Source: Actinopolymorpha singaporensis (GTDB lineage Bacteria; Actinomycetota; Actinomycetes; Propionibacteriales; Actinopolymorphaceae). Taken from it: a stretch of 64,000 nt of DNA. Each line of letters starts with the position of its first letter. Within the stretch, counting starts at the first letter, position 1. A program made the translations under genes and the position numbers. Positions 1-64,000 of this stretch are shown piece after piece. The notes below the pieces were generated by a model, which saw nothing but the letters and a program-made list of their open reading frames with translations, ran no database searches and had not been told where the DNA came from. The stretch lies in NCBI RefSeq assembly GCF_900104745.1, contig NZ_LT629732.1:5567981-5631980 (forward strand), read 5' to 3'.

Positions 1-1156
1 CGGCCTCGGCCAGCACCTCGCGTACGGCACTGATCTGGCCCGTAGGGTCGGCGTGCGAGCCGTCCACGACGTGCACCACGAGGTCGGCCTCTGCGACCTC
101 CTCCAGCGTCGACCGGAACGCCTCCACCAGCTGGTGCGGCAGATGCCGGACGAAGCCGACCGTGTCGGTCAGGGTGAACAGCCGCCCGTCGGAGGTGGTG
201 GCCCGCCGGGTCGTCGGGTCCAGCGTGGCGAACAGCGCGTCCTCGACCAGCACCCCGGCGCCGGTGAGCCGGTTGAGCAGCGAGGACTTGCCGGCGTTCG
301 TGTACCCGGCGATCGCGACGGAGGGCACGGCGTTGCGGCGGCGCCGCTGCCGCTTGGTGCTGCGGCCGGTCTTCATGGCCTCGATGTCGCGCCGGAGCTT
401 GGCCATCCGGGTGCGGATGCGGCGCCGGTCGAGCTCGATCTTCGTCTCACCGGGTCCGCGTACACCGACGCCGCCGGTGCCGCCGCCGGCACGACCGCCG
501 GCCTGACGGGAAAGGTTGCCACCCCAGCCACGCAGGCGGGGAAGGAAGTAGGAAAGCTGGGCCAGCTCGACCTGCGCCTTGCCCTCGCGGCTCTTGGCGT
601 GCTGGGCGAAGATGTCGAGGATCAGCGCGGTGCGGTCGATGACCTTGACCTTGACCCGCTCCTCCAGGTTGCGCAGCTGGGCGGGGCTCAGCTCACCGTC
701 GCAGATCACGGTGTCGGCGCCGGTGGCGATCACCTCGTCGCGCAGCTCCTCGACCTTTCCGCGCCCGATGTAGGTCGCCTGGTCGGGTCGGCTGCGGCGC
801 TGGATCAGCCCTTCCAGCACCTCCGCGCCGGCCGTCTCGGACAGCAGCTTGAGCTCGCGGAGGGAGTTTTCCGCATCGGCGATGCTTCCACCGGTCCACA
901 CCCCGACGAGCACCACGCGCTCCAGCTGGAGCCGGCGGTACTCGACCTCGGTGATGTCGGTGAGCTGGGTGGAGAATCCGGCCACCCGCCGGAGGGCCTG
1001 GCGGTCTTCCAGGTCCAGCTCGCCTGTCGCGGGGTCGTCCACCGGAAACTCCCGGTCGACCACCGTGAGGCGCAGGTCAGCGTCGTCCGCCGGAACCGTC
1101 TGTGCCGTCACGGGCAGACGGTCGGCGTCGGTGTGTTCTTCGCGTCGTAGTGTCAT
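1..1156 (-). CDS. hflX: GTPase HflX (3' part beyond window)
   Basis: Ribosome-associated GTPase of the HflX family (TRAFAC class), which splits stalled or hibernating ribosomes under stress. Read on the minus strand from an ATG at 1156, with GGAG four bases upstream. The first 385 codons are present and the gene runs off the left edge. The translation shows the N-terminal HflX domain (GGSIADAENSL, then a TYIGRGKVEEL-type glycine-rich stretch), the linker motif GVRGPGETKIELDRRRI, and the G domain with the P-loop AGYTNAGKSSLLNRLTG and the G3 motif DTVGFVRHLPHQLVEAF. It is the last gene of the miaA-dapF-hflX block common in actinobacteria, but hairpins after dapF and the opposed gene at 1541 imply its own promoter. 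Identity is certain; only the C-terminus is missing. Confidence 0.97.
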   Translation of the reverse strand, partial: MTLRREEHTDADRLPVTAQTVPADDADLRLTVVDREFPVDDPATGELDLEDRQALRRVAGFSTQLTDITEVEYRRLQLERVVLVGVWTGGSIADAENSLRELKLLSETAGAEVLEGLIQRRSRPDQATYIGRGKVEELRDEVIATGADTVICDGELSPAQLRNLEERVKVKVIDRTALILDIFAQHAKSREGKAQVELAQLSYFLPRLRGWGGNLSRQAGGRAGGGTGGVGVRGPGETKIELDRRRIRTRMAKLRRDIEAMKTGRSTKRQRRRRNAVPSVAIAGYTNAGKSSLLNRLTGAGVLVEDALFATLDPTTRRATTSDGRLFTLTDTVGFVRHLPHQLVEAFRSTLEEVAEADLVVHVVDGSHADPTGQISAVREVLAEA

Positions 1157-1540
1157 ACAACTCCAGTCAACGCCACGGGTCGGCCGTAGCTTCCCCAATC
1201 GTGGCACCTCCTAGCCCGTCGTGCATCCGGATATGTCCCGGCTGCGTCGATTCCGGCCCGCGAATCGTGCCGCACGACCGGTCGCCGGACCGGCCCAGCC
1301 GCTCGACCGGCCCGGTGGCCCGGCTCGGCTGACCGAAACCAGCCCAACCGGGCCGACCCGGGCCGTCCGGGTGGCAGCAGTGGCGCCGCGCTCCCTAGAG
1401 TCCCGAGCAGGCCGGAACAAGCCGGGAGCAAGCCGGCCCAACCGGGAGTCAGCCGAAACCGCGGAACTCCCGCAGAACCCGGCGCCGAGCAGCCACAAAG
1501 ACGAACGCCCAGACGAAAGTCCGGACCGGAAGGAAGCCTG
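1157..1540. other. Divergent intergenic region, hflX / dehydratase
   Basis: 384 bases between two divergent genes. It is rich in degenerate CCGG-type short repeats around 1260-1480 (variants of GCCGGAACAA / GCCGGGAGCAA). I see no convincing coding frame, no clear palindrome and no RNA gene. It must hold promoters for both flanking genes, but I could not pick a reliable -35/-10 pair. Confidence 0.5.
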
Positions 1541-2857
1541 GTGACCTCCCCCGAGCACAGCCCCGAACCCCTCGCCGCCCCGCCCTGGCAGGCCCCCGGA
1601 AGCGGAGGGACGCGGATCACCAGGGTGAGGACCATCCTCACCGCGCCGGAGAACATCACCCTCGTCGTGGTGAAGATCGAAACCTCCGACCCGGGGCTCT
1701 ACGGCCTGGGCTGCGCGACGTTCACCCAGCGTGCCCGCGCGGTCGCGGAGGCGGTCGACTCCTACCTCGCCCCCCAGCTGGTCGGTCGGGACCCCGCCGA
1801 CGTCACCGACATCGCGAGCTCGCTGTTCCTGAGCTCGTACTGGCGGTCGGGCCCGGTGCTCAACAACGCGCTGTCCGGTGTCGACATGGCGCTGTGGGAC
1901 CTGAAGGGCAAGCAGGCCGGGCTGCCCGTGTGGCAGCTGCTGGGCGGTCGGTGCCGCAGCGCGGTCCCGGTCTACGGGCACGCATCGGGCCGGGACGCGG
2001 CGGAGGTCGAGGACGGCGTACGCGCGTTCGCGGAGAAGGGCTACAGGTACGTCCGCTGCCAGGTCGCGGTGCCGGGCGCGCTCACGTACGGCGTGTCCGC
2101 GGCACCCGGCGCTCCCGACCGCGGGCCGGTGGGCTCGGGCACGGGGTCGGCCCGGGCGGCCCTGGTGCCCGACGCCTGGGATCCGGACTCCTACCTGCGG
2201 GTCGTACCGGAGCTGTTCGCCCACCTGCGAGACAAGCTGGGCGAGAGCGTCCACCTGCTGCACGACGTGCACGAACGGCTGAACCCCACGCAGGCTGTCC
2301 GGCTGGCCAAGGCGCTGGAGCCGTTCGGGTTGTTCTTCCTGGAGGACCTGCTGGCGCCGGAGGACCTCGGCTGGCTGCCGACGGTGCGGGCGCAGGCCGC
2401 CACGCCGCTGGCGATCGGCGAGTTGTTCACCAACCCGGCGGAGTATGTGCCGTTGGTACGGGACCGGCTGGTCGACTTCGTACGCTGTCACATCTCCGCG
2501 ATCGGCGGACTGACGCCGGCCTGGCGACTCGCCAACGCCGCGGAGCTGTTCGGGATCCGGACCGCCTGGCACGGCCCGGGCGACGTCTCCCCCGTGGGCC
2601 ATGCCGCCAACCTCGCCCTCGACCTCGCCGCGCCGAACTTCGGCATCCAGGAGCAGCACGTCTTCAGCGAGACCGCGGCGGAGGTGTTCCCCGGGTGCCC
2701 GCAGGTGCGGGACGGCCACCTGTGGCCGAGCGACACACCCGGACTGGGCGTCGACCTGGACGAGGAACTCGCGGCGCGGTTCCCGCCGGTGGAGCCGCTG
2801 GTCAGGGACGCCTGGACGCGTACCCGGCTGCCGGACGGCACCGTGCAACGTCCGTGA
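1541..2857 (+). CDS. Enolase-superfamily sugar-acid dehydratase (ManD/RspA-like)
   Basis: Mandelate-racemase/muconate-lactonizing member of the enolase superfamily, closest to the mannonate dehydratase/RspA subgroup, which dehydrates D-mannonate or D-gluconate type sugar acids (or does so only weakly). 438 residues from a GTG at 1541 preceded by AGGAAG. The N-terminal capping domain ends near residue 125 with LSGVDMALWDLKGKQAG. The barrel carries the Mg ligands D242 (LLHDVHE), E268 (FFLEDLL) and E294 (IGELF), plus His244 and His344 in the WHGPGDVSPVGH motif. The family C-terminus (NFGIQEQ, VFPGCP, PGLGVDLDEE) is intact. It stands alone on the plus strand between minus-strand housekeeping genes, with no transporter or kinase beside it, so the substrate cannot be read from context. 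The first 25 residues are Pro-rich and may not belong to the fold. Confidence 0.88.
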   Translation: MTSPEHSPEPLAAPPWQAPGSGGTRITRVRTILTAPENITLVVVKIETSDPGLYGLGCATFTQRARAVAEAVDSYLAPQLVGRDPADVTDIASSLFLSSYWRSGPVLNNALSGVDMALWDLKGKQAGLPVWQLLGGRCRSAVPVYGHASGRDAAEVEDGVRAFAEKGYRYVRCQVAVPGALTYGVSAAPGAPDRGPVGSGTGSARAALVPDAWDPDSYLRVVPELFAHLRDKLGESVHLLHDVHERLNPTQAVRLAKALEPFGLFFLEDLLAPEDLGWLPTVRAQAATPLAIGELFTNPAEYVPLVRDRLVDFVRCHISAIGGLTPAWRLANAAELFGIRTAWHGPGDVSPVGHAANLALDLAAPNFGIQEQHVFSETAAEVFPGCPQVRDGHLWPSDTPGLGVDLDEELAARFPPVEPLVRDAWTRTRLPDGTVQRP

Positions 2858-2916
2858 CGGCCGAACGCTGACGAACGCTGCCGCCGGTCGAACGCCGGAG
2901 CCGAGCACTGACGAAC

Positions 2917-2935
2917 GCCGGGAAAGAAGCCCGGC
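2917..2935 (+). terminator. Weak hairpin after dehydratase gene
   Basis: GCCGGG and CCCGGC form a 6-bp stem around an A-rich 7-base loop, 60 bases after the stop. The pyrimidine-rich run CCTCTTCCTC lies just downstream. This is a plausible but weak terminator. Confidence 0.4.
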
Positions 2936-2947
2936 AGGGCCTCTTCC

Positions 2948-3112
2948 TCAGCGTTCGTGGTAGCTGGCCGAGCGGAGGAGGACGGCCGTCCGGGCGATCG
3001 CGGACCTCCGGGCGAAGGCTGACGCCCGGCGGACCCGCACCTGCCGCAGGACGGCCCGACGCCGCTGCGCACGCAGCACGTCTTCGCCGTCTGGGGGGCT
3101 GCTGGTGTCCAT
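2948..3112 (-). CDS. Possible small Arg-rich hypothetical protein
   Basis: A 54-codon frame from an ATG at 3112, or 64 codons from a TTG at 3142. The third codon position is strongly G/C, as in real genes here. The product has an acidic start (MDTSSPPDGEDVL) and then a very basic middle with repeated RRR and ARR runs, ending SASYHER. I recognise no family. The Shine-Dalgarno signal is poor for the ATG (GAGAGC directly before it), and the AGGAG before the TTG is too close. It is in the same direction as dapF and hflX, between them. It could equally be a chance frame in GC-rich DNA. Confidence 0.27.
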   Translation of the reverse strand: MDTSSPPDGEDVLRAQRRRAVLRQVRVRRASAFARRSAIARTAVLLRSASYHER

Positions 3113-3243
3113 GCTCTCGACCGTATCCCGGACCGCCGACAATCTCCTGCGTCACAGGTCTGGGGTGGACTCCGTCTTCGGGAGGAGAAGGCCCCGCCGG
3201 ATACTCAGGGAGTGACCCAGGCCGACCCTGGTGCCGACACTCG

Positions 3244-3292
3244 AGGGGCAGCACTCGGGACCGGCAATCAGGGGCAGCACTCGGGACCGGCA
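3244..3292. repeat. Tandem repeat, 26-bp period, two copies
   Basis: A 23-base segment starting AGGGGCAGCACTCGGGACC occurs at 3244-3266 and again, identical, at 3270-3292, separated by three bases. It sits in the non-coding space downstream of dapF. No function is evident. Confidence 0.8.
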
Positions 3293-3305
3293 CACACGAT
3301 CAGCA

Positions 3306-3330
3306 GTCGGCCCCGGCAGTCGGGGCCGAC
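3306..3330 (-). terminator. Hairpin terminator after dapF
   Basis: GTCGGCCCCG and CGGGGCCGAC form a perfect 10-bp stem with a 5-base loop, 18 bases past the dapF stop codon. There is no U-tract, as is usual in actinobacteria. It should uncouple hflX from dapF transcription. Confidence 0.7.
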
Positions 3331-3347
3331 CGGCCCGGCGGCTCCGC

Positions 3348-4202
3348 TCAGCCCAGGACCAGGTCCATCTCACCGCAGGCGGTGAGGACGGCCGGTCCGG
3401 TCATCTCCACCGAGCCGTCCGGGAGCAGGGCGATGGTGAGCGTACCGCCGGGAACGTCCACGCGGTAGGAAGCGGGGGTGGTCACGCCGTCGGCCCGGGC
3501 CACGCTCGCGGCCACCGCGCACGCACCGGTGCCGCAGGACCGGGTCTCGCCGACGCCGCGTTCGTGCACGCGCATCGCCAGGTGCCGCTCGCCCCGGCGT
3601 ACGGCGAACTCCGCGTTCACCCCCTTGGGGAACACCTCGGCCGGCGTCCACACCGGTGGGTCCAGCAGGGCACCCGGGTCGGCGAGGTCGTCGACCATCG
3701 CCACCGCGTGCGGGTTGCCCATGTCGACCGCCACCGCGTCCCACGTACGCCCGCCGGCCGACATCACCAGGCCGGTGGACTCGGGAAAGCCGGGCACGCC
3801 CATCCCGACCGTGAGCTGTCCGTCGGCCTCGAACCGCACCGGCCGCAGACCCGCCCTGGTCGCCACCGGCACCTCACCGGCGCCGTCGACCAGTCCGCTG
3901 GTGCGCAGGAAGTGCGCGAAGACCCGGACGCCGTTGCCGCACATCTCGCCCACGGAGCCGTCGGCGTTACGGAAGTCCATGAACCACTCGGCCGTGCCCG
4001 CGAAGGCCCGGCCGTCCTCGATCGCGCCGGTGCGCACCACCCGCAGGACACCATCGGCGCCGACCCCGCGCCGCCGGTCACACAACTGCCGGACCGCCGC
4101 GGCGTCCAGGTCGGGATGCAGGATGCCATCGGGGTCGGGGACGAGCAGGAAGTCGTTCTCCGTGCCGTGACCCTTGACCCAGGCCACCGTGGACGTGCTC
4201 AC
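3348..4202 (-). CDS. dapF: Diaminopimelate epimerase
   Basis: Converts LL- to meso-diaminopimelate for lysine and peptidoglycan synthesis in the cytoplasm, by a PLP-independent two-cysteine mechanism. 284 residues, the usual length. The start is taken as the GTG at 4202 (VSTSTVAWVKGHGTENDF), preceded by GGAAGGAA; the open frame continues upstream through repeat-rich DNA with no family similarity. The catalytic cysteines are Cys88 (EMCGNGVRVF) and Cys223 (RSCGTGACAV), each at the start of a half-domain. It normally directly follows miaA in actinobacteria; here ggt and a strong hairpin (4321-4357) intervene, so it probably has its own promoter within 4203-4320. Confidence 0.96.
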   Translation of the reverse strand: MSTSTVAWVKGHGTENDFLLVPDPDGILHPDLDAAAVRQLCDRRRGVGADGVLRVVRTGAIEDGRAFAGTAEWFMDFRNADGSVGEMCGNGVRVFAHFLRTSGLVDGAGEVPVATRAGLRPVRFEADGQLTVGMGVPGFPESTGLVMSAGGRTWDAVAVDMGNPHAVAMVDDLADPGALLDPPVWTPAEVFPKGVNAEFAVRRGERHLAMRVHERGVGETRSCGTGACAVAASVARADGVTTPASYRVDVPGGTLTIALLPDGSVEMTGPAVLTACGEMDLVLG

Positions 4203-4260
4203 CCGCGGACGTTCCTTCCTGCCTCCGGCACCGGCTCCACCCGACCGACCCCCGACCGAC

Positions 4261-4310
4261 GCCGGACGGCACCGGACAGCACCCGACAGCACCGGACAGC
4301 TCCGACTGAC
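4261..4310. repeat. 10-bp degenerate tandem repeat upstream of dapF
   Basis: Five consecutive 10-base units, two of them identical (ACCGGACAGC) and the others differing at one to several positions. The array lies between the ggt terminator hairpin and the dapF start. It could influence spacing of the dapF promoter; otherwise no role is visible. Confidence 0.7.
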
Positions 4311-4320
4311 TGCGCCTGAC

Positions 4321-4357
4321 GTCTGCCCGGCCCAGCCCCTCGGCGGGCCGGGCAGAC
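4321..4357 (-). terminator. Strong hairpin after ggt
   Basis: GTCTGCCCGGCCC at 4321-4333 and GGGCCGGGCAGAC at 4345-4357 form a perfect 13-bp stem with an 11-base loop, about 34 bases beyond the ggt stop. It is a likely factor-independent terminator of the ggt transcript, separating it from dapF. Confidence 0.8.
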
Positions 4358-4390
4358 GCACGTCCACCCCAGGCTACGGGGTCGGTCGGG

Positions 4391-6247
4391 TCACCGCGGC
4401 GCCGGAACGTGTCCGTGGCCGCGGCCGCCCGTGGGCAGTACGACCATCGCCGAGCCGCCGCCGCGGCGGGTGGGCTCGGCCACCGCCTCGACCGCGCCAC
4501 GCTCACCGAACTGCAGCGCGGTCTCCGCGCCGATCTCCGGCACGGACCTGAACGCGTGCCCCTCGGCGACCAGTGCCTTCCCCTCCGCGGAGGCGAGGAA
4601 TGCCGGTTCGGCCTCGAGTGCGGTGTTTCGCGAGGAGGCGCGTGGCGCCGCCACCGCGTCCGGCAGGCTCATCCCCAGTTCGTAGCGGTTGACCAGGGTC
4701 TGCAGGACGGTGGTGATGATCGTCGCGCCGCCCGGGCTGCCCAGCGCCAGCACCGGGTGCCCGTCCTCGAGCACGATCGTGGGCGACATCGACGAACGGG
4801 GCCGCTTGCCCGGGCCGGGCAGGTTGGGGTCGGGCGCCTCACCCTGGGTGGGCTCGAAGTTGAAGTCGGTCAGCTCGTTGTTCAGCAGGAAGCCGCGGCC
4901 GGGCACGACCATGCCCGAACCGCCGGTCTGCTCGATGGTGAGCGTGTACGACACGACGTTGCCCCACCGGTCGGACGCGGTGAGGTGGGTGGTGGACAGT
5001 CCCTCGTGCTGGTCGGCCGGGGCGACCGCGGCCTTCGTGCCACAGGCGGCGGAGCCGCCGTAGTCGCCGTCGGGCACGCCCGGTGCGACCGGCTTCTTGA
5101 GTACGGCGTCGGGCCGGATCTCGCAGGCACGCTCGTCGGCGAAGCCCTGGGACAGCAACTGCGGCAGCGGTACGTTCACCTCCTCGCTGTCACCGACGTA
5201 ACGGTTGCGGTCGGCGAACGCGAGCGCTGCGGCCTCGAGGTAGGTGTGCAGCACGCCCACCTTGTCCTGGCGGTCGGGGTTCGTCGCCTCGATGATGTTC
5301 AGCGCCTCGCCGACGGTCGAGCCACCAGAGGACGGCGGGCCCATGCCGAACACGTCCATGCCGCGGTAGTCCACCTTGGTCGGTGCGCGCAGGGGCGCGT
5401 CGTAGGCGGCCAGGTCGTCGGTGGTCATGGCGCCCGGGCGCACCACCCGGTCGGCGTCCGCGGTGACCGGCGGGTGCTGCACGGTCCGCGCGATCTCGGC
5501 GCCGAGCTCACCGTCGTACAACGGCTTCATGCCCTCGCGGGACAGCATGCGGTAGGTGTGCGCGAGGTCGCGGTTGCGGAACACCGAGCCGACCGCGGGC
5601 GGCGCACCGCCCGGAAGGTAGAGCTTCCGGGTGGAGGTGAAGTCGTCGAAGACGTCGGCGTTCTCCTGGATCTGGGACCGGAACGTGTCGTCGACCACGA
5701 ATCCCCGCGAGGCCACCTTCGTGGCCGGTGCCAGCGCCTGGCGCAGCGACCAGGTGCCCCACCTGTCCAGGGCCCGGTCCCACGTCGCCGGTGTGCCCGG
5801 CACCCCGACGGACAGGCCGCTCACCCGGGCGTCCTGGAACGACAGCGGCTTGCCCGTCTCGGGGTCGACGAACAGCTTGTCGGTGGCGCTCGCCGGGGCG
5901 GTCTCGCGTCCGTCGATGGAGTGCACCCTGCCGGACTTCGCGTCGTAGTAGACGAAGAAGCCACCACCGCCGAGGCCCGCGGAGAAGGGTTCGGTGACGC
6001 CGAGCGTGGCGGCAGCGGCCACCGCCGCGTCGACCGCGTTGCCGCCCCGGCGCAGGACCTCGATGCCCGCCCGCGTCGCGTCCAGGTCGACGGTCGCCAC
6101 TCCGCCACCGTAACCACGGGCGACAGGTGTCTTGACCGGTTCGTTCCTCAGCTGGTGACCGTGCGGCGGATCGGCGGCCGCGGCCGGCCCCAGCGCGGCG
6201 GCGGTGACGAGCGCCCCCACCGCGGTGACGACGACGGATCGACGCAT
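4391..6247 (-). CDS. ggt: Secreted gamma-glutamyltranspeptidase
   Basis: N-terminal nucleophile hydrolase that cleaves or transfers gamma-glutamyl groups from glutathione-like or poly-gamma-glutamyl substrates outside the cytoplasm. 618 residues from an ATG at 6247 with GGGAG six bases upstream; the longer open frame above it has no family similarity. Residues 1-25 are a classical signal peptide (MRRSVVVTAVGALVTAAALG, then PAAAAD). The large-subunit motifs are present (GGNAVDAAVAAAATLGV, SAGLGGGGFF, PSSGGSTVGEALNI). The self-processing site lies at Thr419 in STTHLTASDRWGNVVS, and the small subunit ends with SPGGATIITTVLQTL-type sequence. It lies between miaA and dapF, which are normally adjacent, so it is an insertion in a conserved pair. 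Actinobacteria mostly use mycothiol rather than glutathione, so peptide scavenging is a likely role. Confidence 0.95.
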   Translation of the reverse strand: MRRSVVVTAVGALVTAAALGPAAAADPPHGHQLRNEPVKTPVARGYGGGVATVDLDATRAGIEVLRRGGNAVDAAVAAAATLGVTEPFSAGLGGGGFFVYYDAKSGRVHSIDGRETAPASATDKLFVDPETGKPLSFQDARVSGLSVGVPGTPATWDRALDRWGTWSLRQALAPATKVASRGFVVDDTFRSQIQENADVFDDFTSTRKLYLPGGAPPAVGSVFRNRDLAHTYRMLSREGMKPLYDGELGAEIARTVQHPPVTADADRVVRPGAMTTDDLAAYDAPLRAPTKVDYRGMDVFGMGPPSSGGSTVGEALNIIEATNPDRQDKVGVLHTYLEAAALAFADRNRYVGDSEEVNVPLPQLLSQGFADERACEIRPDAVLKKPVAPGVPDGDYGGSAACGTKAAVAPADQHEGLSTTHLTASDRWGNVVSYTLTIEQTGGSGMVVPGRGFLLNNELTDFNFEPTQGEAPDPNLPGPGKRPRSSMSPTIVLEDGHPVLALGSPGGATIITTVLQTLVNRYELGMSLPDAVAAPRASSRNTALEAEPAFLASAEGKALVAEGHAFRSVPEIGAETALQFGERGAVEAVAEPTRRGGGSAMVVLPTGGRGHGHVPAPR

Positions 6248-6416
6248 CGACTGCTCCCTTCTCGTCGGCCCGCGCTCCCGGCCGTGAACGGCGGCACAGC
6301 CCGCCCCGGAACACGCTGGCGAAGGTTGATGATCATGCCAGGGATCGCGGGATTCGCACGCCGGCTGCCGGAAGGCTCGGCTTGCCCGGGGCCACACTGC
6401 AGCAGGCTGCGGGGCG

Positions 6417-7376
6417 TCAGCCCAGGTCGGAGGCGTCGTCAGCAGCGTCGTCGGCTGTGTTGCCGACGGCGCTGTCGACGGCGCGGTTGACCAGATCCGG
6501 CGCGTCGTACGGCAGCCAGCGGATCCGCGGGTCGCGGCGAAACCACGAGTCCTGCCGGCGCGCGAACCGCCGGGTCGCGCGTACGGTCGACTCCTTCGCC
6601 TCCTGCTCGGTGCACTCACCGGCGAGGAACGCCAGCACCTGGGAGTAGCCGAGCGCCCGAGCGGCAGTCAGTCCGGTGCGCAAACCGGCCGCGTCCAACC
6701 GGCGTACCTCCGCGACGAACCCGGCGTCCCACATCCGGTCCACCCGCTCGCGGATGCGTTCGTCCAGCACGTCCCGAGGCACGTCAAGGCCCACTTGACG
6801 CACGTGCGGGAAGGCGTACTCGTACGCGGGCAGGGTCGCGGTGAACGGCCGTCCGGTCAGCTCGATCACCTCCAGTGCGCGGACGATCCGCCGAGTGTTC
6901 GTCGGCAGGATTCCCGCGGCCGCGGCCGGGTCGAGTCCGGCCAGCCGGGCGTGCAGGCGTTCGGCGCCGACCTGCGCGAGTTCGCCCTCCAGCCGTGCGC
7001 GGATCGCCGGGTCGGTGCCGGGGAACTCGAACCTGTCCAGGATGGCCCGGATGTACAACGCCGACCCGCCCACCACGACCGGGAGGACGCCGCGCTCGTG
7101 ACAGTCGGCGACGGCCGACCGGGCCCGCTGCTGGAACTCCGCCACGGTCGCGGTCTCACTGACGTCGAGCACGTCCACCACGTGGTGGCGTACGCCGCCG
7201 CGCTCGGAGAGCGGGAGCTTGGCGGTCCCGATGTCCATGCCCCGGTAGACCTGCATCGAGTCGGCGTTGACCACCTCACCGTGCAGGCGCAGCGCGAGCG
7301 CGACGGCGAGGTCGGACTTGCCGGCCGCGGTCGGTCCGACGACGGCGAGCACCGAGGGCACCGAGGGCCTGGTCAC
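6417..7376 (-). CDS. miaA: tRNA dimethylallyltransferase
   Basis: Transfers dimethylallyl from DMAPP to N6 of A37 in tRNAs reading UNN codons; MiaB, encoded at 22984, then methylthiolates the same base. 319 residues from a GTG at 7376, which has AAGGAGA eight bases upstream. The P-loop GPTAAGKS is at residues 14-21, followed by the family motifs NADSMQVYRGMDIGTAK, a YIRAILD-type substrate channel motif and TNTRRIVRALEV. The C-terminus after residue about 295 is a low-complexity acidic tail (TADDAADDASDLG). The 192-base gap to the upstream dioxygenase-like gene includes a hairpin, so the two may be separate units. Confidence 0.96.
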   Translation of the reverse strand: MTRPSVPSVLAVVGPTAAGKSDLAVALALRLHGEVVNADSMQVYRGMDIGTAKLPLSERGGVRHHVVDVLDVSETATVAEFQQRARSAVADCHERGVLPVVVGGSALYIRAILDRFEFPGTDPAIRARLEGELAQVGAERLHARLAGLDPAAAAGILPTNTRRIVRALEVIELTGRPFTATLPAYEYAFPHVRQVGLDVPRDVLDERIRERVDRMWDAGFVAEVRRLDAAGLRTGLTAARALGYSQVLAFLAGECTEQEAKESTVRATRRFARRQDSWFRRDPRIRWLPYDAPDLVNRAVDSAVGNTADDAADDASDLG

Positions 7377-7545
7377 GCGTTCGGTCTCCTTCTCCGATGG
7401 GCACGGCGAGGTGGCGGCGTGGCGGCGTGGTGTGTGGTCGGTTCGGCTCGGGTAGAACTCGAACGAGCGAACTCCACCCCGGACCACCACCGGAACCATC
7501 CCTGCGTCACCCCAGTCCACCATTGCCGGGGAACGCTCGCGGCAC

Positions 7546-7565
7546 CCGGGACACCGTCGTCCCGG
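7546..7565 (-). terminator. Hairpin after dioxygenase-like gene
   Basis: CCGGGAC and GTCCCGG form a 7-bp stem with a 6-base loop, starting 3 bases after the stop codon of the upstream minus-strand gene. It is a modest terminator candidate between that gene and miaA. Confidence 0.45.
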
Positions 7566-7568
7566 TGG

Positions 7569-8396
7569 TCAGCCAAGCAGTCGCCAGTACGCGACGAAGT
7601 AGCCGACGCCGTAGGGGGCCTCGTCCGCCAGGAGACGTGGTTCGAGCCGGCGACCGGCCCCCACCGCGGCGCCCGCCGCACCTGCCAGCACCTGCCAGGC
7701 CGCCCGGCCGGCAACCAGCAGCTCACGCGCCAGGTCGGGTCGAAGCCCCCGGAGTCCGTCGAGGTCGCCTGTTCCCAGCGAGGTGGCCACCAGTGCGTCC
7801 AGTTCCGGTGCGCGCGGGTCGGCGGCTCCGGGGGCGTGCTGGCCCCGGCGCGCCGAGCCGTCGCCCATCACTAGCAGTCCGATCCTGCCCGCCTGCCGAG
7901 TCGAGGTGGCAGTGGATGTGGCAGTGGATGTGGCAGTCGACGTGGCAGGGGTGGTGCAGTTGGTGAAGAGGGCGGCGCCGAGGTCGGCACACCGGGCGGA
8001 GTCGTAGAAGTCGGGTACGCCGACGTAGCTTCGCTCTCCCGTGTATCCGCAGGAGTCCAGCAACCAGGCGCCCACAGTGTGCGCGAGCGGCAGGTCCGGG
8101 TTCGCCACCTCGCCGGACTCCGGCTTCGGCGTGCCCGTCCCCGCCGTGCCTGGGCCGCCCACTCCTACGTCGACGCCGTACGCGGCGAGCGATCCGGTCG
8201 CGGTGCTGCCCCAGGTGAGCACGGTGTCTGCGGCCGGCGCGCCACCCACGCAGACCACCAGGTCGGGGCCTGCGGCCAGCAGGTGGCGTACGGCGGACCG
8301 GGCGGCCGACCGCAGGCCGGCCAGCTCCTCGGCGTTCGCGCCGGCGAGTTCGGGGACCAGCAGGGGCGGGTGCGGGCAGACGGCGGCGGCGATCAC
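7569..8396 (-). CDS. Class III extradiol dioxygenase-fold protein
   Basis: Actinobacterial conserved protein found near miaA, with the fold of the LigB/class III extradiol dioxygenases. Its substrate is unknown to me. Taking the GTG at 8396 gives 275 residues beginning VIAAAVCPHPPLLVPELAG; the CPHPPLLVPE segment holds the histidine typical of the metal site, and a later LLVMGDGSARR motif is also family-like. A GTG at 8468, three bases after the stop of the upstream gene, would add 24 residues and make the genes abut. Neither start has a strong Shine-Dalgarno. Residues 130-155 (counting from 8396) include a run of TATS repeats encoded by 12-bp DNA repeats (7906-7947). Likely co-transcribed with the membrane-protein gene upstream. 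Confidence 0.72.
   Translation of the reverse strand: MIAAAVCPHPPLLVPELAGANAEELAGLRSAARSAVRHLLAAGPDLVVCVGGAPAADTVLTWGSTATGSLAAYGVDVGVGGPGTAGTGTPKPESGEVANPDLPLAHTVGAWLLDSCGYTGERSYVGVPDFYDSARCADLGAALFTNCTTPATSTATSTATSTATSTRQAGRIGLLVMGDGSARRGQHAPGAADPRAPELDALVATSLGTGDLDGLRGLRPDLARELLVAGRAAWQVLAGAAGAAVGAGRRLEPRLLADEAPYGVGYFVAYWRLLG
7906..7947. repeat. In-frame 12-bp tandem repeat
   Basis: GTGGCAGTGGAT at 7906-7917 and 7918-7929, then GTGGCAGTCGAC at 7930-7941, then a partial copy. On the minus strand it encodes a Thr/Ala/Ser repeat inside the dioxygenase-like protein. The unit length keeps the frame, so copy number could vary without truncating the protein. Confidence 0.85.
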
Positions 8397-8471
8397 GGCG
8401 GGCAGCGTAACGCCGCCGGATTCCGGACCGGCCTGACGGCTGGTGCGCTTCGGGACCGGCCGGTCCACAGG

Positions 8472-9032
8472 TCAGCTGATGCCGCGGCGCTTGAGGATCT
8501 CGTCGATGTCCTCGAAGCCCGCGAGCGGGTCCTCCGGCTTGTCCTTGCTCCTACCTTTGCCCTGCTCGACCGCCTTGGGCTTGCCGGCACCCTTCGCGGT
8601 CCCCCCGGGGTTGGCACCGGCGGACTTCGAACCGACGGCGTTCGAACCGACGGCGTTCGAACCGACGGCGTTCGAACCGGCGGCGCGGGTGCCGCTCGTG
8701 GTACGGCCCGCCTCGACCTCCCCCGCGCGGGAGCGGCGACGGCGCATGGCCGCGGCGACCGGCAGGCAGATCGCCGCGACCCCGAACAACGCGAGCCCGG
8801 CCCAGACGTACGGGCTGAAGACGAACCCACTCACCCACTTGACCAGCGCCGCGCCGACAGTCCACAGCAGCCGGACCATGCCGGTGAGGTAGATCGCCAT
8901 CGGCAGTACGGCCCAGCCGAACAGCCGCAGCCCGGCGGCCGCGCCACGGCGGCGGAACGCGAAGAACGCCGCGACCACACCCAAGGCGCTCAGTCCGGCG
9001 CAGACCGGGAACCAGGTCGCGTCGTCGTACAT
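8472..9032 (-). CDS. Small membrane protein with conserved C-terminal tail
   Basis: 186 residues from an ATG at 9032 with GGAAGG well placed upstream. There are three hydrophobic segments (about 8-26, 36-58, 68-95), each consistent with a membrane helix, then a long cytoplasmic-type tail. The tail carries a run of AVGSN repeats (from the 15-bp DNA repeat at 8626-8685), a Lys-rich stretch, and a final element FEDIDEILKRRGIS. That last element resembles the conserved C-terminus of actinobacterial membrane proteins encoded beside miaA. Function unknown; I do not recognise an enzymatic motif. It is the first gene of a minus-strand pair with the dioxygenase-like gene. Confidence 0.75.
   Translation of the reverse strand: MYDDATWFPVCAGLSALGVVAAFFAFRRRGAAAGLRLFGWAVLPMAIYLTGMVRLLWTVGAALVKWVSGFVFSPYVWAGLALFGVAAICLPVAAAMRRRRSRAGEVEAGRTTSGTRAAGSNAVGSNAVGSNAVGSKSAGANPGGTAKGAGKPKAVEQGKGRSKDKPEDPLAGFEDIDEILKRRGIS
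8626..8685. repeat. In-frame 15-bp tandem repeat
   Basis: Three identical units TTCGAACCGACGGCG (8626-8640, 8641-8655, 8656-8670) and a fourth with one change (8671-8685). They encode consecutive pentapeptides in the tail of the membrane protein. The identity of the copies suggests recent expansion by slippage. Confidence 0.92.
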
Positions 9033-9080
9033 TCGGATTCACCTTCCGTCGCGTCAGCCCTCCGTCCATCCTGCACCGAA

Positions 9081-9114
9081 GCCCCGGGGGAAGCACGGGG
9101 GATGTCCCCGGGGC
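9081..9114 (-). terminator. Hairpin after lactate dehydrogenase gene
   Basis: GCCCCGGGG at 9081-9089 pairs perfectly with CCCCGGGGC at 9106-9114 across a 16-base loop, 64 bases beyond the stop of the minus-strand gene at 9178. It is a probable terminator of the regulator-lactate dehydrogenase operon. Confidence 0.6.
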
Positions 9115-9177
9115 GACCCGGAAAGTCCACCGGCGGGGCGGACCTACCGGGCGGCCCGGGCCGGTGCGGCTACGGGG

Positions 9178-10404
9178 TCAGAACGGGACCGCGGGCAGGG
9201 TGACGTGCTCCGGCCGCAGCTCACCGACGTCGGCGGCGCCGAGCAGCTGCATGGTGCGGGTGATCTCGCTGCCGAGGATCTCGACGGCCCGCTGCACGCC
9301 GCGTTCGCCGCCGGCCATCAGGCCGTAGAGGTACGCCCGGCCGACCAGCACCGCGCGGGCGCCGAGCGCGCAGGCGGCCACGATGTCGGCACCGGTCATC
9401 ACTCCGGTGTCGATGTAGACCTCGGCCCGGTCGCCCACCGCGTCCACGACCTGGGGCAGCAGCTGCAGCGGCACCGGCGCGCGGTCGAGCTGGCGGCCGC
9501 CGTGGTTGGAGATCACCAGGCCGTCGACGCCGAGGTCGACCACCTTGCGGGCGTCGTCGACGTTCTGGATGCCCTTGACGACCAGCGATCCGGGCCACTC
9601 CTCCCGCATCCAGGCCAGGTCGTCGAAGGTCACCGTGGGGTCGAACATGTGGTTGATCAGCTCGGCCACCGTGCCCGGCCAGTCCGACAGCGAGGCGAAC
9701 GTCAGCGGCTCGGTGGTCAGCAGGTTCAGCCACCACGCCGGGTGCATGCCCATGTCGAGGATGGTCTTCGGCGTGAGGCTGGGCGGGATCGTCATGCCGT
9801 TGCGGACGTCCCGCAGCCGCGCGCCCGCGACCGGCACGTCGACGGTGAGCACCAGCGTGGTGTACCCGGCGGCCAGGGAGCGGTCCATCAGGTCCTTGCC
9901 GGCGGCCCGGTCGGTCCAGACGTACAGCTGGAACCACTTGTCGGCCTCGGGTGCGGCCGCGGCGACGTCCTCGATCGAGGTGGTCCCCATGGTCGACAGC
10001 GCGTACGGGATGCCGGTGCGCTGGGCGACGCGGGCCACGGCCGGCTCACCCTCGTGCTGCATCATCCGGGTGAAGCCGGTGGGCGCGAACGCGAAGGGGT
10101 ACGCCGACGGCCGGCCCAGGATGGTCGTGCTCGGGTCGACCTTGGACACGTCCCGCAGGATGCTCGGGTTGAACTGCAGCCGGTGGAACAACGAACGCGC
10201 GCGGTTCAGGGTGACCTCGCCCTCGGCCGCGCCGTCGGTGTAGTCGAACGGCGCCTTCGGCGTCCGCCGCCTGGCGATCGTCCGCAGGTCTGCGATGGTC
10301 AGGGCGCGGTCCAGGCGCCGCTTGGTGGCGTTCAGCTCCGGCCGGCGGGTACGCACCAGCGGCCTGAGCTCGGACCAGCGGGGCAGTCGGCGTTGCGTCG
10401 TCAT
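9178..10404 (-). CDS. lldD: FMN-dependent L-lactate dehydrogenase / alpha-hydroxy-acid oxidase
   Basis: Quinone-linked oxidation of L-lactate (or another L-2-hydroxy acid) to the 2-oxo acid, probably peripheral to the membrane. 408 residues from an ATG at 10404 with GGGAGAA seven bases upstream. The FMN-binding barrel is complete: PFAFAPTGF, the LYVWTDR and [18 protein letters not shown] motifs, a VVKGIQ lysine, the active-site SNHGGRQLD with His301 and Arg304, and the phosphate-binding [11 protein letters not shown]...GRAYLYG. The start overlaps the stop of the GntR-type regulator by ATGA, so the two are translationally coupled. An LldR-type operator lies before the regulator. L-lactate is therefore the best substrate guess; mandelate or glycolate remain possible. 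Confidence 0.9.
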
Positions 10405-11162
10405 CGGAGGGTTCTCCCTTGTCCGGCGGGGCTCTTCGGTCCGGGCGGATCGGTGGGCGGATCGGTGGGCGAATCTGTCTGCGGATCCGTGCGCGCATCG
10501 GTGGGCGCATCAGGGGGCAGGGCGAGCGCGCGGACCAGTCCCTGGCGGCCGACCTCCAGATCGTCGGCGAGAGCACGCTGGGCCTTCTCCACGCCGCGGT
10601 CGAGGTTGGCGAGCAGCTCCCGGTGCAGGCGGGCGAGACGGCCCGGGGTGAACTCCGGCCGGGCGAACGCGAGCAGGAACTGCAGCTCGTCCTCGCACGC
10701 GGAGTACGCCGTGAGCAGGCGGGGGTTGCCGGCCGCGGCCACCAGTGCGTGGTGCACGGCTCGGTGGGCAGCGGTCACGTCGTGCCAGGCGGCCGGCGGG
10801 CCGCCGGGCCGGTCGACGGCTTCCAGGGCGGCGACGGCGGACTCCACCGGTGCCAGGTCGCGGCCGCCGGCGAGGGCGAGCCGGAGCGCGCCGAGCTCGA
10901 TGACGGCGCGGTAGCCGAACAGCTCGTCCACCCGGTCGATGGTGAGGTCGGGAACGAACGCACCGCGATGGCGTACGTGGCTGAGCAGGTCGGCGGTCAC
11001 CAGGGCCCGCAGAGCCGCCCGCACGGTGTAGCGGCCGACGCCGAACTCCGCGGCGAGCTGCTCTTCCGACAGGTGCGCGCCCGGTGGCAGCGCGCCGTCG
11101 AGCAGCCGGGCACGCAGAACCTCCGCCACCTCCTCGGCGGCCGCCCGGCTGACCTCGCCCAT
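10401..11162 (-). CDS. GntR/FadR-type regulator, LldR-like
   Basis: FCD-subfamily GntR repressor. 253 residues from an ATG at 11162 ([20 protein letters not shown]). The frame is open for 25 more codons, but these overlap the operator and a terminator hairpin, and no Shine-Dalgarno supports them. The winged HTH covers residues about 10-75 ([25 protein letters not shown]), and the all-helical FCD domain about 85-215 includes the metal-type histidines in [15 protein letters not shown]. The last 35 residues are a Thr/Asp/Pro tail made by six 12-bp DNA repeats. It is coupled to the lactate dehydrogenase gene (ATGA overlap). The TTGTGTCACAA site 9 bases before the start matches the TNGTNNNACNA consensus known for LldR, so lactate-responsive autorepression is likely. 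The weak leader suggests a short 5' UTR. Confidence 0.9.
10443..10514. repeat. Six-unit 12-bp repeat at the regulator 3' end
   Basis: Two identical GGGCGGATCGGT units at 10443-10454 and 10455-10466, followed by four diverged 12-base units up to 10514. On the minus strand they encode Thr-Asp-Pro type tetrapeptides forming the C-terminal tail of the GntR-type regulator, just before its stop codon. Confidence 0.88.
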
Positions 11163-11170
11163 GCGCGAGA

Positions 11171-11181
11171 TTGTGTCACAA
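11171..11181. promoter_or_regulatory. LldR-type operator TTGTGTCACAA
   Basis: A perfect inverted repeat TTGTG-T-CACAA, 9 bases upstream of the regulator start. It fits TNGTNNNACNA, the recognition pattern described for LldR-type GntR regulators. Its place at the ribosome-binding region suggests autorepression of the regulator-lldD operon. Confidence 0.65.
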
Positions 11182-11205
11182 CCAGGCGGGAGCCCGGAAA
11201 CGACA

Positions 11206-11237
11206 GTGGCCGGCCCGGGCGAACCCGGGCCGGCCAC
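11206..11237. terminator. Strong tetraloop hairpin, mannosidase / regulator junction
   Basis: GTGGCCGGCCCGGG and CCCGGGCCGGCCAC form a perfect 14-bp stem with a CGAA loop. It lies 93 bases past the alpha-mannosidase stop and 44 bases before the GntR-type regulator start, so it should end the mannosidase transcript before the lactate operon. Confidence 0.85.
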
Positions 11238-11329
11238 CTACCGGCTCTGCTGTCTAGCGCCAACCGGCGATCCGACCGATGATCAGGCCGTCGAGGATCA
11301 GGCGATCGAGCGGCCAGGCGCCCACACGA

Positions 11330-14300
11330 TCAGGCGCGGGCGAACCTCAGGGTGAGGATCTGGAACGGCCGCAGAGCCACCTCGACCGCACCGTCGACCA
11401 CCTCGCGGTCGGCCAGCGGACGCTCGAGCAGGTCGGTCTCCTTGACCGACGCGACGCCGAACGACGTGGACACCCGGCCGGTCGCGCGGCCGCCGTGCGC
11501 CTCGTACAACCGGACCACGACGTCGCCGGACCGGTCGTCGGCCAGCTTGACGGCCTCGACCACCACGGCCGGGTTGTCCACCCGCACCAGCGGGGCGACG
11601 CCCTCGGCACCGGTCACCGTGCGCGCCGGGAGGTTGATGCGGTAGCCCTCCTCGACCGCCTCGGCGATGCCGGCGCCCGGCACCAGCGCGTACGACAGCT
11701 TGTGCACGCCCTGGTCGGTCACCGGGTCGGGCACCCGCGGGGCCCGCAGCAGCGACAGCCGCACCGTGGTGGTGGTGCCGCCGTCCTCACGGACGTCGCG
11801 GGTCACGTCGTGGCCGTACGTCGAGTTGTTGACCACTGCGTGGCCGTAACCCGGCTCGCCCACCTGGATCCACCGGTGCGCGCAGATCTCGAACTTCGCG
11901 TTCTCCCACGAGGTGTTGGTGTGGGTGGCCCGGAACACGTGCCCGAACTGCGTCTCCGAAGCGGACTGGTCGGCACGCACGTCCAGCGGGAACGCGACCT
12001 TGAGGAACTTCTCCTTCTCGTGCCAGTCGATCTCGTTGTCGACGTTGACCTGGCACTCGCCGACCCCGATGCGGATGGTCTGCCGGACCGTGGAACCGCC
12101 GAACGAACGGGTCACCGCCACCGCGGCCTCGGTCCCCGACTCCGACACGACCTCGATCGAGTCGACGTCGGTGAGGTCGCGCACCTTGTTGCGGTAGAAG
12201 GGGTCGACGTCCCAGGCGTCCCAGAGGTTCGGCGTGTCGACGTGCAGCTGCAGCAGGTTGCCGGCCGCACCGGGGGCGATCGCCTCCCGGCCGGACTCCA
12301 GCTCGACCACGGAGCTGAGCAGGCCGCGCTCGTCGACGGTCACCCGGACGAGACCGTTGTCGAGGACGACGGCGCCACCGTCACGGCGTACCGAAACCTC
12401 CGGCGCGTGCGAGGAGGCCTGCACGTCCGCGCCCATGGCGGGCACACCGAGGCGGTCGTGCGGTGCCGCGTTGAAGACGACGGTGGCGTCGCCCTCGCCG
12501 GCCAGGGCCCGCTGGGCGCGCTCGATGATCGCCTCCAGCTCCACCGCCAGCCGGGCGTAGGTCTCCTCGGCCTCGCGGTGCACCCAGTGGATCGAGCTGC
12601 CCGGCAGGATGTCGTGGAACTGGTTGAGCAGGACGGACTTCCAGATCCGGTCCAGGTCCTCGTACGGGTACTCCAGCCGGCCCGCGACCGCCGCCGCGGC
12701 GGACCACAGCTCGGCCTCGCGCAGCAGGTGCTCGCTGCGACGGTTGCCCTGCTTGGTCTTGGCCTGGGAGGTGAAGGTCGCCCGGTGCAGCTCGAGGTAG
12801 AGCTCACCGACCCACACCGGCGCCTTGGCGTACTCGTCGTGGGCGCGCTGGAAGAAGTCCGCGGGGTGCTCGATGGTCACCTTCGGTGAGCCCTCCAGGT
12901 CGGCGAGCCGCTCGGCCCGGCCGAGCATCTCCCGGGTGGGTCCGCCGCCGCCGTCGCCGTGGCCGAACGGCAGCAGCGACCAGGTGCCGCCGCCCTGGTC
13001 CTGGTAGTTGCGCTGGGCGCGGGCGAGCTCCTCACCGGTCAGCTGGCCGTTGTAGGTGTCGGCCGGCGGGAAGTGGGTGAACACCCGGGTCCCGTCGATG
13101 CCCTCCCACCAGAAGGTGTGGTGCGGGAACTTGTTGGTCTGGTTCCAGGAGATCTTCTGGGTGAGGAACCACTTGTTGCCGGCGAGCTTCACCAGCTGCG
13201 GCATCGCCGCGGAGTAGCCGAAGGAGTCCGGCAGCCAGACCGTCTCGGTCTCGATGCCGTACTCGTCCAGGAAGAACTTCTTGCCGTGCACGAACTGCCG
13301 GGCCATCGCCTCGCCGCCCGGCATGTTGCTGTCGGACTCGACCCACATCCCGCCGATGGGGATGATCTGGCCCGACTCGACGGCGGCCTTCAGCCGGTCC
13401 CAGACCTTCGGGTGGTGCTCCTTCATCCAGGCGTGCTGCTGGGCCTGGGAGAACGCGAACCTGAAGTCCGGGTGGTCGGCGGCCAGCGTGGTGACGTTGG
13501 AGACGGTACGGGCGACCTTGCGCACCGTCTCGCGCAGCGGCCACAGCCAGGCCGAGTCGATGTGCGCGTGGCCGACCGCGGAGATCTGGTGGGCACTGGC
13601 GTACGCCGGCTTGGCCAGCACCGGGGCGAGCTGCTCACGGGCGAGCGCGGCCGTACCCGGGATGTCGTCGTAGTCGAGGGCGTCCAGGGCGCGTTCGAGG
13701 GCGCGCAGGATCTCCGGCCGGCGCGGCAGGTCGGTCGGCAGCTCGTGCATCAGCTGCCCGAGGACCTCGATGTCGCGCAGCAGGTGGTAGACGTCGGCGT
13801 TGAACACCGCGAGCTCGGCCCGGCGGATCTCGTACATCGGCTCGGTGCCGGCGGTGGACTTGTCGCCCAGGTCGGTCGGCAGGAAGCCGGACTGGATCAC
13901 CGCGGGGTTGGCGGCTGCCTCGAGGTAGACCTGGAACGCCGCACCTCCCTTGGCCTTGGCGTGCTCCGACGGCGAGACGCCGCCGGCCGCGAGTCCGCTG
14001 ATCGGGAGGTAGATGTTGTCGGGGTTCAGGCCCTTGATCGGGTCACCGTCGGGGGTGTAGGCGAGCCCCTCGGCGGAGAAGCCGGGTCCGCCGCCGAAGC
14101 CGAGGTCGACGACCGCCTCCACCCGAAGGCCGTCCCACTCCTGGGGAACCTGCGCGGTCAGCCGGAACCAGCTGGTCCCCCACGGCGGGCCCCACTTGTC
14201 ACCCAGGGCGGCCGGCTTGAAGTCGGCCGCGAAGGCTTCGGTGACCGGGACCGGCTCACCGGGGGCATGCCACACCTCGATGTCGAGCGGGACGGTGTCG

Positions 14301-14377
14301 CCGTACAGAGCGGGGCGGAGCCGTTGCTGGAGAGCGCGTTCCAGCCGGGCTTCCACCAGCTTCTGGTCATCGTGCAT
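11330..14377 (-). CDS. GH38 alpha-mannosidase
   Basis: Retaining, zinc-dependent class II alpha-mannosidase (glycoside hydrolase family 38), releasing mannose from alpha-mannosides; no signal peptide, so cytoplasmic. 1015 residues from an ATG at 14377 with GGAGGA immediately upstream. The N-terminal beta domain covers about 1-260. The catalytic domain has the zinc motif GHAHIDSAWLWPL (His272, Asp274), WLPDSFGYSAAMPQL with nucleophile Asp384, KISWNQTNKFPHHTFWW and NQFHDILPGSSI. The C-terminal beta-sandwich domains run from about 640, including IDWHEKEKFLKVAFPLDV. It is downstream of, and probably controlled by, the LacI regulator at 14631; a CebR-like operator sits 44-57 bases before the start. 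Such enzymes act with ABC-imported mannosides, but no transporter is nearby. Confidence 0.95.
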   Translation of the reverse strand: MHDDQKLVEARLERALQQRLRPALYGDTVPLDIEVWHAPGEPVPVTEAFAADFKPAALGDKWGPPWGTSWFRLTAQVPQEWDGLRVEAVVDLGFGGGPGFSAEGLAYTPDGDPIKGLNPDNIYLPISGLAAGGVSPSEHAKAKGGAAFQVYLEAAANPAVIQSGFLPTDLGDKSTAGTEPMYEIRRAELAVFNADVYHLLRDIEVLGQLMHELPTDLPRRPEILRALERALDALDYDDIPGTAALAREQLAPVLAKPAYASAHQISAVGHAHIDSAWLWPLRETVRKVARTVSNVTTLAADHPDFRFAFSQAQQHAWMKEHHPKVWDRLKAAVESGQIIPIGGMWVESDSNMPGGEAMARQFVHGKKFFLDEYGIETETVWLPDSFGYSAAMPQLVKLAGNKWFLTQKISWNQTNKFPHHTFWWEGIDGTRVFTHFPPADTYNGQLTGEELARAQRNYQDQGGGTWSLLPFGHGDGGGGPTREMLGRAERLADLEGSPKVTIEHPADFFQRAHDEYAKAPVWVGELYLELHRATFTSQAKTKQGNRRSEHLLREAELWSAAAAVAGRLEYPYEDLDRIWKSVLLNQFHDILPGSSIHWVHREAEETYARLAVELEAIIERAQRALAGEGDATVVFNAAPHDRLGVPAMGADVQASSHAPEVSVRRDGGAVVLDNGLVRVTVDERGLLSSVVELESGREAIAPGAAGNLLQLHVDTPNLWDAWDVDPFYRNKVRDLTDVDSIEVVSESGTEAAVAVTRSFGGSTVRQTIRIGVGECQVNVDNEIDWHEKEKFLKVAFPLDVRADQSASETQFGHVFRATHTNTSWENAKFEICAHRWIQVGEPGYGHAVVNNSTYGHDVTRDVREDGGTTTTVRLSLLRAPRVPDPVTDQGVHKLSYALVPGAGIAEAVEEGYRINLPARTVTGAEGVAPLVRVDNPAVVVEAVKLADDRSGDVVVRLYEAHGGRATGRVSTSFGVASVKETDLLERPLADREVVDGAVEVALRPFQILTLRFARA

Positions 14378-14420
14378 GGGTCCTCCGAAGGAACCGGGAA
14401 GGTCACCCGGGGCCGACATA

Positions 14421-14434
14421 TGGGAGCGTTCCCA
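14421..14434. promoter_or_regulatory. LacI-family operator before the mannosidase gene
   Basis: TGGGAGCGTTCCCA, an almost perfect palindrome around a central CG, 44 bases upstream of the alpha-mannosidase start. It differs by one base from TGGGAGCGCTCCCA, the operator known for CebR, a LacI-family repressor of Streptomyces. The LacI gene at 14631-15719 is the obvious candidate to bind it. Confidence 0.72.
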
Positions 14435-14488
14435 CATTCGGGCCGGCGGGACAGGAATGTCTGGGGAGTGACGCTAGCCCAGCCCGAA

Positions 14489-14502
14489 CGCGCGGCCGCG
14501 CG
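14489..14502. other. Perfect GC palindrome between lacI-type and mannosidase genes
   Basis: A 14-base palindrome (CGCGCGGCCGCGCG) without a loop, about 130 bases after the LacI-type stop. As RNA it would need to open its centre to fold. It may help terminate the regulator transcript or may only reflect base composition. Confidence 0.35.
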
Positions 14503-14630
14503 GCGCCCACCGACGGCAACCTCGGGGGACGCGGAGCGACCCGACGACCACGGAACGTCGTCAGGGTGCCGGAATTCCGGGCGCGGCAGGCGGGACCGGT
14601 GAGACCGCCGACGGGTGGGGCTCGGGACGG

Positions 14631-15719
14631 CTAGGGCGACGACGGGACCGAGAAGCCCGAAGTCTCCGGCGGGAGCGACCCGAGCAGCGGGGTGGCCGCG
14701 CCGGTGCTCTCCCGCGCGATCAGGCGGTAGTCGGCGTACACCTCCTGCGGCCCGCCGTCGGCATCGGCGCGCCCGGCCGCACCGGTCCGCAACTGCCGGT
14801 GCAGCAGATCGACCGCGCACCCGGCGATCCGGCGCTTGTCCGGGGAGATGGTGGACAGCGTCGGCACACTGAACCGGCCGTCCTCGATGTCGTCGAAGCC
14901 GATCACCGCCACGTCGTAGGGTACCCGCAGGCCGCGCTCGGCGAGGGTGCGCAGGGCACCGAGAGCGAGCAGGTCGTTGAAGCAGAACACCGCGTCCGGG
15001 CGAGCGCCGGCGTCCAGCAGCTCCGCCATCGCCGCCGCGCCGTCCGCGCGGTGGAACCGCGGTGTGGAGGCGACCAGCCGCTCGTCGTAGCCGACCCCGG
15101 CACCGGCCAGCGCCGAACGGTAGCCACGCAGCCGCATCCGGGCCGTCACCCCGGCTGCACTGCGCTGGGCGCCGATCGCGGCGACCCGGGTGCGGCCCAG
15201 CCCGAGCAGGTGGGCGGTGGCGTCCCGGGCGGCGGCCACGTTGTCGATGAGCACGTGGTCGGCCGGGCCCCGGTGGATGCGCTCGCCCAGCAACACCATC
15301 GGCGTGGCGTCGGTGCGCTCGGCCAGGTCGGCCGCGGTGAGGGCCAGCGGGCTGAGCACCAGGCCGTCGATGAGCTGGTCGCGGATCCCGCCGATCACCT
15401 GGCGTTCGCGTTCGCGTACGCCGTCGGTCTGGTCCACCAGCACGGTCCAGCCGTGCGCGTCCGCGGCCTCGACCAGGTGGCGGGCGAGCTCGGCGAAGTA
15501 CGGCACGTCCAGCTCGGGGACGGCCAGCGCGATCACGCCGGTACGGCCGCGGCGGAGGTTGCGGGCGGACAGGTTGGGCCGGTAGTTGAGGGTGACGATC
15601 GCCTCCTCCACCCGGACCCGGGTCTCCGCCCGCACGTGGAGGTAGCCGTTGACGACGTTGGAGACCGTCTTCGGCGACACGCCGGCCAGCCGGGCCACGT
15701 CGCGCAACGTCGTACGCAT
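14631..15719 (-). CDS. LacI-family transcriptional regulator
   Basis: Sugar-responsive DNA-binding repressor, 362 residues from an ATG at 15719 with GGGAGGAA upstream. The N-terminal HTH and hinge are canonical (TLRDVARLAGVSPKTVSNVVNG, then YRPNLSARNLRRGRTGVIAL). The periplasmic-binding-protein-like effector domain follows (VPYFAELARHLVEAA, GLVLSPL, AVFCFNDLLALGALRTL, VIGFDDIEDG). The last 20 residues are a Pro/Ser tail without family similarity. It lies directly upstream of the GH38 alpha-mannosidase gene on the same strand, which suggests a mannoside or mannose-type effector. LacI-type palindromes occur at 14421 and 19471. Confidence 0.93.
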   Translation of the reverse strand: MRTTLRDVARLAGVSPKTVSNVVNGYLHVRAETRVRVEEAIVTLNYRPNLSARNLRRGRTGVIALAVPELDVPYFAELARHLVEAADAHGWTVLVDQTDGVRERERQVIGGIRDQLIDGLVLSPLALTAADLAERTDATPMVLLGERIHRGPADHVLIDNVAAARDATAHLLGLGRTRVAAIGAQRSAAGVTARMRLRGYRSALAGAGVGYDERLVASTPRFHRADGAAAMAELLDAGARPDAVFCFNDLLALGALRTLAERGLRVPYDVAVIGFDDIEDGRFSVPTLSTISPDKRRIAGCAVDLLHRQLRTGAAGRADADGGPQEVYADYRLIARESTGAATPLLGSLPPETSGFSVPSSP

Positions 15720-15800
15720 CGCGTTCCTCCCGCCTGCTCCGCCTGCTGGTTCACCGTTCGTGGGGACCCCATTGTGCGGGAACGCGGGCGCCGGGGAAAC

Positions 15801-16988
15801 CTAAGGTGCCGAGCGTCCTGCCCGGAGCCGGGCCAGCGCGTACAGCTCGTCGAAGTCGGCCAGCACCACCGGCCAGGTGCAGCGCACCGGCTCCGTCGAC
15901 CGGTTGTACTTCGCGATGGTGCCGCGCAACGCGTCGTCACCGGCCAGCCGGGCCACCGCGGCGGCGAGTTCGGCCGGCGAGCCGCCGAGCAGGCCTTCCT
16001 TCTCCGAGACGACGAAGTCGGCCACGCCGCCGCGCTCGTACGCCACCACCGGTACGCCGGCCAGCCGGGCCTCCAGCGCGGCGATGCCGAACGACTCCCG
16101 CGTCGCGGGGGCGAGGAACACGTCAGCCGACCCCAGCACCGCACGCACCCGGTCCCGGTCCAGGCGGCCGGTGAGCTCCACCCAGTCGGTCATCGCGTGC
16201 CGGCGAAGGTAGCGCTGCATCAGCGGACGTGCGGGCCCGTCGCCGACGACCGTGGCGTACAACGGCACCCGTCCGCCCAGCGCGGACCGGGCGGCCCGCA
16301 GGATCGCCAGCAACGTCAACGGCTGCTTGCGCGGGGCAAGCCGGCCCACGGCTACCACGTGGACGCCGGGTCGGCGCCGTTCCACCTCGTCCGCGGGCTC
16401 GACCGGCCGCCACTGTGCGGTGTCGATGCCGTTCGCCACCACCCGCACGGGGACCCGGTCGCCGACCACCCGCCGGATCGGGGCGGCGGCCGCCTCGCTC
16501 ACCGTGGACGCCACCGCCGGCCAGCCGGTCCAGCCGGCGCCGGCGTCCAGGGCGCGGTACATGGCGCAGGTGGCGGGGTCCCACATGCTGTGCACGGTCA
16601 CCACGGTGGGCAGGCGCCGGCGGGCCGCCGCGCGTACGGCCGCCCAGCCGAACGGCGAGACGGCGCCGACGTGCACGTGGACGACGTCCGGGCGCAGCTC
16701 GGCGTACAACCCGCCGACGTGCCGACCGGTGCGCGGATGGACCGGCAGCTCCCATGGCAGCGGCGCCACCACCCGATGGACCGGCACGCCCGGCCCACCG
16801 GACCGGTCCCCCGCGGCGGCCGCCCAGGCCGCGTCCCCGCTGGCGCTGTCGGGGGTGCTGTCGGGGGTGGCGGTGACCACCTCGACCTGGTGGCCGGCGC
16901 GGTGCTGCATCCGGGTGAGTTCGGCGAGCTGGATCTCGATCCCGCCGAGCCGAGGCAGGAAGCAGTCACTCACGTGTACGACTTTCAC
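15801..16988 (-). CDS. GT4 glycosyltransferase, PIG-A/MshA-like
   Basis: Retaining GT-B glycosyltransferase of family 4, cytoplasmic, using a nucleotide sugar and probably a lipid- or inositol-type acceptor. 395 residues from a GTG at 16988 (VKVVHVSDCFLPRLGGIE) with GGGGGA six bases upstream; the GTG three bases earlier is an alternative. The N-terminal SDCFLPRLGGIEIQLAEL ... GHQVEVVT motif resembles the start of PIG-A/GlcNAc-phosphatidylinositol synthases. Donor-side motifs are ANGIDTAQW, VGRLAPRKQP and the E-x7-E element in RESFGIAALEARLAGVPVV. It is divergent from a PIG-L deacetylase and a flippase-like gene, which together suggest making and de-N-acetylating a GlcNAc lipid (inference). 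Confidence 0.88.
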   Translation of the reverse strand: MKVVHVSDCFLPRLGGIEIQLAELTRMQHRAGHQVEVVTATPDSTPDSASGDAAWAAAAGDRSGGPGVPVHRVVAPLPWELPVHPRTGRHVGGLYAELRPDVVHVHVGAVSPFGWAAVRAAARRRLPTVVTVHSMWDPATCAMYRALDAGAGWTGWPAVASTVSEAAAAPIRRVVGDRVPVRVVANGIDTAQWRPVEPADEVERRRPGVHVVAVGRLAPRKQPLTLLAILRAARSALGGRVPLYATVVGDGPARPLMQRYLRRHAMTDWVELTGRLDRDRVRAVLGSADVFLAPATRESFGIAALEARLAGVPVVAYERGGVADFVVSEKEGLLGGSPAELAAAVARLAGDDALRGTIAKYNRSTEPVRCTWPVVLADFDELYALARLRAGRSAP

Positions 16989-17293
16989 CACAGGTCCCCC
17001 GTGTCGACGTTCGTCGGGGCGATCCAGGCCGCCCCCGGTCCGGCTCGGGAGAGGACGCGGGGCAGCGGGTGTACGGTGACGGGCTCCGCGGCGGCGTGCG
17101 TCCGCCTCGCCCCGCGTTTCCCGTCGGCCATGTCGTCTGCGTAACCCACTTCGTCCACGTCGTCCAGGCCCTGTGCGCCGATCCGAGCCGTTCATGAGTA
17201 TCAGCACTGGCCCACGCCGTCGCCACTGGAGGATTCCCGGAGATGTCCCTGAGGACACGGCGGTTTCGTACCCACCCGTGCGAGGGTGGGGGG
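16989..17293. other. Divergent intergenic region, GT4 / PIG-L
   Basis: 305 bases between divergent genes, presumably with promoters for both. No clean palindrome, repeat or RNA gene is visible. The open frames crossing it have no recognisable similarity. Confidence 0.5.
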
Positions 17294-18199
17294 ATGGGCC
17301 GCACGTGCGTGTTCTTCCACGCTCATCCCGACGACGAGGCGTTGTTCACCTCGGGCACCATGGCCCGGCTCGCGGCGGAGGGGCACCGTGTCGTCCTGGT
17401 GGTCGCCACGGCAGGTGACCAGGGACTGGCCGCGCCGGAGTCGATCATCGCCGGGACGGGCCGCGGCACGTCGGGAGGCGCCGGACGCGGCTCCGGCGCT
17501 CCCGCTGACCGCACCGCCGCTCCCCGGCTCGGCGACGTACGCCTCGCCGAACTCCGCGCGTCCGCCGCGGCACTCGGCGTCGCTCGTGTGGAACATCTCG
17601 GCTACGCCGACTCCGGCCTCGATGGCCGGGCCGAACCCACCTGGGCGCCGGCCTTCGTCCGCGCCGACGTCGACGAGGCGGCCGGGCGGCTGGCCACGCT
17701 GCTGGCCGAGGAGCATGCCGACCTGGTGACGACGTACGACCCGGCCGGCGGCTACGGCCACCCCGACCACGTGCGGGTGCACCAGGTGGGCGCCCGGGCC
17801 GCCGAACTCGCCGGTACACCCACCGTCCTGGAGGCGACCGTCGACCGGGAGCTGCTGCTGCGCGCGCTGCGCCTGGTGGGGCGGGTCTACCGTTTCCCGC
17901 CGGAGTTCGACGTGAGCAGCTTCGAGCGCGCGTTCGCGCCCCGGCCGGAGATCACCCACCGGATCGACGTACGCCGGTACGCCCGAGCCAAGCGGGCGAG
18001 CCTGGCCGCGCACGCCACCCAGGCCACCGGCGGCGACTCGGTGCGGACCGTCGCGGCGTTGCGCCGGCTGCCCGGGCCGCTGTTCCGGCTGGTGCTCGGC
18101 ACCGAGTGGTACGTCCAGCGTGACCTCGCGCCCGGCACCCGGTTGACGCACCCGCTCGCCGGGCTCGCCACGTCCCGCACTCCCGGCGGTGCGCGGTGA
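17294..18199 (+). CDS. PIG-L family N-acetyl-sugar deacetylase
   Basis: Zinc-dependent LmbE/PIG-L deacetylase, which removes acetyl from GlcNAc-inositol, GlcNAc-PI or similar sugars. 301 residues from an ATG at 17294, preceded by GAGGGTGGGGGG; a start at 17243 would add 17 residues before the fold. The signature HAHPDDEAL (His11, Asp13, Asp14, Glu15) gives the zinc and general-base residues, and GGYGHPDHVRVHQ supplies the second histidine motif. Residues 60-85 are a Gly/Arg/Ala insert of low complexity. Its stop overlaps the next gene start as GTGA. It could be MshB-like, a mycothiol S-conjugate amidase-like paralogue or a lipid-sugar deacetylase; the flippase-like partner favours the last. 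Confidence 0.9.
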   Translation: MGRTCVFFHAHPDDEALFTSGTMARLAAEGHRVVLVVATAGDQGLAAPESIIAGTGRGTSGGAGRGSGAPADRTAAPRLGDVRLAELRASAAALGVARVEHLGYADSGLDGRAEPTWAPAFVRADVDEAAGRLATLLAEEHADLVTTYDPAGGYGHPDHVRVHQVGARAAELAGTPTVLEATVDRELLLRALRLVGRVYRFPPEFDVSSFERAFAPRPEITHRIDVRRYARAKRASLAAHATQATGGDSVRTVAALRRLPGPLFRLVLGTEWYVQRDLAPGTRLTHPLAGLATSRTPGGAR

Positions 18200-19407
18200 C
18201 GGCGACCGGAGACGCGTTCCGCCACCCGTGGGTGCGCACCGCGCTGTCGGTGGCCTCGGTCCTGGTCGCGATCGGACTGGTCGTGGCCCTGCCCTACATC
18301 GTGGGCATCGACTGGGGCATCATCTGGGCGCAGTTCGCCCGGCTGAACCCGTGGGTCGTGGTGGGCCTGTTCGCCCTGTGGGGTCTCGGCCTGTGGGCGT
18401 ACACCTGGGTGCTCACCGCGTCGCTGCCCGGGCTCAACCACCGCCAGGCGCTGACCCTGAACGCGGTCGGCAGCGCGGTGAGCAACCTGATGCCGTTCGG
18501 CGGGGCCGCAGGTGTGGCGGTCAACTTCGCCATGGCCCGGTCGTGGGGGTTCCGCAGCCACGCGATCGCGGTGTCCACGGTCGCCTCCGGCATCTGCAAC
18601 GTCCTGGCGAGGTTCCTGCTGCCGGCGGTCGGTCTGCTCGCGCTGCTGGCCGCGGGGCACGTGCCGGACGCCTGGCTCGCCGTCCCCGTGGGTACCGCCT
18701 CGCTGGCGTTGTTCGGGCTGGTCGCCGCCCTGGTGGTCGCGCTGCGCTGGGACAGTGCCGCCGAGGTCGTTGGCCGGGCGGCCGACCGTGCACTGCGGCT
18801 ACTCCCCCGCCGCATCCGGCCCGCCGACCACCAGGCCAGCACCGCTCTCGCCCGGCTGCGGGTAACGACCTCGGGACTGCTCAGGTCGTCGTGGCTGCCG
18901 ATGACCCTCGGGATCAGCACCTACCTCGCGCTGCAGGCCGCGTTGTTCTGCGCGTGCCTGCTGGCCACCGGCGCCTACCGGGGCGTCGGCGAGGCCGTCG
19001 CGGCGTTCGCCCTCGGCCGGCTGCTCACCACCGTGGTGGTCACGCCGGGCGGGTTCGGGATCGCCGAGGCCGGCACGGCGGCGGTGATGATCCACCTGGG
19101 CGGGGCGCCGGGGCCGGTCACCGCGGCGGTGCTGCTGTTCTCGATGTTCACGTTCGTACTGGAGGTGCCGCTCGGAGCGGCGTTCTGGCTGCTGCGGTCG
19201 CTGTCCGGCTCGCCCGCGACGGGCGACCAGCGGCTGCGGCTGGTACCGGCCCTGATCATGCCCCCGGCCGGGGGCGACCGCCGTACCGAGAACGTGGAGG
19301 GTGGAGAGGGCACGGACGACGCCGACCACGCCGACCACGCCGGCCACGGCGGCGGCCACTCGGAGCGCACCGACCGGGCCCCGCGACGCTCCGCGGCCGA
19401 GTACTGA
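18196..19407 (+). CDS. UPF0104 / lysylphosphatidylglycerol-synthase-type membrane protein
   Basis: Polytopic inner-membrane protein of the YbhN/AglD2 (UPF0104) family, related to the flippase domain of MprF. 403 residues from a GTG at 18196 that overlaps the PIG-L stop. About eight hydrophobic helices; family hallmarks include the NAVGSAVSNLMPFGGAAGVAVNFA segment and the late TVVVTPGGFGIAEAGTAAVMI segment. The last 70 residues are a charged, His/Asp-rich tail (DDADHADHAGHGGGH) probably in the cytoplasm, with a metal-binding look. Coupling to the deacetylase suggests it moves the glycolipid made by the GT4/PIG-L pair across the membrane (inference; substrates of the family are mostly unknown). 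Confidence 0.87.
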   Translation: MTATGDAFRHPWVRTALSVASVLVAIGLVVALPYIVGIDWGIIWAQFARLNPWVVVGLFALWGLGLWAYTWVLTASLPGLNHRQALTLNAVGSAVSNLMPFGGAAGVAVNFAMARSWGFRSHAIAVSTVASGICNVLARFLLPAVGLLALLAAGHVPDAWLAVPVGTASLALFGLVAALVVALRWDSAAEVVGRAADRALRLLPRRIRPADHQASTALARLRVTTSGLLRSSWLPMTLGISTYLALQAALFCACLLATGAYRGVGEAVAAFALGRLLTTVVVTPGGFGIAEAGTAAVMIHLGGAPGPVTAAVLLFSMFTFVLEVPLGAAFWLLRSLSGSPATGDQRLRLVPALIMPPAGGDRRTENVEGGEGTDDADHADHAGHGGGHSERTDRAPRRSAAEY

Positions 19408-19470
19408 ACCCCATCACCCGGCCCCGGCCCCCTCGCGGGGCTGCCCGAGGCCCGCGGAGGACGGGTACGG

Positions 19471-19482
19471 GAAAGCGCTTTC
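19471..19482. promoter_or_regulatory. LacI-type palindrome before the oxidoreductase operon
   Basis: GAAAGCGCTTTC, a perfect 12-base palindrome with the central CG step typical of LacI-family operators, 59 bases upstream of the Gfo/Idh/MocA start. It differs from the site at 14421, so a different LacI protein encoded elsewhere may bind it. Confidence 0.55.
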
Positions 19483-19540
19483 GTACGATGGGTTGCCCAA
19501 CCTGTGCGGCACACCTCGCACGCCGGTACGAGGAGGCGAC

Positions 19541-20908
19541 GTGACGACCCCACCTCTGAGCTCCCCTCAGGCCGACCCCGGGGATACGACACCCCGCGTC
19601 GGGCTGGTCGGCGTCAACGGATACGGCCGTACCCACCTGCGCAACGCCGCCCGGCTGCAGGAGCAGGGGCTGCTGCGGCTGGTCGGGTACGCCGACGTCG
19701 CGCCGGACGCCGCCGCCGTGGTCGCCGAACACCTCGCCGCACGGGCGTACGACGGCCCACCGCCGCACGGTCACCGCACCCTCACCGACCTGCTGGCCAC
19801 CGACCGCCCCGACATCGTGGTGCTCGGCACGCCGATCCCCCTCCACGCGCAGATGATCGAGGAGGCGTTCACCGCCGGCGCCTCGGTCCTGGTGGAGAAG
19901 CCGCCGGTGGTGACCGTGCAGGACATGGACCGGTTGCTGGCCCTGCAGGACTCCGCCGGCTCTGCCGGCTCAGGTGACTCAGGCGACTCCGGCGGTCCGC
20001 TGTGCCAGGTGGGATTCCAGAACGCCCGGGCACCGGCCGTCCGCGCGCTGGCCCGGCTCGCCCGTGACGGCGCGCTCGGCGAGGTGGAGCACGTGGGGCT
20101 GGGCGGCCGCTGGTCGCGTCCGGACTCCTACTACGCGCGCACCGACTGGGCCGGCCGCCTCGTCCACGACCGCAGGTACGTCCTGGACGGAACGCTCACG
20201 AATCCGCTCGCGCACGGGCTGATGAACGCCCTGATCGTGGCCGGCGACCACGACGACAGCCCGGCCACGCCGACCGCGGTGCGGGCGGAGCTGTACCGCT
20301 GCCGGGACAGCATCGAGGGCGACGACACCGCGAGCGTCCGCGTGGAGACCGCCGAGGGCCGCACCGTCGTCGCGTCGGTCACGCTGTGCGCGCCGGTGCA
20401 GGTGCCGCCGTACGTGTTCGTCCGGGGCAGCCGGGCAACCGCCCGGGCGTACTACACGACCGGACAACTCACCCTGGAGTCCGCGCGCATCGCTCAGCCA
20501 CCGCCGGCAGCAGCCGTCCGGGCGGTCGAGGCGCTGGCCGCCGACGCGGCGCGCGCCGGCCGCGCGCCGGGTGACCCCGGGTCGCCCGATCTGCTCGCGA
20601 ATCTGGTCAATGTCGTCCGCGGTTACGACGATCGGCTCCTGTGTCCCCTTAGGATGACCCGAGGCTTCGTCCTCGCCCTCAACGGCATGTACGAGTCCGC
20701 AGGCAGACCCGGCCCCGTCTCGCCACGCTTCACCACCGTCCATGACGAGAACGGCGAGCGCTGGGTGCACCTGGTGGGCGTCGACGACCTCATCGAGCGC
20801 TGCGCCCGCGACGGGCTGTTGTTCTCCGAGGCCGGCGCCGACTGGGCCACACCCACCCGCGCGTTCTCCCTCGCGAACTACCGGAACTTCACTTCGTTCT
20901 CATGCTGA
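19541..20908 (+). CDS. Gfo/Idh/MocA family oxidoreductase
   Basis: NAD(P)-dependent sugar or polyol dehydrogenase. 455 residues from a GTG at 19541 with AGGAGG four bases upstream; the frame is open further upstream but without similarity. The N-terminal Rossmann fold has VGLVGVNGYGRTHLRN, and the family EKP motif occurs in VLVEKPPVV with its catalytic-type lysine. The C-terminal beta-sheet domain follows (HVGLGGRWSRPDSYYART, DGTLTNPLAHGLMNALI). A Ser/Gly/Asp low-complexity run (SAGSAGSGDSGDSGG) interrupts the fold near residue 145. Its stop overlaps the next start by 7 bases, so it is coupled to the GH65-like gene. Together they look like a catabolic pair for an oxidised or unusual sugar; the substrate is unknown. 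Confidence 0.9.
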   Translation: MTTPPLSSPQADPGDTTPRVGLVGVNGYGRTHLRNAARLQEQGLLRLVGYADVAPDAAAVVAEHLAARAYDGPPPHGHRTLTDLLATDRPDIVVLGTPIPLHAQMIEEAFTAGASVLVEKPPVVTVQDMDRLLALQDSAGSAGSGDSGDSGGPLCQVGFQNARAPAVRALARLARDGALGEVEHVGLGGRWSRPDSYYARTDWAGRLVHDRRYVLDGTLTNPLAHGLMNALIVAGDHDDSPATPTAVRAELYRCRDSIEGDDTASVRVETAEGRTVVASVTLCAPVQVPPYVFVRGSRATARAYYTTGQLTLESARIAQPPPAAAVRAVEALAADAARAGRAPGDPGSPDLLANLVNVVRGYDDRLLCPLRMTRGFVLALNGMYESAGRPGPVSPRFTTVHDENGERWVHLVGVDDLIERCARDGLLFSEAGADWATPTRAFSLANYRNFTSFSC

Positions 20909-22968
20909 TGGACCGCTATCGCATCGTCGCGCGCCACAACGTCCGGCGGACCTCCGCCGACCCGCTGGAGCCGCTCACGGTCGGCAACGGCGAGTTCGCC
21001 TTCACCGCCGACGTGACCGGCCTGCAGACGTTTCCCTCGTTCCACGCCGAAGGTATGCGGCTGGGAACCCAGGCGCAGTGGGCCTGGCACACCGCGCCCA
21101 ACCCGGAAGGCTACGCGCTGGAGGAGTCCTTCGAGGACTACGCGACGGCGGCCGGGCGCTCGGTGCCGTACTCCACCACCGGCCCGGACTTCGGCGACCC
21201 GTCGGCTCGTTCCCGCGCCAGGCTGGCCCGCCAGTGGCTGCGGGAGAACCCCCACCGCATCGACCTCGGCCGGATCGGGTTCGTGCGCCCCGGCGGACAA
21301 CTGCTGCAGCTGTCGGAGCTGGGCGCGGTCAGCCAGCGGCTGGACCTGTGGCGTGGCCGGATCGAGAGCCGGTTCGAGCTGGACGGGACGCCGGTCGAGG
21401 TGACGACGGTCTGCGACCCCGAGCTCGACCTGCTCGCGGTACGCGTGGAGTCGCAGTTGCTGGCGCGCGGTGAGCTCGCGGTGGGCACCCGCTTCCCGTA
21501 CGCCGTGGGCGACTGGAGCGAGCCGTGCGACTGGGATTCGCCCACCAGCCACCTCTCCGAGGTGCACGTGCGCGACAACCGCGCCGACATCCGCCGGGTA
21601 CTCGACGACGACGTGCACCACGTGGCGCTCACCTGGTCGGCCGGTGCGGCGCTGAAGCAGCTGGGACCGCACGAGTTCATCGTGCACGCCGACGGCGTGG
21701 GCGTCCTCGAACTCACCGTCGGCTTCTCCCCCGCCCCGGTCGAGGAGGCGCCGACGGTGGCCGCCGTGCTTGCCGCGGCCGAGGTGTCCTGGACGGAGTT
21801 CTGGTCGACCGGCGGGATCGTCGACCTGTCCGGCTCCACCGACCCGCGGGCCGGGGAGCTCGAACGCCGGGTGGTTCTGTCGCAGTACCTCACCGCGGTC
21901 AACTGCGCGGGCTCGACCCCGCCGCAGGAAACCGGTCTGGTCACCAACAGCTGGCGCGGGAAGTTCCACCTCGAGATGCACTGGTGGCACGCGGCCCACT
22001 TCGCGCTCTGGAACCACCCGGCCCTGCTCGAACGCAGCCTCGGGTGGTACGACAAGGCGCTGTCGGCCGCCCAGGAGACCGCCCGGCTCCAGGGCTACTC
22101 CGGGGCCCGCTGGCCCAAGCAGGTCGGGCCGGAGGCGCGGGAGAGCCCGAGCGACATCGGCGCGCTGCTGGTGTGGCAGCAGCCGCACCCGATCTACTTC
22201 GCCGAGCTGGTCTGGCGGCGCCGGCCGTCCCGGCGTACGGCGGAACGCTTCGCCCGCCTGGTCTTCGAGTCGGCGGCCTTCATGGCGTCGTACGCCACCT
22301 GGGATCCGCGCCGGGAACGCTTCGACCTCGGACCGCCGGTGGCGTCGGCGCAGGAGAAGGCCTACCCACTGCGCCGCGAGGCCCGCAACCCCGCGTTCGA
22401 GCTGGCGTACTGGCGATGGGGCCTGCAGAACGCACAACTGTGGCGCGAACGCCTCGGCCTGGCCCGCGTACCCGCCTGGGACGCGGTGGCGAAGCATCTC
22501 GGGCCGCTGCCGGAACGCGACGGCCGCTACGTCGAGCTGGAACACCCGGTGACCGAACGCGAGGGCCACCCGACGATGGTGGGTGCCCTGGGGTTCGTGC
22601 CCGACGTCGGCCTGGCCGACGTCGACCTCATGCGGACCACGCTGCGCGACGTGCTCGACCGCTGGGAGTGGTCGGACACGTGGGGCTGGGACTATCCCCT
22701 GCTGGCGATGACCGCCTGCCGGGTCGGCGAACCCCGCCTCGCGGTGGAGGCACTGCTGCTGGACACGCCGAAGAACCACTACCTCGGCAACGGGCACAAC
22801 TTCCAGCGCCCGGGCACGTTGCCGCTGTACCTCCCCGGCAACGGCGGTCTGCTGTACGCCGTGGCGATGATGGCGGCCGGCTGGGACGGCGCCCCCGAGG
22901 GTCCGGCGCCGGGGTTCCCCGATACCGGGTGGCAGGTGCGGTCGGAGAACCTCGCGCCCGCACCCTGA
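20902..22968 (+). CDS. GH65-like (alpha/alpha)6-barrel protein
   Basis: 688 residues from an ATG at 20902, overlapping the oxidoreductase gene. The layout is that of clan GH-L type enzymes: an N-terminal beta-sandwich (EPLTVGNGEFAFTADVTGLQTF ... LDLWRGRIESRFELDGTPVEVTTV) to about 300, then an (alpha/alpha)6 barrel with GKFHLEMHWWHAAHFALWNHP, GARWPKQVGPEARESPS and DTWGWDYPLLAMTACRVGEP. No signal peptide, so cytoplasmic. It is not a standard maltose or kojibiose phosphorylase. In the barrel, Glu of HLEMHWW and Asp of WGWDYP are plausible acid/base residues. Coupling to a Gfo/Idh/MocA enzyme suggests the oxidoreductase acts before or after hydrolysis, as in redox-assisted glycoside cleavage (inference). 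Confidence 0.78.
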   Translation: MLMDRYRIVARHNVRRTSADPLEPLTVGNGEFAFTADVTGLQTFPSFHAEGMRLGTQAQWAWHTAPNPEGYALEESFEDYATAAGRSVPYSTTGPDFGDPSARSRARLARQWLRENPHRIDLGRIGFVRPGGQLLQLSELGAVSQRLDLWRGRIESRFELDGTPVEVTTVCDPELDLLAVRVESQLLARGELAVGTRFPYAVGDWSEPCDWDSPTSHLSEVHVRDNRADIRRVLDDDVHHVALTWSAGAALKQLGPHEFIVHADGVGVLELTVGFSPAPVEEAPTVAAVLAAAEVSWTEFWSTGGIVDLSGSTDPRAGELERRVVLSQYLTAVNCAGSTPPQETGLVTNSWRGKFHLEMHWWHAAHFALWNHPALLERSLGWYDKALSAAQETARLQGYSGARWPKQVGPEARESPSDIGALLVWQQPHPIYFAELVWRRRPSRRTAERFARLVFESAAFMASYATWDPRRERFDLGPPVASAQEKAYPLRREARNPAFELAYWRWGLQNAQLWRERLGLARVPAWDAVAKHLGPLPERDGRYVELEHPVTEREGHPTMVGALGFVPDVGLADVDLMRTTLRDVLDRWEWSDTWGWDYPLLAMTACRVGEPRLAVEALLLDTPKNHYLGNGHNFQRPGTLPLYLPGNGGLLYAVAMMAAGWDGAPEGPAPGFPDTGWQVRSENLAPAP

Positions 22969-22983
22969 GCCACCCGCCCGCGG

Positions 22984-24507
22984 TCAGCGGCGGACGGCCG
23001 GCATTCCGAGCAGGACCCCGGACGGCGTACCCGACACGTCCGCGGTCTGCGTCGGTCCCGCTTGCCGGGCCGCCCACAGGTCACCGGCCCGGGTCCGCCG
23101 AACGTCCAGCAACGGGCCGTCGGCGACCAGGTGGTGCGGGGCGGCGTAGGTGACCTCGACCGTCACCAGGTCGCCGGGGCGTACGCCGGCCAGGGCGGCG
23201 CCACCGGGGCGGCCACCGGAGAAGTGCACCAGCCGGTTGTCCCGGGCGCGTCCGCTCATGCGTTCGGTGGCGGCGTCCTTGCGGCCCTCCCCCTCGGAGA
23301 CGAGCACCTCGACCTGGCGGCCGACGAGCGCGCGGTTCTCCGCCCAGGCGAGCTCCTCGACGAGCTCGACCAGGCGTTCGTACCGCGCCTGCACGACCCT
23401 CTTGGGTACCTGGTCGGGCAGCGTCGCCGCCGGCGTACCCGGCCGCTTGGAGTACTGGAACGTGAACGCCGCGGAGAACCTCGCCTCGCGTACGACGTTC
23501 AGCGTCTCCTCGAAGTCCTCCTCGGTCTCGCCGGGGAAGCCGACGATGATGTCGGTGGTGATCGCGGCGTCCGGCATCGCCTGCCGCACCTTCGCCACGA
23601 TGTCGAGGTAGCGGGCCTGGCGGTAGGAACGCCGCATCGCCTTCAGCACGCGGTCCGATCCCGACTGCAGCGGCATGTGCAACTGGTGCATGACGTTCGG
23701 TGTCTGCGCCATCGCGGCGATCACGTCGTCGGTGAAGTCGCGCGGGTGCGGGGAGGTGAACCGCACCCGCTCCAGCCCCTCGATCTCCCCGCACGACCGC
23801 AGCAGTTTGCCGAACGCGAACCGGTCGCCGAACTCCACGCCGTAGGCGTTGACGTTCTGGCCGAGCAGCGTGACCTCGAGGACACCCTCGGCGACCAGCG
23901 CCTCGACCTCGGCGAGGATGTCGCCGGGCCGGCGGTCCTTCTCCCGGCCGCGCAGCGCCGGCACGATGCAGAACGTGCACGTGTTGTTGCAGCCGACACT
24001 CACCGCGACCCAGGCCGCGGCCGGCGACTCCCGGCGCGAGGGCAGGGTGGACGGGAACGTCTCCAGGTAGTCCTTGATCTCCACCTGCGCCTCGCCGAGC
24101 ACCCGGGACCGCTCCAGCAGGGCCGGCAGCGAGCCGATGTTGTGGGTGCCGAACACGACGTCGACCCACGGCGCCCGGCGGACGATCTCGCCCTTGTCCT
24201 TCTGGGCGAGGCACCCGCCGACGGCGATCTGCATGCCGGGGCGCCTGGCCTTCGCCGGCGCCAGGTGGCCGAGGTTGCCGTACAGCTTGTTGTCGGCGTT
24301 CTCCCGGACGGCGCAGGTGTTGAGGACCACGACGTCGGCCGCGGCGCCGGCGGGCGCGCGGACGTAGCCCGCGTCCTCCAGCAGTCCGGACAGGCGCTCG
24401 GAGTCGTGGACGTTCATCTGGCACCCGAAGGTGCGCAGCTCGTACGTGCGCGTGCCGGGATCGCCGACGGCAGCGCCGGATGCCGGGGATTCGATACGGT
24501 GCGTCAT
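22984..24507 (-). CDS. miaB: tRNA-2-methylthio-N6-dimethylallyladenosine synthase
   Basis: Radical-SAM methylthiotransferase that adds a methylthio group at C2 of the isopentenylated A37 made by MiaA. 507 residues from an ATG at 24507. The N-terminal UPF0004 domain holds the second 4Fe-4S cluster cysteines Cys29 (TFGCQMN), Cys65 ([10 protein letters not shown]) and Cys99 (GGCLAQK). The radical-SAM cluster is Cys173, Cys177 and Cys180 in [19 protein letters not shown], and a C-terminal TRAM domain follows. The C-terminal 60 residues after the TRAM domain are variable. It is separated from miaA by about 14 kb of carbohydrate genes and converges on the GH65-like gene with only 15 bases between. 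Confidence 0.97.
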
Positions 24508-24776
24508 GACCGTCCAAGGGTACGGCGCACCGTGGTCGCGGCAGGGGGGCAGGCGGCCCCCTCAGCGGCGGAACTGCGGGATCTGACCGAAATGTACCCG
24601 GATCTCCCGGTCCCGCCGTGCACGGGGCTGCCCGGGACCTGCCTCGACCTGCCCGGGACTCGAGGCGAAAGCGACATACACGTCCGGGTCGATCGGTGCC
24701 GTCCCGGACGTCAGCGGAGCACCCCGCGAACGATCACGGTCGCCACGGCGTGATCGTCATGTTCCAGTCGGGCTAC

Positions 24777-24793
24777 AGACCGCCGGGCGGTCT
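24777..24793. promoter_or_regulatory. Inverted repeat upstream of gluA
   Basis: AGACCGC and GCGGTCT flank a CGG centre, a 7-bp stem ending 36 bases before the gluA ATG. It could be an operator or a leader hairpin. Confidence 0.45.
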
Positions 24794-24809
24794 CGCGTCA
24801 GAACTCGAA

Positions 24810-24823
24810 GGAAGGTACCTTCC
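24810..24823. promoter_or_regulatory. Perfect palindrome over the gluA ribosome-binding site
   Basis: GGAAGGTACCTTCC is a perfect 14-base palindrome, and its left half is the only Shine-Dalgarno-like sequence before the gluA ATG at 24829. A protein bound here would block transcription, or a folded RNA would hide the ribosome-binding site. The spacing from GGAAGG to ATG (13 bases) is long. Confidence 0.55.
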
Positions 24824-24828
24824 CCGTC

Positions 24829-25611
24829 ATGACAGACACGAGCGAGCGACCGCCCTCTGCCGGCGCGGCCTCCGCACGCCCGCTGGTCACCATGGAGCAC
24901 GTCGACAAACACTTCGGTGACCTGCACGTGCTCCAGGACATCAACCTCACCGTGAACGCGGGTGAGGTCGTGGTGATCATCGGGCCGTCGGGGTCGGGCA
25001 AGTCGACGCTGTGTAGGACGATCAACCGACTGGAGCCGATCGACTCCGGAGAGATCCGGCTCGACGGCCAGCACCTTCCGGAGGAGGGCAAGAAGCTCGC
25101 CCAGCTCCGCGCCGACGTGGGCATGGTCTTCCAGTCCTTCAACCTCTTCCAGCACAAGACCGTGCTGGAGAACGTCACGCTCGGCCCGATCCGGGTCCGC
25201 AAGGTTCCCAAGGCGGAGGCCGAGACGAGGGCCCGGGCGCTCCTGGACCGGGTGGGTGTCGGCAACCAGGCCGAGAAGTACCCCGCGCAGCTGTCCGGCG
25301 GCCAGCAGCAGCGGGTGGCGATCGCCCGCGCCCTGGCGATGGAGCCGAAGGTCATCCTCTTCGACGAGCCCACGTCCGCACTCGACCCGGAGATGATCAA
25401 GGAAGTACTCGACGTGATGGTCGACCTCGCCCGCGGCGGCATGACGATGGTCGTCGTCACCCACGAGATGGGGTTCGCTCGCAGCGCGGCCGACCGGGTC
25501 GCGTTCATGGCCGACGGGCGGATCGTCGAGGAACGCACCCCAGAGGAGTTCTTCACCAATCCCCAGTCGGCACGGGCGAAGGACTTCCTCTCCAAGATCC
25601 TTCAGCACTGA
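24829..25611 (+). CDS. gluA: Glutamate ABC transporter, ATP-binding protein
   Basis: ATPase of a polar amino-acid importer. 260 residues from an ATG at 24829. Walker [11 protein letters not shown] (residues 51-60), the Q-loop FQSFNLF, signature [15 protein letters not shown], Walker [13 protein letters not shown] and the H-loop VVTHEMGF are all intact. The first 18 residues ([13 protein letters not shown]) are a non-family extension. It heads gluABCD, the glutamate uptake operon found beside recX/miaB in many actinobacteria. The overlapping palindrome at 24810-24823 suggests control at its start. Confidence 0.95.
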
Positions 25612-25833
25612 GCGCCGTAGCTAAGCCGCACCGGACCGTGACGATGCCTCAGTCGACCTTTGATGATGCTGCGCCGGGGCCGCGCGGCCGCCTAGGATCA
25701 CCGACCACAGCGGGGCGGCCTCCCGTTCCCGCAGCAAAGAGCTCAACCCGCACACGCCGAAAGCCGTTCCCCACCGGACCTGCCGGGACCATACGCAAGC
25801 TGGGGTTGCGGGCCACCACAAGAAAGGGACGTC

Positions 25834-26709
25834 ATGCGTAAGAGCAGTCTGCGGTTGCTCGGAGCCGGCCTGGTAGCCGCGCTGGCCCTCACCGCCTGCG
25901 GAGGCAGCGGCGGAGGCCAGACGGACGTCAAGGTCGCCGAGAACCCCAAGTTCCCCGCGGGTTCGTCGATGGCGAAGTTCGCCAAGGCGAAGAAGATCAA
26001 GATCGGCATCAAGTTCGACCAGCCGGGCATCGGCTACAAGAAGCCCGGCACCGACACGCCGACCGGCTTCGACGTGGCGATGGCCGAGATCATCGCGGGC
26101 GGCATGGGCATCGAACCCAAGAACATCGAGTGGGTCGAGACCGTGTCGAAGAACCGCGAGCCCTTCCTGCAGAAGGGCACCGTCGACCTCGTGCTCGCGT
26201 CGTACTCCATCACGCCCGAGCGGCGCCAGGTCGTCGGCCAGGCCGGACCGTACTTCGTCACCGGGCAGGGCCTGCTCGTCCGCAAGGACGACAAGTCGAT
26301 CAAGTCCGGCAGCGACCTCAAGGGCAAGAAGGTCTGCTCCGTCACCGGCTCGACCTCGCTGAAGCAGGTCGAGGAGAAGTACGGCGCCAACCCGGCCCCG
26401 TTCGGCTCCTACTCCGAGTGCGTGACCCAGCTGAAGAACAAGTCCGTCGACGCGGTCACCACCGACGAGGCGATCCTCCTCGGCTACGCCGCGGAGGACA
26501 GTGACCTGGCGGTCGTCGGCAAGCCGTTCACCGAGGAGCGCTACGGGATCGGCTTCAAGAAGGGCGACACCGGGATGTGCAAGTACCTCACCGACGCCAT
26601 CAACAAGTCGGTGAAGGACGGGGACTGGAAGAAGGCGTTCGACGCCACGCTCGGCAAGGCCGACGTGAAGGCGCCGGCCCCGCCCAAGCCGGACCCCAAC
26701 TGCCAGTGA
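25834..26709 (+). CDS. gluB: Glutamate ABC transporter, substrate-binding lipoprotein
   Basis: Family 3 extracellular solute-binding protein anchored to the outside of the membrane. 291 residues from an ATG at 25834 with AAAGGGA upstream. The lipoprotein signal ends LALTAC, with Cys22 as the lipidated residue, followed by a Gly/Ser linker. Binding-domain motifs: FDQPGIGYKKPGTDTPTGFDVAMAEIIAG, then NREPFLQKGTVDLVLASYSITPERR and KKVCSVTGSTSLKQVEEKY. 222 bases separate it from gluA, including a GGCCGCGCGGCC palindrome at 25678-25689 close to a TAGGAT hexamer, so it may also have its own promoter. A strong hairpin after the gene probably protects its mRNA. Confidence 0.95.
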   Translation: MRKSSLRLLGAGLVAALALTACGGSGGGQTDVKVAENPKFPAGSSMAKFAKAKKIKIGIKFDQPGIGYKKPGTDTPTGFDVAMAEIIAGGMGIEPKNIEWVETVSKNREPFLQKGTVDLVLASYSITPERRQVVGQAGPYFVTGQGLLVRKDDKSIKSGSDLKGKKVCSVTGSTSLKQVEEKYGANPAPFGSYSECVTQLKNKSVDAVTTDEAILLGYAAEDSDLAVVGKPFTEERYGIGFKKGDTGMCKYLTDAINKSVKDGDWKKAFDATLGKADVKAPAPPKPDPNCQ

Positions 26710-26713
26710 GCAC

Positions 26714-26750
26714 AGGCCTGCCCGGCGCGCGGCCCGCGCCGGGCAGGCCT
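26714..26750 (+). terminator. Perfect 16-bp hairpin between gluB and gluC
   Basis: AGGCCTGCCCGGCGCG and CGCGCCGGGCAGGCCT pair perfectly across a 5-base loop, starting 5 bases after the gluB stop. In ABC operons such hairpins reduce read-through or shield the upstream message, giving more binding protein than permease. Confidence 0.82.
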
Positions 26751-26804
26751 ATGTCGCCCACCCGTCCGCTTCATCGGGCGCCGACCAAGGGAGACCAGCC
26801 CGAC

Positions 26805-27452
26805 GTGAACGTGCTGATCGACAACCTGCCGAAGATCCTCTCCGGCTTCTGGCTCACGGTCCAGTTGCTCGTCGTCTCCGGGGTCGTCGCGACGCTGCTC
26901 GGCACCATCCTGGCGGCCATGCGGGTCTCCCCGGTGCCGGTCCTGCAGCGAGCGGGCACGGCGTACGTCACGGTCTTCCGCAACACCCCGCTGCTCATCG
27001 TCTTCCTGATCGTCGTGACCGGGCTGCCGGCGGTCGGGCTGCAGTACAGCTTCTTCGTCCGGGCGATCATCGCACTCTCCCTCTACACCGCGGCGTTCGT
27101 GTGCGAAGCGCTGCGCTCGGGCATCAACGCCATCCAGGCCGGCCAGGCGGAGGCGGCCCGGGCCATCGGCATGACGTTCGGGCAGAGTCTGCGGCTGATC
27201 GTGCTGCCGCAGGCGTTCCGCGCCGTCGTACCACCGCTGGCGAGCATCCTCATCGCCCTCACCAAGAACACCGCCATCGCCGAGGTGTTCGGCGTGACCG
27301 AGGCGAGCTACCAGCTCGACTCGCTGGTACGCGACTTCCCGACCGCCCTGTGGTGGCTGTTCGCCGGTATCGCGATCGGCTACATGATCATCGTCTTCGT
27401 GATCGCCGGTGGCGCCTCCCTGCTCGAACGACGTTGGACGGTGACCCGATGA
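26805..27452 (+). CDS. gluC: Glutamate ABC transporter, permease GluC
   Basis: Inner-membrane permease of the His/Glu/Gln/Arg type. 215 residues from a GTG at 26805, about ten bases after AAGGGAGA; a second GTG two codons later is possible. Five hydrophobic helices, with the EAA coupling loop EAARAIGMTFGQSLRLIVLPQAFR near residues 110-135. The stop overlaps gluD as ATGA. Confidence 0.94.
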   Translation: MNVLIDNLPKILSGFWLTVQLLVVSGVVATLLGTILAAMRVSPVPVLQRAGTAYVTVFRNTPLLIVFLIVVTGLPAVGLQYSFFVRAIIALSLYTAAFVCEALRSGINAIQAGQAEAARAIGMTFGQSLRLIVLPQAFRAVVPPLASILIALTKNTAIAEVFGVTEASYQLDSLVRDFPTALWWLFAGIAIGYMIIVFVIAGGASLLERRWTVTR

Positions 27453-28342
27453 GTACAGTCCTCTTCGACGTACCCGGCCCGGTCGCCCGGCGCCGGCACC
27501 GCATCGGCGGAGTGATCGGCGCGCTCGTCCTGCTGGCCCTGCTCGGGTTCGTGCTGTGGAAGCTGTGGGCCGCCGACCAGATCACCCCGAAGGCCTTCGA
27601 GCCGTTCGCCGACCCCGACATCCTGCGCGGGCTGGGCGAGGCGATCGTCACCACGCTGACCGCGGCCGCCGTCGCCATCGTGCTGGCCCTGGTGTTCGGA
27701 GCGGTGTTCGCCGCCGGCCGGCTGTCCGACCACGCGATCCTGCGCTGGCCGTCGATCGCGGTGATCGAGTTCTTCCGTGCCATCCCGCTGGTGCTGCTGA
27801 TCCTGGCCGTCTTCCTCGGCTTCGGCGACGTGACGGGCCGCTTCTGGGCCCTGGTGCTGGCCCTGATGCTCTACAACGGGTCGGTGCTGGCGGAGGTGTT
27901 CCGCGCCGGCATCAAGGCGGTGCCGCGCGGCCAGTCGGAGGCGGCGTACGCGCTCGGTCTGCGCAAGAGCAGCGTGATGTTGCTGATCCTCGTTCCGCAG
28001 GCCGTCACCACGATGCTCCCGGCCATCATCAGCCAGTGCGTGGTGGCGCTGAAGGACACCGCGCTGGGCTACATCATCAGCTCCCAGGAACTGGCGTCGT
28101 TCACCAAGCAGGTCATCTCCGGCTACAACAACCCGATCGCGGCCGGAGCCATCGCGGCCGCGGTCTACATCGTCATCAACTACACGCTGTCCCGGATCGC
28201 GCAGTGGCTGGAGGCTCGGCAACGCCGCAGGGGCCGGGCCGTCGTCCCGTTGGCCAGCACCCCGGCCGGCGACCCCAGCGGCGGTGTCTCGACTGGTGTG
28301 TCCGGCGGTACGCCCGGGGGCGGCTCCGGCCCGGCTCGCTGA
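27449..28342 (+). CDS. gluD: Glutamate ABC transporter, permease GluD
   Basis: Second permease subunit, forming a heterodimer with GluC. 297 residues from an ATG at 27449 that overlaps the gluC stop, indicating coupled translation. There is an N-terminal helix at about 22-42, then the permease core with the EAA loop SEAAYALGLRKSSVMLLILVPQAV. The last 35 residues are a Gly/Ser/Pro tail after QRRRGRAVVP. It converges on the ribonuclease Y gene with 82 bases between and no clear hairpin. Confidence 0.94.
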   Translation: MSTVLFDVPGPVARRRHRIGGVIGALVLLALLGFVLWKLWAADQITPKAFEPFADPDILRGLGEAIVTTLTAAAVAIVLALVFGAVFAAGRLSDHAILRWPSIAVIEFFRAIPLVLLILAVFLGFGDVTGRFWALVLALMLYNGSVLAEVFRAGIKAVPRGQSEAAYALGLRKSSVMLLILVPQAVTTMLPAIISQCVVALKDTALGYIISSQELASFTKQVISGYNNPIAAGAIAAAVYIVINYTLSRIAQWLEARQRRRGRAVVPLASTPAGDPSGGVSTGVSGGTPGGGSGPAR

Positions 28343-28424
28343 GCCCGCGGTCGGCCCGGCCCCGCCCCCGCGCTGTCCACCGTGCGCCGGGGGTCGGCGT
28401 CCGGTCACCGGTCGCCGGTCGTGA

Positions 28425-29918
28425 TCACAGAGCGGTCTCGGTGGCGCGGGTCTCCCGGATCACGGTGACCCGGATCTGCCCGGGGTAGGTCAGCTCGGCC
28501 TCCACCCGCTTCGCGATGTCGCGGGCGAGCACCTGCGCCTGGAGGTCGTCGACCTCGGCCGGGACCACCATGACGCGGACGTCCCGCCCGGACCGCATCG
28601 CGTGCACGGTGTCCACGCCGGGGTACGACCGAGCGATCTCCTCCAGTCGCTCCAGTCGCTGGACGTACGCCGCGAGCGACTCCCGGCGGGCGCCGGGCCG
28701 GCCGCCGGAGATGGCGTCCGCCGCCTGGGTCAGCACCGCCTCGACCGTGCGTGGCTCCACCTCGTCGTGATGCGCCTCGATCGCGTGCACCACCTCCGCG
28801 CTCTCGCCGTGCGACCGGGCGAGTTCGGCGCCCACCAGGGCGTGACTGCCCTCGGCCTGGTGGGTGAGCGCCTTGCCGATGTCGTGCAGCAACCCGCACC
28901 GCTTGGGCAGTGCCGGGTCCAGCCCGAGCTCGGCGGCCAGCAGGGCCGCGATGGACGCCGACTCGACCAGGTGCCGTAGCACGTTCTGGCCGTACGACGT
29001 GCGGAACCGCAACGTGCCGAGCAGCCGGACCAGTTCGGGGTGCAGGTCGGTCAGCCCGGTCTCCGCGACCGCCTCCTCTCCCGCCCGCAGGCAGGTCTGC
29101 TCGACCTCGCCGAGGCTCCGGGCGTACAGCTCCTCGATCCGGCGCGGATGGATCCGTCCGTCGAGCACCAGGTGCTCCAGGGTCATCCGACCGACCTCGC
29201 GCCGGACGGGATCGAAGCAGGACAACATGACCGACTCCGGGGTCTCGTCCACGATCACGTTGACGCCGGTGATCTGCTCGAAGGCGCGGATGTTGCGCCC
29301 GTCCCGGCCGATGATGCGGCCCTTCAGCTCGTCACTGGGCAGTTGCAGCGTGGTCACCACCGAGTCGGTGGTCTGTTCGGTCGCCAGGCGCTGTACGACC
29401 GTGGTGATGATGGCCCGGGCTCGCCGGTCCCCCTCCGCGCGTGCCTGGCGTTCCAGCTCGCGGACCGTCAGTGCCGCCTCGCGCTTGGCCTCGTTCTCAA
29501 TGGAGCTCACGAGCTGGGCCCTGGCCTGGTCGGCGGTCAGCCGGGCGGCGCGCTCAAGGACCAGCCTGCGCTCGGTCTCCAGGTCGGCGAGTGCGGCCTG
29601 GCGAGCGGTCAGCGCCTCCTGGGTGGCCGAGATCGTGCGGCTCCGGATCTCGAGTTCGCGTTCGGCCACGTCGAGCCGGGACTCGCGTTCGGCGAGGCGG
29701 CGTTCACGGCGCTCGACGTCGTCGGAGCGGGCACGCAGCTCCTCCGGCGGTGAGGTTGCGGCGGCACCACCGGCGGTGTCAGCGGCGGAGGCCGACGGGC
29801 CTCCCGGCCTGGCACGGGCGGTGGCCCACCAGGACCACGCGGGGCGAAGGAGGGCACCGAGGAGTACGAGCACGGCAAGCCCGACGAGCAGCAGGGCGAC
29901 CTGGACGAGCGACCACAT
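28425..29918 (-). CDS. rny: Ribonuclease Y
   Basis: Membrane-anchored endoribonuclease that starts mRNA decay. 497 residues from an ATG at 29918, ten bases after GGGAG. One N-terminal transmembrane helix (about 6-25), a long coiled coil (65-180) rich in Glu/Arg heptads, a KH domain with GRIIGRDGRN (200-209), and an HD domain with the metal motif LLHDIGKA (His345, Asp346) followed by HALVGAELARSHG. The C-terminal DVRVMVVPAEVDDLQAQVLARDIAKRVE element is typical. This is the usual actinobacterial position between recX and miaB. Identity is secure. Confidence 0.94.
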   Translation of the reverse strand: MWSLVQVALLLVGLAVLVLLGALLRPAWSWWATARARPGGPSASAADTAGGAAATSPPEELRARSDDVERRERRLAERESRLDVAERELEIRSRTISATQEALTARQAALADLETERRLVLERAARLTADQARAQLVSSIENEAKREAALTVRELERQARAEGDRRARAIITTVVQRLATEQTTDSVVTTLQLPSDELKGRIIGRDGRNIRAFEQITGVNVIVDETPESVMLSCFDPVRREVGRMTLEHLVLDGRIHPRRIEELYARSLGEVEQTCLRAGEEAVAETGLTDLHPELVRLLGTLRFRTSYGQNVLRHLVESASIAALLAAELGLDPALPKRCGLLHDIGKALTHQAEGSHALVGAELARSHGESAEVVHAIEAHHDEVEPRTVEAVLTQAADAISGGRPGARRESLAAYVQRLERLEEIARSYPGVDTVHAMRSGRDVRVMVVPAEVDDLQAQVLARDIAKRVEAELTYPGQIRVTVIRETRATETAL

Positions 29919-30402
29919 CAGCGCAGCACTCCCTTCCCCGACCGCCACCTCGGCGAACCCGCCGGTGGAGGTCTGGCCCGGGACGAGATCGGTCGGCGCG
30001 CATGAGCCGGTGGGCGGGCGGCGACCTTGCCGCGCCCGGCGCCCGGGTGTCACGTCGTCTCGCGTACCAGCCTCACCTGGCGCAAGATCCGGTGACGCAG
30101 AGTTGTCACTGGTCCGACTCTTCGAGCCGTTCGACGGCGATGGTGGCGGCGGTCTCGAGGAAGTTGCAGGTGAGGCTCGGTCCGGGGGACGCGAGTGGCG
30201 ACGACGGCGACTGACGCAGAGTGATCTCTTCCTGTTCTGGAGGCTAAGTCGCCGTACGGGGCCGGTCAAGGACGGTGGACAAGGGCGGCCGTCCGCCCGG
30301 GCCGGTCGAGCCGGGGCTCCGCCCGACCGAACGCCCGACCGAACGGCTGGCCGCCCGCCGGACCGTCCGCCTGACCGTGCGCCTGACCGGTACGGCTCGG
30401 CC
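29919..30402. other. Intergenic region between Eis-like gene and rny
   Basis: 484 bases upstream of rny and downstream of the Eis-like gene. It contains an 11-base direct repeat (TGACGCAGAGT at 30093 and 30212), which may mark promoter elements, and a low-complexity stretch of GACCG-type repeats at 30290-30400. I see no gene or strong hairpin. Confidence 0.5.
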
Positions 30403-31599
30403 TCAGAAGAAGTCGCGGGACCAGGGCAGGCGGCCGGCGAACACGCGGTCCAGTGCGGCCAGGTCGGCGGCGTCCGCGCCGGTGACCAGCCCGAGCCGGG
30501 CCAGCCGGTGCGGCGACGCCCAGCCGGTGTAGAGCGAGGCCAGCCGGCCGATACCGAGGCGTACGTCCCCTCGTCCGCCCGGCTCCAGGTGGCCGGCGCC
30601 GTCCTTGACCCGCAACACGTGCGGGCCGGTGTTCCATCTGGCCACCGGGTCGTCGAGGTGAAGATGGACCTCGGCGGTGACGTCCGGGGCGTACCCCCGA
30701 GCGGCGATCGCACCGGCCGCGTCCACCAACCGGGTCATCCAGCACCAGCCCCGGTCGGCCGGGCGCAGGTCGCGTTCGCCGACCAGCATCGGCAGCGCGG
30801 ACTGCGGCGGCGTCACCAGCGTCACCGTGCCGGCCACGGGGTACTGCGCGGCGAGAACGCGCAGCAGGGCAAGCTCACTGGCCAGGTCGACGGCCAGCAA
30901 CTGGAGCACGGTGATGGTGTAGAAGCCGCGGTCGTCGGCGGGGTCCGTCCGGCTGGCGACCAGCAGGCCGGTGAGGCGACCATTGGCCTCGGCGACGTAC
31001 CCCTCCTGGATCCCGGGATGGCCGAGCAGCCGGCGGGCGCCGAACTCGGGACCGTGGGACAGGTTGCCCGGCTCCTCCCGCGACACCGCTTCGTGCAACT
31101 CGCGGATGGCGGGCAGGTCCGCCTCCGTGGTGGGCCGCACGTCGACCTGACCGTCCGGCCTGGGCAGAGGGGTGAGTGCACGCAGGTCCAGCCGCTGCTC
31201 GGGATAGCTGCCGGCGACCTCCCAGCCGTTGCGGCGGTAGAGGGTGTGGTTCATCGGATAGAGCGAAGACACCACTTCGCCCCGGTCGCGCATTGCCCGG
31301 ATTGCCTCGTGGACGAGGGTGCTCGCGACTCCCCTGCCGCGCGCGTCGGGGGCCACGGCAACGCCGGAGACACCGCCCATCGGCACCCGACGTCCCCCGA
31401 ACCACTGGCCGAGCTCCCACACCGCCAGCCGCCCCACGATCCGCTCGCCCTCGGTAGCCAGCAGCCGGCGGTCGAGCGGGTTCGCGCCCCGGTCGTTCGC
31501 GTCGTCGTAGGGAGCCGGACGGGCCGCGAACGCCAGTTGGCTGAGATCGTGGAGTGCCTGCCGGTCGTCGTCGCGGGCGGTCCGCACCTGAAGCGCCAT
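30403..31599 (-). CDS. Eis-like GNAT N-acetyltransferase
   Basis: Acetyl-CoA dependent acetyltransferase of the Eis (enhanced intracellular survival) type; such enzymes acetylate amines, including aminoglycosides and lysine side chains. 398 residues from an ATG at 31599; no clear Shine-Dalgarno. The first GNAT domain has MGGVSGVAVAPDARGRGVASTLVHEAIRAM, the acetyl-CoA loop, then LYPMNHTLYRRNGWEVAG. A second GNAT-like domain (about 150-290) and a C-terminal SCP2-like domain ending PLWSRDFF-type sequence complete the three-domain Eis architecture. It is alone between recX and rny. The substrate cannot be inferred from context. Confidence 0.88.
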   Translation of the reverse strand: MALQVRTARDDDRQALHDLSQLAFAARPAPYDDANDRGANPLDRRLLATEGERIVGRLAVWELGQWFGGRRVPMGGVSGVAVAPDARGRGVASTLVHEAIRAMRDRGEVVSSLYPMNHTLYRRNGWEVAGSYPEQRLDLRALTPLPRPDGQVDVRPTTEADLPAIRELHEAVSREEPGNLSHGPEFGARRLLGHPGIQEGYVAEANGRLTGLLVASRTDPADDRGFYTITVLQLLAVDLASELALLRVLAAQYPVAGTVTLVTPPQSALPMLVGERDLRPADRGWCWMTRLVDAAGAIAARGYAPDVTAEVHLHLDDPVARWNTGPHVLRVKDGAGHLEPGGRGDVRLGIGRLASLYTGWASPHRLARLGLVTGADAADLAALDRVFAGRLPWSRDFF

Positions 31600-31677
31600 G
31601 GCTGGCACGCTAGCGCCGACCTCGCGGCGGCGGTGACCCGGGCGGACCACCGGCCGGTTCAGGCCGTGGGCCCGGAT

Positions 31678-32292
31678 CTACGGACCGGCGGTTTCCATCG
31701 AGTCGGCGGCACCGCTGAACTCTGCGACAGCGGCGCGGTGCTCCTCGTCGGACTCCCCCTCCAGCGCCTCCCGGACGACTCGCGCGGCGAGCCCCGGCGA
31801 GTAGCCTTTGCGGGCCAGCATCGCGGCCAGCCGACGGACCCTGGTGCGCCCGTCGAGTCCCCGGGTCGCGGCGAGCTTGCGGTCCACCAGGGCACGGGCG
31901 GTTTCCAGCTCGGTCTCCGGCGACAGCTGGTCGAGCGCCTCGCCGACCTCGGAGTCACCGACCCCCCGGCGGCGCAGCTCGTGGGCCAGGGCCCGTCGTG
32001 CCAGCCCGCGCCCGGTGTGGCGGGACTCGACCCACGCCCGGGCGAAAGCCGCGTCGTCGATCAGGCCAACGTCGGTGAACCGCCCGAGGACGGACTCGAT
32101 GATGTCCTCGGGCACCTCCTTGCGGCGCAGCGCCTGTTCCAGCTCCGCCCGCGAGCGGGGCTGGCCGGTGAGCTGGCGCAGAACGATGGTGCGGGCTGAC
32201 TGCTCGGGATCGGTCGCGGCCTGTTCCTGATCGTCGTCCGACCGCGACCTCGATGATCTCGACCTAGAGGATCTCGATGACTTCTGCCTCAC
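31678..32292 (-). CDS. recX: Regulatory protein RecX
   Basis: Inhibits or tunes RecA filament growth. 204 residues from a GTG at 32292. Residues 1-20 are an Arg/Ser repeat (SSRSSRSRSSRSRS) encoded by short DNA repeats and are not part of the fold. The three-helix RecX modules follow: RTIVLRQLTGQPRSRAELEQALRRKEVP, then FTDVGLIDDAAFARAWVESR and RRALAHELRRRGVGDSEV. It lies 21 bases after recA and is surely co-transcribed with it, as in other actinobacteria. Confidence 0.93.
   Translation of the reverse strand: MRQKSSRSSRSRSSRSRSDDDQEQAATDPEQSARTIVLRQLTGQPRSRAELEQALRRKEVPEDIIESVLGRFTDVGLIDDAAFARAWVESRHTGRGLARRALAHELRRRGVGDSEVGEALDQLSPETELETARALVDRKLAATRGLDGRTRVRRLAAMLARKGYSPGLAARVVREALEGESDEEHRAAVAEFSGAADSMETAGP
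32242..32282. repeat. Short in-frame repeat at the recX 5' end
   Basis: Alternating GACCTCGATGATCT-type and GACCTAGAGGATCT-type motifs. On the minus strand they encode the Ser/Arg repeat at the RecX N-terminus. Exact copies are few, so the boundary is approximate. Confidence 0.6.
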
Positions 32293-32313
32293 CTGTTCGT
32301 CTGCTCCTCGGCG

Positions 32314-33366
32314 CTAGAAGTCCTCGGGCTCGGGCTCGGACTCGTCCGCGGGCTGGTCCACTTGCGGGCCGATACCGACCTTCTCCTTGATCTTCTTCTC
32401 CAGCTCCTCGGCGAGGTCAGGGTTGTCCCGAAGGAACTTCCGCGCGTTTTCCTTGCCCTGGCCGAGCTGGTCGCCGTCGTAGGTGTACCAGGCGCCGGCC
32501 TTGCGGACGATGCCGTGCTCCACCCCGAGGTCGATCAGGCTGCCCTCGCGGCTGACTCCTTCGCCGAACAGCATGTCGAACTCGGCCTGCCGGAAAGGCG
32601 GGGCCATCTTGTTCTTCACGACCTTCACCCGGACCCGGCTGCCCACGGGGTCCTGGCCGTCCTTCAGCGTCTCGATCCGCCGCACGTCGAGGCGAACGGA
32701 CGCGTAGAACTTCAGCGCCTTGCCGCCGGTCGTGGTCTCCGGCGACCCGAACATCACACCGACCTTCTCGCGAAGCTGGTTGATGAAGATGGCGGTGGTC
32801 TTGGAGGAACTGATCACACCGGTCAACTTGCGCAACGCCTGGCTCATCAGCCGGGCCTGCAGACCGACGTGGCTGTCGCCCATCTCGCCCTCGATCTCGG
32901 CCCGTGGCACCAGGGCCGCCACCGAGTCGATCACGACGACGTCGAGGGCACCGGAACGGATCAGCATGTCGGCGATCTCCAGCGCCTGCTCACCGTTGTC
33001 CGGCTGGGACACCAGCAAGGCGTCGGTGTCGACGCCGAGCTTCTTTGCGTATTCAGGGTCGAGGGCGTGCTCGGCGTCGATGAATCCGGCGACACCGCCT
33101 GCCTTCTGCGCGTTGGCCAACGCGTGCAGTGCGAGGGTGGTCTTACCCGAACTCTCCGGCCCGTAGATCTCCACGACCCGCCCACGGGGCAGGCCGCCGA
33201 TCCCGAGCGCCACGTCGAGGGCGATCGCTCCGGTCGGGATCACCTCGATCGGAGCGCGACCCTCCTGGCCCAGGCGCATCACTGCGCCCTTGCCGAACTG
33301 CCGCTCGATCTGCGCTATCGCGGTGTCCAGCGACTTGTCGCGGTCCTGAGCTCCCATGCTCGCCAT
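32314..33366 (-). CDS. recA: Recombinase RecA
   Basis: ATP-dependent strand-exchange protein and SOS co-protease. 350 residues if the ATG at 33366 ([27 protein letters not shown]) is the start; the frame is open to 33462, and ATGs at 33429 and 33462 would add 21 or 32 basic residues. No candidate has a strong Shine-Dalgarno. Walker A GPESSGKT is at 69-76, with RecA signatures [33 protein letters not shown], and loop 2 region [20 protein letters not shown]. No intein. The C-terminal 25 residues are acidic ([15 protein letters not shown]). An SOS box overlaps the promoter (33573-33586). Confidence 0.97.
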
Positions 33367-33555
33367 CCCGGTCAGGTCGGGGGCTCGCCGTGAGCCCCGG
33401 GACTTCTTCTGCGTGGTCTTCTCGTTCATCACACCCGAGACGTTAGAGGTGACCACCGACATACCTGAATCCGGGCGGTGGAACCTGTGGACGCCACGGC
33501 CGTGAGCCGCATTGTGGACAAAACCCGCCGGCGGCGAGTGTGGCCCGTCAATGAC

Positions 33556-33586
33556 ACTCTACGACGATATGGCGAACACGCGTTCG
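33556..33586 (-). promoter_or_regulatory. SOS (LexA) box and -10 element of recA
   Basis: CGAACACGCGTTCG at 33573-33586 fits the actinobacterial LexA box pattern CGAAC-N4-GTTCG. On the minus strand a TAGAGT hexamer at 33561-33556 follows 11 bases further, a good -10 element. The start codon of recA is about 190 bases downstream. LexA binding here would block polymerase. Confidence 0.85.
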
Positions 33587-33651
33587 AAGAGGTACGCCAC
33601 GCCGAGTCGAGCCGTTCGGACCGGGAACGTCGGGCATGGGGCCGGCGACGT

Positions 33652-33846
33652 TCAGCGCTCCGACGGAGGAAGCTCCAGGGCCCGCCACACCGCGCGCCAG
33701 ACGGTCTTCGCGTCGACGCCGGAGTCCAGCGCCTGCTGGGGAGTGCGGCCACCCAGCTCCGCAAGGACCTGGTCGCGTGCCCACGACCGGGCGTAGCCCG
33801 AGCCGAGGTGGTGTTCCATCCGTTGCCAGAATTCCGTCAGTCGCAC
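33652..33846 (-). CDS. DUF3046 family protein
   Basis: 64-residue actinobacterial protein of unknown role, habitually encoded just upstream of recA. The product starts at a GTG at 33846 (VRLTEFWQRMEHHLGSGYARSWARDQVL) and continues with AELGGRTPQQALDSG and DAKTVWRAVWRALELP, all characteristic of the family. The frame stays open upstream into an unrelated fragment (33988-34149), but the family length and its usual MRLTEFW-type start argue for 33846. No good Shine-Dalgarno, so leaderless translation is possible. Confidence 0.88.
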   Translation of the reverse strand: MRLTEFWQRMEHHLGSGYARSWARDQVLAELGGRTPQQALDSGVDAKTVWRAVWRALELPPSER

Positions 33847-33987
33847 CGGGCCAGTATGACCGTCGCCCGGCCCCGGACCGGCGGCGGTCGCGAGCCCAGC
33901 CGGCGTACTCACGGGTGACCGCGACGGCGAACGGGCCCGGCCGCCGCTTCGCGACCGGGCCCCGCACCGCATGGCGTGCCGACGAGC

Positions 33988-34149
33988 GTCAGCCGCGTCG
34001 GTGTCGCCGGCCTGCTCCGCACGCCGCGCACAGGTCGGGTACATGACGGTCGCCTCGTGCAGCTCACCCTTCATCGACTTCTCCAGGTTGGCCGCGTTGT
34101 CGCGCACCAGCCCGTACAACTCGGCCGCCTCGGCGAAGTGCTCCCCCAG
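33988..34149 (-). pseudogene. Truncated rubrerythrin-like fragment
   Basis: A 54-codon stretch on the minus strand reads like the middle of a rubrerythrin/ferritin-like protein: LGEHFAEAAELYGLVRDN, then NLEKSMKGELHEATVMYP and ARRAEQAGDTDAAD. The GE-hhEhTVMYP pattern with metal-type Glu and His is typical. The first half of the family (first EXXH helices) is missing on the glycosyltransferase side, and the similarity stops at DTDAAD, before the last metal-binding helix; the frame then runs through non-family sequence into DUF3046. No convincing start codon. It is best seen as a gene remnant at the border of the glycopolymer locus. Confidence 0.6.
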
Positions 34150-34167
34150 CTCGACGGAAGTCGGGGG

Positions 34168-36201
34168 TCAGCTCGGACGGGACCAGCGAGCCACTTGCCG
34201 AACCACCTTCTTCAGCAGCTCCGCCTGCTCGTCGGGCAGTCTCCCCAGCAGGCGGTACGTCTGGTGGCGCAGCCGCTGGTCCCCGGCGAGCCGGCTCAGC
34301 AGCCGGCGCGGCAGGGCGCGGTAACCGATACCCCGCACTGCCACGATCCGCCCCTCGCGGACGACCGCCACGCCGATCGGGACGGCCGACCGCAGACCGG
34401 AGGAGTCGGTGCGCAGGGCGATCGGGTGCCGTCCGGCCGGCAGAACGGGCACGTCCTCCAACGCCAGCACCGCCGCCCCCGCCGGCTCGATCCGGCCCGG
34501 GAGCGTGCGCGTCCTGCCGGCGCGGCCGACCACCAGCTCGACCTCGTGGGAGCCCGCGTCCGGGCCGGTGCGTACCGGCAGCGAAAGCTGCAGGCGCGAC
34601 CCGCCGAGCTGCAACGGCCTCACCCCCAGCGAGGCGACCGCGCCGGCGAGAGCCTGGTCGCGGTCACCCACCTCGACGGTCAGCCGCCCGGTGGGGAGCA
34701 TCCGCCTGGGTACGACGATCCGGGCAGGGTTCCCGACCACCGCGGGCACCAGCGCCTGCTCCCAGTGAGGGCTGCCGTCCAGAGTGATCCGCAGCGAGCG
34801 ACCGAGGCCGAGGATCTGGACCGACACCGACAGCTCGCAACGGCCGGCGGGAAGCGGCCCACCGCCGGCCAGCCGGTCCGGATCGAAGGAGAACTCGCCC
34901 GAGGCGACCACCTGGTAGCGCGCCTGCGGGCCGTCGTGCGCGACGCGCTCCAGCGAGCCCTTCAGGAGCTCGGGCGCGAACCACCACGTGTTGGTGTCGC
35001 GGTGGTGGACGCGCAGGTCGCCGTGCACGTGCCGGCACGGATCACCGACGTCCCACCCGTCGGGCACGGTGGGCAGGCCGGCGGTGAGCTCGTCGTCGAG
35101 GTAGTACCTCCCCGCGCGTTCGGTGACCACGACCGGGCGCCCGTCGGAGTGGACGAGGACTACGCGCACCCCGATCCGGAACGCACCGTCGCGCCAGCCC
35201 ACCTCCTCGACCGAGAGTTCGGCGTGCACCTTCTCACACCGAGTGGCGAGCTCCCGCAGGCCGTCCAGCCGGTCGCGCAGGAGCAGTACCGCGCGCAGCC
35301 GCACTACCGGCGCCAGGTCGGAGACCACCCCGTCGTCCTCCCGGAAGCGTTCCAGCGCGAGCTTGCGAACCTCCTTGTAGCCCGCGTTGCGGTAGCCCTC
35401 GGAGTAGCGGTTCAGCTTCGGCTCGCGCAGCCGGCCCAACATCTCCGCCCGGAGGAAGCGCCGGAGCAGCCGGTCGCGCAAGTCTCCGGGCTCGGTGCCC
35501 TCCACGACGGCATCCATCACCTGCCGGAGGTTCTGGTAGTAGGCCCTGAGGTTGAGGGCGTTGCCGCTGTTGTTGCCCCCGTCGTCGCGCCGGGTCCAGT
35601 AGTAGCAGACGTAGTCGCCGACGATGGAGACCGACTTCGCGCGGGTGTACGCGCGAGCCATGAACAGCTGGTCCTCCAGGCGGACCTTCCCCTCCGGGAA
35701 CCTGATTCCGTTGTCCAGCAGGAACGAGCGGCGGAACATCTTGTGGGGCGTGGCGCTGTCGATCAGCGGCGCGTCCGCGACGGTGCACGATGCCACCGTC
35801 CGCGCGAAGACGCTGCTGGGACCGGCCATCGTGCCGCCCACCTTGCCGAGGACGATGTCGGCGTCGTTGCTGGATCCCAGGGCGTACATGCGTTCCAGGG
35901 CCTCCGGCGCGAGCTCGTCGTCCTGGTCGACGAACTGGACGTACTCACCGCGCGCGAGGTCGACGCCGACGTTGCGCGGCTTGCCGGGCCAGCCGGAGTT
36001 CTCCTGGTGGTGCACCCGCACGTGCGGGTTCGCGGCGGCGAGTGCGTCGAGCCACCCGGGCGAGTCGTCGGTGGAGCCGTCGTCCACGAACACGATCTCG
36101 TACTCGTCGGGTGGGAGGCTTTGGCCCAACAGTGACTCCGCGCACTGCTGGAGGTACTTTCCGGGGTTGTAGACGGGCACGACGACACTGGCCTTGATCA
36201 T
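34168..36201 (-). CDS. GT2 glycosyltransferase with C-terminal beta domains (copy A)
   Basis: Inverting GT-A glycosyltransferase, cytoplasmic, of the kind that decorates or primes wall polymers. 677 residues from an ATG at 36201 with GGGGGAGTCA directly upstream. The GT2 domain (1-230) has SVVVPVYNPGKYLQQC, FVDDGSTDDSPG, HQENSGWPGKPRN and VDQDDELAPEALE (metal-binding DQD), and LEDQLFMARAYTRAK (catalytic-base region). A helical linker (240-330) and two beta-rich segments (345-677) follow, as in teichoic-acid GlcNAc transferases of the TarS type. It closely resembles the protein at 42506 (shared PLIDS-TPHKMFR and FPEG-RLED motifs). It is the last gene of the minus-strand arm, beside the remnant at 33988. 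Confidence 0.88.
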   Translation of the reverse strand: MIKASVVVPVYNPGKYLQQCAESLLGQSLPPDEYEIVFVDDGSTDDSPGWLDALAAANPHVRVHHQENSGWPGKPRNVGVDLARGEYVQFVDQDDELAPEALERMYALGSSNDADIVLGKVGGTMAGPSSVFARTVASCTVADAPLIDSATPHKMFRRSFLLDNGIRFPEGKVRLEDQLFMARAYTRAKSVSIVGDYVCYYWTRRDDGGNNSGNALNLRAYYQNLRQVMDAVVEGTEPGDLRDRLLRRFLRAEMLGRLREPKLNRYSEGYRNAGYKEVRKLALERFREDDGVVSDLAPVVRLRAVLLLRDRLDGLRELATRCEKVHAELSVEEVGWRDGAFRIGVRVVLVHSDGRPVVVTERAGRYYLDDELTAGLPTVPDGWDVGDPCRHVHGDLRVHHRDTNTWWFAPELLKGSLERVAHDGPQARYQVVASGEFSFDPDRLAGGGPLPAGRCELSVSVQILGLGRSLRITLDGSPHWEQALVPAVVGNPARIVVPRRMLPTGRLTVEVGDRDQALAGAVASLGVRPLQLGGSRLQLSLPVRTGPDAGSHEVELVVGRAGRTRTLPGRIEPAGAAVLALEDVPVLPAGRHPIALRTDSSGLRSAVPIGVAVVREGRIVAVRGIGYRALPRRLLSRLAGDQRLRHQTYRLLGRLPDEQAELLKKVVRQVARWSRPS

Positions 36202-36476
36202 TGACTCCCCCGTGCAGATTTGTCCCCGTGGCTGCTGCAGCGCGCACGTGTCGATGAGGTTCCCGGTTGCTCATCTGGACAAACGGCGTGGAACTGCGAC
36301 GGGTTGCACGCGGAGTTGATCTTTCTTTGACGGCCCCGTGCACAGCAGGACCACGAGCCGGTACGGACAGGACCTGCTACCCGGTCGGACCGACCGGCTG
36401 CGCGGGCCCAGGGGCCGTCCCGGGCCACCTGGGCTACTACCCGGGCTATCGGGCTACTACCGGGCTATCCGGAGTA
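36202..36476. other. Spacer between copy A GT2 and TagF-like genes
   Basis: 275 bases. The distal part is the 20-bp repeat array that overlaps the TagF-like stop. The rest shows no gene and no clear terminator, although the GT2 gene may use its own promoter here. Confidence 0.45.
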
Positions 36477-36490
36477 CTACCCGGGCTGGC
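36431..36490. repeat. Three-unit 20-bp repeat over a stop codon
   Basis: Units GGGCTACTACCCGGGCTATC (36431-36450), a near copy at 36451-36470 and a more diverged copy at 36471-36490. The last contains the TAG stop of the TagF-like gene at 36477-36479, so the repeat has grown outward from the 3' end of that gene. Confidence 0.85.
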
Positions 36491-38477
36491 TCTCCCCCAT
36501 CGCCTCCGGCGCCGGGCTGGGCTCCACGAACGCGGTGACCTGTTCCAGCTGCGGCCCGGCGCCGTGCTGGCCGTCCCACTCCAGGTCGGCCGCGGCCATC
36601 AGCGCGTCCGCAGCGGCGTTCCAGCGTTGCTGCGCGGGCGGCTCGTCGGGCCCGAGAAGGTAGGCGCGCGCCTGCACGCGGGCGTCCGCCTTCGGGTCGC
36701 TGCGCACGATCGTGTCCACGAGCTCGGCGATGTCCGCACCGGGGTTCAACAGGTAGGAGGAGTACGCGCTCGGGAACGCCGCGCGGAAGTCGTCGTCGGA
36801 CAGTCCCTTGGGGTTGGCGACCACGCAGGGCTTGCCGGTGGCCAGGTAGTCCGACACGACGCTGGAGATGTCGGCGACCAGGACGTCGGCCTGGTTGTAC
36901 GCGTCGAACAGGTTCGGCAGCGACCCCTCGACCAGGACGTGCCGCGTGCCCTGCGCGGCCCAGAACACCTCGTGCCACCGCGCCTGCAGGCCCTCGGCCT
37001 CCGCGACGGTCACGTCCTCGTCGGCCAGCCTTGCCTCCAGCTGGGCCAACTCGGCGGCAGCCTGCTGCGGCACCGGCGGCATCTCCCGGATCGCGGCCGT
37101 GATCGCCGCCTGGATCTGCCGGTCGGCCTCCGCCGCACGCCGGTCTCGGGTGCCGGTCAGCGGGTGCGGCTTGTAGATGATGCGGACGGGCAGCGGCGAG
37201 GCCAGCAGCCGGGTCACGAGATCCAGTCCCATCACCGTCAGGGACGTCTGGAAGTCGTCGTCTGTCCAACCCTCCCAGGTGGGAAGGTAGAGAACGGTCA
37301 ACGGACGCTCTGGGGTGATCGGCGGCAGCAGGCCCGTCCGGCGTTCGATCACGTCCAGCTGGGGCCGTCCGACCTCGACGATCTCGTCGTCGCGGACGCC
37401 CACCTGGGCGCGGGCGTAGCGTTCCCGTCCGGCCGGGCCGGCCACCCAGATCTCGTCGTAGACCTTGCTGAACGGGTTGAAGCTCGCCACCTTGTCGCTG
37501 TCGCCGTGGCCGATGAAGACGTGCTTGACCCGTGGCTCGCGCAGCAGGTGGATGTTGTTGCCGACATTGGAGACGAACAACGCGATCCGGGCGTCGGCCA
37601 ACGTGAAGTTCATCAGGTCGACCTGGTTCGGGATGCACACGATCGGCAGCGTGGTGCGCCCGAGATTGCGGATCGCGTGCCGCTGCCGTACGAGCACCAC
37701 ACCCTGGTGCGGCATGCGTTCGACCGTCCGCAGCCACATCTCGGCCTGGTAGAGCGAGGTGGCCGAGCCGCTGAAGTACAGCACGACCTCGGGGTGGTAC
37801 TGATCACGCAGCGCGGCGCTCACCCCGTCCAGGAGCGCCTGGCGTCCGGGCCTCGCGCCGAGCGCGAACAACTGCCGCAGCAGCAGCAGGCTCCCCGCAC
37901 CGACGACCAGGACGTAGAGGACCATCATCATCCCGAACGGCCGGAAGTCGTTGAGACGTACGCTGACCGCGCCCGCGAGCACCGGCAGGAGTCCCAGGGC
38001 GAGCAGCCGGGGCGTGAGGTTGTCCACGAGGATCCCCGGCGTGGAAGCCGGCCGCAGCTCCGGTGGCAGGTCGACGTTGCGCACCTCCACCGGCGGCTGG
38101 GTGCGCCGGCGCACCAGGGTGAGCAGGCCGAGGTAGCCGATCCGGCCGACCGGAACCAGCATCGCCACCAGGCTGACCACCAGGAGTTCCGAGCGGCTCA
38201 TGTCGCGGTTGGCGTCGGTGATCGCGATCAGGAGCAGCAGCAGGAAGATCTGCACGAACGCGCGGTGGGAAATGCCGAACTGTGCCCGGCGCAGCAGGTA
38301 CACCACGGGGCGGAACCTGCGTTCGACCACGATGTCCATCGCCGCGGCGACCAGCAGGAAGAACCCGAAGATCAGCGGGGTGGCCAGGACCGCGGTCACG
38401 ACCAGCGCGGCGTAGCTCGCGACGAGTGCGAAGAGGACGCCGATCAGCGGTCCTCGGCGGACGAGCGTCTGCAGCAC
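36477..38477 (-). CDS. Membrane-anchored TagF-like polyol-phosphate transferase (copy A)
   Basis: 666 residues from a GTG at 38477 with GGGAGAA upstream. The first 235 residues contain about six hydrophobic helices. The remainder is a CDP-glycerol/CDP-ribitol transferase domain of the TagB/TagF family: VLYFSGSATSLYQAEMWL, HVFIGHGDSDKVASFNPF (the HG and K of the family HGTxxK motif), DEIWVAGPAGRERY, EVGRPQLD, VLYLPTWEG, IIYKPHPLTGTRD, and DVLVADISSVVSDYLATGKPCVV. It should add polyol-phosphate units to a lipid-linked teichoic acid at the membrane. The fused helices replace the amphipathic membrane contact of classical TagF. Paralogue of the protein at 38606, 128 bases upstream. Confidence 0.87.
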   Translation of the reverse strand: MLQTLVRRGPLIGVLFALVASYAALVVTAVLATPLIFGFFLLVAAAMDIVVERRFRPVVYLLRRAQFGISHRAFVQIFLLLLLIAITDANRDMSRSELLVVSLVAMLVPVGRIGYLGLLTLVRRRTQPPVEVRNVDLPPELRPASTPGILVDNLTPRLLALGLLPVLAGAVSVRLNDFRPFGMMMVLYVLVVGAGSLLLLRQLFALGARPGRQALLDGVSAALRDQYHPEVVLYFSGSATSLYQAEMWLRTVERMPHQGVVLVRQRHAIRNLGRTTLPIVCIPNQVDLMNFTLADARIALFVSNVGNNIHLLREPRVKHVFIGHGDSDKVASFNPFSKVYDEIWVAGPAGRERYARAQVGVRDDEIVEVGRPQLDVIERRTGLLPPITPERPLTVLYLPTWEGWTDDDFQTSLTVMGLDLVTRLLASPLPVRIIYKPHPLTGTRDRRAAEADRQIQAAITAAIREMPPVPQQAAAELAQLEARLADEDVTVAEAEGLQARWHEVFWAAQGTRHVLVEGSLPNLFDAYNQADVLVADISSVVSDYLATGKPCVVANPKGLSDDDFRAAFPSAYSSYLLNPGADIAELVDTIVRSDPKADARVQARAYLLGPDEPPAQQRWNAAADALMAAADLEWDGQHGAGPQLEQVTAFVEPSPAPEAMGESQPG

Positions 38478-38605
38478 GGGTGGTTCTCCCAGGTGGTCGT
38501 GGACGGCGGCTGGTCAGCGGGCGGCCGGCCGCCCTGTGCCCTGTCGGCAGGTGGCAGATCGGCCGGTGGCAGGTGCGCCGGTGGTGGGCCGGCAGGGGAC
38601 GGTGG

Positions 38606-40507
38606 TCAGGACCCGGCCACCGCCTTCCGCATGCGTTCAAGTGCCGGGGGCTCGGGCGGGCCGAGGAGCTCCGCGCGCAGCTTCGCCCGCTCGGTCGCGG
38701 CCGGATCGACCTGCCCGCGCCCGGCCGCCAGCAACCGGTCCAGGCCCGCGCCGTCGGCACCGAGCAGGTAGCCGCCGCGGCAGGAAGGGTACCGAAAAGT
38801 GAACTCCTCGTCGGGGAGACCGGCCGGGTTGGTGACGGCGTACGGCCGCTCGCCGGCCAGGAAGTCGGTGATCACGCTGGACACGTCGCACACCAGGACG
38901 TCGGCCGCGGCGAAGCAGGCATACAGGTTGAAGTCCGGTCCGGGGACAACGAGGTGGACCGGGGGGCCCGGCCGATCGGCGAGCTGGGCACCGGCCCAGG
39001 CCGCCTGGGCGGTGACCTCCTCCACCCGCGACGTGCCTGCCGGCGCCGTCACGACGTCCAGGTCGTCGCGCGGCACGGCCAGCCGCGCCGGGGACGCGGG
39101 CCGCCGCACCCTGCGGTCGCCCAGCAGCGTGACGATCTCGCGGTGCGCCCGGGCGACCGCCGGGTCACGGGTGCCGGCCAGCGGGTGCGGGCGGTACAGC
39201 ACCCGGACGTCCGGCTCGGCCAGCAGGCGTTCGAGGAGTTCCCGGCCGCCGGCACCGAGCGAGGTCTGGTTCGGCTCGTCGCCGTACCCCTCCCAGGTCG
39301 GGGCGTACAGCACGGTCAGCCTGCCGGGCACCCGATCCGCCCCGCCCACGTCGCCGCGGCCGGCCACCTCGTCGAGCTGAGGCCGGCCGATCTCGACCAC
39401 CCGGGCGGGGTCGACGCCGATCCCGGCTGCCGCGAACCGCTCCCGCGCGGCCGGGCCGGAGACCCACACCTCGTCGTACGCCTTGAGGAAGGGGTTGGTG
39501 GTGACCGGTTTGTCGCTGTCACCGTGCCCGATGAACACGTGCCGGACACCGCGACGGCGGAGCAGGTGCAGGTTGCTCACCGCGTGTGAGACGTACAACG
39601 CCACCCGCAGGTGCGGCAGCGGAAGCTCCATCAACACGGTGCCGTGCTCGACGCACAGCACCGGCAGGGTGGTCGGGCCGAGGTGGCGGAAGGTCTCCCG
39701 GTCGCGCAGGATCAGCAGGACCGACACTTCGAGGCGTTCGAGTGTCTCGACCCACATCTCCAGCTGGTAGAGCGTGTCCGGTCCGGAACCGAAGTGCACC
39801 GCGACCTCGGGCGCGGCCTTCGCCACCCCCTTGTCGACCGCCGCGCGCAGCCTCGCCCGGCTGAGCCGGCGCATCGCGGCCGCGGCGTACGCGAGCGCGG
39901 CGACTCCGGCCAGCACCAGCACCGCGGCGACCACCGCACCCGCCACCAAGGGGCCCTCCGAGCCGGCGAGGACGGCCAGCGCCGCACCGGCCGACAGCGC
40001 GACGTCCGGGCAGCCGAGCGTGGTGTCGGCGTGCCGGCCCAGCACGGGCGGCAGTGCCCGGGGCACCCGGAGTCTTCCCAGGTCGAGCCCACGGCTGAGC
40101 ACCGGCATCCTGCGAGCCCGGTGCACCAGCTCGGCGAGCCCGGCGCCGGCGGCTCGCAGCGCGGCCAGGGCCAGCAACCCGGCCACGGCGACCAGGAACC
40201 AGCTCCGCGGCGCTTCGGAACGGACGAGGAACGCCAGGACGGCCACCGCGCGCAGCAGGCCGCGCCACTGGGCACCCAGGCCGATCCGGCCCAGGGCCCA
40301 GCCGACGAACGGCGCCCGCAGCGTGCCGGCAACCTCCAGGGCGGCCACCGCCAGCGCGGTCACCAGCAGGCCGGCCGCGGTGGGGACCAGGGCGGTGACC
40401 AGCAGGCCGGCGTACGCGAGGACCAGACAACCGGCCAGGCCGAGCGCCCGGCGCCCGGTGTCCGGCGCGGGTGCCCGCTCGGTGACCTGCACCAGACGTG
40501 TGGTCAT
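38606..40507 (-). CDS. Membrane-anchored TagF-like polyol-phosphate transferase (copy B)
   Basis: 633 residues from an ATG at 40507 that overlaps the stop of the cytidylyltransferase gene (ATGA). Same plan as the gene at 36477: about six N-terminal hydrophobic segments (25-215), then a TagF-type domain with VAVHFGSGPDTLYQLEMWVETL, HVFIGHGDSDKPVTTNPF, DEVWVSGPAARERF, EIGRPQLD, VLYAPTWEG, VLYRPHPLAGTRD and DVLVCDVSSVITDFLAGERPYAV. Direct coupling to a predicted CDP-ribitol synthase suggests CDP-ribitol is its donor (inference). The two copies may act as primer and polymerase, as TagB/TagF or TarK/TarL do. Confidence 0.87.
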   Translation of the reverse strand: MTTRLVQVTERAPAPDTGRRALGLAGCLVLAYAGLLVTALVPTAAGLLVTALAVAALEVAGTLRAPFVGWALGRIGLGAQWRGLLRAVAVLAFLVRSEAPRSWFLVAVAGLLALAALRAAGAGLAELVHRARRMPVLSRGLDLGRLRVPRALPPVLGRHADTTLGCPDVALSAGAALAVLAGSEGPLVAGAVVAAVLVLAGVAALAYAAAAMRRLSRARLRAAVDKGVAKAAPEVAVHFGSGPDTLYQLEMWVETLERLEVSVLLILRDRETFRHLGPTTLPVLCVEHGTVLMELPLPHLRVALYVSHAVSNLHLLRRRGVRHVFIGHGDSDKPVTTNPFLKAYDEVWVSGPAARERFAAAGIGVDPARVVEIGRPQLDEVAGRGDVGGADRVPGRLTVLYAPTWEGYGDEPNQTSLGAGGRELLERLLAEPDVRVLYRPHPLAGTRDPAVARAHREIVTLLGDRRVRRPASPARLAVPRDDLDVVTAPAGTSRVEEVTAQAAWAGAQLADRPGPPVHLVVPGPDFNLYACFAAADVLVCDVSSVITDFLAGERPYAVTNPAGLPDEEFTFRYPSCRGGYLLGADGAGLDRLLAAGRGQVDPAATERAKLRAELLGPPEPPALERMRKAVAGS

Positions 40508-42144
40508 CCGCGGCGCCGGTCGTTCCCGTCGCCCGTGCGGGTGCTGCCCCCGCCGTCCACCCGGTCCACGTCCTCCACCGGGTCCACGTCGTCCACCTCG
40601 TCGGCGTCGTCGGCGGCGTGTTCCTCCACGTGCTCGAGCGCGGTCGAGATGTCCCGGGCGTGGTCGTGGTCGCCGGGCGGTGTGGTGACCGGCGCCGGAG
40701 CGGGGTCGCGCCGGACGTCGACGACGTTGCCCGTCTGTTCGGACAACAGGACGTCGAGGGAGGCCAGGCCGACGTCACGCGCGGGCAGCAAGGTGCCCGG
40801 CGGCTCCTCCCCGAACGCGCGGGTGCGCATCGGCGTCTGGGTGCGTTCGGGGTTGACGCAGTTGACCTGGATCCCGTCGGCGGCCCACTCGTCGGCCAGC
40901 GCCTGGGTGAGGTTGACCACCGCCGCCTTGGTCGAGGAGTACAGGCTGTAGCCCGCCCGGCCACGGGTGTAGGAGCTGGACGTGAACAGCAGCAGGTGGC
41001 CGCGGCTCTCGGCGAGGTAGCGGTGCGCCGCCCGCGCGACGTAGACGGGGCCCAGGAGGTTGACCTGCAGGCTCTGGGCGATGAGGTCGTCCGGAGCATC
41101 GGCCAGCGGCACGGTGTGCAGCACACCTGCCGTCACCGCGACGTAGTCGATCCGGCCGGACTCCTCGTACGCCTGTGCCAGCGCGGCACGCACGTGCTCG
41201 GGATCCTCCACGTGGGTGCCCGTCGCGGACCTGCTGAAGCTGAACACCCTGGCGCCGAACTCGCGCGCGGCGTCCCCGATCTCGGCTCCGATGCCGTAGC
41301 TGCCGCCGAAGACGACCAGCGTCTTGCCCGCGAGGAGCTCGCCGACCTGCTCGGTCGGCACCGGGGTGGGCGGGGTGTGCGAGCCGAGCCGGAAGAGCTG
41401 GTCGGCGAGGAACACGTCGATCGGATAGGTGACCTTCATGTTGCGCTCGGAGCCCTCGACCACCGTGATGGGCACCTCGGGGAGGTAACGCAGCACGACC
41501 GCGCAGTCGTCGGTGGCGGCGAAGTTCGGGTCGTCCGCGGCAACCTCGTAGGCGCGGCGGATCGTGGACAGCCGGAACGCCTGCGGGGTCTGCCCGCGCC
41601 GCAGCCGTGCCCGGCTGGGGATGTCGGTGATGAGCCCGTCGTCGACGACCACGATCGTGTCCGCGGACGGGATCGCCACGTCGACCGCCGAGAAGGTGTC
41701 CAGCGCCTTCACGCAGTCGGCGATGATGCGGTGGTCCAGCAGCGGGCGTACGGCGTCGTGGAACAACACCTTGGCCTCGTCCGGCCCGACCGCCTCCAGC
41801 GCCCGGCGGGTGGTGTCGTTGCGGGTCTCCCCGCCCTCCAGGACGCGGGTGACCTTGCGGAAGCCGGCGTTCTTGATGATCTTCTCGGCGTCCTCGGTCC
41901 AGCCCGGAGCCATCAGTACGACGATCTCGTCGATGTCCGGCGAGGTCTCGAACACCTCGACGGTGTGCTCGAGGAGCGGCTTGCCGGCCACCTTGAGTAG
42001 CTGCTTGGGGAGGCGAAGGCCCACCCGGGTTCCCTGGCCACCGGCCAGCACCACTCCCACCGCGCGCAGGGGCTCACCTGTCGTCGGTTCGCCTGTCGCC
42101 GTCACCGCTGGCGTGGGCGTGGTCTCGGGCCTCGTGTCGGCCAC
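40504..42144 (-). CDS. Bifunctional ribitol-5-P cytidylyltransferase / SDR reductase
   Basis: Fused enzyme resembling Haemophilus Bcs1: the SDR half would reduce ribulose-5-P to ribitol-5-P and the IspD/TarI half would make CDP-ribitol. 546 residues from a GTG at 42144; GAGGGGA lies about 12 bases upstream. The cytidylyltransferase (28-255) has GVVLAGGQGTRVGLRLPKQLL, EGGETRNDTTRRAL, LFHDAVRPLL and ADTIVVVDDG. The SDR (275-490) has TLVVFGGSYGIGAEIG and the catalytic YSLYSSTKAAVV. The C-terminal 45 residues are Asp/Glu-rich from GTCCACGTC-type DNA repeats. It could instead be an IspD-type isoprenoid enzyme, but the fusion and TagF-like neighbours favour teichoic acid. Confidence 0.87.
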   Translation of the reverse strand: MADTRPETTPTPAVTATGEPTTGEPLRAVGVVLAGGQGTRVGLRLPKQLLKVAGKPLLEHTVEVFETSPDIDEIVVLMAPGWTEDAEKIIKNAGFRKVTRVLEGGETRNDTTRRALEAVGPDEAKVLFHDAVRPLLDHRIIADCVKALDTFSAVDVAIPSADTIVVVDDGLITDIPSRARLRRGQTPQAFRLSTIRRAYEVAADDPNFAATDDCAVVLRYLPEVPITVVEGSERNMKVTYPIDVFLADQLFRLGSHTPPTPVPTEQVGELLAGKTLVVFGGSYGIGAEIGDAAREFGARVFSFSRSATGTHVEDPEHVRAALAQAYEESGRIDYVAVTAGVLHTVPLADAPDDLIAQSLQVNLLGPVYVARAAHRYLAESRGHLLLFTSSSYTRGRAGYSLYSSTKAAVVNLTQALADEWAADGIQVNCVNPERTQTPMRTRAFGEEPPGTLLPARDVGLASLDVLLSEQTGNVVDVRRDPAPAPVTTPPGDHDHARDISTALEHVEEHAADDADEVDDVDPVEDVDRVDGGGSTRTGDGNDRRRG

Positions 42145-42505
42145 GGTCGGGTCACATCCCCTCTGGTCGTCACTTTTCGTACCCGTCGACGCACGCGGTG
42201 CGTCCTTGTGTCCGGATCTGCCAGAGCCCGGCGGGGTCTCCACCCACTTCCGGCGACCGGGAACCGTCGGGCGCGGCTCCCAGGTCCGGTAGGTACGGTG
42301 CCAGGGATGGTAGTTGGCCGGTGCGCCAGGTGTCCGGTCGGCTGCCGTCTGCTGGACATCGGGTGGATGTCCAGCAAGCCGGCGCCGACTCCCCCGGCGC
42401 GGCCGGACGTCTGGCCGAACGCACTCCGCTACCCTCGCATTTCGGACCGACAGGCAAACGATCGACGCATTCGAGGCCCCGTGGGAGGGGCAGAGGACGG
42501 GGCTG
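42145..42505. other. Divergent intergenic region of the glycopolymer locus
   Basis: 361 bases between the cytidylyltransferase/SDR gene and the copy B GT2 gene. It carries the perfect inverted repeat at 42351-42375. No other gene-like structure is seen; frames crossing it are not conserved. Confidence 0.55.
42351..42375. promoter_or_regulatory. Perfect inverted repeat between divergent wall-polymer genes
   Basis: GCTGGACATC and GATGTCCAGC are exact complements around GGGTG. The site is 131 bases from the GT2 start and 207 from the SDR-fusion start, fitting a shared operator, though a hairpin in the GT2 leader is possible. Confidence 0.6.
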
Positions 42506-44644
42506 ATGACTGAGGAACTCAAGGTCAGCGTGGTCGTTCCGGTCTACAACCCCGGGCGCTACGTCGAGGACTGCATCGCGTCGCTGCTGCGGCAGAGCCT
42601 GCCGGCGGAGGAGTTCGAGGCAATCTTCGTCGACGACGGGTCGACCGACGAGACTCCGGCCCGGCTGGACGCGCTGGCTGCGGAGCACCCGCACATGCGG
42701 GTGATCCACCAGGAGAACTCCGGCTGGCCCGGCAAGCCGCGAAACGTCGGTATCGACGCGGCCCGCGGTGAGTACGTCTTCTTCGTCGACAACGACGACT
42801 GGCTCGGCGACCAGGCCCTCGAACGCATGTACGCCTTCGCCCGGGAGAACGACTCCGACGTCGTGATCGGCAAGATGGCCGGCAAGGGGCGCGGAGTCCC
42901 CCGGGAACTGTTCCGGCGTACCTACCCCAAGGCGACCCTGGCCACCGCGCCGCTGATCGACAGCCTGACCCCGCACAAGATGTTCCGGAAGGCGTTCCTC
43001 GACGAGAACAACCTCCGCTTCCCCGAGGGCCGGCGGCGGCTGGAGGACCACGTCTTCGTCACCGCGGCGTTCTTCGCCGCCAAGACGATCTCGGTGCTCA
43101 GCGACTACGTCTGCTATTACCACGTACGCCGGGAGGACTCCTCCAACGCGGGCTTCCAGCGGATGGACCCGCACGCCTACTTCGCCAACCTCAACGAGGC
43201 CCTGGACATCGTCGAGGCCAACACCGAGCCCGGCCGGCTGCGGGACGGCCTGTACCGCCGCTGGCTGCGGGTGGAGATGGTCGAGCGCCTGCGCGGCAGC
43301 CGGCTGCTGGCGGCTCCGCCCGACTACCGCCGCGAGCTCTTCGACGAGATCGCGGACACCTGCGAACGCTTCGGGCCCGGAGTGGCCGCCGGGCTACCGC
43401 CCAGCCAGCGGGTGGTCGCGGCCCTGATCCGCGCGCGCCGGCTCGACGACCTGGTGCGGCTGGCCCACTGGGAGAGCGGCATCAGGCACCACGCCGAGCT
43501 GGAGGACCTCGCCTGGCACGGCGGCACGCTGCGAATGTCGCTGACCTCGCAGCTGCGGGCCGGCCGGGAGCCGATGACCTTCCGGCACGTCGACGGGCGC
43601 GACATCCTCGACCCGCCACTGTCGGCCGAGGCTGCCGAGCTGGTCTCCGCGGCAGAGCTGGACGCCACCGACCGGCTGACGCAGAGCAAGGTGGACGTCA
43701 TCCTCCGCTCCCGCGACAACGGCGCCGAGCACTATCTCCCCGTGACCTTCACCTCCGACCGGCCCGGGGTCGGCGCGGGCGACTCCACCTTCGCACTGGA
43801 GTTGCGCACGGAGGCCACGCTGGACGCCGACACCGCCGCCGGCGGCGCGCCGCTGGAGCGGGGCGTCTGGGACGTCGTCGCCAGGATCAGCTCCTGCGGC
43901 TGGAGGAAGGACACCCGGCTGGGTTCGGTCCGCACGGCACGAGCCGGCGCGCACCGTGCCCCGGCGGTGGCGGGCACGCCGCCTCGGGTGATCACGCCGT
44001 ACTGGACGGACAAGGGCAACCTGTCCGTCGACGTCGCCCAGCGGACCTCCAGCGTCGGCAACGACCTGCTGATCTCCGGCGCGGCCACGCTGGGTCCCGC
44101 CCGCGCCGCCGCGGACTCCGCGGGTTCCGCCGACGGGGTGGGTGAGTCCGAACTCCTGCTCGCGCTCCCTCTTCGCACCGTGGTGGCGACCGAGATCGAC
44201 GTGGCCGCCGTCCAGCTGCTGCACGAGGGCAGCGGCGTGGCGGTGCAGGTCCCCGGCCGGCTCGTCCCGTACGTCCATGACGGGATGGGCTGCTCGCGGC
44301 TGTCCGCGCAGTTCTCCCGGGACGCCCTCAGCGCCGGCCGCTGGTCGGTGCGAGTGCGCCTGGTCGCCGCCGAGCAGGGCACGTTCGTCCCGTTGCCGGT
44401 GACCGTGACGGTGCCGGCCGGCGGCGGCCTGCCGGCGTTGAGCGAGTTCGGCCGGCGGGCCGGGAGCAACGGCCACGTTCCCTTCCGGGACTCCGAGGAC
44501 GGCGCGGGAACGACCGAGGGCCTGCGGCCGGAGCTGCTCGCCTGGCTGCGCACAGGTGGGCGCCTCGGCCGCCGAGCCGGTAGGAGCCTCGGCCGCCGGG
44601 CCGGCAGGTTGGTCACCACCCGGCTCAGGCGGGACCGCGGCTGA
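42506..44644 (+). CDS. GT2 glycosyltransferase with C-terminal beta domains (copy B)
   Basis: 712 residues from an ATG at 42506 (MTEELKVSVVVPVYNPGRY) preceded by GAGGACGGGG. The GT2 domain has IFVDDGSTDETPAR, HQENSGWPGKPRN, VDNDDWLGDQALE (metal site) and RLEDHVFVTAAFFAAK. Beyond 330 there are beta-rich domains with VDVILRSRDNGAEHYLPVTF-type sequence. The last 40 residues are Gly/Arg-rich (GRLGRRAGRSLGRRAGR), possibly for membrane or polymer contact. It shares most N-terminal motifs with the copy A protein at 34168, so the two arose by duplication; the divergence suggests different sugars or acceptors. It likely heads a plus-strand unit with rfbC, 95 bases downstream. Confidence 0.88.
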   Translation: MTEELKVSVVVPVYNPGRYVEDCIASLLRQSLPAEEFEAIFVDDGSTDETPARLDALAAEHPHMRVIHQENSGWPGKPRNVGIDAARGEYVFFVDNDDWLGDQALERMYAFARENDSDVVIGKMAGKGRGVPRELFRRTYPKATLATAPLIDSLTPHKMFRKAFLDENNLRFPEGRRRLEDHVFVTAAFFAAKTISVLSDYVCYYHVRREDSSNAGFQRMDPHAYFANLNEALDIVEANTEPGRLRDGLYRRWLRVEMVERLRGSRLLAAPPDYRRELFDEIADTCERFGPGVAAGLPPSQRVVAALIRARRLDDLVRLAHWESGIRHHAELEDLAWHGGTLRMSLTSQLRAGREPMTFRHVDGRDILDPPLSAEAAELVSAAELDATDRLTQSKVDVILRSRDNGAEHYLPVTFTSDRPGVGAGDSTFALELRTEATLDADTAAGGAPLERGVWDVVARISSCGWRKDTRLGSVRTARAGAHRAPAVAGTPPRVITPYWTDKGNLSVDVAQRTSSVGNDLLISGAATLGPARAAADSAGSADGVGESELLLALPLRTVVATEIDVAAVQLLHEGSGVAVQVPGRLVPYVHDGMGCSRLSAQFSRDALSAGRWSVRVRLVAAEQGTFVPLPVTVTVPAGGGLPALSEFGRRAGSNGHVPFRDSEDGAGTTEGLRPELLAWLRTGGRLGRRAGRSLGRRAGRLVTTRLRRDRG

Positions 44645-44739
44645 CACCTGTGCCTCGCGGCCACAGCGGCCGGTGAACCGAGCTACTACAGTCTGACGAC
44701 CCGAAGCGCGGACAGCGACACGGAACGAGGAGTGGAACG

Positions 44740-45342
44740 TTGCAGCCCCTGAGCATCGACGGCGCCTGGCTCGCCCAGCCGCCGGTCTTCCCCGACAGCC
44801 GAGGCCTGTTCTCGCCGTGGTTCTCCGGCGAGGAGTTCCGCAAGGCCACCGGCCACGACCTGGCGCTGCGCCAGGCCAACCTCTCGGTGTCCGCCCGGGG
44901 GGTGCTGCGCGGTGTCCACTTCGCCGACGTGCCGCCGAGCCAGGCGAAGTACGTCACCTGCGTACGCGGCGCCCTCCTCGACGTGGTCGTGGACATCCGG
45001 GTCGGCTCGCCGACCTACCGCCAGTGGGAGGCGGTACGCCTCGACGAGGAGACCAGGCACGCGGTCTACCTCAGTGAGGGACTCGGGCACGCGGTGATGG
45101 CGCTCACCGACGACGCGACGCTGCTGTACCTCTGCTCCGAAGGCTTCGCTCCCACCCGCGAACACGGCGTCCACCCGCTCGACCCGGCGCTCGGGATCGA
45201 CTGGCCGGCCGACCTCGAGCCGCTGCTGTCGGACAAGGACGCGGCCGCGCCCACCCTGGCCGAAGCGGAGCACCAGGGCCTGCTGCCGTCGTACGCCGAC
45301 TGTCAGGCCTATCGCGAGCAGCTGCGCTCCCAGGCCGGTTAG
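44740..45342 (+). CDS. rfbC: dTDP-4-dehydrorhamnose 3,5-epimerase (RmlC)
   Basis: Third step of dTDP-L-rhamnose synthesis. 200 residues from a TTG at 44740, seven bases after GAGGAG. The cupin fold carries VLRGVHFADVPPSQAKYVTC, with His60 and Lys70 matching the catalytic His and Lys of M. tuberculosis RmlC (His62 and Lys72), and Tyr130 in LLYLC matching its Tyr132. The later active-site Tyr (Tyr138 there) is Phe136 here (SEGFAP). It is separated from rfbABD but all four steps are encoded within 6.4 kb. A strong hairpin ends the unit. Confidence 0.92.
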   Translation: MQPLSIDGAWLAQPPVFPDSRGLFSPWFSGEEFRKATGHDLALRQANLSVSARGVLRGVHFADVPPSQAKYVTCVRGALLDVVVDIRVGSPTYRQWEAVRLDEETRHAVYLSEGLGHAVMALTDDATLLYLCSEGFAPTREHGVHPLDPALGIDWPADLEPLLSDKDAAAPTLAEAEHQGLLPSYADCQAYREQLRSQAG

Positions 45343-45376
45343 GGCCTGTCCCTGGGCGACTGCACGGAGGTTCGCG

Positions 45377-45416
45377 GCGTGCGGGCCACGAGGTCGTGAC
45401 CCCGTGGCCCGCACGC
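45377..45416. terminator. Bidirectional terminator, rfbC / SnoaL-like gene
   Basis: GCGTGCGGGCCACG and CGTGGCCCGCACGC form a perfect 14-bp stem with a 12-base loop, midway between two convergent genes (35 bases after rfbC, 10 bases after the other stop). Confidence 0.85.
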
Positions 45417-45426
45417 TTCACCGGCA

Positions 45427-45849
45427 TCAGTCGTGGTCGTGATGGCCGAACCCCTCCGGCGGCTGGTCGAGAAAGCCGGTGACCTCGGTGATCCGGCCCG
45501 CGTCGTCGAGGTGGAGTACGTCCGTCCCGGTGGCGAACGTCGTGCCGCCGACGACGATCTCCCACCGCAGGCGAGCCCGCTCGTGGTGGGTCTCCGGCAC
45601 CTCGCGTGCCTGGAACCGGTAGTCCGGGAAGTGCTGCGCGAACTGGTCCCGGAACGCGACCAGCTCCTCGACTCCCCGCATGACGGCCACGGGCGTTCGA
45701 GAGCTCACCCCGGCGGCGAACGTCTGCGCGGCGAGCCGCTGCTGGTCCTCCGGTGCCGCCGCGTTCCAGAACTCGACGTACCGCTCGACTGCGTTGGCGG
45801 GGTGGGGCGGTTTGGTGGGATGGGCAGGGTTGGTGGTGGTGTCGGTCAT
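45427..45849 (-). CDS. SnoaL-like / NTF2-fold protein
   Basis: 140 residues from an ATG at 45849 with GGAGGAG seven bases upstream. The sequence has the cone-shaped NTF2/SnoaL fold pattern: VERYVEFWNAAAPEDQQRLAAQTF, the FRDQFAQHFPDYRFQ segment, and a beta strand with RLRWEIVVGGTTFATGTDVLHLDDAGRITEVTGFLD. The C-terminus is His/Asp-rich (HHDHD). Members include ester cyclases and many proteins without known activity, so no reaction is assigned. It is divergent from an XRE regulator, with a palindrome between, and is probably its regulated partner. Confidence 0.8.
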   Translation of the reverse strand: MTDTTTNPAHPTKPPHPANAVERYVEFWNAAAPEDQQRLAAQTFAAGVSSRTPVAVMRGVEELVAFRDQFAQHFPDYRFQAREVPETHHERARLRWEIVVGGTTFATGTDVLHLDDAGRITEVTGFLDQPPEGFGHHDHD

Positions 45850-45950
45850 GTGCAGGCTCCTCCGCTTCGCGAGGACGTGGGTGGCCGCACGGGTTTCGTG
45901 CGGCGGCTGTTCACAACGCCACCACGGTGACGCGGGCGGCGGCGGCGCGG

Positions 45951-45971
45951 CAATAACCTCGAAGGTCATTG
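45951..45971. promoter_or_regulatory. Operator-like inverted repeat between SnoaL-like and XRE genes
   Basis: CAATAACCT and AGGTCATTG flank CGA, a 9-bp inverted repeat with one mismatch in otherwise GC-rich DNA, 26 bases before the XRE start and 102 before the SnoaL-like start. It is a likely binding site for the adjacent regulator. Confidence 0.6.
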
Positions 45972-45996
45972 CCCGGCCGGGCGGAAGCAGGCCATC

Positions 45997-46842
45997 GTGG
46001 CGGACATGACAGCCACAGCCGCCGCGCCGGAGGAGACGATCGGGATGATGGTGAAACGGTGGCGCGAACGGCGTCGCCGGTCCCAGCTGGACCTGTCGCT
46101 GGCCGCTGAGATGTCGACCCGGCACCTGAGCTACATCGAGACCGGCAGGTCCAACCCCAGCCCGGCGATGATCGAGCGGATCTGCGACGAGCTGGACGTA
46201 CCCCTGCGTGAACGCAACCGCTTCCACCTCGCCGCGGGTTTCGCGCCGGCCTACCGCGAGCGACCGCTCACCGACCTCGGCGCCGCCCAGGACGCGGTGC
46301 GTGCGGTGCTCGCGGGCATGGAGCATCACCCCGCCGTCGCCGTGAACGTGCACTGGGACCTGCTGGCCGCCAACCAGGCGATGGAGGCGTTCCTTCGCGA
46401 CCTGCCCGGCGAGCTGCGCCGCCCCCCGGTCAACATGCTGCGGGCGACCCTGCACCCGGACGGTCTGGCGGCGCGGATCATGAACCTCGGCCAGTGGCGG
46501 TCGCACGTGGTTCGGCGGGTACGCCGGCAGCTCGAACGCACCGCCGCCGACGGGCTGGCGGCGCTCCTCGCCGAACTCGAGGCCTACGGCCCGCCGTCCC
46601 CCACGACCGGACCGGCCGCGGACGGGACGACCGCCGACGACCTGGTTGTCCCGCTGCGGATGGCTACGCCGTACGGCGATCTCGCGCTGCTCTACACGGC
46701 CACGGTGTTCGGCTCACCCCGTGACGTCACCCTGGACGAGATCGCCATCGAGACGTTCTTCCCCGCGGACCAGGCCACCGCACAGGTGCTCCGGTCGCTC
46801 GCCGACCTGCGGACCGCTCCGCGAGCCGAAACACCCACCTGA
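45997..46842 (+). CDS. XRE-family regulator with MmyB-like ligand domain
   Basis: 281 residues from a GTG at 45997, ten bases after GGAAG; the ATG at 46006 is an alternative. The XRE HTH occupies about 15-75 (RSQLDLSLAAEMSTRHLSYIETGRSNPSPAMIERICDEL). The rest (residues 95-270) is the PAS-like MmyB ligand domain typical of actinobacterial regulators (AVNVHWDLLAANQAMEAFL, ending EIAIETFFPADQATAQVL). In such pairs the regulator controls the divergent enzyme gene, here the SnoaL-like protein. The inducer is not known. Confidence 0.9.
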   Translation: MADMTATAAAPEETIGMMVKRWRERRRRSQLDLSLAAEMSTRHLSYIETGRSNPSPAMIERICDELDVPLRERNRFHLAAGFAPAYRERPLTDLGAAQDAVRAVLAGMEHHPAVAVNVHWDLLAANQAMEAFLRDLPGELRRPPVNMLRATLHPDGLAARIMNLGQWRSHVVRRVRRQLERTAADGLAALLAELEAYGPPSPTTGPAADGTTADDLVVPLRMATPYGDLALLYTATVFGSPRDVTLDEIAIETFFPADQATAQVLRSLADLRTAPRAETPT

Positions 46843-46852
46843 CCGGGACGGC

Positions 46853-46897
46853 GAGAAGCCCCCACCCAGCGCGGCTTCGCGCGGATGAGGGCTTCTC
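46853..46897. terminator. Bidirectional terminator, XRE / methyltransferase
   Basis: GAGAAGCCC and GGGCTTCTC pair perfectly (9 bp) around a 27-base loop that itself contains GCGCG/CGCGC. It lies 10 bases after the XRE stop and 60 after the methyltransferase stop of the converging gene. Confidence 0.75.
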
Positions 46898-46956
46898 GGT
46901 GCTCTCGGTGCCGCCGGTCGGCGCGGAGCGCCTCAGCGGGCCGGGCGCGGAGCGCC

Positions 46957-47964
46957 TCAGCTGCCGGCGCGCAGGCTGCGGCGTACGCGGTTGCGGACGA
47001 GCTGGCGTACGTCGTCGGGCAGCCGGTCGACGACCCTCTTGCCCGCCGCGCGAACAGCCGGCTTTCCGGCCGCGCCGCGGATCAGCCGCTGGGACACGCT
47101 GGCCTGGCCGTTCCCGCCGGCCGGTGCGGCCGAGGCGGGCTTGGGGGCCGCCTTGGGCTTGGGCGCCGCCTTCGGTGCGGCCGGGCGCGGATCGGGCTGC
47201 CAGCCGGCGAGGGAGAGCGGTACGTCGGGCGCCTCACCGAGCACCTTCTCGATCTCGGTGCGTACCGCGGTCAGCTCCGCTGCGTCGCCGCTCTCGCGGG
47301 CGGCGATGAAGCGGGGCCAGAAGTCCGCCTTGAGCACGGTCTCCGGGGCCATCGCGACTCGCCGGTCGATCAGCACGTCGGGAACCTGCTGCGGGTCGGG
47401 CTGGATGTAGGCCTCGACGATCTCGTCGTACTTGTCGGCGAGCACGGTGTTGGCCGGGTCGAGACCGAGGACGACGAGCACACCGGTCGGCCCGGTGTCC
47501 ATCAGCGCGAGGATCAGGTCGGGACGGTAACGCTGCAGCACCGGCACGATCTTGTAGACGTCACCGGTCCAGCCGCCGGTGTGCCGGTCGCGGGCCGCCT
47601 CGTCGACGTTGCGCGGCAGCATGTCGTCGAACACCACGACGGTGCCGGCGTGGGCGTGCCGTTCGGTGTTGATGAAGTCGCGGAGCGCGAACTCGAACAG
47701 GTGCATCCCGTCGATGAACGCCAGGTCGATGGCCGCGCCGTTCAGGTGCTCGAACGGCTGCTCGCGGGCGAAGAAGTCGTCACTGGTGGCCCGCACCATG
47801 TGCAGGTCGCAGCGAACCTCCTTCACGACCTTGAACGCCGGGTCGACGGCGACGGTGGGTACGCGGGACAGGGCGAGGCTTCGGCCGTCGTTGATGCCCA
47901 CCTCGAAATAGGCACGCGGCCGGGAGACCTCGTGCAGCGTGCGGAGGAACTCGTGGCGAAGCAC
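46957..47964 (-). CDS. SAM-dependent methyltransferase-like protein
   Basis: 335 residues from a GTG at 47964 with GAGGAG nine bases upstream. The N-terminal 190 residues have a class I methyltransferase pattern: AYFEVGINDGRSLAL (cofactor loop), VAVDPAF (acidic end of strand 2), LAFIDGMHLFEFALRDF and VVFDDMLPRN. This is the Methyltransf_24/CmcI-like group, often found with surface polysaccharide genes. The C-terminal third is an Ala/Pro/Lys repeat (AAPKAAPKPKAAPKPASAAP) and a very basic end (RNRVRRSLRAGS), unlike the family. It could O-methylate rhamnose or another wall-polymer sugar (inference from context). Confidence 0.75.
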   Translation of the reverse strand: MLRHEFLRTLHEVSRPRAYFEVGINDGRSLALSRVPTVAVDPAFKVVKEVRCDLHMVRATSDDFFAREQPFEHLNGAAIDLAFIDGMHLFEFALRDFINTERHAHAGTVVVFDDMLPRNVDEAARDRHTGGWTGDVYKIVPVLQRYRPDLILALMDTGPTGVLVVLGLDPANTVLADKYDEIVEAYIQPDPQQVPDVLIDRRVAMAPETVLKADFWPRFIAARESGDAAELTAVRTEIEKVLGEAPDVPLSLAGWQPDPRPAAPKAAPKPKAAPKPASAAPAGGNGQASVSQRLIRGAAGKPAVRAAGKRVVDRLPDDVRQLVRNRVRRSLRAGS

Positions 47965-48120
47965 AGGAACACACTCCTCTTACGGACGGACGGTCGAACT
48001 GCGGGCCGGTCACGGTCTGAGCGAGTGACCGTAGCCTGAAACCGACAGTGACGAACACGGCCATGGCTGTGACCGCGTACTCGTACGGTCGCTACGCTTC
48101 GGCGTCGCACCCAGGTGGCC

Positions 48121-48981
48121 TCACCTTAGCGACGAAAACGCCGCTCGCAACGCATCCCGCCACTCTCGCAGTGGTGGGACTCCGATCTGGGCCCAGCGGT
48201 CGTGGCCGAGCACGCTGTACGCCGGGCGCGGCGCGGGCCGCGGAAACTTGTCGGTGGTCGTCGGCCGGACCCGCTCGGGGTCGGCTCCGAGCAGCCTGAA
48301 CACCTCGCGGGCGAGCTCGCACCAGGTCGCCTGCCCCGCGCTGGTGGCGTGGAACACTCCGCGCGCCTCCGGGCGGGTGCCGAGCGCGACCAGAGCGCCC
48401 GCGACGTCGGCCGTCCACGTCGGCTGGCCGCGCTGGTCGTCCACGACGTCGAGGGTGTCCCGCTCGCCCTCGAGCCGGATCATCGTCCGGACGAAGTTGG
48501 CGCCGTGCTCGCCGTAGAGCCAGGCGGTGCGGACCACGGTCCCGGTCTCGGGCAGCGCGGCGAGGACGGCCTGCTCGCCGGCGAGCTTGGTGCGGCCGTA
48601 CGCCGTCCGCGGCCCGGTCGGGTCGTCCTCGGCGTAGGGCCGGGTGCCGTCGCCGGCGAACACGTAGTCGGTGGACACGTGCAGCAGCCGGCCGCCGCGC
48701 TCGGCGCAGGCCCGGGCGAGCACCCGCGGCCCTTCGGCGTTGATCGCGTGAGCCGCGTCCTCGTGCTCCTCGGCGTCGTCGACCGCGGTGTAGGCGGCGC
48801 AGTTGACCACGACGTCGGGAGCGTGGTCGGCCATCGCCTTGGCCACCGCGGCGGCGTCGGTCACGTCGAGGTCGGCGCGGGTCAGCCCGAGGATGTCCGC
48901 GTCGTCAACGGCGTCGGCGCGGAGCCGGGACACGACGTCCCGGCCGAGCATCCCGCCCGCGCCGGTGACGAGCCACCTCAC
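48121..48981 (-). CDS. rfbD: dTDP-4-dehydrorhamnose reductase (RmlD)
   Basis: Last step of dTDP-L-rhamnose synthesis, NAD(P)H dependent. 286 residues from a GTG at 48981 that overlaps the rfbB stop (GTGA). Rossmann motif WLVTGAGGMLGRDVV, then VVVNCAAYTAVDDAE, STDYVFAGDG and the catalytic YGRTK in RTAYGRTKLAGEQAV. It lies last in the rfbA-(small ORF)-rfbB-rfbD minus-strand unit. Confidence 0.95.
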   Translation of the reverse strand: MRWLVTGAGGMLGRDVVSRLRADAVDDADILGLTRADLDVTDAAAVAKAMADHAPDVVVNCAAYTAVDDAEEHEDAAHAINAEGPRVLARACAERGGRLLHVSTDYVFAGDGTRPYAEDDPTGPRTAYGRTKLAGEQAVLAALPETGTVVRTAWLYGEHGANFVRTMIRLEGERDTLDVVDDQRGQPTWTADVAGALVALGTRPEARGVFHATSAGQATWCELAREVFRLLGADPERVRPTTTDKFPRPAPRPAYSVLGHDRWAQIGVPPLREWRDALRAAFSSLR

Positions 48982-49985
48982 GCGAGACCCGCCCGCTGCT
49001 TCAGCGGCTCCCACCAGGCACGGTTGTCGCGGTACCAGGCGACCGTCTCGGCCAGCCCGGACTCGAAGTCGTGCCGCGGCTCGTACCCCAGCTCGGCGTT
49101 GATCTTGCGCCAGTCGACGGAGTACCGGCGGTCGTGGCCCTTGCGGTCCTCGACGTAGTCGACGCTGTCCCAGGTAGCGCCGCACGCGGACAGCAGCCGG
49201 TCGGTGAGTTCCTTGTTGGTGATCTCCGTGCCGCCGCCGATGTTGTAGACCTCGCCGGCCCGGCCCTTCTCCAGGACGAGCGCGATGCCCTGGCAGTGGT
49301 CGTCGACGTGCAGCCAGTCGCGGATGTTCAGGCCGTCGCCGTACAGCGGCACCTTCCCGCCGTCGAGCAGGTTGGTGATGAACAGCGGGATGACCTTCTC
49401 CGGGAACTGGTACGGCCCGTAGTTGTTGGAGCAGCGGGTGACGCGTACGTCCAGACCGTGGGTGCGGTGGTAGGCCAGCGCGATCAGGTCGCTGGACGCC
49501 TTCGAGGCGGAGTACGGCGAGTTGGGCGCGAGCGGGTCGGTCTCCGGCCAGGAGCCCTCGGCGATCGAGCCGTACACCTCGTCGGTCGACACGTGCACGA
49601 ACGGGCCGATCTCGCGCCGGTGCGCGGCATCCAGCAGCGTCTGGGTGCCCACGACGTTGGTGACCACGAAGTCGGCGGCACCGGTGATGGACCGGTCGAC
49701 GTGCGACTCGGCGGCGAAGTGCACCACCGCGTCGTGGTCGGCCAGCAGGCTGTCGACCAGCCCGGCGTCGGTGATGTCGCCCTCGACGAACGCGAAACCC
49801 GGCTGGTCACGCACCGGGTCGAGGTTGGCCGGGTTGCCGGCGTAGGTCAGCTTGTCGAGCACCGTGACCCGCGAGCCGGCCAGGCCCGGGTAGGCGCCCG
49901 AGAACAGGGAGCGGACGAAGTGGGAGCCGATGAATCCGGCGCCGCCGGTGACGAGAATGCGCGAGGTCGCGCCGGGTTGAGGCAC
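48978..49985 (-). CDS. rfbB: dTDP-glucose 4,6-dehydratase (RmlB)
   Basis: Makes dTDP-4-keto-6-deoxyglucose, NAD dependent. 335 residues from a GTG at 49985 with GGGGAG six bases upstream. LVTGGAGFIGSHFVR, FAAESHVDRSI, STDEVYGSI and the catalytic YSASK in NSPYSASKASSDL are canonical, as is the VTRCSNNYGPYQFPEKVIP signature. Its Shine-Dalgarno lies inside the last codons of the 28-codon ORF upstream, so translation may be coupled to it. Confidence 0.96.
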   Translation of the reverse strand: MPQPGATSRILVTGGAGFIGSHFVRSLFSGAYPGLAGSRVTVLDKLTYAGNPANLDPVRDQPGFAFVEGDITDAGLVDSLLADHDAVVHFAAESHVDRSITGAADFVVTNVVGTQTLLDAAHRREIGPFVHVSTDEVYGSIAEGSWPETDPLAPNSPYSASKASSDLIALAYHRTHGLDVRVTRCSNNYGPYQFPEKVIPLFITNLLDGGKVPLYGDGLNIRDWLHVDDHCQGIALVLEKGRAGEVYNIGGGTEITNKELTDRLLSACGATWDSVDYVEDRKGHDRRYSVDWRKINAELGYEPRHDFESGLAETVAWYRDNRAWWEPLKQRAGLA

Positions 49986-49987
49986 GG

Positions 49988-50074
49988 TTAACTCCCCTGT
50001 GCTCGCTCGGTCAGGGACTCGGTGATGGACTCGGTGTTGGACTGGGTGTTGGACTGGGTGAGGGACTCGGTCAT
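49988..50074 (-). CDS. 28-residue repeat-encoded ORF between rfbA and rfbB
   Basis: The ATG at 50074 overlaps the rfbA stop as ATGA, and its TAA lies two bases before the rfbB GTG. The product is a run of Thr-Glu-Ser type tetrapeptides (MTESLTQSNTQS ...), ending LTERAQGS, encoded by six 12-base units. No family is recognised. Coupling on both sides suggests that it is at least translated as a bridge that keeps ribosomes moving from rfbA to rfbB. It may be a by-product of repeat expansion. Confidence 0.42.
   Translation of the reverse strand: MTESLTQSNTQSNTESITESLTERAQGS
50003..50074. repeat. Six-unit 12-bp repeat between rfbA and rfbB
   Basis: On the minus strand, six 12-base units of the form xTxACCGAGTCC / xxCACCCAGTCC run from 50074 to 50003 without interruption of the frame. 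Positions 4-12 are strongly conserved between units. Confidence 0.88.
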
Positions 50075-51138
50075 GAACTGATCTGGATCCGGCTGTGGTC
50101 GCCGAGGACCAACCGGTGTGCCTTGGGTACGCGAGGTGCCGGGGTGACCTCCACGTGGTGACCGACCAGCGACGCCTCGATCCGGCGTACGCCCGCGATC
50201 GAGGAGTCGTGCAGCACGATCGAGAACTCGATCTCGGAGTCGATCAGGTGGCAGCCGTGCTGGACGGACGTGAACGGCCCGACGTAGGAGTCGACGACCT
50301 TCGTGCCCGCACCGATGATGACAGGTCCGACGATGCGCGACCCGGAGATCTCCGCACCCTCCTCGATCACCACCCGGCCGATGATCTCCGACACCTCGTC
50401 CACGGTGCCCTCGACGCGGGGCTCGAGCGTCTCCAGCACGGAGCGGTTGACCTCGAGCATGTCCTCGACGTTCCCGGTGTCCTTCCAGTACCCCGAGATC
50501 ACCGTGGAACGAACGTCGTGGCCGTTGTCGATCAGCCACTGGATGGCGTGGGTGATCTCGAGCTCGCCCCGCCGGGACGGCTCGATGCTGTCGACCGCCT
50601 CGTGGATGGCGTCGGTGAAGAGGTAGACGCCGACCAGGGCGAGGTCGCTCTTGGGCTGCTGCGGCTTCTCCTCCAGTGCCACCACGGCGCCGGCGGCGTC
50701 CAGCTCGGCGACCCCGAACGCGGTCGGGTTGGGCACCTTGGTGAGCAGGATCTGCGCCTCGGGCCGGTCGGCGCGGAACGCCTCCACCAGGGAGGTGATG
50801 CCGCCGACGATGAAGTTGTCCCCGAGGTACATCACGAAGTCCTCGTCACCGAGGAAATCCCGGGCGATCAGGACCGCGTGCGCGAGCCCGAGCGGCGCCT
50901 CCTGCGGGATGTAGGTGACCGAGATCCCGAACTGCGCGCCGTCGCCCACCGCCTCCTTGATCTCCTCGGCGGTGTCCCCCACCACGATGCCGACCTCGGT
51001 GATGCCGGCCTCGGCGATCGCCTCCAGCCCGTAGAAGAGGACGGGCTTGTTGGCGACCGGCACCAACTGCTTGGCCGACGTGTGCGTGATCGGTCGAAGA
51101 CGTGTGCCTGCTCCACCCGAGAGCACCAGTGCTCGCAT
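50071..51138 (-). CDS. rfbA: Glucose-1-phosphate thymidylyltransferase, long form (RmlA)
   Basis: Makes dTDP-glucose from dTTP and glucose-1-P. 355 residues from an ATG at 51138; the Shine-Dalgarno is weak, and 14 in-frame upstream codons are not conserved. The nucleotidyltransferase domain starts MRALVLSGGAGTRLRPITHTSAKQLVPVANKP, with MYLGDNFIVGG and VALEEKPQQPKSDLA. The C-terminal 110 residues carry hexapeptide-type repeats (EISGSRIVGPVIIGAGTKVV), marking the long form common in actinobacteria and antibiotic clusters, as opposed to the 290-residue enterobacterial RmlA. The stop overlaps the next ORF. Confidence 0.95.
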   Translation of the reverse strand: MRALVLSGGAGTRLRPITHTSAKQLVPVANKPVLFYGLEAIAEAGITEVGIVVGDTAEEIKEAVGDGAQFGISVTYIPQEAPLGLAHAVLIARDFLGDEDFVMYLGDNFIVGGITSLVEAFRADRPEAQILLTKVPNPTAFGVAELDAAGAVVALEEKPQQPKSDLALVGVYLFTDAIHEAVDSIEPSRRGELEITHAIQWLIDNGHDVRSTVISGYWKDTGNVEDMLEVNRSVLETLEPRVEGTVDEVSEIIGRVVIEEGAEISGSRIVGPVIIGAGTKVVDSYVGPFTSVQHGCHLIDSEIEFSIVLHDSSIAGVRRIEASLVGHHVEVTPAPRVPKAHRLVLGDHSRIQISS

Positions 51139-51245
51139 GAGTCGACACCATAGCCGTCCGCACTGGGCGTCGTCCGCCACGGCTCGGCGAGGGATGGGTA
51201 CCAGCGTGAGTATCGGGACGGATGCGAAGATTTCCCGGAGCCGGG

Positions 51246-51272
51246 CAACCTACGGTGAACGGTCCTGCGTCC
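51246..51272 (+). promoter_or_regulatory. Candidate ECF-type promoter of the sigma-factor gene
   Basis: CAACC at 51246-51250 and CGTCC at 51268-51272 are 17 bases apart, 36 bases before the GTG start. This resembles -35/-10 pairs recognised by extracytoplasmic-function sigma factors, so autoregulation is possible. It rests on a short motif only. Confidence 0.4.
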
Positions 51273-51307
51273 GAAGGCACGGACCGCCAGAGGCGAAGGG
51301 GAGCCGC

Positions 51308-51967
51308 GTGCGGCGCGAAGAGGAGGATGCGTTCGATGCGTTCGTTCGTGGGCGTATGTCCGACTTGTTGCGATTCGGCCACATGCTGACCGGCAACGCC
51401 GACGCCGCCGCCGACCTCGTCCAGGACGCGCTGGAGCGCACCCTGGCGGCTTGGCCGCGGGTGCGTAACCGCGACGACCCCGAGGGCTACGTACGCCGGA
51501 CGATGGTCAACCGCAACGTCAGTGTCTGGCGACGGCGCCGCCGTGAGTACCTCACCGACGACGTGCCCGAGAGCGGCCAGCACGTCGACCCACCGCTTCC
51601 CGACCAGGAGCTCCAGGCCGCGCTCGACTCCCTGCCCCGCCGCCAGCGGGCCGTTCTCGTGCTGAGGTTCGCCGAGGACCTGTCCGAACGCCAGACCGCG
51701 GACATGCTGGGCTGCTCCGTCGGCACGGTGAAGAGCCAGACCTCCAAGGCGCTGGCGAAGCTTCGGCTCCGGTTGCCCGAGGCTGCCGGCACCACCACCC
51801 GCGCCGCCGCCGGCGGCGTGCCGCCACGTCCGGTCCGGACCACAGCCGCCGAGAGCCCGACCGAGTCCACCGTCGTCATGGAAACTCCGGCCGAACACCC
51901 CGCCGCCGTGGACCACCCGGCCAAGCGTCCCGCCGGCGAGGGAGAGAACACACGATGGACCCGCTAG
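51308..51967 (+). CDS. SigE-family RNA polymerase sigma factor
   Basis: Extracytoplasmic-function-type sigma-70 protein of the actinobacterial SigE family. 219 residues from a GTG at 51308 with AGGGGAG four bases upstream. Region 2 is DAFDAFVRGRMSDLLRFGHMLTGNADAAADLVQDALERTLAAW with RNVSVWRRRRRE. Region 4 is LQAALDSLPRRQRAVLVLRFAEDLSERQTADMLGCSVGTVKSQTSKALAKLR. The last 55 residues are a Pro/Ala/Thr tail that overlaps the next gene by 13 bases, so the two are translationally linked. The next gene is therefore likely its regulator or sensor. Confidence 0.92.
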   Translation: MRREEEDAFDAFVRGRMSDLLRFGHMLTGNADAAADLVQDALERTLAAWPRVRNRDDPEGYVRRTMVNRNVSVWRRRRREYLTDDVPESGQHVDPPLPDQELQAALDSLPRRQRAVLVLRFAEDLSERQTADMLGCSVGTVKSQTSKALAKLRLRLPEAAGTTTRAAAGGVPPRPVRTTAAESPTESTVVMETPAEHPAAVDHPAKRPAGEGENTRWTR

Positions 51968-53319
51968 AGGGCCGGCTTCGCGAAGCGCTGCGCGACGACG
52001 CGTGGCGGTTGCCGGCCGACACGGCGCTGCTCGACCGGGTACGCGTCAACGCTGCCGCGCGGCGCAGGCGTCACCGCACGGCCGCGATGACCGCCGTGGC
52101 GGTGTTCCTGCTGGTCGCCGGCATTGGCGGGGTGGGTTACATCCTCCGCGGTCCCGGCCAGACGACGGTGGCCGGAAAGAGCGAGTCCACCACGACCACG
52201 CTCGAACGGTCGGGTGGCGATGCCCGGAAACCGACCGAGGACCACGCCGCCGGCGCGCCGGCGTCCACCCGGCGCCCGACCCCGACGCGGACCCCGAGCC
52301 CCACCACCGATGCCCGCACCGCGTCTCCGTCCCCGACTCCGCCCGGGAAGTCCGCGACGCCGGACGTCGCGGCGGGCGGTGTGCCGGCGAAGTTCTCCCC
52401 GGTGTCCCTCACCGCCTCCAGCGACCAGAACTTCTGGGTCCTCGGCGAGTCCCCCACCGGCCCCGGCCGCGCCACGGTCGTGGTCACCCGTGACGGCGGG
52501 GACCGCTTCACCGCCCTGCCGGCGATCGCCGCGCCGGTCGTACGCGCCGCCAACAAGGTCACCGCGGACACAGTCCACGACCTGCGGTTCGCCGCCGACG
52601 CCAAGGACGGCTGGGCGTACGGCGGCGCGTTGTGGAGCACCCACGACGGAGGCCGGGGCTGGCACCAGGTGCGCGCGGTGACCGGTCTCGTCGAGCAGTT
52701 GGAGACCGCGAACGGCACGACGTACGCGCTGGTGCGCGACGGCTCCACCTGGACGCTGTGGCGCTCGCCCCGTAACGAGGACGCCTGGAGCCGGGTCGGC
52801 GTCGACCTGAAGACGCCCGCCAGCCTGGCGGTGACCAGCAAGGTGGTGGCCGTCACCGACCGGTCCGGCACCGACGCCTTCGTGCTGACCTCCGCCGACG
52901 GCGGCAGGACGTTCGACCAGCACCCCACGCCGTGCAACGCGGACCTCTCGGCCGGCCGGCTGTCCGCGACCACGGGGTCGATGTGGCTGACCTGCCCCAC
53001 CGGAACCGCCGCGGAGGTGCACGTCTCCCGCGACAACGGTGCGTCCTGGTCGGCGGTGTCCTCCGGCACTCCCGCGATCTCGGGTACTGCGGCCGCACTC
53101 GGCGCCAGGAGTGCTCGGCAGGCGGTGGTGGCCGTACCCGGTAAGGCACTTCTCGTGAGCGGTTCGGACCAGCCGGCGCAGGCGAAGGTGGAAGGCCTGG
53201 GCACTCCGAGGTACGCCGGGTTCACCAGCGACCGGGTCGGCTACATCCTCGACGTGAACGGCGGGCTGTTCCGCACCGACGACGGTGGCGGCACCTGGCA
53301 GCCGGTCACGGTCAGATGA
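51955..53319 (+). CDS. Membrane-anchored propeller-like protein linked to the sigma factor
   Basis: 454 residues from an ATG at 51955 with GAGGGAGAG upstream. A cytoplasmic N-terminus (MDPLEGRLREALRDDAWRLPAD ..., about 40 residues), one transmembrane helix (43-63), a Ser/Thr/Pro linker (75-140) that would cross the wall, then a C-terminal domain with BNR/sialidase-type repeats: VTRDGGDRFTALP, STHDGGRGWHQV, TSADGGRTFDQHP, SRDNGASWSAV and RTDDGGGTWQPV. No anti-sigma zinc motif (HXXXCXXC) is seen. Overlap with the sigma gene suggests it senses the outside and controls the sigma factor through its short inner part (inference). The ligand is unknown. Confidence 0.82.
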   Translation: MDPLEGRLREALRDDAWRLPADTALLDRVRVNAAARRRRHRTAAMTAVAVFLLVAGIGGVGYILRGPGQTTVAGKSESTTTTLERSGGDARKPTEDHAAGAPASTRRPTPTRTPSPTTDARTASPSPTPPGKSATPDVAAGGVPAKFSPVSLTASSDQNFWVLGESPTGPGRATVVVTRDGGDRFTALPAIAAPVVRAANKVTADTVHDLRFAADAKDGWAYGGALWSTHDGGRGWHQVRAVTGLVEQLETANGTTYALVRDGSTWTLWRSPRNEDAWSRVGVDLKTPASLAVTSKVVAVTDRSGTDAFVLTSADGGRTFDQHPTPCNADLSAGRLSATTGSMWLTCPTGTAAEVHVSRDNGASWSAVSSGTPAISGTAAALGARSARQAVVAVPGKALLVSGSDQPAQAKVEGLGTPRYAGFTSDRVGYILDVNGGLFRTDDGGGTWQPVTVR

Positions 53320-53348
53320 TCTTGTCGATCCGCTGACGGGACGCGGCC

Positions 53349-53408
53349 GACCCGATCTGACCTGATCTGACCAATCTGACCCGACCTGGCCCGACCCGGC
53401 CCGACCTG
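53349..53408. repeat. 10-bp degenerate tandem repeat upstream of lhr
   Basis: About six 10-base units of the type GACCCGATCT, GACCTGATCT, GACCCGACCT and GGCCCGACCC follow the propeller-protein stop. They carry no gene. The repeat is degenerate, so older than those at 8626 or 50003. Confidence 0.75.
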
Positions 53409-53519
53409 CAGCTGACGGTCCGGTTCCCGGCCTACTTCCCCAACCGGGACGAACGCCGCTGACCCGGGCGGATGGCGCCCGCGGGCGGGGTTGTCGGTGG
53501 GCGGGGGCACGATGGAGCG

Positions 53520-56500
53520 GTGTCCGACGTTCTCGACCGCTTCTCCCCGGCCACCCAGGAGTGGTTCCGGTCCTCCTTCGCCGCGCCCACGGCGGCCCAG
53601 GAGGGCGCCTGGGACGCCATCAGCCGTGGCCACCACAGCCTGGTCGTCGCACCGACCGGCTCGGGCAAGACCCTCGCGGCCTTCCTCTGGGCGCTGGACC
53701 AGCTGGCCCGCGAGCCGGTCCCGGCCGAGCGCACCCGCCGGTGCCGGGTCCTCTACGTCTCGCCGCTGAAGGCGCTCGCGGTCGACATCGAGCGCAATCT
53801 CCGCGCCCCGCTGGCCGGTCTGCGGCACACCGCCGCCCGTCTCGGGGTGCCCGAGCCGCGGATCGAGGTGGCCGTCCGGTCCGGTGACACCCCGGCCGAG
53901 GAGCGCCGGCGGTTCGCCCGCACTCCTGCCGACGTGCTGATCACCACCCCGGAGTCGCTGTTCCTGCTGCTCACCTCCCAGGCCCGGGAGTCGCTGCGCG
54001 GTGTTGAGACGGTGATCGTGGACGAGGTGCACGCTGTGGCGGGCACAAAGCGCGGTGCACATCTGGCGCTGTCGCTGGAGCGTCTGGACGCGCTCCTCAC
54101 CGAGCCCGGGACGGACTCCGAGGAGAACACCGGCGAGGACGCGACGGCGGCCGGCGCCGCGACCGCGACCGCGCCGTCATCGTCCCGTCGCCGGGCCCAG
54201 CGGATCGGGCTGTCCGCGACCGTACGCCCGGTCGAGGAGGTGGCGCGGTTCCTGGGCGGCGCCGACCCGGTGACGGTGGTCAATCCTCCGTACGCCAAGG
54301 AGTTCGACCTGCGGGTGGTCGTCCCGGTGGAGGACATGAGCGAGCTCGGCCGGCCGCTCCCGCCGGAGGAGCAGCTGGGCGCGGCAGCCGGCGCCGAACG
54401 CCGCGTCTCCATCTGGCCGCACGTGGAGGAGCGGGTCACCGACCTGGTGGAAGCCCAGCGGTCCACGCTGGTGTTCGCCAACTCCCGGCGGCTGGCCGAG
54501 CGGCTCACCGCCCGGCTGAACGAGATCGCCGAGGAGCGCGCCGAGGAGGGCACCCGGAAGGAGGCCGGAGACGTTTCCGGCGAGCTGTCCGACCTCTTCC
54601 CCGGCGACCTGGTGCCGCCGCGGGTGGTCGGGCGCCCCGCGGAGCTGATGGGTCAGGCGGGTGCGAGCGGAGGTGCCCCTCCCGTTCTGGCTCGCGCTCA
54701 CCACGGCTCGGTGAGCAAGGAGCAGCGAGCCCTGATCGAGGACGACCTGAAGTCCGGTCGGCTGCCCTGTGTGGTCGCCACCAGCAGCCTGGAACTGGGC
54801 ATCGACATGGGCGCGGTCGACCTGGTGGTGCAGGTGGAGGCGCCGCCCTCGGTGGCCAGCGGCCTGCAGCGGGTCGGGCGCGCCGGCCACCAGGTCGGCG
54901 CGGTGTCGAGGGGCGTGATCTTCCCGAAGTACCGCGGCGACCTCATCGCCACCGCGGTGGTGACCGAGCGGATGCGCACCGGCCTGATCGAGGCCACGAA
55001 GGTGCCGGCCAACCCGCTCGACGTGCTCGCCCAGCAGGTCGTCTCCGCCGTGTGCGTGGACGCCTGGCCGGTGGACGAGCTGTACGACCTCGTCCGCAGG
55101 GCCGCGCCGTTCCACACCCTGCCCCGGTCGGCGTTCGACGCGGTGCTGGACATGCTGGCCGGCCGCTATCCGTCCGACGAGTTCGCCGAGCTGCGGCCCC
55201 GGCTGGTGTGGGACCGAGTGGCTGGCACGCTCACCGCCCGGCCCGGTGCCCAGCGGCTCGCGGTGACCAGTGGCGGCACCATCCCCGACCGGGGCATGTT
55301 CGGCGTGTTCCTGGTCGGTGAGAAGTCCAGCCGGGTAGGTGAGCTGGACGAGGAGATGGTGTACGAGTCGCGCACCGGCGACGTCTTCACCCTGGGCGCC
55401 TCGTCCTGGCGGATCGAGGACATCACCCACGACCGGGTGCTGGTCTCGCCGGCGCCCGGACAGCCCGGGCGGCTGCCGTTCTGGAAGGGCGACGCACTGG
55501 GCCGGCCGGCCGAGCTGGGCCAGGCGATCGGCGCGTTCGTCCGCAAGCTCGGCCGCCAGGCACCGGACGACGCACGGGCCCAGGTGCGCGCGGCGGGGCT
55601 GGACGAGTGGGCTGCCGACAACCTCGTGTCCTACCTCGAGGAGCAGAAGCAGGCGACCCGGCACGTGCCCGACGACCGGACGATCGTGGTCGAGCGTTTC
55701 CGGGACGAGCTCGGCGACTGGCGGGTCTGCGTCCACACGCCGTTCGGTGGCGGACTGCACGCGCCCTGGGCACTGGCCATCGGTGCCCGGCTGCGCGAGC
55801 GCTACGGCGTCGACGTCCAGGCCGCGCACGCCGACGACGGCATCGTCCTGCGCATCCCCGACACCGACGAGGACCCGCCTGGTGCGGAGGTGGTGCTGTT
55901 CGAGCCCGACGAGATCGAGCGGATCGTCACCGACGAGCTCGGCGGGTCGGCGCTGTTCGCGTCCCGGTTCCGCGAGTGCGCCGCCCGCGCCCTGCTGCTC
56001 CCCCGCCGCGACCCGCGCCGCCGCACACCGCTGTGGCAGCAGCGGCAGCGCTCCGCGCAGCTGCTGGCGGTCGCCGGGAAGTACGCCTCGTTCCCGATCG
56101 TCCTGGAGACGGTTCGCGAGTGCCTGCAGGACGTCTACGACCTGCCCGGGCTGGTCGAACTGCTGCGCGGGGTGGCCGCCCGCCGGATCCGGGTGGTCGA
56201 GGTGGAGACCCAGGAGCCGTCGCCGTTCGCGAAGTCGCTGACCTTCGGCTACATCGCGGCGTTCATGTACGAAGGGGACGCCCCGCTGGCCGAACGCAAG
56301 GCCGCGGCGCTGGCCCTGGACAAGTCGCTGCTCGCTGAGCTGCTCGGCACCACCGAGCTGCGCGATCTGCTCGACGCGGAGGTGATCGAGCGGACCGAGG
56401 CCGAGTTGCAGCGACTGACACCCGACCGCCGGTGCCGCGACACCGAGGGAGTCGCCGACCTGCTGCGGCTGCTCGGCCCGCTGTCCGCGGCGGAGGTCGG

Positions 56501-58472
56501 GCAACGCTGCACCGAACCCACCCAGGCGGCCGGCTGGCTCGCCGAGCTGGCCCAGGCCCGCCGGGTGATCGCCTTCCGCGGGCCGGGGCTCGCCGGTGAG
56601 GAACGCTGGGCCGCGGTGGAGGATGCCGCGCGGCTGCGGGACGCGCTCGGCATCCCGCTCCCCGTCGGCGTGCCGGAGGCGTTCACCGAGCCGGTCGCCG
56701 ATCCGATGGGTGACCTGGTGGCCAGGTACGCCCGCACCCACGGGCCGTTCCACGCCGGTGAGGTGGCCGCCCGGTTCGGGCTGGGGGTCGTCGTGGTCGC
56801 CGACACCCTGCGCCGGCTGGCCGGCGAGGGACGCGTGGTCGAGGGGGCCTTCCGGCCCGCGGGTGAGGCGTCGGCGGCCGGCGCGGGAGCGCAAGGGGCG
56901 AGCGGCACGGCAGGCGAGGAGAGCGCGGACGGGCCGGTCATCCCGGCCGCCCGGTCGGCGAACACCGGCCACGGCACGGAGTGGTGCGACGCCGGGGTGC
57001 TGCGTACCCTCCGCCGCCGCTCGCTCGCCGTCCTGCGCAGCGAGGTCGAGCCGGTCGAGCCCGCCGTACTCGCCCGGTTCCTTCCCGCCTGGCAGCAGGT
57101 CGGCGGCCGGCAGCGCGGCACCGACGGCGTGCTGTCGGTGGTGGAGCAACTGGCCGGGTGCGCCGTCCCGGCTTCCGCGCTCGAACGCCTGGTGCTGGCC
57201 ACCAGGGTGCCCGACTACTCCCCCACGATGCTGGACGAACTGACCGCCTCCGGCGAGGTCGTCTGGTCCGGCCACGGCACCCTGCCGGGCACCGACGGCT
57301 GGGTGTCTCTTCATCTCGCCGACACCGCCGACCTGACGTTGCCCGACCCCGACCCGGAGTTCGAGCCGAGTCCGGTGCACACCGCGATCCTGGACGTGCT
57401 CGAGTCCGGCGGAGGGTTCTTCTTCCGGCCGCTGGCCGGGGCGGTCCAGGCCAGGATCGGCGAGAGTCCGGTGCTGGACGACCAGGCGCTGGTGACCGCA
57501 CTGTGGGACCTGGTGTGGGCGGGCCACATCACCGGCGACACGCTGGCCCCGCTGCGGACGCTGGTGGGCAGCGGGTCCTCGGCGCACCGGAGCCGGCGCA
57601 GCACGCCCCGGGCGCGGTTCGCCGCCGGAAGGTCGGGGCTGCGCGGCCGCGGCCGCCCGGCGATGCCGTCGCGGACCGGCCCGCCGAATGCCGCCGGACG
57701 TTGGTCACTGCTGCCCGAACGCGATCCCGACGCCACCCGGCGCGCACACGCCGCGGCGGAGGCGCTGCTCGACCGGCACGGCGTGGTGACCCGCGGCGCC
57801 GTGGTCGCCGAGCGCATCCCGGGCGGGTTCGCCGCGGTCTACCAGGTCCTGTCGGCGTTCGAGGAGTCCGGCCGCTGCCGGCGGGGCTACTTCGTCGCCG
57901 GTCTGGGCGCCGCGCAGTTCGGTGCGCCCGGCGCCGTCGACCGGTTGCGTGGCATGGGTGCCCCGAACGCCGACACCGCGCCCGAGCAGCGCGGGCAGGC
58001 CGGACCGGGTGGGCACAGCGGGCAGGGCCGGCAGGGAGCCGGCCGCCCGTCCGCGGACGCGTCCGGCAGGACGCTGGTGCTCGCCGCCACCGACCCGGCC
58101 AATCCCTACGGCGCCGCGCTGGCCTGGCCGCCCAAGCCCGACCGCGCACCGGACGACCAGCACGGGCACCGGCCCGGCCGCAAGGCAGGAGCGCTCGTCG
58201 TCCTCGTCGACGGTGAGCTGGTGCTGTACGTCGAACGCGGCGGCCGCACGTTCCTCACCTGGTCGGAGGACCTCCAGGTGCTGCAACCCGCGGTCGATGC
58301 GCTCGCGCTCGCCGTCCGCGACGGGGTGCTCGGCAAGCTGACCGTCGAACGCGTCGACGGTGAGGCGATCCTGCGGCCGGCCAACCACCCCGACGGCACC
58401 ACGCCACTGGCCACCGCGCTGGCCGCGGCCGGGTTCCACGTCACGCCGCGGGGGCTGCGGATGCGCGGCTGA
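53520..58472 (+). CDS. lhr: Lhr-type large ATP-dependent helicase
   Basis: Large helicase-related protein, a 3'-5' translocase on single-stranded DNA that unwinds RNA:DNA hybrids and acts in DNA repair. 1650 residues from a GTG at 53520 (VSDVLDRFSPATQEWFRSSF), somewhat longer than the mycobacterial protein. Walker A APTGSGKT (44-51), a VIVDEVHAVAG Walker B/DEVH box, then ALSATVRPVEE-type motif III, LVFANSRR, SSLELGIDMGAVDLVVQ and RVGRAGHQ (motif VI). The Lhr-core winged-helix and beta-barrel and the long Lhr C-terminal domain follow. Gly/Ala/Pro low-complexity inserts interrupt it at about 190-215, 1130-1160 and 1490-1530. It stands alone between the sigma-factor pair and glpD. Confidence 0.95.
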   Translation: MSDVLDRFSPATQEWFRSSFAAPTAAQEGAWDAISRGHHSLVVAPTGSGKTLAAFLWALDQLAREPVPAERTRRCRVLYVSPLKALAVDIERNLRAPLAGLRHTAARLGVPEPRIEVAVRSGDTPAEERRRFARTPADVLITTPESLFLLLTSQARESLRGVETVIVDEVHAVAGTKRGAHLALSLERLDALLTEPGTDSEENTGEDATAAGAATATAPSSSRRRAQRIGLSATVRPVEEVARFLGGADPVTVVNPPYAKEFDLRVVVPVEDMSELGRPLPPEEQLGAAAGAERRVSIWPHVEERVTDLVEAQRSTLVFANSRRLAERLTARLNEIAEERAEEGTRKEAGDVSGELSDLFPGDLVPPRVVGRPAELMGQAGASGGAPPVLARAHHGSVSKEQRALIEDDLKSGRLPCVVATSSLELGIDMGAVDLVVQVEAPPSVASGLQRVGRAGHQVGAVSRGVIFPKYRGDLIATAVVTERMRTGLIEATKVPANPLDVLAQQVVSAVCVDAWPVDELYDLVRRAAPFHTLPRSAFDAVLDMLAGRYPSDEFAELRPRLVWDRVAGTLTARPGAQRLAVTSGGTIPDRGMFGVFLVGEKSSRVGELDEEMVYESRTGDVFTLGASSWRIEDITHDRVLVSPAPGQPGRLPFWKGDALGRPAELGQAIGAFVRKLGRQAPDDARAQVRAAGLDEWAADNLVSYLEEQKQATRHVPDDRTIVVERFRDELGDWRVCVHTPFGGGLHAPWALAIGARLRERYGVDVQAAHADDGIVLRIPDTDEDPPGAEVVLFEPDEIERIVTDELGGSALFASRFRECAARALLLPRRDPRRRTPLWQQRQRSAQLLAVAGKYASFPIVLETVRECLQDVYDLPGLVELLRGVAARRIRVVEVETQEPSPFAKSLTFGYIAAFMYEGDAPLAERKAAALALDKSLLAELLGTTELRDLLDAEVIERTEAELQRLTPDRRCRDTEGVADLLRLLGPLSAAEVGQRCTEPTQAAGWLAELAQARRVIAFRGPGLAGEERWAAVEDAARLRDALGIPLPVGVPEAFTEPVADPMGDLVARYARTHGPFHAGEVAARFGLGVVVVADTLRRLAGEGRVVEGAFRPAGEASAAGAGAQGASGTAGEESADGPVIPAARSANTGHGTEWCDAGVLRTLRRRSLAVLRSEVEPVEPAVLARFLPAWQQVGGRQRGTDGVLSVVEQLAGCAVPASALERLVLATRVPDYSPTMLDELTASGEVVWSGHGTLPGTDGWVSLHLADTADLTLPDPDPEFEPSPVHTAILDVLESGGGFFFRPLAGAVQARIGESPVLDDQALVTALWDLVWAGHITGDTLAPLRTLVGSGSSAHRSRRSTPRARFAAGRSGLRGRGRPAMPSRTGPPNAAGRWSLLPERDPDATRRAHAAAEALLDRHGVVTRGAVVAERIPGGFAAVYQVLSAFEESGRCRRGYFVAGLGAAQFGAPGAVDRLRGMGAPNADTAPEQRGQAGPGGHSGQGRQGAGRPSADASGRTLVLAATDPANPYGAALAWPPKPDRAPDDQHGHRPGRKAGALVVLVDGELVLYVERGGRTFLTWSEDLQVLQPAVDALALAVRDGVLGKLTVERVDGEAILRPANHPDGTTPLATALAAAGFHVTPRGLRMRG

Positions 58473-58488
58473 CCGCGCACCCGCGCCC

Positions 58489-58520
58489 GCGGCCGGCCGC
58501 TAGGCCGGTCAGCCGGCCGC
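58489..58520. terminator. Bidirectional terminator, lhr / glpD
   Basis: GCGGCCGGC and GCCGGCCGC pair (9 bp) around a 14-base loop, centred between the lhr stop and the glpD stop of two converging genes. Confidence 0.68.
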
Positions 58521-58528
58521 CCGTCCGG

Positions 58529-60247
58529 TCAGCCCAGGGCGCGGCCCACCGCGAGCTTGCGGGTGTCCGGCGCGAGCAGCCGCTCGGCGTCGGCGCCCAG
58601 GTCGTCCGGCTTGGTCTGCGACTCGCGTTCGGCGGCCACCCGGGCCTGGTAGACCTCGACCTCGTTACGGGTGCGCGCCTCGTCCCAGCCGAGCACGTCC
58701 GCGACGAGTTCGGCCGCGGGCTGGGCGGACTCCGTGCCCCGGTGCGGCGTCTCGATGGAGATCCGGGTGCGCCGGGCGAGTACGTCGTCCAGGTGCACCG
58801 CCGCCTCGTGGGTGGCGGCGTACCTCGCCTCCACCCGGAGGTACTCCCCCGCGCCGGGCAGCGGCTCCAGCAACGTCGGGTCGTCCTGGGCCAGCGCCAT
58901 CAGCTCGTCCACCATCGAGCCGTACCGGTCCAGCAGCCGCTGCATCCGCCACACCGGAAGCCCGCGGTCCTCGGCCAGCCGGTCCACCTGGTTGATCAGC
59001 GCGTGGTAGCCCTCCGCCCCGACCAGCGGGACGTGCTCGGTCACCGACGGCGGCAACGAGTTCCCGAGGTCGGGCCGGGCCGCGTCGATCGCGTCCTTGG
59101 CCATCACGCGGTACGTGGTGTACTTCCCGCCGGCGATCGACACCAGGCCGGGCAGCGGCCGGGCCACCGCGTGCTCCCGGGACAGCTGGCTGGTCTGCTC
59201 GGACTCCCCGGCCAGCAGCGGCCGCAGCCCGGCGTACACACCCTCGATGTCGTTGTGCGTGAGCGGCACCGACAGGACCTCGTTGACGTGGGCGAGGATG
59301 TAGTCGATGTCGGCCCGGCTGGCGGCAGGGTGGGCGCGGTCGAGGTTCCAGTCGGTGTCGGTGGTGCCGATGATCCAGTGGTTGCCCCACGGGATGACGA
59401 ACAGCACCGAGCGTTCGGTGCGAAGGATCAGCCCGACCTCGGAGGCGATCCGGTCACGTGGCACCAGGACGTGCACGCCCTTCGAGGCCCGCACGCGGAA
59501 CCGTCCCCGCCCGCCGGTGAGGCGCTGCAGGTCGTCGGTCCACACCCCGGTCGCGTTGATGACGGCCTTCGCCCGGATCGTGGTCGTCGCGCCGGAGTCG
59601 ACGTCTCGTACTTCCGCGCCGACCACCCGGCCGCCCTCGTGCAGGAAACCGGTCACCTCGCTGGAGTTGCGGACCGCGGCGCCGTAGCGGGCGGCGGTGC
59701 GCACCACCGTCAGGGTGTGGCGGGCGTCGTCGGCCTGCGCGTCGTAGTAACTCACCGCGCCGACCAGCGCGTCCTGGCGGAGTCCGGGGCTCAGCTTGAG
59801 TGCGCCGGTCCGGCTGAGGTGCCGGTGTGCGGGCACCGACCGGCCGCGGCCCATGGTGTCGTAGAGGATCAGGCCGGCGCCGACGTACGGGCGTTCCCAC
59901 AGCCGGTGCTGCAGCGGGTAGAGGAACCGCACCGGCTTGACGAGGTGCGGCGCGATCCGGGTGAGCATGAGTTCGCGTTCGCGCAGCGCCTCGGCGACCA
60001 GTCCGAAGTTCAGCTGCTCGAGGTAGCGCAGGCCGCCGTGGAAGAGCTTGCTGGACCGGCTGGACGTGCCGCTGGCGAAGTCGCGCGCCTCGACCAGCGC
60101 GGTGTTCAGCCCGCGGGTCACCGCGTCCAGCGCGGAGCCGGCACCGGTCACGCCGCCACCCACCACGAGTACGTCGAACTGCTCGGCACCGAACCGGTCC
60201 CAGGCCTCGGCGCGTTGCTGCGGGCCCAACTTCCCGGAACTACTCAC
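58529..60247 (-). CDS. glpD: Glycerol-3-phosphate dehydrogenase
   Basis: FAD-dependent, quinone-linked oxidation of sn-glycerol-3-phosphate to dihydroxyacetone phosphate at the membrane. 572 residues from a GTG at 60247, six bases after GAGGAG; a TTG two codons upstream is also open. The Rossmann FAD motif VLVVGGGVTGAGSALDAVTRGL is followed by SSRSSKLFHGGLRYLEQ, the family hallmark. SIAGGKYTTYRVMAKDA and the C-terminal domain with cap helices complete it. It is divergent from glpF-glpK with 218 bases of shared control region, in which I could not identify a GlpR/GylR-type operator. Confidence 0.96.
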   Translation of the reverse strand: MSSSGKLGPQQRAEAWDRFGAEQFDVLVVGGGVTGAGSALDAVTRGLNTALVEARDFASGTSSRSSKLFHGGLRYLEQLNFGLVAEALRERELMLTRIAPHLVKPVRFLYPLQHRLWERPYVGAGLILYDTMGRGRSVPAHRHLSRTGALKLSPGLRQDALVGAVSYYDAQADDARHTLTVVRTAARYGAAVRNSSEVTGFLHEGGRVVGAEVRDVDSGATTTIRAKAVINATGVWTDDLQRLTGGRGRFRVRASKGVHVLVPRDRIASEVGLILRTERSVLFVIPWGNHWIIGTTDTDWNLDRAHPAASRADIDYILAHVNEVLSVPLTHNDIEGVYAGLRPLLAGESEQTSQLSREHAVARPLPGLVSIAGGKYTTYRVMAKDAIDAARPDLGNSLPPSVTEHVPLVGAEGYHALINQVDRLAEDRGLPVWRMQRLLDRYGSMVDELMALAQDDPTLLEPLPGAGEYLRVEARYAATHEAAVHLDDVLARRTRISIETPHRGTESAQPAAELVADVLGWDEARTRNEVEVYQARVAAERESQTKPDDLGADAERLLAPDTRKLAVGRALG

Positions 60248-60465
60248 AACCAACTCCTCAGGCGATACGTGGACAGCGGACTCAAACGGACACCTGCCGG
60301 CCCCGATATCCGGGAATCACGCAGGATCGCAGAAGTCGGGGAGTTTCGCGACAACCAGTGCGACGGCGGGCAGGATCGGGCCGGGACGGTCGGTCGGCTC
60401 GTGGTCCTCGAGCACCGCTCGGTCACCGCAGCTTGTCGCGCGCCACCGCCCGGAGGGGTCCATCG

Positions 60466-61188
60466 ATGTGGACGATCGTCGTCTCGGAGACGCTGGGGAC
60501 GATGATGCTGACCCTGCTGGGTTGTTCGGTGGCGGCGAACGTGCGGCTGAGGAACACCTTCGGTCATCAGGGCGGCTGGTTGCTGGTCAGCCTCGGCTGG
60601 GGCCTCGGCATCTTCGTCGGCGTGTACGTCGCGTTCGCCAGCGGCGCGCATCTGAACCCCGCAGTGACGTTCGGCATCCTCGTCGACGGTGCGCCGAGCT
60701 TCGCGCCGGGCATCCCGGTGACGCCCCTGAACACCCTCGCGTACCTGGTCGGGGAGTTCCTCGGCGCGTTCGTCGGTGCGGTGCTGTGCTTTCTGGCGTA
60801 CCGGCTGCACTTCGAACACAGCGAGGTCGGAGCCGACAAGCTGGCGGTCTTCGCCACCGCGCCTCGTTATCGTGCCTACGCATGGAACGTCGTGACCGAG
60901 GCGATCGCGACCTTCGTCCTGGTCTACGTCGTTCTGGTGTTCGGGCGAACGCCGTCGGGGCTCGGCCCGCTGGCCGTGGCGCTGGTGGTCGTGGGGATCG
61001 GCGTCTGCCTGGGCGGCCCGACCGGCTTCGCGATCAACCCCGCCCGCGACCTCGGTCCACGCTTCGCCCATGCGGTTCTTCCTATCAAAGGCAAGGGCGA
61101 GAGCGACTGGCCGTACGCCTGGGTGCCGGTGGTGGCGCCGCTGGTCGGAGGCCTCGTCGCGGGGCTGCTCGCCCGGGCCGCGTCCTGA
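60466..61188 (+). CDS. glpF: Glycerol facilitator / aquaporin
   Basis: Membrane channel of the MIP family. 240 residues from an ATG at 60466 (MWTIVVSETLGTMMLTLLG) with GGAGGGG seven bases upstream; a longer frame above has no similarity. Six helices and the two pore half-loops HLNPAVT (NPA 64-66) and AINPARDLGPR (NPA 191-193, with the extra Asp195 characteristic of glycerol-type channels). The neighbour glpK supports glycerol as substrate. Confidence 0.95.
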   Translation: MWTIVVSETLGTMMLTLLGCSVAANVRLRNTFGHQGGWLLVSLGWGLGIFVGVYVAFASGAHLNPAVTFGILVDGAPSFAPGIPVTPLNTLAYLVGEFLGAFVGAVLCFLAYRLHFEHSEVGADKLAVFATAPRYRAYAWNVVTEAIATFVLVYVVLVFGRTPSGLGPLAVALVVVGIGVCLGGPTGFAINPARDLGPRFAHAVLPIKGKGESDWPYAWVPVVAPLVGGLVAGLLARAAS

Positions 61189-61275
61189 CATGCCACCTCC
61201 CCACCAGGCCCCGGCCCACCTACGCCGGTTCTACGTACGCTACCCCCGCACCCTTCCAACCCAGTGGGAGCTCAC

Positions 61276-62790
61276 ATGACCGACTACGTCGCAGCGATCG
61301 ACCAGGGAACGACCAGCACCCGGTGCATGATCTTCGACCATGCGGGCCAGGTCGTGAGCGTGCACCAACTGGAGCACGAACAGATCTTCCCGCGCGCGGG
61401 TTGGGTCGAACACAACGCCGAGGAGATCTGGCGCAACACCCGGCAGGCCGCGGCCGGCGCGCTGGCAGGCGCCGACCTCACCGCCACCAACGTGGCCGCG
61501 GTCGGCATCACCAACCAGCGGGAGACGGCCCTGGTGTGGGATCGCGCGACGGGCAAGCCGGTCTACAACGCGATCGTGTGGCAGGACACCCGTACCGACC
61601 GGATCTGTGAGCAGCTCGGGGCGCTCGGCGGCGGCGCCGAGCGCTACCGCGATCGCACCGGCCTCCCGCTCGCGACGTACTTCTCCGGTCCCAAGGTGCG
61701 CTGGATCCTGGACAACGTGGAGGGTGTCCGCGAACGCGCCGAACGCGGCGAGCTGATGTTCGGCACGATGGACAGCTGGTTGCTGTGGAACATGACCGGT
61801 GGCACCGACGGCGGCCTGCACATCACCGACGTGACGAACGCGTCCCGGACGATGCTGATGGACATCGCCACCCTGCGCTGGGACGAGAACATCGCCGAGG
61901 AGATGGGCATCCCGATGTCGATGCTGCCGGAGATCCGGCCGTCGTCGCAGGTGTACGCCGAGGGCCGGCGCGGCGGGTCGCTGCCCGGTGTGCCGATCGC
62001 CGGCATCCTCGGCGACCAGCAGGCGGCGACGTTCGGCCAGGCCTGCTTCGAGGTGGGTACGGCGAAGAACACCTACGGCACCGGCAACTTCCTGCTGCTG
62101 AACACCGGCACCGAACGCGTGATGAGCCAGAACGGCCTGATCACCACCGCCTGCTACCAGATCGGCGACAACGCACCCGTCTACGCACTGGAGGGGTCGA
62201 TCGCGGTCACCGGGTCGCTGGTGCAGTGGATCCGGGACAACCTCGGCCTGATCAGCCGGGCGGAGGAGATCGAGACGCTGGCGCGTTCGGTGGACGACAA
62301 CGGCGGCGCGTACTTCGTCCCGGCGTTCTCGGGGCTGTTCGCGCCGTACTGGCGTTCCGACGCCCGGGGCGCCCTGGTCGGCCTGACCCGCTACGTCAAC
62401 AAGGGCCACATCGCCCGCGCCGTCCTGGAGGCCACGGCGTACCAGACCCGCGAGGTCGTCGACGCGATGAACGCCGACTCCGGCGTCGCCCTGACCGAGC
62501 TCAAGGTCGACGGCGGCATGGTGGTCAACGAACTTCTGATGCAGTTCCAGTCCGACATCCTCGACGTACCGGTGGTCCGCCCGCAGGTCGCCGAGACCAC
62601 CGCGCTCGGCGCGGCGTACGCGGCGGGTCTGGCCGTCGGCTACTGGTCCGGCGAGGACGACCTGCGCCGCAACTGGCAGGAGGACAAGCGCTGGACGCCG
62701 AAGATGGACGTCAAGATGCGCGAGCGTGACTACGCGCGCTGGAAGAAGGCAGTCACCCGGACGTTCGACTGGGTGGACGACGAGGACTGA
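61276..62790 (+). CDS. glpK: Glycerol kinase
   Basis: ATP-dependent phosphorylation of glycerol, trapping it in the cell. 504 residues from an ATG at 61276 with GGGAG five bases upstream. Signature motifs of FGGY kinases: [55 protein letters not shown] and the phosphate motif [13 protein letters not shown]. 87 bases after glpF, on the same transcript. With glpD it forms a complete glycerol to dihydroxyacetone-phosphate route. Confidence 0.97.
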
Positions 62791-62868
62791 TCCGCCGGCA
62801 CGTTCTCCCCGGCACCCTCCGGCTGTCAATCCGGGGTTGTCGCGAGGCAAGGCGGGGTTGCGCCGCGG

Positions 62869-63465
62869 TCACCACCGGCCGCGGTGCACCACCTGCTCCG
62901 CACCGCGCCGGCCGCGCCGCAGCGACGGCGAACGCCGGTCCGGCGCGCGGTGCCCGAGGGCGACCACGCCGATCGGTTGGTGGTCCTCCGGTACGCCGAA
63001 CTCCGTACGGAACGCCGGGATGCGTTCGGGCGGGATGCCGAAGAAGCAGGCGCCGAGGCCCTCGTCGGTGACGGTGAGGAGCATCAGCAGCGCGGCCATG
63101 CCGGTGTCGATGTGCCAGTACGGCACGGGCCACCGTGACTCGTCCTGGTCGGTCCAGCCCTTGTCGGGCTCGGCGTAGCGCTCGAGATAGGCACGCTTGC
63201 ACGACAGCGGCACCACCAGCACCGGCGCCCGGCGCAGGCCCTGCGACCAGGAGTCGGTGCCGGCCCCCTCCGGCGTGGTGGCGGCCCAGAAGCGCTCGAC
63301 GGCGGCCGGCTGGTCCAGCACCAGGAACCCCCAGCCCTGGCTGAAGCCGGCGGACGGGGCGTGCAGCGCGTTGTCCAGGATGCGTTCGACCACGGCCGGG
63401 TCCACGGGGCGGGGGTCGAAGTTGCGCACCATCCGGCGGCGGCGTACGACGTCTGCGAATTCCAT
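62869..63465 (-). CDS. Nitroreductase-family oxidoreductase
   Basis: FMN-dependent NAD(P)H oxidoreductase of the nitroreductase fold. 198 residues from an ATG at 63465 (MEFADVVRRRRMVRNFDPRPVD); an ATG four codons earlier (63477) is also possible. The RRRRMVRNF phosphate-binding motif, the LHAPSAGFSQGWGFLVL flavin motif, and GMAALLMLLTVTDEGLGACFFGIP are as expected. The last 25 residues are Arg-rich and variable. The physiological substrate is unknown. It is divergent from the hydrolase gene. Confidence 0.9.
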   Translation of the reverse strand: MEFADVVRRRRMVRNFDPRPVDPAVVERILDNALHAPSAGFSQGWGFLVLDQPAAVERFWAATTPEGAGTDSWSQGLRRAPVLVVPLSCKRAYLERYAEPDKGWTDQDESRWPVPYWHIDTGMAALLMLLTVTDEGLGACFFGIPPERIPAFRTEFGVPEDHQPIGVVALGHRAPDRRSPSLRRGRRGAEQVVHRGRW

Positions 63466-63566
63466 GCCCGCCAGCATGGCCCACCCCGCCGGGCGCGCCG
63501 GACGAGGGCGTGGAACACGCCCTGGGGCCTCGACCCGCCCGGAGCGCGGTCGGGAAGAATGCCGCC

Positions 63567-64000
63567 ATGACCGACCTGCGGATCAGTTTCGTCGGCGACT
63601 CCTACACCGCCGGGGTGGGCGACCCCGAGGGGCTCGGCTGGGTGGGGCGGGTCGCCCGGGAGACGTTGCGCAGGGGCCGGGACCTCACGTTCTACAACCT
63701 GGGAATCCGCCGGGACACCTCACGCGACGTCCAGGCACGGTTCGCCGGCGAGATCGGGTCGCGCCTGGCCGCGGGCTGTGACAACCGGGTCGTCTTGTCC
63801 TTCGGGACCAACGACACCGCGCCTGACGAACGCGGCGACGGGTCCGAGCGGGTGCCGAGCGCCGGCACTCTGGCCGTGCTGGCCGACCTGCTCGAGTGGA
63901 CCCGGCGGCGGGGTCTGCTCACGTTCGTGGTCGGCCCGCCCGCGCTGACCGACGACACCCGGAACGAGCGGCTGCTGGCACTGACCGTGCTGATGGGGGA
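63567..64000 (+). CDS. SGNH/GDSL hydrolase (3' end beyond window)
   Basis: Serine esterase of the GDSL/SGNH type. The first 144 codons are seen from an ATG at 63567; the gene leaves the window. Block I is ISFVGDSYTAGVGD with nucleophile Ser12; block III is LSFGTNDTAPD (the G-x-N oxyanion residues). The remainder, including the catalytic Asp/His, is not visible. No signal peptide, so it acts in the cytoplasm. Confidence 0.9.
   Translation, partial: MTDLRISFVGDSYTAGVGDPEGLGWVGRVARETLRRGRDLTFYNLGIRRDTSRDVQARFAGEIGSRLAAGCDNRVVLSFGTNDTAPDERGDGSERVPSAGTLAVLADLLEWTRRRGLLTFVVGPPALTDDTRNERLLALTVLMG

Follow-up and report, generated by a model that had tools for sequence, protein, structure and literature searches.

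What product would emerge from a glycosyltransferase, an N-deacetylase, and a predicted lipid flippase whose genes lie side by side in an actinomycete chromosome? The question is raised by a locus of Actinopolymorpha singaporensis that lies within a window of 64,000 nucleotides, the whole stretch of DNA analysed here, in a genome assembled as a single contig of 6,403,569 bases. A first-pass annotation, made from the letters of the window, had read the three genes as one module that makes and exports a glucosaminyl lipid. We revisit that reading in light of gene calls, conservation among relatives, profile scores, predicted structures, and the published chemistry of known and suspected carriers.

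Gene organization of the locus

The GT4 glycosyltransferase (395 aa; GTG start; positions 15801–16988, minus strand) has a PIG-A/MshA/BshA-like GT-B fold and is a predicted GlcNAc transferase. Its reading frame stays open to 17258, and the start shared by relatives, MKVVHVSDCFLPRLGGIE, places initiation at the GTG at 16988 or 16991. Transcribed in the opposite direction is a zinc-dependent N-deacetylase of the PIG-L (LmbE) family (301 aa; 17294–18199, plus strand), for which relatives best support the ATG at 17294, the alternative start at 17243 being unsupported. With the starts so set from relatives, the divergent intergenic region measures about 305 bp (16989–17293); a simple promoter and terminator scan returned nothing, with no sigma-70-like promoter in this region. 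The TGA stop of the PIG-L gene ends at 18199 and shares a GTGA overlap with the GTG start, at 18196, of a UPF0104/LPG_synthase_TM membrane protein that is a predicted lipid flippase (403 aa; 18196–19407, plus strand). This arrangement, a GT4 gene divergent from an overlapping deacetylase–membrane protein pair, is the one that the first-pass annotation had described. The sister genomes within the genus are those of A. rutila, A. pittospori, and A. alba. A Gfo/Idh oxidoreductase, a 688-aa protein, a LacI regulator, and an alpha-mannosidase were considered as further parts of the module and rejected, as they are kept as neighbors only within Actinopolymorpha and do not accompany the trio elsewhere.

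Conservation of the trio

The three genes are one real, co-inherited unit, linked far above chance, and the earlier claim of a single module is upheld by the linkage retained in relatives. Among 57 genomes of relatives (Propionibacteriales), 15 encode a close flippase homolog, and all 15 also encode GT4 and PIG-L homologs, with the three genes adjoining (flippase E < 1e-35, GT4 E < 1e-44, and PIG-L E < 1e-49 in the trio-bearing genomes). The other 42 have no close GT4 and flippase homologs. In none of them does the E-value of a GT4 match fall below 1e-20, and a PIG-L match unaccompanied by the rest is seen in two (1e-32 and 1e-28). Within a Kribbella-like genus, the whole trio is found in 7 of 18 genomes, and a close GT4 and flippase homolog is missing from the remaining 11.

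The view is broadened by searching 84,980 species genomes with the flippase. The layout of the window, with GT4 divergent from PIG-L and flippase, recurs in 77 of the best 80 named loci; one locus is cut by a contig end, and in two (L067 and L094) the flippase stands alone, where a profile search, with tblastn in agreement, found neither GT4 nor PIG-L. At L094, in Nonomuraea soli, the site of the missing pair is taken up by what seem to be genes for other biosynthesis and transport functions. In a class-wide sample a flippase homolog occurs in 43 of 394 genomes, representing 31 of 138 genera, and 14 of 20 such class-wide loci that were read contain the trio, the other six containing the flippase alone. 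In the GTDB Streptosporangiaceae, a family that also includes Thermomonosporaceae and Nocardiopsaceae, the homolog is found in 103 of 200 genomes, spread over 38 of 68 genera.

Three gene orders are seen. The window genus and the Streptosporangiaceae share the order <GT4 PIG-L> flippase>, arrowheads giving the direction of each gene; <PIG-L flippase> GT4> is the order in Kribbella-like genomes and in one further genome, and Nocardioides-like genomes have flippase> GT4> PIG-L>. Overlaps, mostly of 4 bases, join PIG-L to flippase in the window genus, flippase to GT4 in the Kribbella-like loci, and all three genes in the Nocardioides-like loci. Across 89 loci, the pairwise distances of the three proteins correlate with r of 0.965–0.971, against a maximum of 0.32 in 500 permutations. 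The Actinopolymorpha GT4 lies at a distance of 0.58 from its Streptosporangiaceae counterparts and 1.14 from those of Kribbella, a member of its own order, a pattern which points to either horizontal transfer or differential loss in the history of the Actinopolymorpha trio.

Protein families and folds

The GT4 protein contains GT4 domains (80.7 and 80.2 bits; Pfam), its model (pLDDT 88) has a GT-B fold, and an E-x7-E motif (E298-x7-E306) is invariant among its relatives together with R216, K221, and H133. The nearest solved folds are those of BshA (Z 35.8; 3.2 Å, 356 residues) and MshA (Z 35.5; 2.8 Å, 364 residues), both UDP-GlcNAc enzymes, with a cyanobacterial sucrose-phosphate synthase tied at Z 35.1 and PimA at Z 34.0. 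The PIG-L protein, one of 10 of its family encoded in the genome, matches PF02585 at 99.4 bits (cut-off 28.2) and is nearest to MshB, both by sequence and among solved structures. Its relatives invariantly retain HPDDE and YDxxGGYGHxDH, motifs which in MshB bind the zinc and supply the Asp, Tyr, and His of catalysis; the Pro of GHPDH is replaced by Arg in some, the zinc and catalytic motifs being otherwise invariant. With a GT4 fold closest to BshA and MshA, and with the catalytic motifs of MshB in the deacetylase, the parallel previously drawn to the openings of GPI and mycothiol synthesis stands.

The membrane protein matches LPG_synthase_TM (PF03706; 82.5 bits, cut-off 33.4). Its AlphaFold model (pLDDT 82) aligns with six MprF flippase-domain structures at Z 19–21 over about 290 residues, the next unrelated chain scoring 5.5, so that the MprF-type resemblance first noticed in the sequence is borne out by the fold; a search of PDB sequences with the flippase profile gave no match. 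While the flippase-domain fold is shared with MprF, the aminoacyl-PG synthase domain is not, and the bifunctional MprF model combining both (NF033480) is matched in its N-terminal part only, at 25.4 bits against a cut-off of 600. The first-pass annotation had also singled out an unusual His/Asp-rich tail. The tail does exist, as C-terminal residues 369–403 (19300–19404, plus strand), with the His/Asp-rich stretch at residues ~369–385, but it is predicted to be disordered (pLDDT <50), is missing from A. pittospori and from orthologs outside Actinopolymorpha, and is much reduced in A. rutila. Unconserved and disordered, it was rejected as a metal site and loses its claim to attention; it is a lineage-specific feature, probably without function.

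Comparison with known amino-sugar lipid systems

The experimentally studied counterpart of the trio is gpgSDF of P. aeruginosa, reported in 2025, which makes GlcNAc-PG and then GlcN-PG, as shown by mutants and by expression in E. coli: GlcNAc-PG builds up when gpgD is mutated, neither lipid is present in a gpgS mutant, and the operon yields both in E. coli, the flippase being a proposed one (PMC12713373). Both systems comprise a GT4, a deacetylase, and a UPF0104 flippase, with the same proposed reaction order, and the trio membrane protein is of the UPF0104/YbhN type by its PF03706 score of 82.5 bits and its MprF fold. In contrast, the deacetylase GpgD belongs to COG3233, whereas that of the trio is a PIG-L/LmbE protein matching PF02585 only; the trio GT4 scores 47.4 bits against a cut-off of 480 for the GpgS model NF053787, which no glycosyltransferase in the genome passes; and the divergent gene order of the trio differs from that of gpgSDF. 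With both enzymes failing, membership in gpgSDF was rejected. The trio differs in deacetylase family and GT4 subfamily, and is therefore better described as gpgSDF-like in its working.

A similar division of labor is found in hexSDF of C. difficile, which lies beside a two-component system and is responsible for aminohexosyl-hexosyldiradylglycerol, a neutral glycolipid (PMC10128005). It shares with the trio a glycosyltransferase, a deacetylase, and an MprF-like flippase, and a two-component system also adjoins the Kribbella-like trio loci. However, the annotations are monogalactosyldiacylglycerol synthase for HexS and polysaccharide deacetylase for HexD, in place of the GT4 and PIG-L of the trio. 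Eukaryotic GPI synthesis (PIG-A/PIG-L) likewise proceeds by GT4 transfer of GlcNAc to a lipid followed by PIG-L deacetylation; the trio, by comparison, has enzymes of the bacterial soluble type together with an MprF-like flippase, PI being a candidate acceptor.

Proposed pathway and alternative explanations

The synthesis and translocation of a glucosaminyl membrane lipid, whichever lipid serves as acceptor, remains the best explanation of the trio, as the first-pass annotation had proposed, and we assign it a probability of about 0.72. The flippase homologs that stand alone count against it. For the trio itself we infer GlcNAc as the sugar, a lipid as its acceptor, the order of the steps, and the flipping. 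The cytosolic GT4 would move GlcNAc from UDP-GlcNAc onto a membrane phospholipid, at its head group. The PIG-L enzyme, whose catalytic residues are in place, would then strip the acetyl group to leave a free amine and thus a ninhydrin-positive, more cationic lipid, which the membrane protein, given its MprF-like fold, may carry to the outer leaflet.

The same pairing of GT4 GlcNAc transfer and PIG-L deacetylation opens the MshA/MshB and BshA/BshB pathways, which offer the closest solved folds and sequences but use soluble acceptors and have no flippase. A thiol pathway of mycothiol- or bacillithiol-like type, built from the GT4, the PIG-L, and a CysRS-like ligase, would accommodate both the proximity of the PIG-L sequence to MshB and the extra CysRS-like gene that 18 of 80 loci have at a distance of no more than ~10 kb from the trio. 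It is nonetheless very improbable. True mshA (C1:524215-525432; 632.6 bits, cut-off 462.5 for TIGR03449) and true mshB (C1:6266789-6267652; 378.8 bits, cut-off 224.35 for TIGR03445) lie elsewhere in the genome, while the trio GT4 (51.9–53 bits) and PIG-L (141–145 bits) fall below the respective thresholds, which rejects the trio as the mycothiol set and leaves the reading of the first-pass annotation standing. Scores for BshA (75 bits) and BshB2 (45 bits), far under their cut-offs, dispose of bacillithiol in the same manner. The CysRS-like gene passes the cysS cut-off rather than that of MshC and is missing from the Planobispora trio genome, so that it is no obligatory fourth gene, and a soluble thiol pathway has no use for a membrane flippase.

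Within the glucosaminyl lipid reading, a phospholipid acceptor has slightly better than even odds. Another candidate is polyprenyl phosphate or a polyprenyl-linked sugar, such that a GlcN-modified polyprenyl carrier would be flipped and decorate a cell-wall glycan, much as GalN decorates mycobacterial arabinan. In Kribbella-like loci the GT4 gene is followed by DprE1-like (381 bits), DprE2-like (103 bits), and decaprenyl-phosphate phosphoribosyltransferase (DPPR synthase; 218 bits, above cut-off) genes, and in Nocardioides-like loci a PpgS/DPM-like GT2 lies upstream of the flippase, neighbors which hint at polyprenyl-phosphate chemistry in these genomes. They are missing around the Actinopolymorpha and Streptosporangiaceae trios, however, the GT4 enzymes closest in fold act on inositol-P, malate, or PI, and the known polyprenyl-P monosugar synthases are GT2 enzymes, all of which makes this acceptor unlikely. 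Equally hard to favor is a neutral glycolipid (hexosyl-diacylglycerol), which would yield an aminohexosyl glycolipid: hexSDF sets the precedent (PMC10128005) and N. corallina has three unidentified glycolipids (PMC10694255), but the chemotaxonomy of the carriers indicates ninhydrin- and sugar-positive phospholipids.

Relationship to phospholipid type PIV

The trio is present in named genera of phospholipid type PIV. Its named carriers include Streptosporangium, Planobispora, Planomonospora, Microbispora, Nonomuraea, Microtetraspora, Herbidospora, Acrocarpospora, Sphaerisporangium, Planotetraspora, and Thermocatellispora, and the genome of Thermobispora bispora carries it as well. Polar-lipid reports, mostly based on TLC, were compared for carriers. 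S. roseum belongs to type IV, and some of its phospholipids are ninhydrin- and sugar-positive (PMC3035251). Microbispora also belongs to type IV and has unknown glucosamine compounds but no PG (PMC8049491), one member having two ninhydrin-positive phosphoglycolipids (PMC7338456). Such phosphoglycolipids are a major lipid of Nonomuraea (PMC10694255), Thermobispora bispora is of type PIV and has traces of glucosamine phospholipids but no PG (PMC3035289), and phosphatidylglycolipids have been reported for the Actinopolymorphaceae (PMC6113628). As the carriers Streptosporangium, Microbispora, Nonomuraea, and Thermobispora are known for glucosamine-containing or ninhydrin-positive phosphoglycolipids, the trio becomes a candidate, open to testing, for the origin of those lipids; no paper naming genes for type PIV glucosamine phospholipids was found in the literature searched.

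That the trio product is the type PIV glucosamine phospholipid is a tentative proposal, to which we give somewhat less than even odds. The fit is good rather than proven, since N. corallina carries the trio (locus L132), yet its published polar lipids comprise unidentified glycolipids and phospholipids, with no ninhydrin-positive phosphoglycolipid among those named (PMC10694255). Carriers without PG point to PI or another lipid as acceptor, and PI is the more likely, with PG as the alternative, because the carrier Thermobispora bispora is among those reported to lack PG. The most specific version, in which the type PIV lipid would be glucosaminyl-phosphatidylinositol made by the trio GT4 and PIG-L and then handled by the MprF-like flippase, is correspondingly more doubtful.

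Biological implications

Type PIV glucosamine phospholipids, their structure unsolved, have defined actinomycete genera for decades, and the trio offers three candidate genes, a predicted reaction order, and a distribution for them. If glucosaminyl-PI is indeed formed by GT4 and PIG-L, the pair would reproduce in bacteria the two opening steps of GPI anchor synthesis. Modules of sugar transferase, deacetylase, and flippase differ in their deacetylase families (COG3233, polysaccharide deacetylase, and PIG-L), and the trio suggests that such modules for cationic amino-sugar lipids arose more than once. These lipids are expected to lower the net negative charge of the membrane, and they may alter the tolerance of antibiotic-producing genera to cationic antimicrobials.

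Neighbourhoods of the trio

Beyond the genes for the GT4 glycosyltransferase, the PIG-L deacetylase and the predicted lipid flippase (together, the trio), the window holds a perfect palindrome (GAAAGCGCTTTC, window:19471-19482) between the flippase gene and a Gfo/Idh/MocA oxidoreductase gene; it looks like a LacI-type operator, and a LacI regulator is encoded at window:14631-15719. The oxidoreductase gene is overlapped by that of a 688-aa protein (window:20902-22968), which is kept in six of six Actinopolymorpha genomes and gave zero matches in a Pfam search at 1e-5. Two Actinopolymorpha genomes carry a second, approximately 55% identical PIG-L gene (L062:9578-10396 and L063:9315-10064), which adjoins other genes and beside which both GT4 and flippase are missing.

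A BTAD/AAA regulator of the AfsR/SARP type, approximately 1,130 aa in length, is encoded after the flippase gene at almost every trio locus of the Streptosporangiaceae (L068:11193-14573 and 69 more loci). At the Nonomuraea soli locus L094 the flippase is retained, and the place that GT4 and PIG-L occupy in relatives is taken by different genes (L094:1-9911), which appear to form a siderophore-like nonribosomal peptide cluster that includes transporters. Kribbella-like genomes have DprE1-like, DprE2-like and decaprenyl-phosphate phosphoribosyltransferase genes after flippase and GT4, with a two-component system next to PIG-L (L053:10210-15569; also L055, L060 and L054). One Nocardioides-like genome has two trio copies, each with a PpgS/DPM-like GT2 gene upstream of the flippase (L057:5604-6413 and L058:11587-12354).

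A further recurrent neighbour, found approximately 10 kb or less from the trio at 18 of the 80 named loci (L087:6300-7520, L082:2615-3952 and 16 more), is an extra CysRS-like gene, here family N15, which is absent from one Planobispora genome with the trio. Its product matches the cysS model at 366 bits (cut-off 340), with KIRKH in place of the KMSKS motif. Ordinary cysS is also present in the genomes with family N15, and another CysRS-like gene besides it is probably mshC.

Follow-up and report, generated by a model that had tools for sequence, protein, structure and literature searches.

A very probable pseudogene relic of a tandem rubrerythrin-like gene beside recA in Actinopolymorpha singaporensis

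Taken together, our analyses argue for a model in which the short stretch between a wall-polymer glycosyltransferase gene and DUF3046-recA in Actinopolymorpha singaporensis is, with very high probability, a pseudogene, the relic of a tandem rubrerythrin-like gene and not a working unit. It lies at 34152-33988 of the window, by which we mean the whole 64,000-nucleotide stretch analysed (NZ_LT629732.1, positions 5,567,981 to 5,631,980), and its identity is decided by an intact gene in the same place in a congener, G004. Four congeners, the window's own genome (G000), G001, G003 and G004, show an unusually clear series of states; in itself the pseudogene is an ordinary one, in a slot that was rearranged repeatedly. 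The features of the locus are these:

32314-33462, minus strand: recA, an open reading frame named in the earlier note and by eye; the G004 gene at the corresponding position is 98% identical
33652-33846, minus strand: DUF3046 gene (PF11248, E = 1.1e-28)
33933-33962, minus strand: G+C-rich hairpin in the 3' flank, terminator-like and without a T run, aligned with sequence behind the intact G004 gene
33987-33988, minus strand: 3' breakpoint, where codon 284 is joined to sequence just past the intact gene's stop, with 119 bp missing relative to G004
33988-34152, minus strand: remnant of the rubrerythrin-like gene, codons 230-284 by global alignment to the intact G004 gene (L007:9532-10497)
34153-34167, minus strand: 5' breakpoint, a spacer of 15 bases from the glycosyltransferase stop to the remnant, with about 1 kb missing relative to G004
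34168-36201, minus strand: glycosyltransferase family 2 gene with a TarS linker domain (PF00535, E = 3.1e-30; PF22181, E = 2.6e-26), the first gene of the wall-polymer locus

Profile scores alone give the fragment (34149-33988, minus strand, LGEHFAEAAELYGLVRDNAANLEKSMKGELHEATVMYPTCARRAEQAGDTDAAD) a weak rubrerythrin identity. PF02915 (Rubrerythrin) is the sole Pfam family to match it at E <= 1, but its 19.9 bits (E = 0.001) fall short of the gathering score, 22.8, and the top NCBIfam match, RuberyRbr, reaches 20.6 bits against a cut-off of 200. What is decisive is the match to the intact G004 gene, whose protein aligns with all 54 residues of the fragment at 89% amino-acid identity (E = 3.2e-26); a search of 57 genomes (the window's own and 56 relatives) at E <= 0.001 returned matches in two, G000 and G004. 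Chance similarity was considered and ruled out by shuffling and by the other frames of the window: the fragment scores 97.1 bits against the G004 protein and the best of 1000 shuffles 25.4, while among 2,900 stop-free 54-residue stretches from the six frames of the window two exceeded 24.3 bits, both overlapping the fragment. Descent from a PF02915 member is thus given by this identity together with the shared slot of the G004 gene, whose product scores 106 bits for the family, spread over three stretches. The earlier note had called this fragment a rubrerythrin remnant lacking both gene ends, and the intact gene bears this out on both counts. Its 54 codons, their coordinates and frame, the GELHEATVMYP motif and the neighbouring genes are all as it described; global alignment adds one codon, giving 55 and a limit at 34152, so that its distance of 18 bases to the glycosyltransferase stop becomes 15. 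Of the two checks that it proposed, comparison with related genomes produced the complete gene beside recA in G004, and the protein search gave PF02915 as the sole Pfam family at E <= 1, though below the family cut-off.

The intact G004 gene has 321 codons and lies between the orthologous glycosyltransferase gene and DUF3046-recA in the same order and orientation as in the window. The two halves of its protein are 50% identical over 115 residues, and its N-terminus, MRTARRLSIVAMGALLGLGLVGTAQAS, looks by eye like a signal peptide, preceded by a ribosome-binding-site-like sequence, suggesting that the parent protein consisted of two tandem rubrerythrin-like four-helix domains and was apparently exported. 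It does not reach classical rubrerythrin (NF045767, 100.3 bits, under the 200-bit equivalog cut-off), and a C-terminal rubredoxin domain was not found among its Pfam matches at E <= 1, which comprise PF02915 and a fatty-acid-desaturase match at E = 0.54. As a stand-in for the G004 protein in testing for the four-helix fold we used the Micromonospora sonchi homologue (L045, 308 residues). Its predicted model, built with seven sequences in the alignment, has four plus four helices in two bundles at a mean pLDDT of 91.9, with residues 1-23 under 50; the four-helix bundle of the erythrin/ferritin-like fold is present in this model of the homologue and is thereby predicted for the intact parent. 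Foldseek ranked rubrerythrin and sulerythrin chains at the top (best E = 1.2e-3, none <= 0.001). TM scores by target were 0.76-0.84 for one domain against the Burkholderia pseudomallei rubrerythrin and sulerythrin chains, and lower against other chains, for example 0.33-0.35 (rmsd 14-16) against 1ryt, 1b71 and symerythrin, for which the program spread its alignments over both domains. Seven aligned tandem homologues agree in the ligand-type glutamates and histidines of both domains, except for a D in place of E in domain 2 of L049; we take these positions to bind metal, presumably iron. Judged by its family, the parent would most likely have acted outside the membrane, as a diiron protein that scavenges peroxide or handles iron.

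With helix limits transferred from the M. sonchi model, what remains of this protein in the window is helix C of domain 2, with the latter half of helix B before it and the beginning of helix D after it. The four-helix bundle is incomplete, and both the helix A GE and the helix D ExxH are absent. Such a piece cannot form a diiron site, and without a start of its own and without half of the domain's ligand-type residues it cannot work as an erythrin. In our model of the window lineage, one deletion would have taken everything from the upstream flank through the signal peptide and domain 1 to helix A of domain 2 and the first half of its helix B, beginning by global alignment with G004 within 15 bases of the glycosyltransferase stop; a second would have taken the 3' end, where most of helix D lay, so that 55 codons are left together with the 3' hairpin. 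Homology, position, the missing parts and the pattern of loss are observed directly; how many deletions there were and in what order, what the parent did and why it was lost are what we infer here. The hairpin region (33920-33972) folds at -39.3 kcal/mol (z -3.41, none of 200 shuffles as good), and its G004 counterpart at -44.9 (z -1.87, 8 of 200 as good).

The same slot has been reduced to different extents in the other congeners, where the glycosyltransferase stop and the DUF3046 start lie 426 bp (G001) and 133 bp (G003) apart, against 1402 bp in G004 and 321 bp in the window. In G001 codons 1-63 survive at 84% identity, together with the flank upstream of them, and no further part of the gene was recognised. 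In the G003 slot alignment to G004 found no remnant of the rubrerythrin gene; 80 bp directly before DUF3046, 76% identical to G004, were considered as residual gene and rejected, as they correspond to flank. The stretches fetched from G002, G005, G006 and G007 gave chance-level matches only and no residual gene traces. Because the pieces in the window (codons 230-284) and in G001 (codons 1-63) do not overlap, one shared deletion cannot explain both, and most simply the gene would have been broken at least twice within the group. G003 may have lost it by a route of its own or may have passed through the state seen in the window. Trees of the four genomes with G002, G005 and G006 (and, for recA, also G007) unite the four at 100/100 in both the DNA and the protein tree of the glycosyltransferase, at 100/99 in the recA DNA tree and at only 80/81 in that of the RecA protein. 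How the four branch among themselves is left fully open by both recA trees and partly open by the DNA tree of the glycosyltransferase, whose protein tree pairs G000 with G003 (89/91). Since both remnants and the intact gene share one slot, we suggest that the common ancestor of the four congeners carried a gene for a 321-residue protein between the wall-polymer glycosyltransferase gene and DUF3046-recA.

Substitution patterns speak to this history in more than one direction. Synonymous divergence of the remnant from G004 (pS 0.183) lies in the range of its neighbours (glycosyltransferase 0.22, DUF3046 0.22, recA 0.15, recX 0.23), as expected for a gene that was probably inherited vertically. 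There are nine non-synonymous and seven synonymous changes over 54 codons, and pN (0.073) equals that of the glycosyltransferase gene (0.073); amino-acid changes are not in excess, a point against the pseudogene reading, though 54 codons are too few to demonstrate relaxed selection. At synonymous sites the piece in G001 has diverged less from G004 (pS 0.079, 4 of 50.7 sites) than the glycosyltransferase gene has (0.305, 166-167 of about 546 sites; Fisher p = 0.0003), though its value is not far from that of recA (40 of 286 synonymous sites); exchange of the rubrerythrin-like gene between lineages is therefore possible. This piece (L028:4387-4647) comes with its upstream flank and with the signal-peptide-like start, and continues as an 86-codon open frame ending just inside the DUF3046 start, which might still be expressed as a short exported peptide.

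The earlier note had also read the fragment as the scar of the insertion or deletion that set the wall-polymer genes beside recA, which we now consider unlikely. Its premise of a rearranged slot holds good: the outgroups G002, G005 and G006 have an ABC trio between the glycosyltransferase gene and DUF3046 (with thiI as well in G005 and G006), this segment is absent from the slot throughout the clade, and the rubrerythrin gene occupies its exact place. The fragment does not record the placing of the wall-polymer genes, however, as in every one of the four clade members DUF3046-recA has the orthologous glycosyltransferase gene for its neighbour, be the rubrerythrin gene whole (G004), broken or absent (G003), and the breaks of the window copy are private among the four. 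In the three outgroups the glycosyltransferase gene stands 4-7 kb from DUF3046. The order in G006, from another genus of the family, and in G005 is glycosyltransferase, ABC ATPase, two ABC-2 permeases, thiI on the opposite strand, DUF3046 and recA, with one additional glycosyltransferase at the G005 locus; in G002 the ABC trio is joined by a second ATPase-like match and thiI is absent there, while G007 has thiI-DUF3046-recA and no glycosyltransferase in the 14 kb fetched. These names agree with profile matches for the ThiI of G006 (TIGR00342, 310 bits, over the cut-off of 264.5) and the ABC components of G005 (PF00005 and PF01061). Searched across the eight genomes at E <= 1e-30, one of the permeases matched in G002, G005 and G006, with a 38% match elsewhere in G003, and in none of G000, G001, G004 and G007; the ABC ATPase and the other permease were searched for in the fetched stretches. 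A ThiI search of the same eight genomes (E <= 1e-10) gave matches in G005, G006 and G007 and none in G000-G004. The gene, for tRNA uracil 4-sulfurtransferase, is thus without a match in five of the six genomes of the genus and stands beside DUF3046-recA in G005, G006 and G007.

Taking the arrangement of the other genus as ancestral, it would be the loss of the ABC/thiI segment from the slot, and not the breaks in the window, that made the glycosyltransferase gene the direct neighbour of recA. This loss probably preceded or accompanied the gain of the rubrerythrin gene, affects the whole clade and would be older than the window breaks. The fragment consequently says nothing about when the wall-polymer genes came to lie next to recA; what the slot shows is parallel loss of one gene, after an earlier loss of an ABC transporter and, in some lineages, of thiI. 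As for the wall-polymer genes themselves, G005 groups with G006 at 100/100 in the glycosyltransferase trees (L031, L032) and recA places it in its own genus (97/93, DNA), which makes an exchange of the wall-polymer glycosyltransferase in G005/G006 possible. G003 has a second wall glycosyltransferase copy elsewhere, 80% identical to that of the window (L034, G003:C1:4236000-4246000). In the window, 40504-42522 on the minus strand encodes an IspD-type/ribitol-5-phosphate cytidylyltransferase domain fused to a short-chain dehydrogenase, which suggests a ribitol-phosphate step in the wall-polymer locus, presumably TarI-TarJ-like.

We also looked at pieces of one repeat period in other genomes, in Pedococcus cremeus (L053:5998-6483) and in a Frankiaceae MAG (L052:3587-4141). 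Each consists of helices B-C-D of domain 1 followed by helix A of domain 2 and a stop, and each frame is bounded by an exact direct repeat, of 26 bp in L053 and 20 bp in L052; the proteins are 71% identical and the DNA 80% over 483 bp. L052 has a signal-peptide-like start before its one repeat period and may perhaps be a four-helix diiron protein circularly permuted in nature, by duplication and then truncation of the ends. In L053 a start codon is absent before residue 37 of the open frame, so this piece looks like a relic and the case for circular permutation is weakened; perhaps both frames are truncated relics. It is tempting to speculate that tandem exported rubrerythrins of Actinobacteria are repeatedly cut up, a piece sometimes surviving as a new protein; the recA-side relics of the window and G001 would then be cases in which this failed. 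We give this idea, the circular permutant in L052 included, little credence. The break in G001 falls directly after a YAxQAARTG motif, near which the L052 and L053 frames begin and end.

The gene is rare and patchy. Searched with the G004 protein, the order gave matches at E <= 1e-5 in nine of 147 genomes, counting G001, G004 and the window's own, and a sample of the class gave them at E <= 1e-20 in eight of 394, the window's own again included. Among 38 loci from named genomes sorted by eye, eight are tandem (L045-L051, L081), 27 single-domain (many of them, by title, from Acidobacteria MAGs), two the one-period pieces L052 and L053, and one, L079, is cut by a contig end. An intact paralogue was not found in the window's genome, where the fragment matches only itself at E <= 1; PF02915 matches three sequences there at E <= 1, namely the fragment, a ferritin-family frame (PF00210, 110.4 bits), which alone exceeds the cut-off, and a 13-bit match. 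A plasmid database held four records matching the fragment at 53-61% identity, from which we draw no link to mobility. Such patchiness, and the low synonymous divergence of the G001 piece as a hint of exchange, would suit another history, in which the gene was never whole in the window lineage and the fragment came in as such from a related strain through recombination. We judge this highly improbable, as slot, orientation, 3' flank and hairpin are those of the intact G004 gene and the divergence of the remnant resembles that of its neighbours. It is barely credible that translation from the TTG at 34119, in one open frame, turns the fragment into a short functional protein or extends DUF3046 at its N-terminus: the frame is indeed open for 171 codons from the glycosyltransferase stop to the DUF3046 stop and amino-acid changes are not in excess, but G001, G003 and G004 have other sequence at that place, the DUF3046 family match begins at the usual start, and long frames are common in such G+C-rich DNA, with 90 open reading frames of at least 45 residues overlapping 27000-42000 and DUF3046 open frames of 102-559 codons in the seven relatives searched. 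We therefore return to the reading of a relic, advise that 34152-33988 be annotated as a pseudogene, and recommend G004 for work on the intact protein.

Placing the remnant beside its relatives sets out what was lost. The G004 gene shares with it the slot, the orientation, the 3' hairpin and 89% amino-acid identity over the retained part, and differs in having 321 codons, two complete domains and, read by eye, a ribosome-binding-site-like sequence and a signal-peptide-like start. The homologues of M. sonchi (L045) and M. endophytica (L046) resemble the G004 protein in their two domains and signal-peptide-like start and are 60-62% identical; unlike the G004 gene, L045 has by eye GTPase-like and methyltransferase-like frames as neighbours and not recA. 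Among the papers listed in literature searches on rubrerythrin and on DUF3046 with recA, no title or opening of an abstract describes a tandem exported rubrerythrin or such a locus, which falls short of showing that none is in print, and a term search of the main text of PMC5114695 did not return 'tandem', 'duplicat' or 'signal peptide'. With the rubrerythrin- and sulerythrin-type erythrins of PF02915 the parent shares the four-helix fold, as predicted, and the conserved ligand-type residues; in contrast to them it is double, signal-peptide-like at its start and without a rubredoxin domain, and the piece left in the window is less than one whole domain.

Follow-up and report, generated by a model that had tools for sequence, protein, structure and literature searches.

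A probable wall teichoic acid locus of Actinopolymorpha singaporensis with two TagF-like transferases joined to a six-helix membrane domain

Introduction

The known teichoic acid polymerases are membrane-associated, soluble GT-B enzymes from Firmicutes. A locus of Actinopolymorpha singaporensis, in which two TagF-like proteins appear to carry a polytopic membrane domain of their own, raises the question of what polymer such enzymes make and what the added domain does. We know of no wall chemistry for Actinopolymorpha, and found no paper on it among the searched papers that name the genus; the ribitol teichoic acid of Streptomyces, according to a recent study, reportedly carries the receptor for umbrella toxins. 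The locus lies in a window of 64,000 nucleotides (contig NZ_LT629732.1, positions 5,567,981 to 5,631,980), and an original prediction, made from the letters of the window, had described it as a locus for a ribitol-type wall polymer, with two paralogous pairs of enzymes.

Results

Arrangement of the locus

The five open reading frames (A to E) of the original prediction were recovered, coordinates included (Table 1).

Table 1. Features of the locus (positions in the window)
Feature	Position	Strand	Basis
A: GT2 glycosyltransferase with TarS linker, 677 aa	34168..36201	-	Pfam PF00535, PF22181
B: membrane-fused TagF-like polyol-phosphate transferase, 666 aa	36477..38477	-	PF04464, AlphaFold, Foldseek
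B, six-helix membrane domain, residues 9-206	37860..38453	-	AlphaFold, hydropathy, conservation
B, GT-B catalytic domain, residues 225-633	36579..37805	-	AlphaFold, alignment
C: second membrane-fused TagF-like transferase, 633 aa, divergent paralogue	38606..40507	-	PF04464, tree
C, six-segment membrane domain, about residues 22-216	39860..40444	-	Hydropathy, alignment with B
D: TarI-like ribitol-5-phosphate cytidylyltransferase fused to SDR	40504..42144	-	PF01128 + PF00106
E: GT2 glycosyltransferase with TarS linker, 712 aa, paralogue of A	42506..44644	+	Pfam
F: RmlC-like dTDP-4-dehydrorhamnose 3,5-epimerase	44740..45342	+	PF00908; TIGR01221 149.3 bits, cut-off 155.75
G: methyltransferase (Methyltransf_24)	46957..47964	-	PF13578
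H: RmlD	48121..49185	-	TIGR01214 308.9 bits, match from residue 71
I: RmlB dTDP-glucose 4,6-dehydratase	48978..49985	-	TIGR01181 448.8 bits
J: RmlA glucose-1-phosphate thymidylyltransferase, long form	50071..51180	-	TIGR01208 459.4 bits

E is transcribed divergently from A to D, and the gene order reads recX-recA-(small gene)-A-B-C-D on one side of the divergence and E-F-(insert)-G-rmlD-rmlB on the other. By their coordinates, the end of D and the start of C overlap by 4 bases, which suggests coupled translation. Within the family, Actinopolymorpha and one further genus keep most of the order, and a third genus retains B and C; the nearest named relatives are Actinopolymorpha rutila (B protein 93% identical), A. 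pittospori and A. alba. Since the B-C-D(-E) block is syntenic in related genomes, with B identities of 54-93%, its arrangement is not due to chance. The RmlC-like protein F scores slightly below the cut-off of its model, the true start of H probably lies inside the listed frame, and G, a neighbour kept in several syntenic loci, is a possible modifier of the sugar decoration. The insert between rmlC and the methyltransferase gene (45427-46842) holds an HTH-regulator-like frame (45997-46842) and an opposite-strand frame ending at 45427; this small gene pair has matches in loci L025, L027 and L028 and none in L029 or L030. An ordinary Lhr-type helicase of 1666 aa with winged-helix domains occupies positions 53472-58472. 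A PADLOC search for anti-phage systems gave no match at the locus, and no RNA elements were found between positions 30000 and 52000.

The catalytic domain of B and C

B and C had been predicted to consist of six N-terminal membrane segments followed by a TagF-type domain, and Pfam, hydropathy, AlphaFold and the distribution of charges all agree with this composition. PF04464 matches the C-terminal half only, with 33.9 bits for B and 32.9 bits for C (cut-off 22.1). In the AlphaFold model of B (pLDDT 77.5, pTM 0.68), a proposed check on the original prediction, six helices precede a GT-B domain, and a Foldseek search with the whole model ranked TagF (3l7i) first (E 1.1e-7). When the whole model was re-aligned, UDP-GlcNAc 2-epimerases, TarL, TagF, Bcs3 (8a0c) and MurG were found at Z 17-20; the values for 3l7k (Z 17.7) and 8va1 (Z 18.6) are equalled by other GT-B enzymes. 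The modelled GT-B fold of B is secure, the Z values leaving its nearest relative undecided. B and C agree with TagF and TarL (PF04464; PDB 3l7i, 8va1) in the GT-B fold, in the histidines of HG and HP and in the PTxxG and DxSS motifs, and presumably in the transfer of polyol phosphate; they differ in the added six-helix N-terminal membrane domain, and their sequence matches to the TagF and TarL PDB chains are marginal (E 0.014-0.55).

The motifs of B are HGDSDK (324-329), PTWEG (399-403), PHP (437-439) and DISSVVSD (536-543). The His and Lys of HGDSDK, whose absence the original prediction had named as evidence against itself, are kept at 97-98% in 59 homologues, and H324 and H438 (B numbering) are each found in 98% of these. 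The catalytic histidines of TagF are H444, in a WHG motif, and H584, with roles described in PMC11666461; the region of H438 aligns to KMHP of TarL, and the W of WHG is replaced by G or N in the fused family. The form GHGDSD is carried by B, C and all of the eight TarIJ-adjacent Streptomyces-like enzymes (8/8), and the form NHGESD by 14/14 enzymes of a second Streptomyces-like clade. An NHGE enzyme is present in several genomes that have the fusion and no D (for example G142, G182, G242, G316, G348, G410 and G431). We hypothesize from these motifs that the NHGE enzymes of such genomes may use a different donor, and the GHGD/NHGE split may report donor choice. Three Streptomyces-like loci (L076, L077, L088) have GHGD and NHGE fused TagF genes together, in opposite orientation.

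The membrane domain of B and C

Hydropathy places six hydrophobic segments within the first ~205 residues of both proteins, at matching places in most orthologues. The model of B has helices at residues 9-31, 34-54, 69-86, 95-126, 154-175 and 179-206, and identical helices were obtained when the membrane domain was modelled alone (pLDDT 73.6). The loops assigned to the inside hold a mean of 15.7 Lys/Arg against 1.4 outside, with inside exceeding outside in 59 of the 59 aligned members; the inside loops are also longer, yet their Lys/Arg density is also higher. The positive-inside pattern indicates, therefore, that the catalytic domain is cytosolic. The objection that the N-terminal segments might not be membrane helices, anticipated in the original prediction, finds no footing in these six helices and their charges.

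Certain positions of the domain are conserved among the 59 aligned members: an acidic residue at 48 (97%; D 61% and E 36%), R72 (97%), R76 (92%; Q in B), P129 (88%), R133 (93%), N134 (80%) and D136 (80%). R72 and R76 begin helix 3, and the cytosolic loop that follows helix 4 contains the stretch P-V-x-[TV]-R-N-x-D. The conserved Arg residues may hold the lipid acceptor by its diphosphate, and their position on the cytosolic side makes it plausible, though no more, that the helices bind or move this lipid. It may also be that the domain is a mere anchor, which replaces the membrane-binding surface of the firmicute TagF and has no role toward the acceptor. The lower conservation of the membrane segments (mostly 0.28-0.49 per 20-residue block, against up to 0.75 in the GT-B core) speaks for an anchor, as does the finding that no Pfam domain matched in the membrane part of B or C. 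However, D/E48, R72, R76, R133 and P129 are kept almost as strictly as the catalytic residues, which an anchor would not need. We regard an anchor-only function as quite conceivable, while leaning somewhat away from it; it is compatible with the mechanism proposed below except for the last step.

With the membrane domain alone, Foldseek gave no match below E 0.001. The best matches by VIA-align were CDP-alcohol phosphotransferases, namely 6h59 (Z 9.9), 7drk (8.8), 7drj (8.6) and 4mnd (8.4); a designed helical repeat also reached Z 8.8, and helical bundles attain such values by their common arrangement. The membrane model of B, of moderate confidence, aligns over most of its length with PgsA1 (6h59), PGP synthase (7drk) and IPCT-DIPPS (4mnd). 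The motif DxxDGxxAR...GxxxDxxxD of the CDP-alcohol enzymes was not found in the membrane domain of B or C: there is no DxxDG, the catalytic aspartates are absent, and GxxxRxxxR stands where GxxxDxxxD is expected. Homology by sequence was rejected, as hhalign returned a probability of 0.2% for the 59-sequence profile against 49 relatives, with a score that was reached by 11 of 60 block shuffles, and the resemblance is kept only as a structural lead. A rather doubtful idea, though one that the structures suggest, is that the domain is related to the CDP-alcohol phosphotransferase fold but has no catalytic activity: its metal-binding aspartates would have become R72 and R76, and it would dock the diphosphate of the polyprenyl-linked acceptor and feed the growing chain to the TagF domain.

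Distribution of the fusion

A search for the same fusion in other genomes, also foreseen in the original prediction, covered 395 Actinomycetes genomes including our own, or 394 with it left out. The fusion was found in 69 of the 394, a count of strong matches to the fused family; the presence of the membrane part was itself inspected in the 59 sequences of the alignment. D was found in 64 and both in 53. The two are strongly associated (Fisher test, shared ancestry ignored), and the 53 genomes with both hold 54 copies of D, 41 of which lie less than 1 kb and 6 more less than 10 kb from the fusion (47/54). The arrangement with two enzymes is found outside Actinopolymorpha too, since 11 other genomes have at least two fused genes within 6 kb. 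Two loci from a family of the same order (L035 and L036; genomes G008 and G016) gave TagF-type matches in very long open frames, of 1210-2407 codons; perhaps one protein there holds several such domains, or the frames adjoin one another.

The two paralogous pairs of the original prediction stand as far as homology goes, A and E being 38% identical and B and C 44% over the catalytic ~400 residues. In a tree from a quick search, with long branches, B is placed beside the enzymes that other families have as a single copy, and C forms its own clade, confined in the sample to its own family; a recent tandem duplication of B and C was rejected on the grounds of this separate clade. The membrane fusion has a clustered distribution on the tree, with two changes, one of them due to a truncated locus copy (L050_3644). 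No relative was found in viral contigs, and the plasmid collection gave one match, on a Nonomuraea replicon, where the fusion is also beside D. We conclude that the fused TagF/TarL enzyme is a widespread, little-described actinobacterial variant and not a singular locus.

The Streptomyces counterpart

Streptomyces-like loci (family f22) have the order L21-L27-TarIJ-TagF-GT2, in which TagF is the membrane-fused protein. A 2025 Cell paper (PMC13274773) gives, for S. griseus, SGR_4953 as L21, SGR_4954 as L27, SGR_4956 as TarIJ and SGR_4957 as TagF. Judged by gene order, SGR_4957 should belong to the fused family, as the neighbours L21, L27 and TarIJ in that paper are shared with the Streptomyces-like fused loci; compared with S. 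griseus as described there, Actinopolymorpha has two fused genes, in tandem and adjoining recA. The same paper reports a ribitol-phosphate wall teichoic acid, determined by NMR, for S. griseus and S. antibioticus, which in S. griseus is poly(ribitol phosphate). A Streptomyces counterpart named TagF beside TarIJ is thus already known from that paper and, together with the wide occurrence of the fusion in Actinomycetes, it weakens the claim that the locus is unusual. No published description of the membrane fusion of TagF was recognised in the literature searched.

The candidate donor

D is a fusion of an IspD domain to an SDR domain by Pfam, as predicted; read by eye, its likely start is the GTG at 42144, giving 546 aa. 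It passes NF001183 for ribitol-5-phosphate cytidylyltransferases (168.3 bits, cut-off 166) and also TIGR00453 for ispD (185.6 bits, cut-off 181.3). The best PDB chains for its IspD half are of the TarI type (3f1c, 6xhp, 4jis and 2vsh; E ~1e-34), against 3e-28 for IspD. That D is the IspD of the MEP pathway was ruled out by a separate, better-scoring IspD elsewhere in the genome. Bcs1 of Haemophilus influenzae type b joins a cytidylyltransferase to a reductase, and D is built likewise. TarJ is a medium-chain dehydrogenase and a separate protein, whereas the reductase of D is an SDR and is fused. Thus, D combines an IspD-type domain of the ribitol subfamily with a reductase partner, as expected of a CDP-ribitol synthase of the TarI/Bcs1 type.

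It is this neighbourhood that suggests that B and C could act as TarL-type polymerases, turning CDP-ribitol into poly(ribitol phosphate). Regarding the predicted ribitol-type polymer, the TagF-type transferases with their own membrane domain, the TarI-like D and the separate IspD are borne out, and from these we infer the polymer itself. B and C might instead use another CDP-polyol or glycerol phosphate, or their product might be a mixed glycosyl-polyol-phosphate polymer; D would then serve only one of the two enzymes, or a side product. The family is not tied to ribitol, because 16 sampled genomes have the fusion without D; moreover, the wall teichoic acid of S. griseus also bears terminal glycerol phosphate (PMC13274773), and a CDP-alcohol-type cluster with a G1PDH-like gene and an NTP transferase gene lies at 3.16 Mb in our genome. 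Conversely, a profile search found no TagD-type glycerol-3-phosphate cytidylyltransferase in the genome, with a model that matched in 12 of 14 control genomes and exceeded its cut-off in only 2. The proximity of D to the fusion in most genomes with both, its overlap with C here, and the GHGD motif that B and C share with the TarIJ-adjacent clade also argue against a different donor, which we consider unlikely. We favour CDP-ribitol.

The putative decoration enzymes

A and E, correctly predicted as GT2 enzymes, have a GT2 domain followed by a TarS linker (PF22181, 92.4 and 127.8 bits, respectively), as do TarS and TarP. The nearest PDB chains of A include TarS (5tz8/5tze) and TarP (6h1j), and E likewise matches TarS and TarP. 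By sequence, A is a probable wall teichoic acid decorating enzyme. In Streptomyces, UtrC is a TarS-like enzyme that acts on ribitol teichoic acid (PMC13274773). In contrast to TarS, TarP and UtrC, A and E are near dTDP-rhamnose genes, an indication that their sugar is not GlcNAc. Two other loci (L079 and L082) likewise combine D and the fusion with rml genes, which makes a rhamnose-type decoration a reasonable inference, not a result.

Other wall polymer genes in the genome

If the locus made a capsule-like or secreted polymer instead of a teichoic acid linked to peptidoglycan, the lack of any LCP ligase or exporter beside its genes would be accounted for, and the capsule polymerase Bcs3 is among the fold relatives of B. 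However, two LCP genes accompany a TagGH-like ABC pair elsewhere in the genome, which has six LCP genes in all and three genes of the WecG/TagA type, and in Streptomyces the counterparts are wall teichoic acid genes (PMC13274773). A capsule-like product thus seems very unlikely, and a wall teichoic acid is preferred. The ABC pair and two LCP genes are part of a second envelope cluster on contig 1 (L115, about 3157800-3169700), which also holds genes for a GT2, a G1PDH-like Fe-ADH, the NTP transferase and two CDP-alcohol phosphotransferases, of which one has DUF5941. This locus may supply another CDP-polyol or an export step.

Discussion

We consider it probable that this is a wall teichoic acid locus in which B and C prime and extend poly(ribitol phosphate) on a lipid carrier, and A and E decorate it. 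The poly(ribitol phosphate) reading owes its strength to a close parallel with chemistry measured in Streptomyces, an organism other than Actinopolymorpha. The SDR half of D would make ribitol-5-phosphate, and its TarI half would add CMP to form CDP-ribitol. C and B, each held at the membrane by the six-helix domain that it carries and with the GT-B domain in the cytosol, would transfer ribitol-5-phosphate to an undecaprenyl-diphosphate glycolipid, one of the two setting the first unit or units and the other polymerising. Our guess is that C primes and B polymerises, because relatives of B occur alone in other actinobacteria. A and E would then add a sugar to the chain, plausibly rhamnose made by the neighbouring dTDP-L-rhamnose genes. 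Lastly, the membrane domain would keep the enzyme at the bilayer, and the Arg residues on the cytosolic side may hold the diphosphate head of the acceptor.

New here are the conserved Arg signature of the membrane domain, the GHGD/NHGE split of the active site, and a weak structural resemblance to CDP-alcohol phosphotransferases that has no sequence-profile support. The fusion serves to mark teichoic acid loci in Streptomyces and related bacteria, and the polytopic domain with its Arg signature gives the question of how such enzymes hold the lipid acceptor an answer that can be tested. Should the domain prove to be a dead relative of the CDP-alcohol phosphotransferases, Actinomycetes would widely use a teichoic acid synthase that is embedded in the membrane as a single chain.
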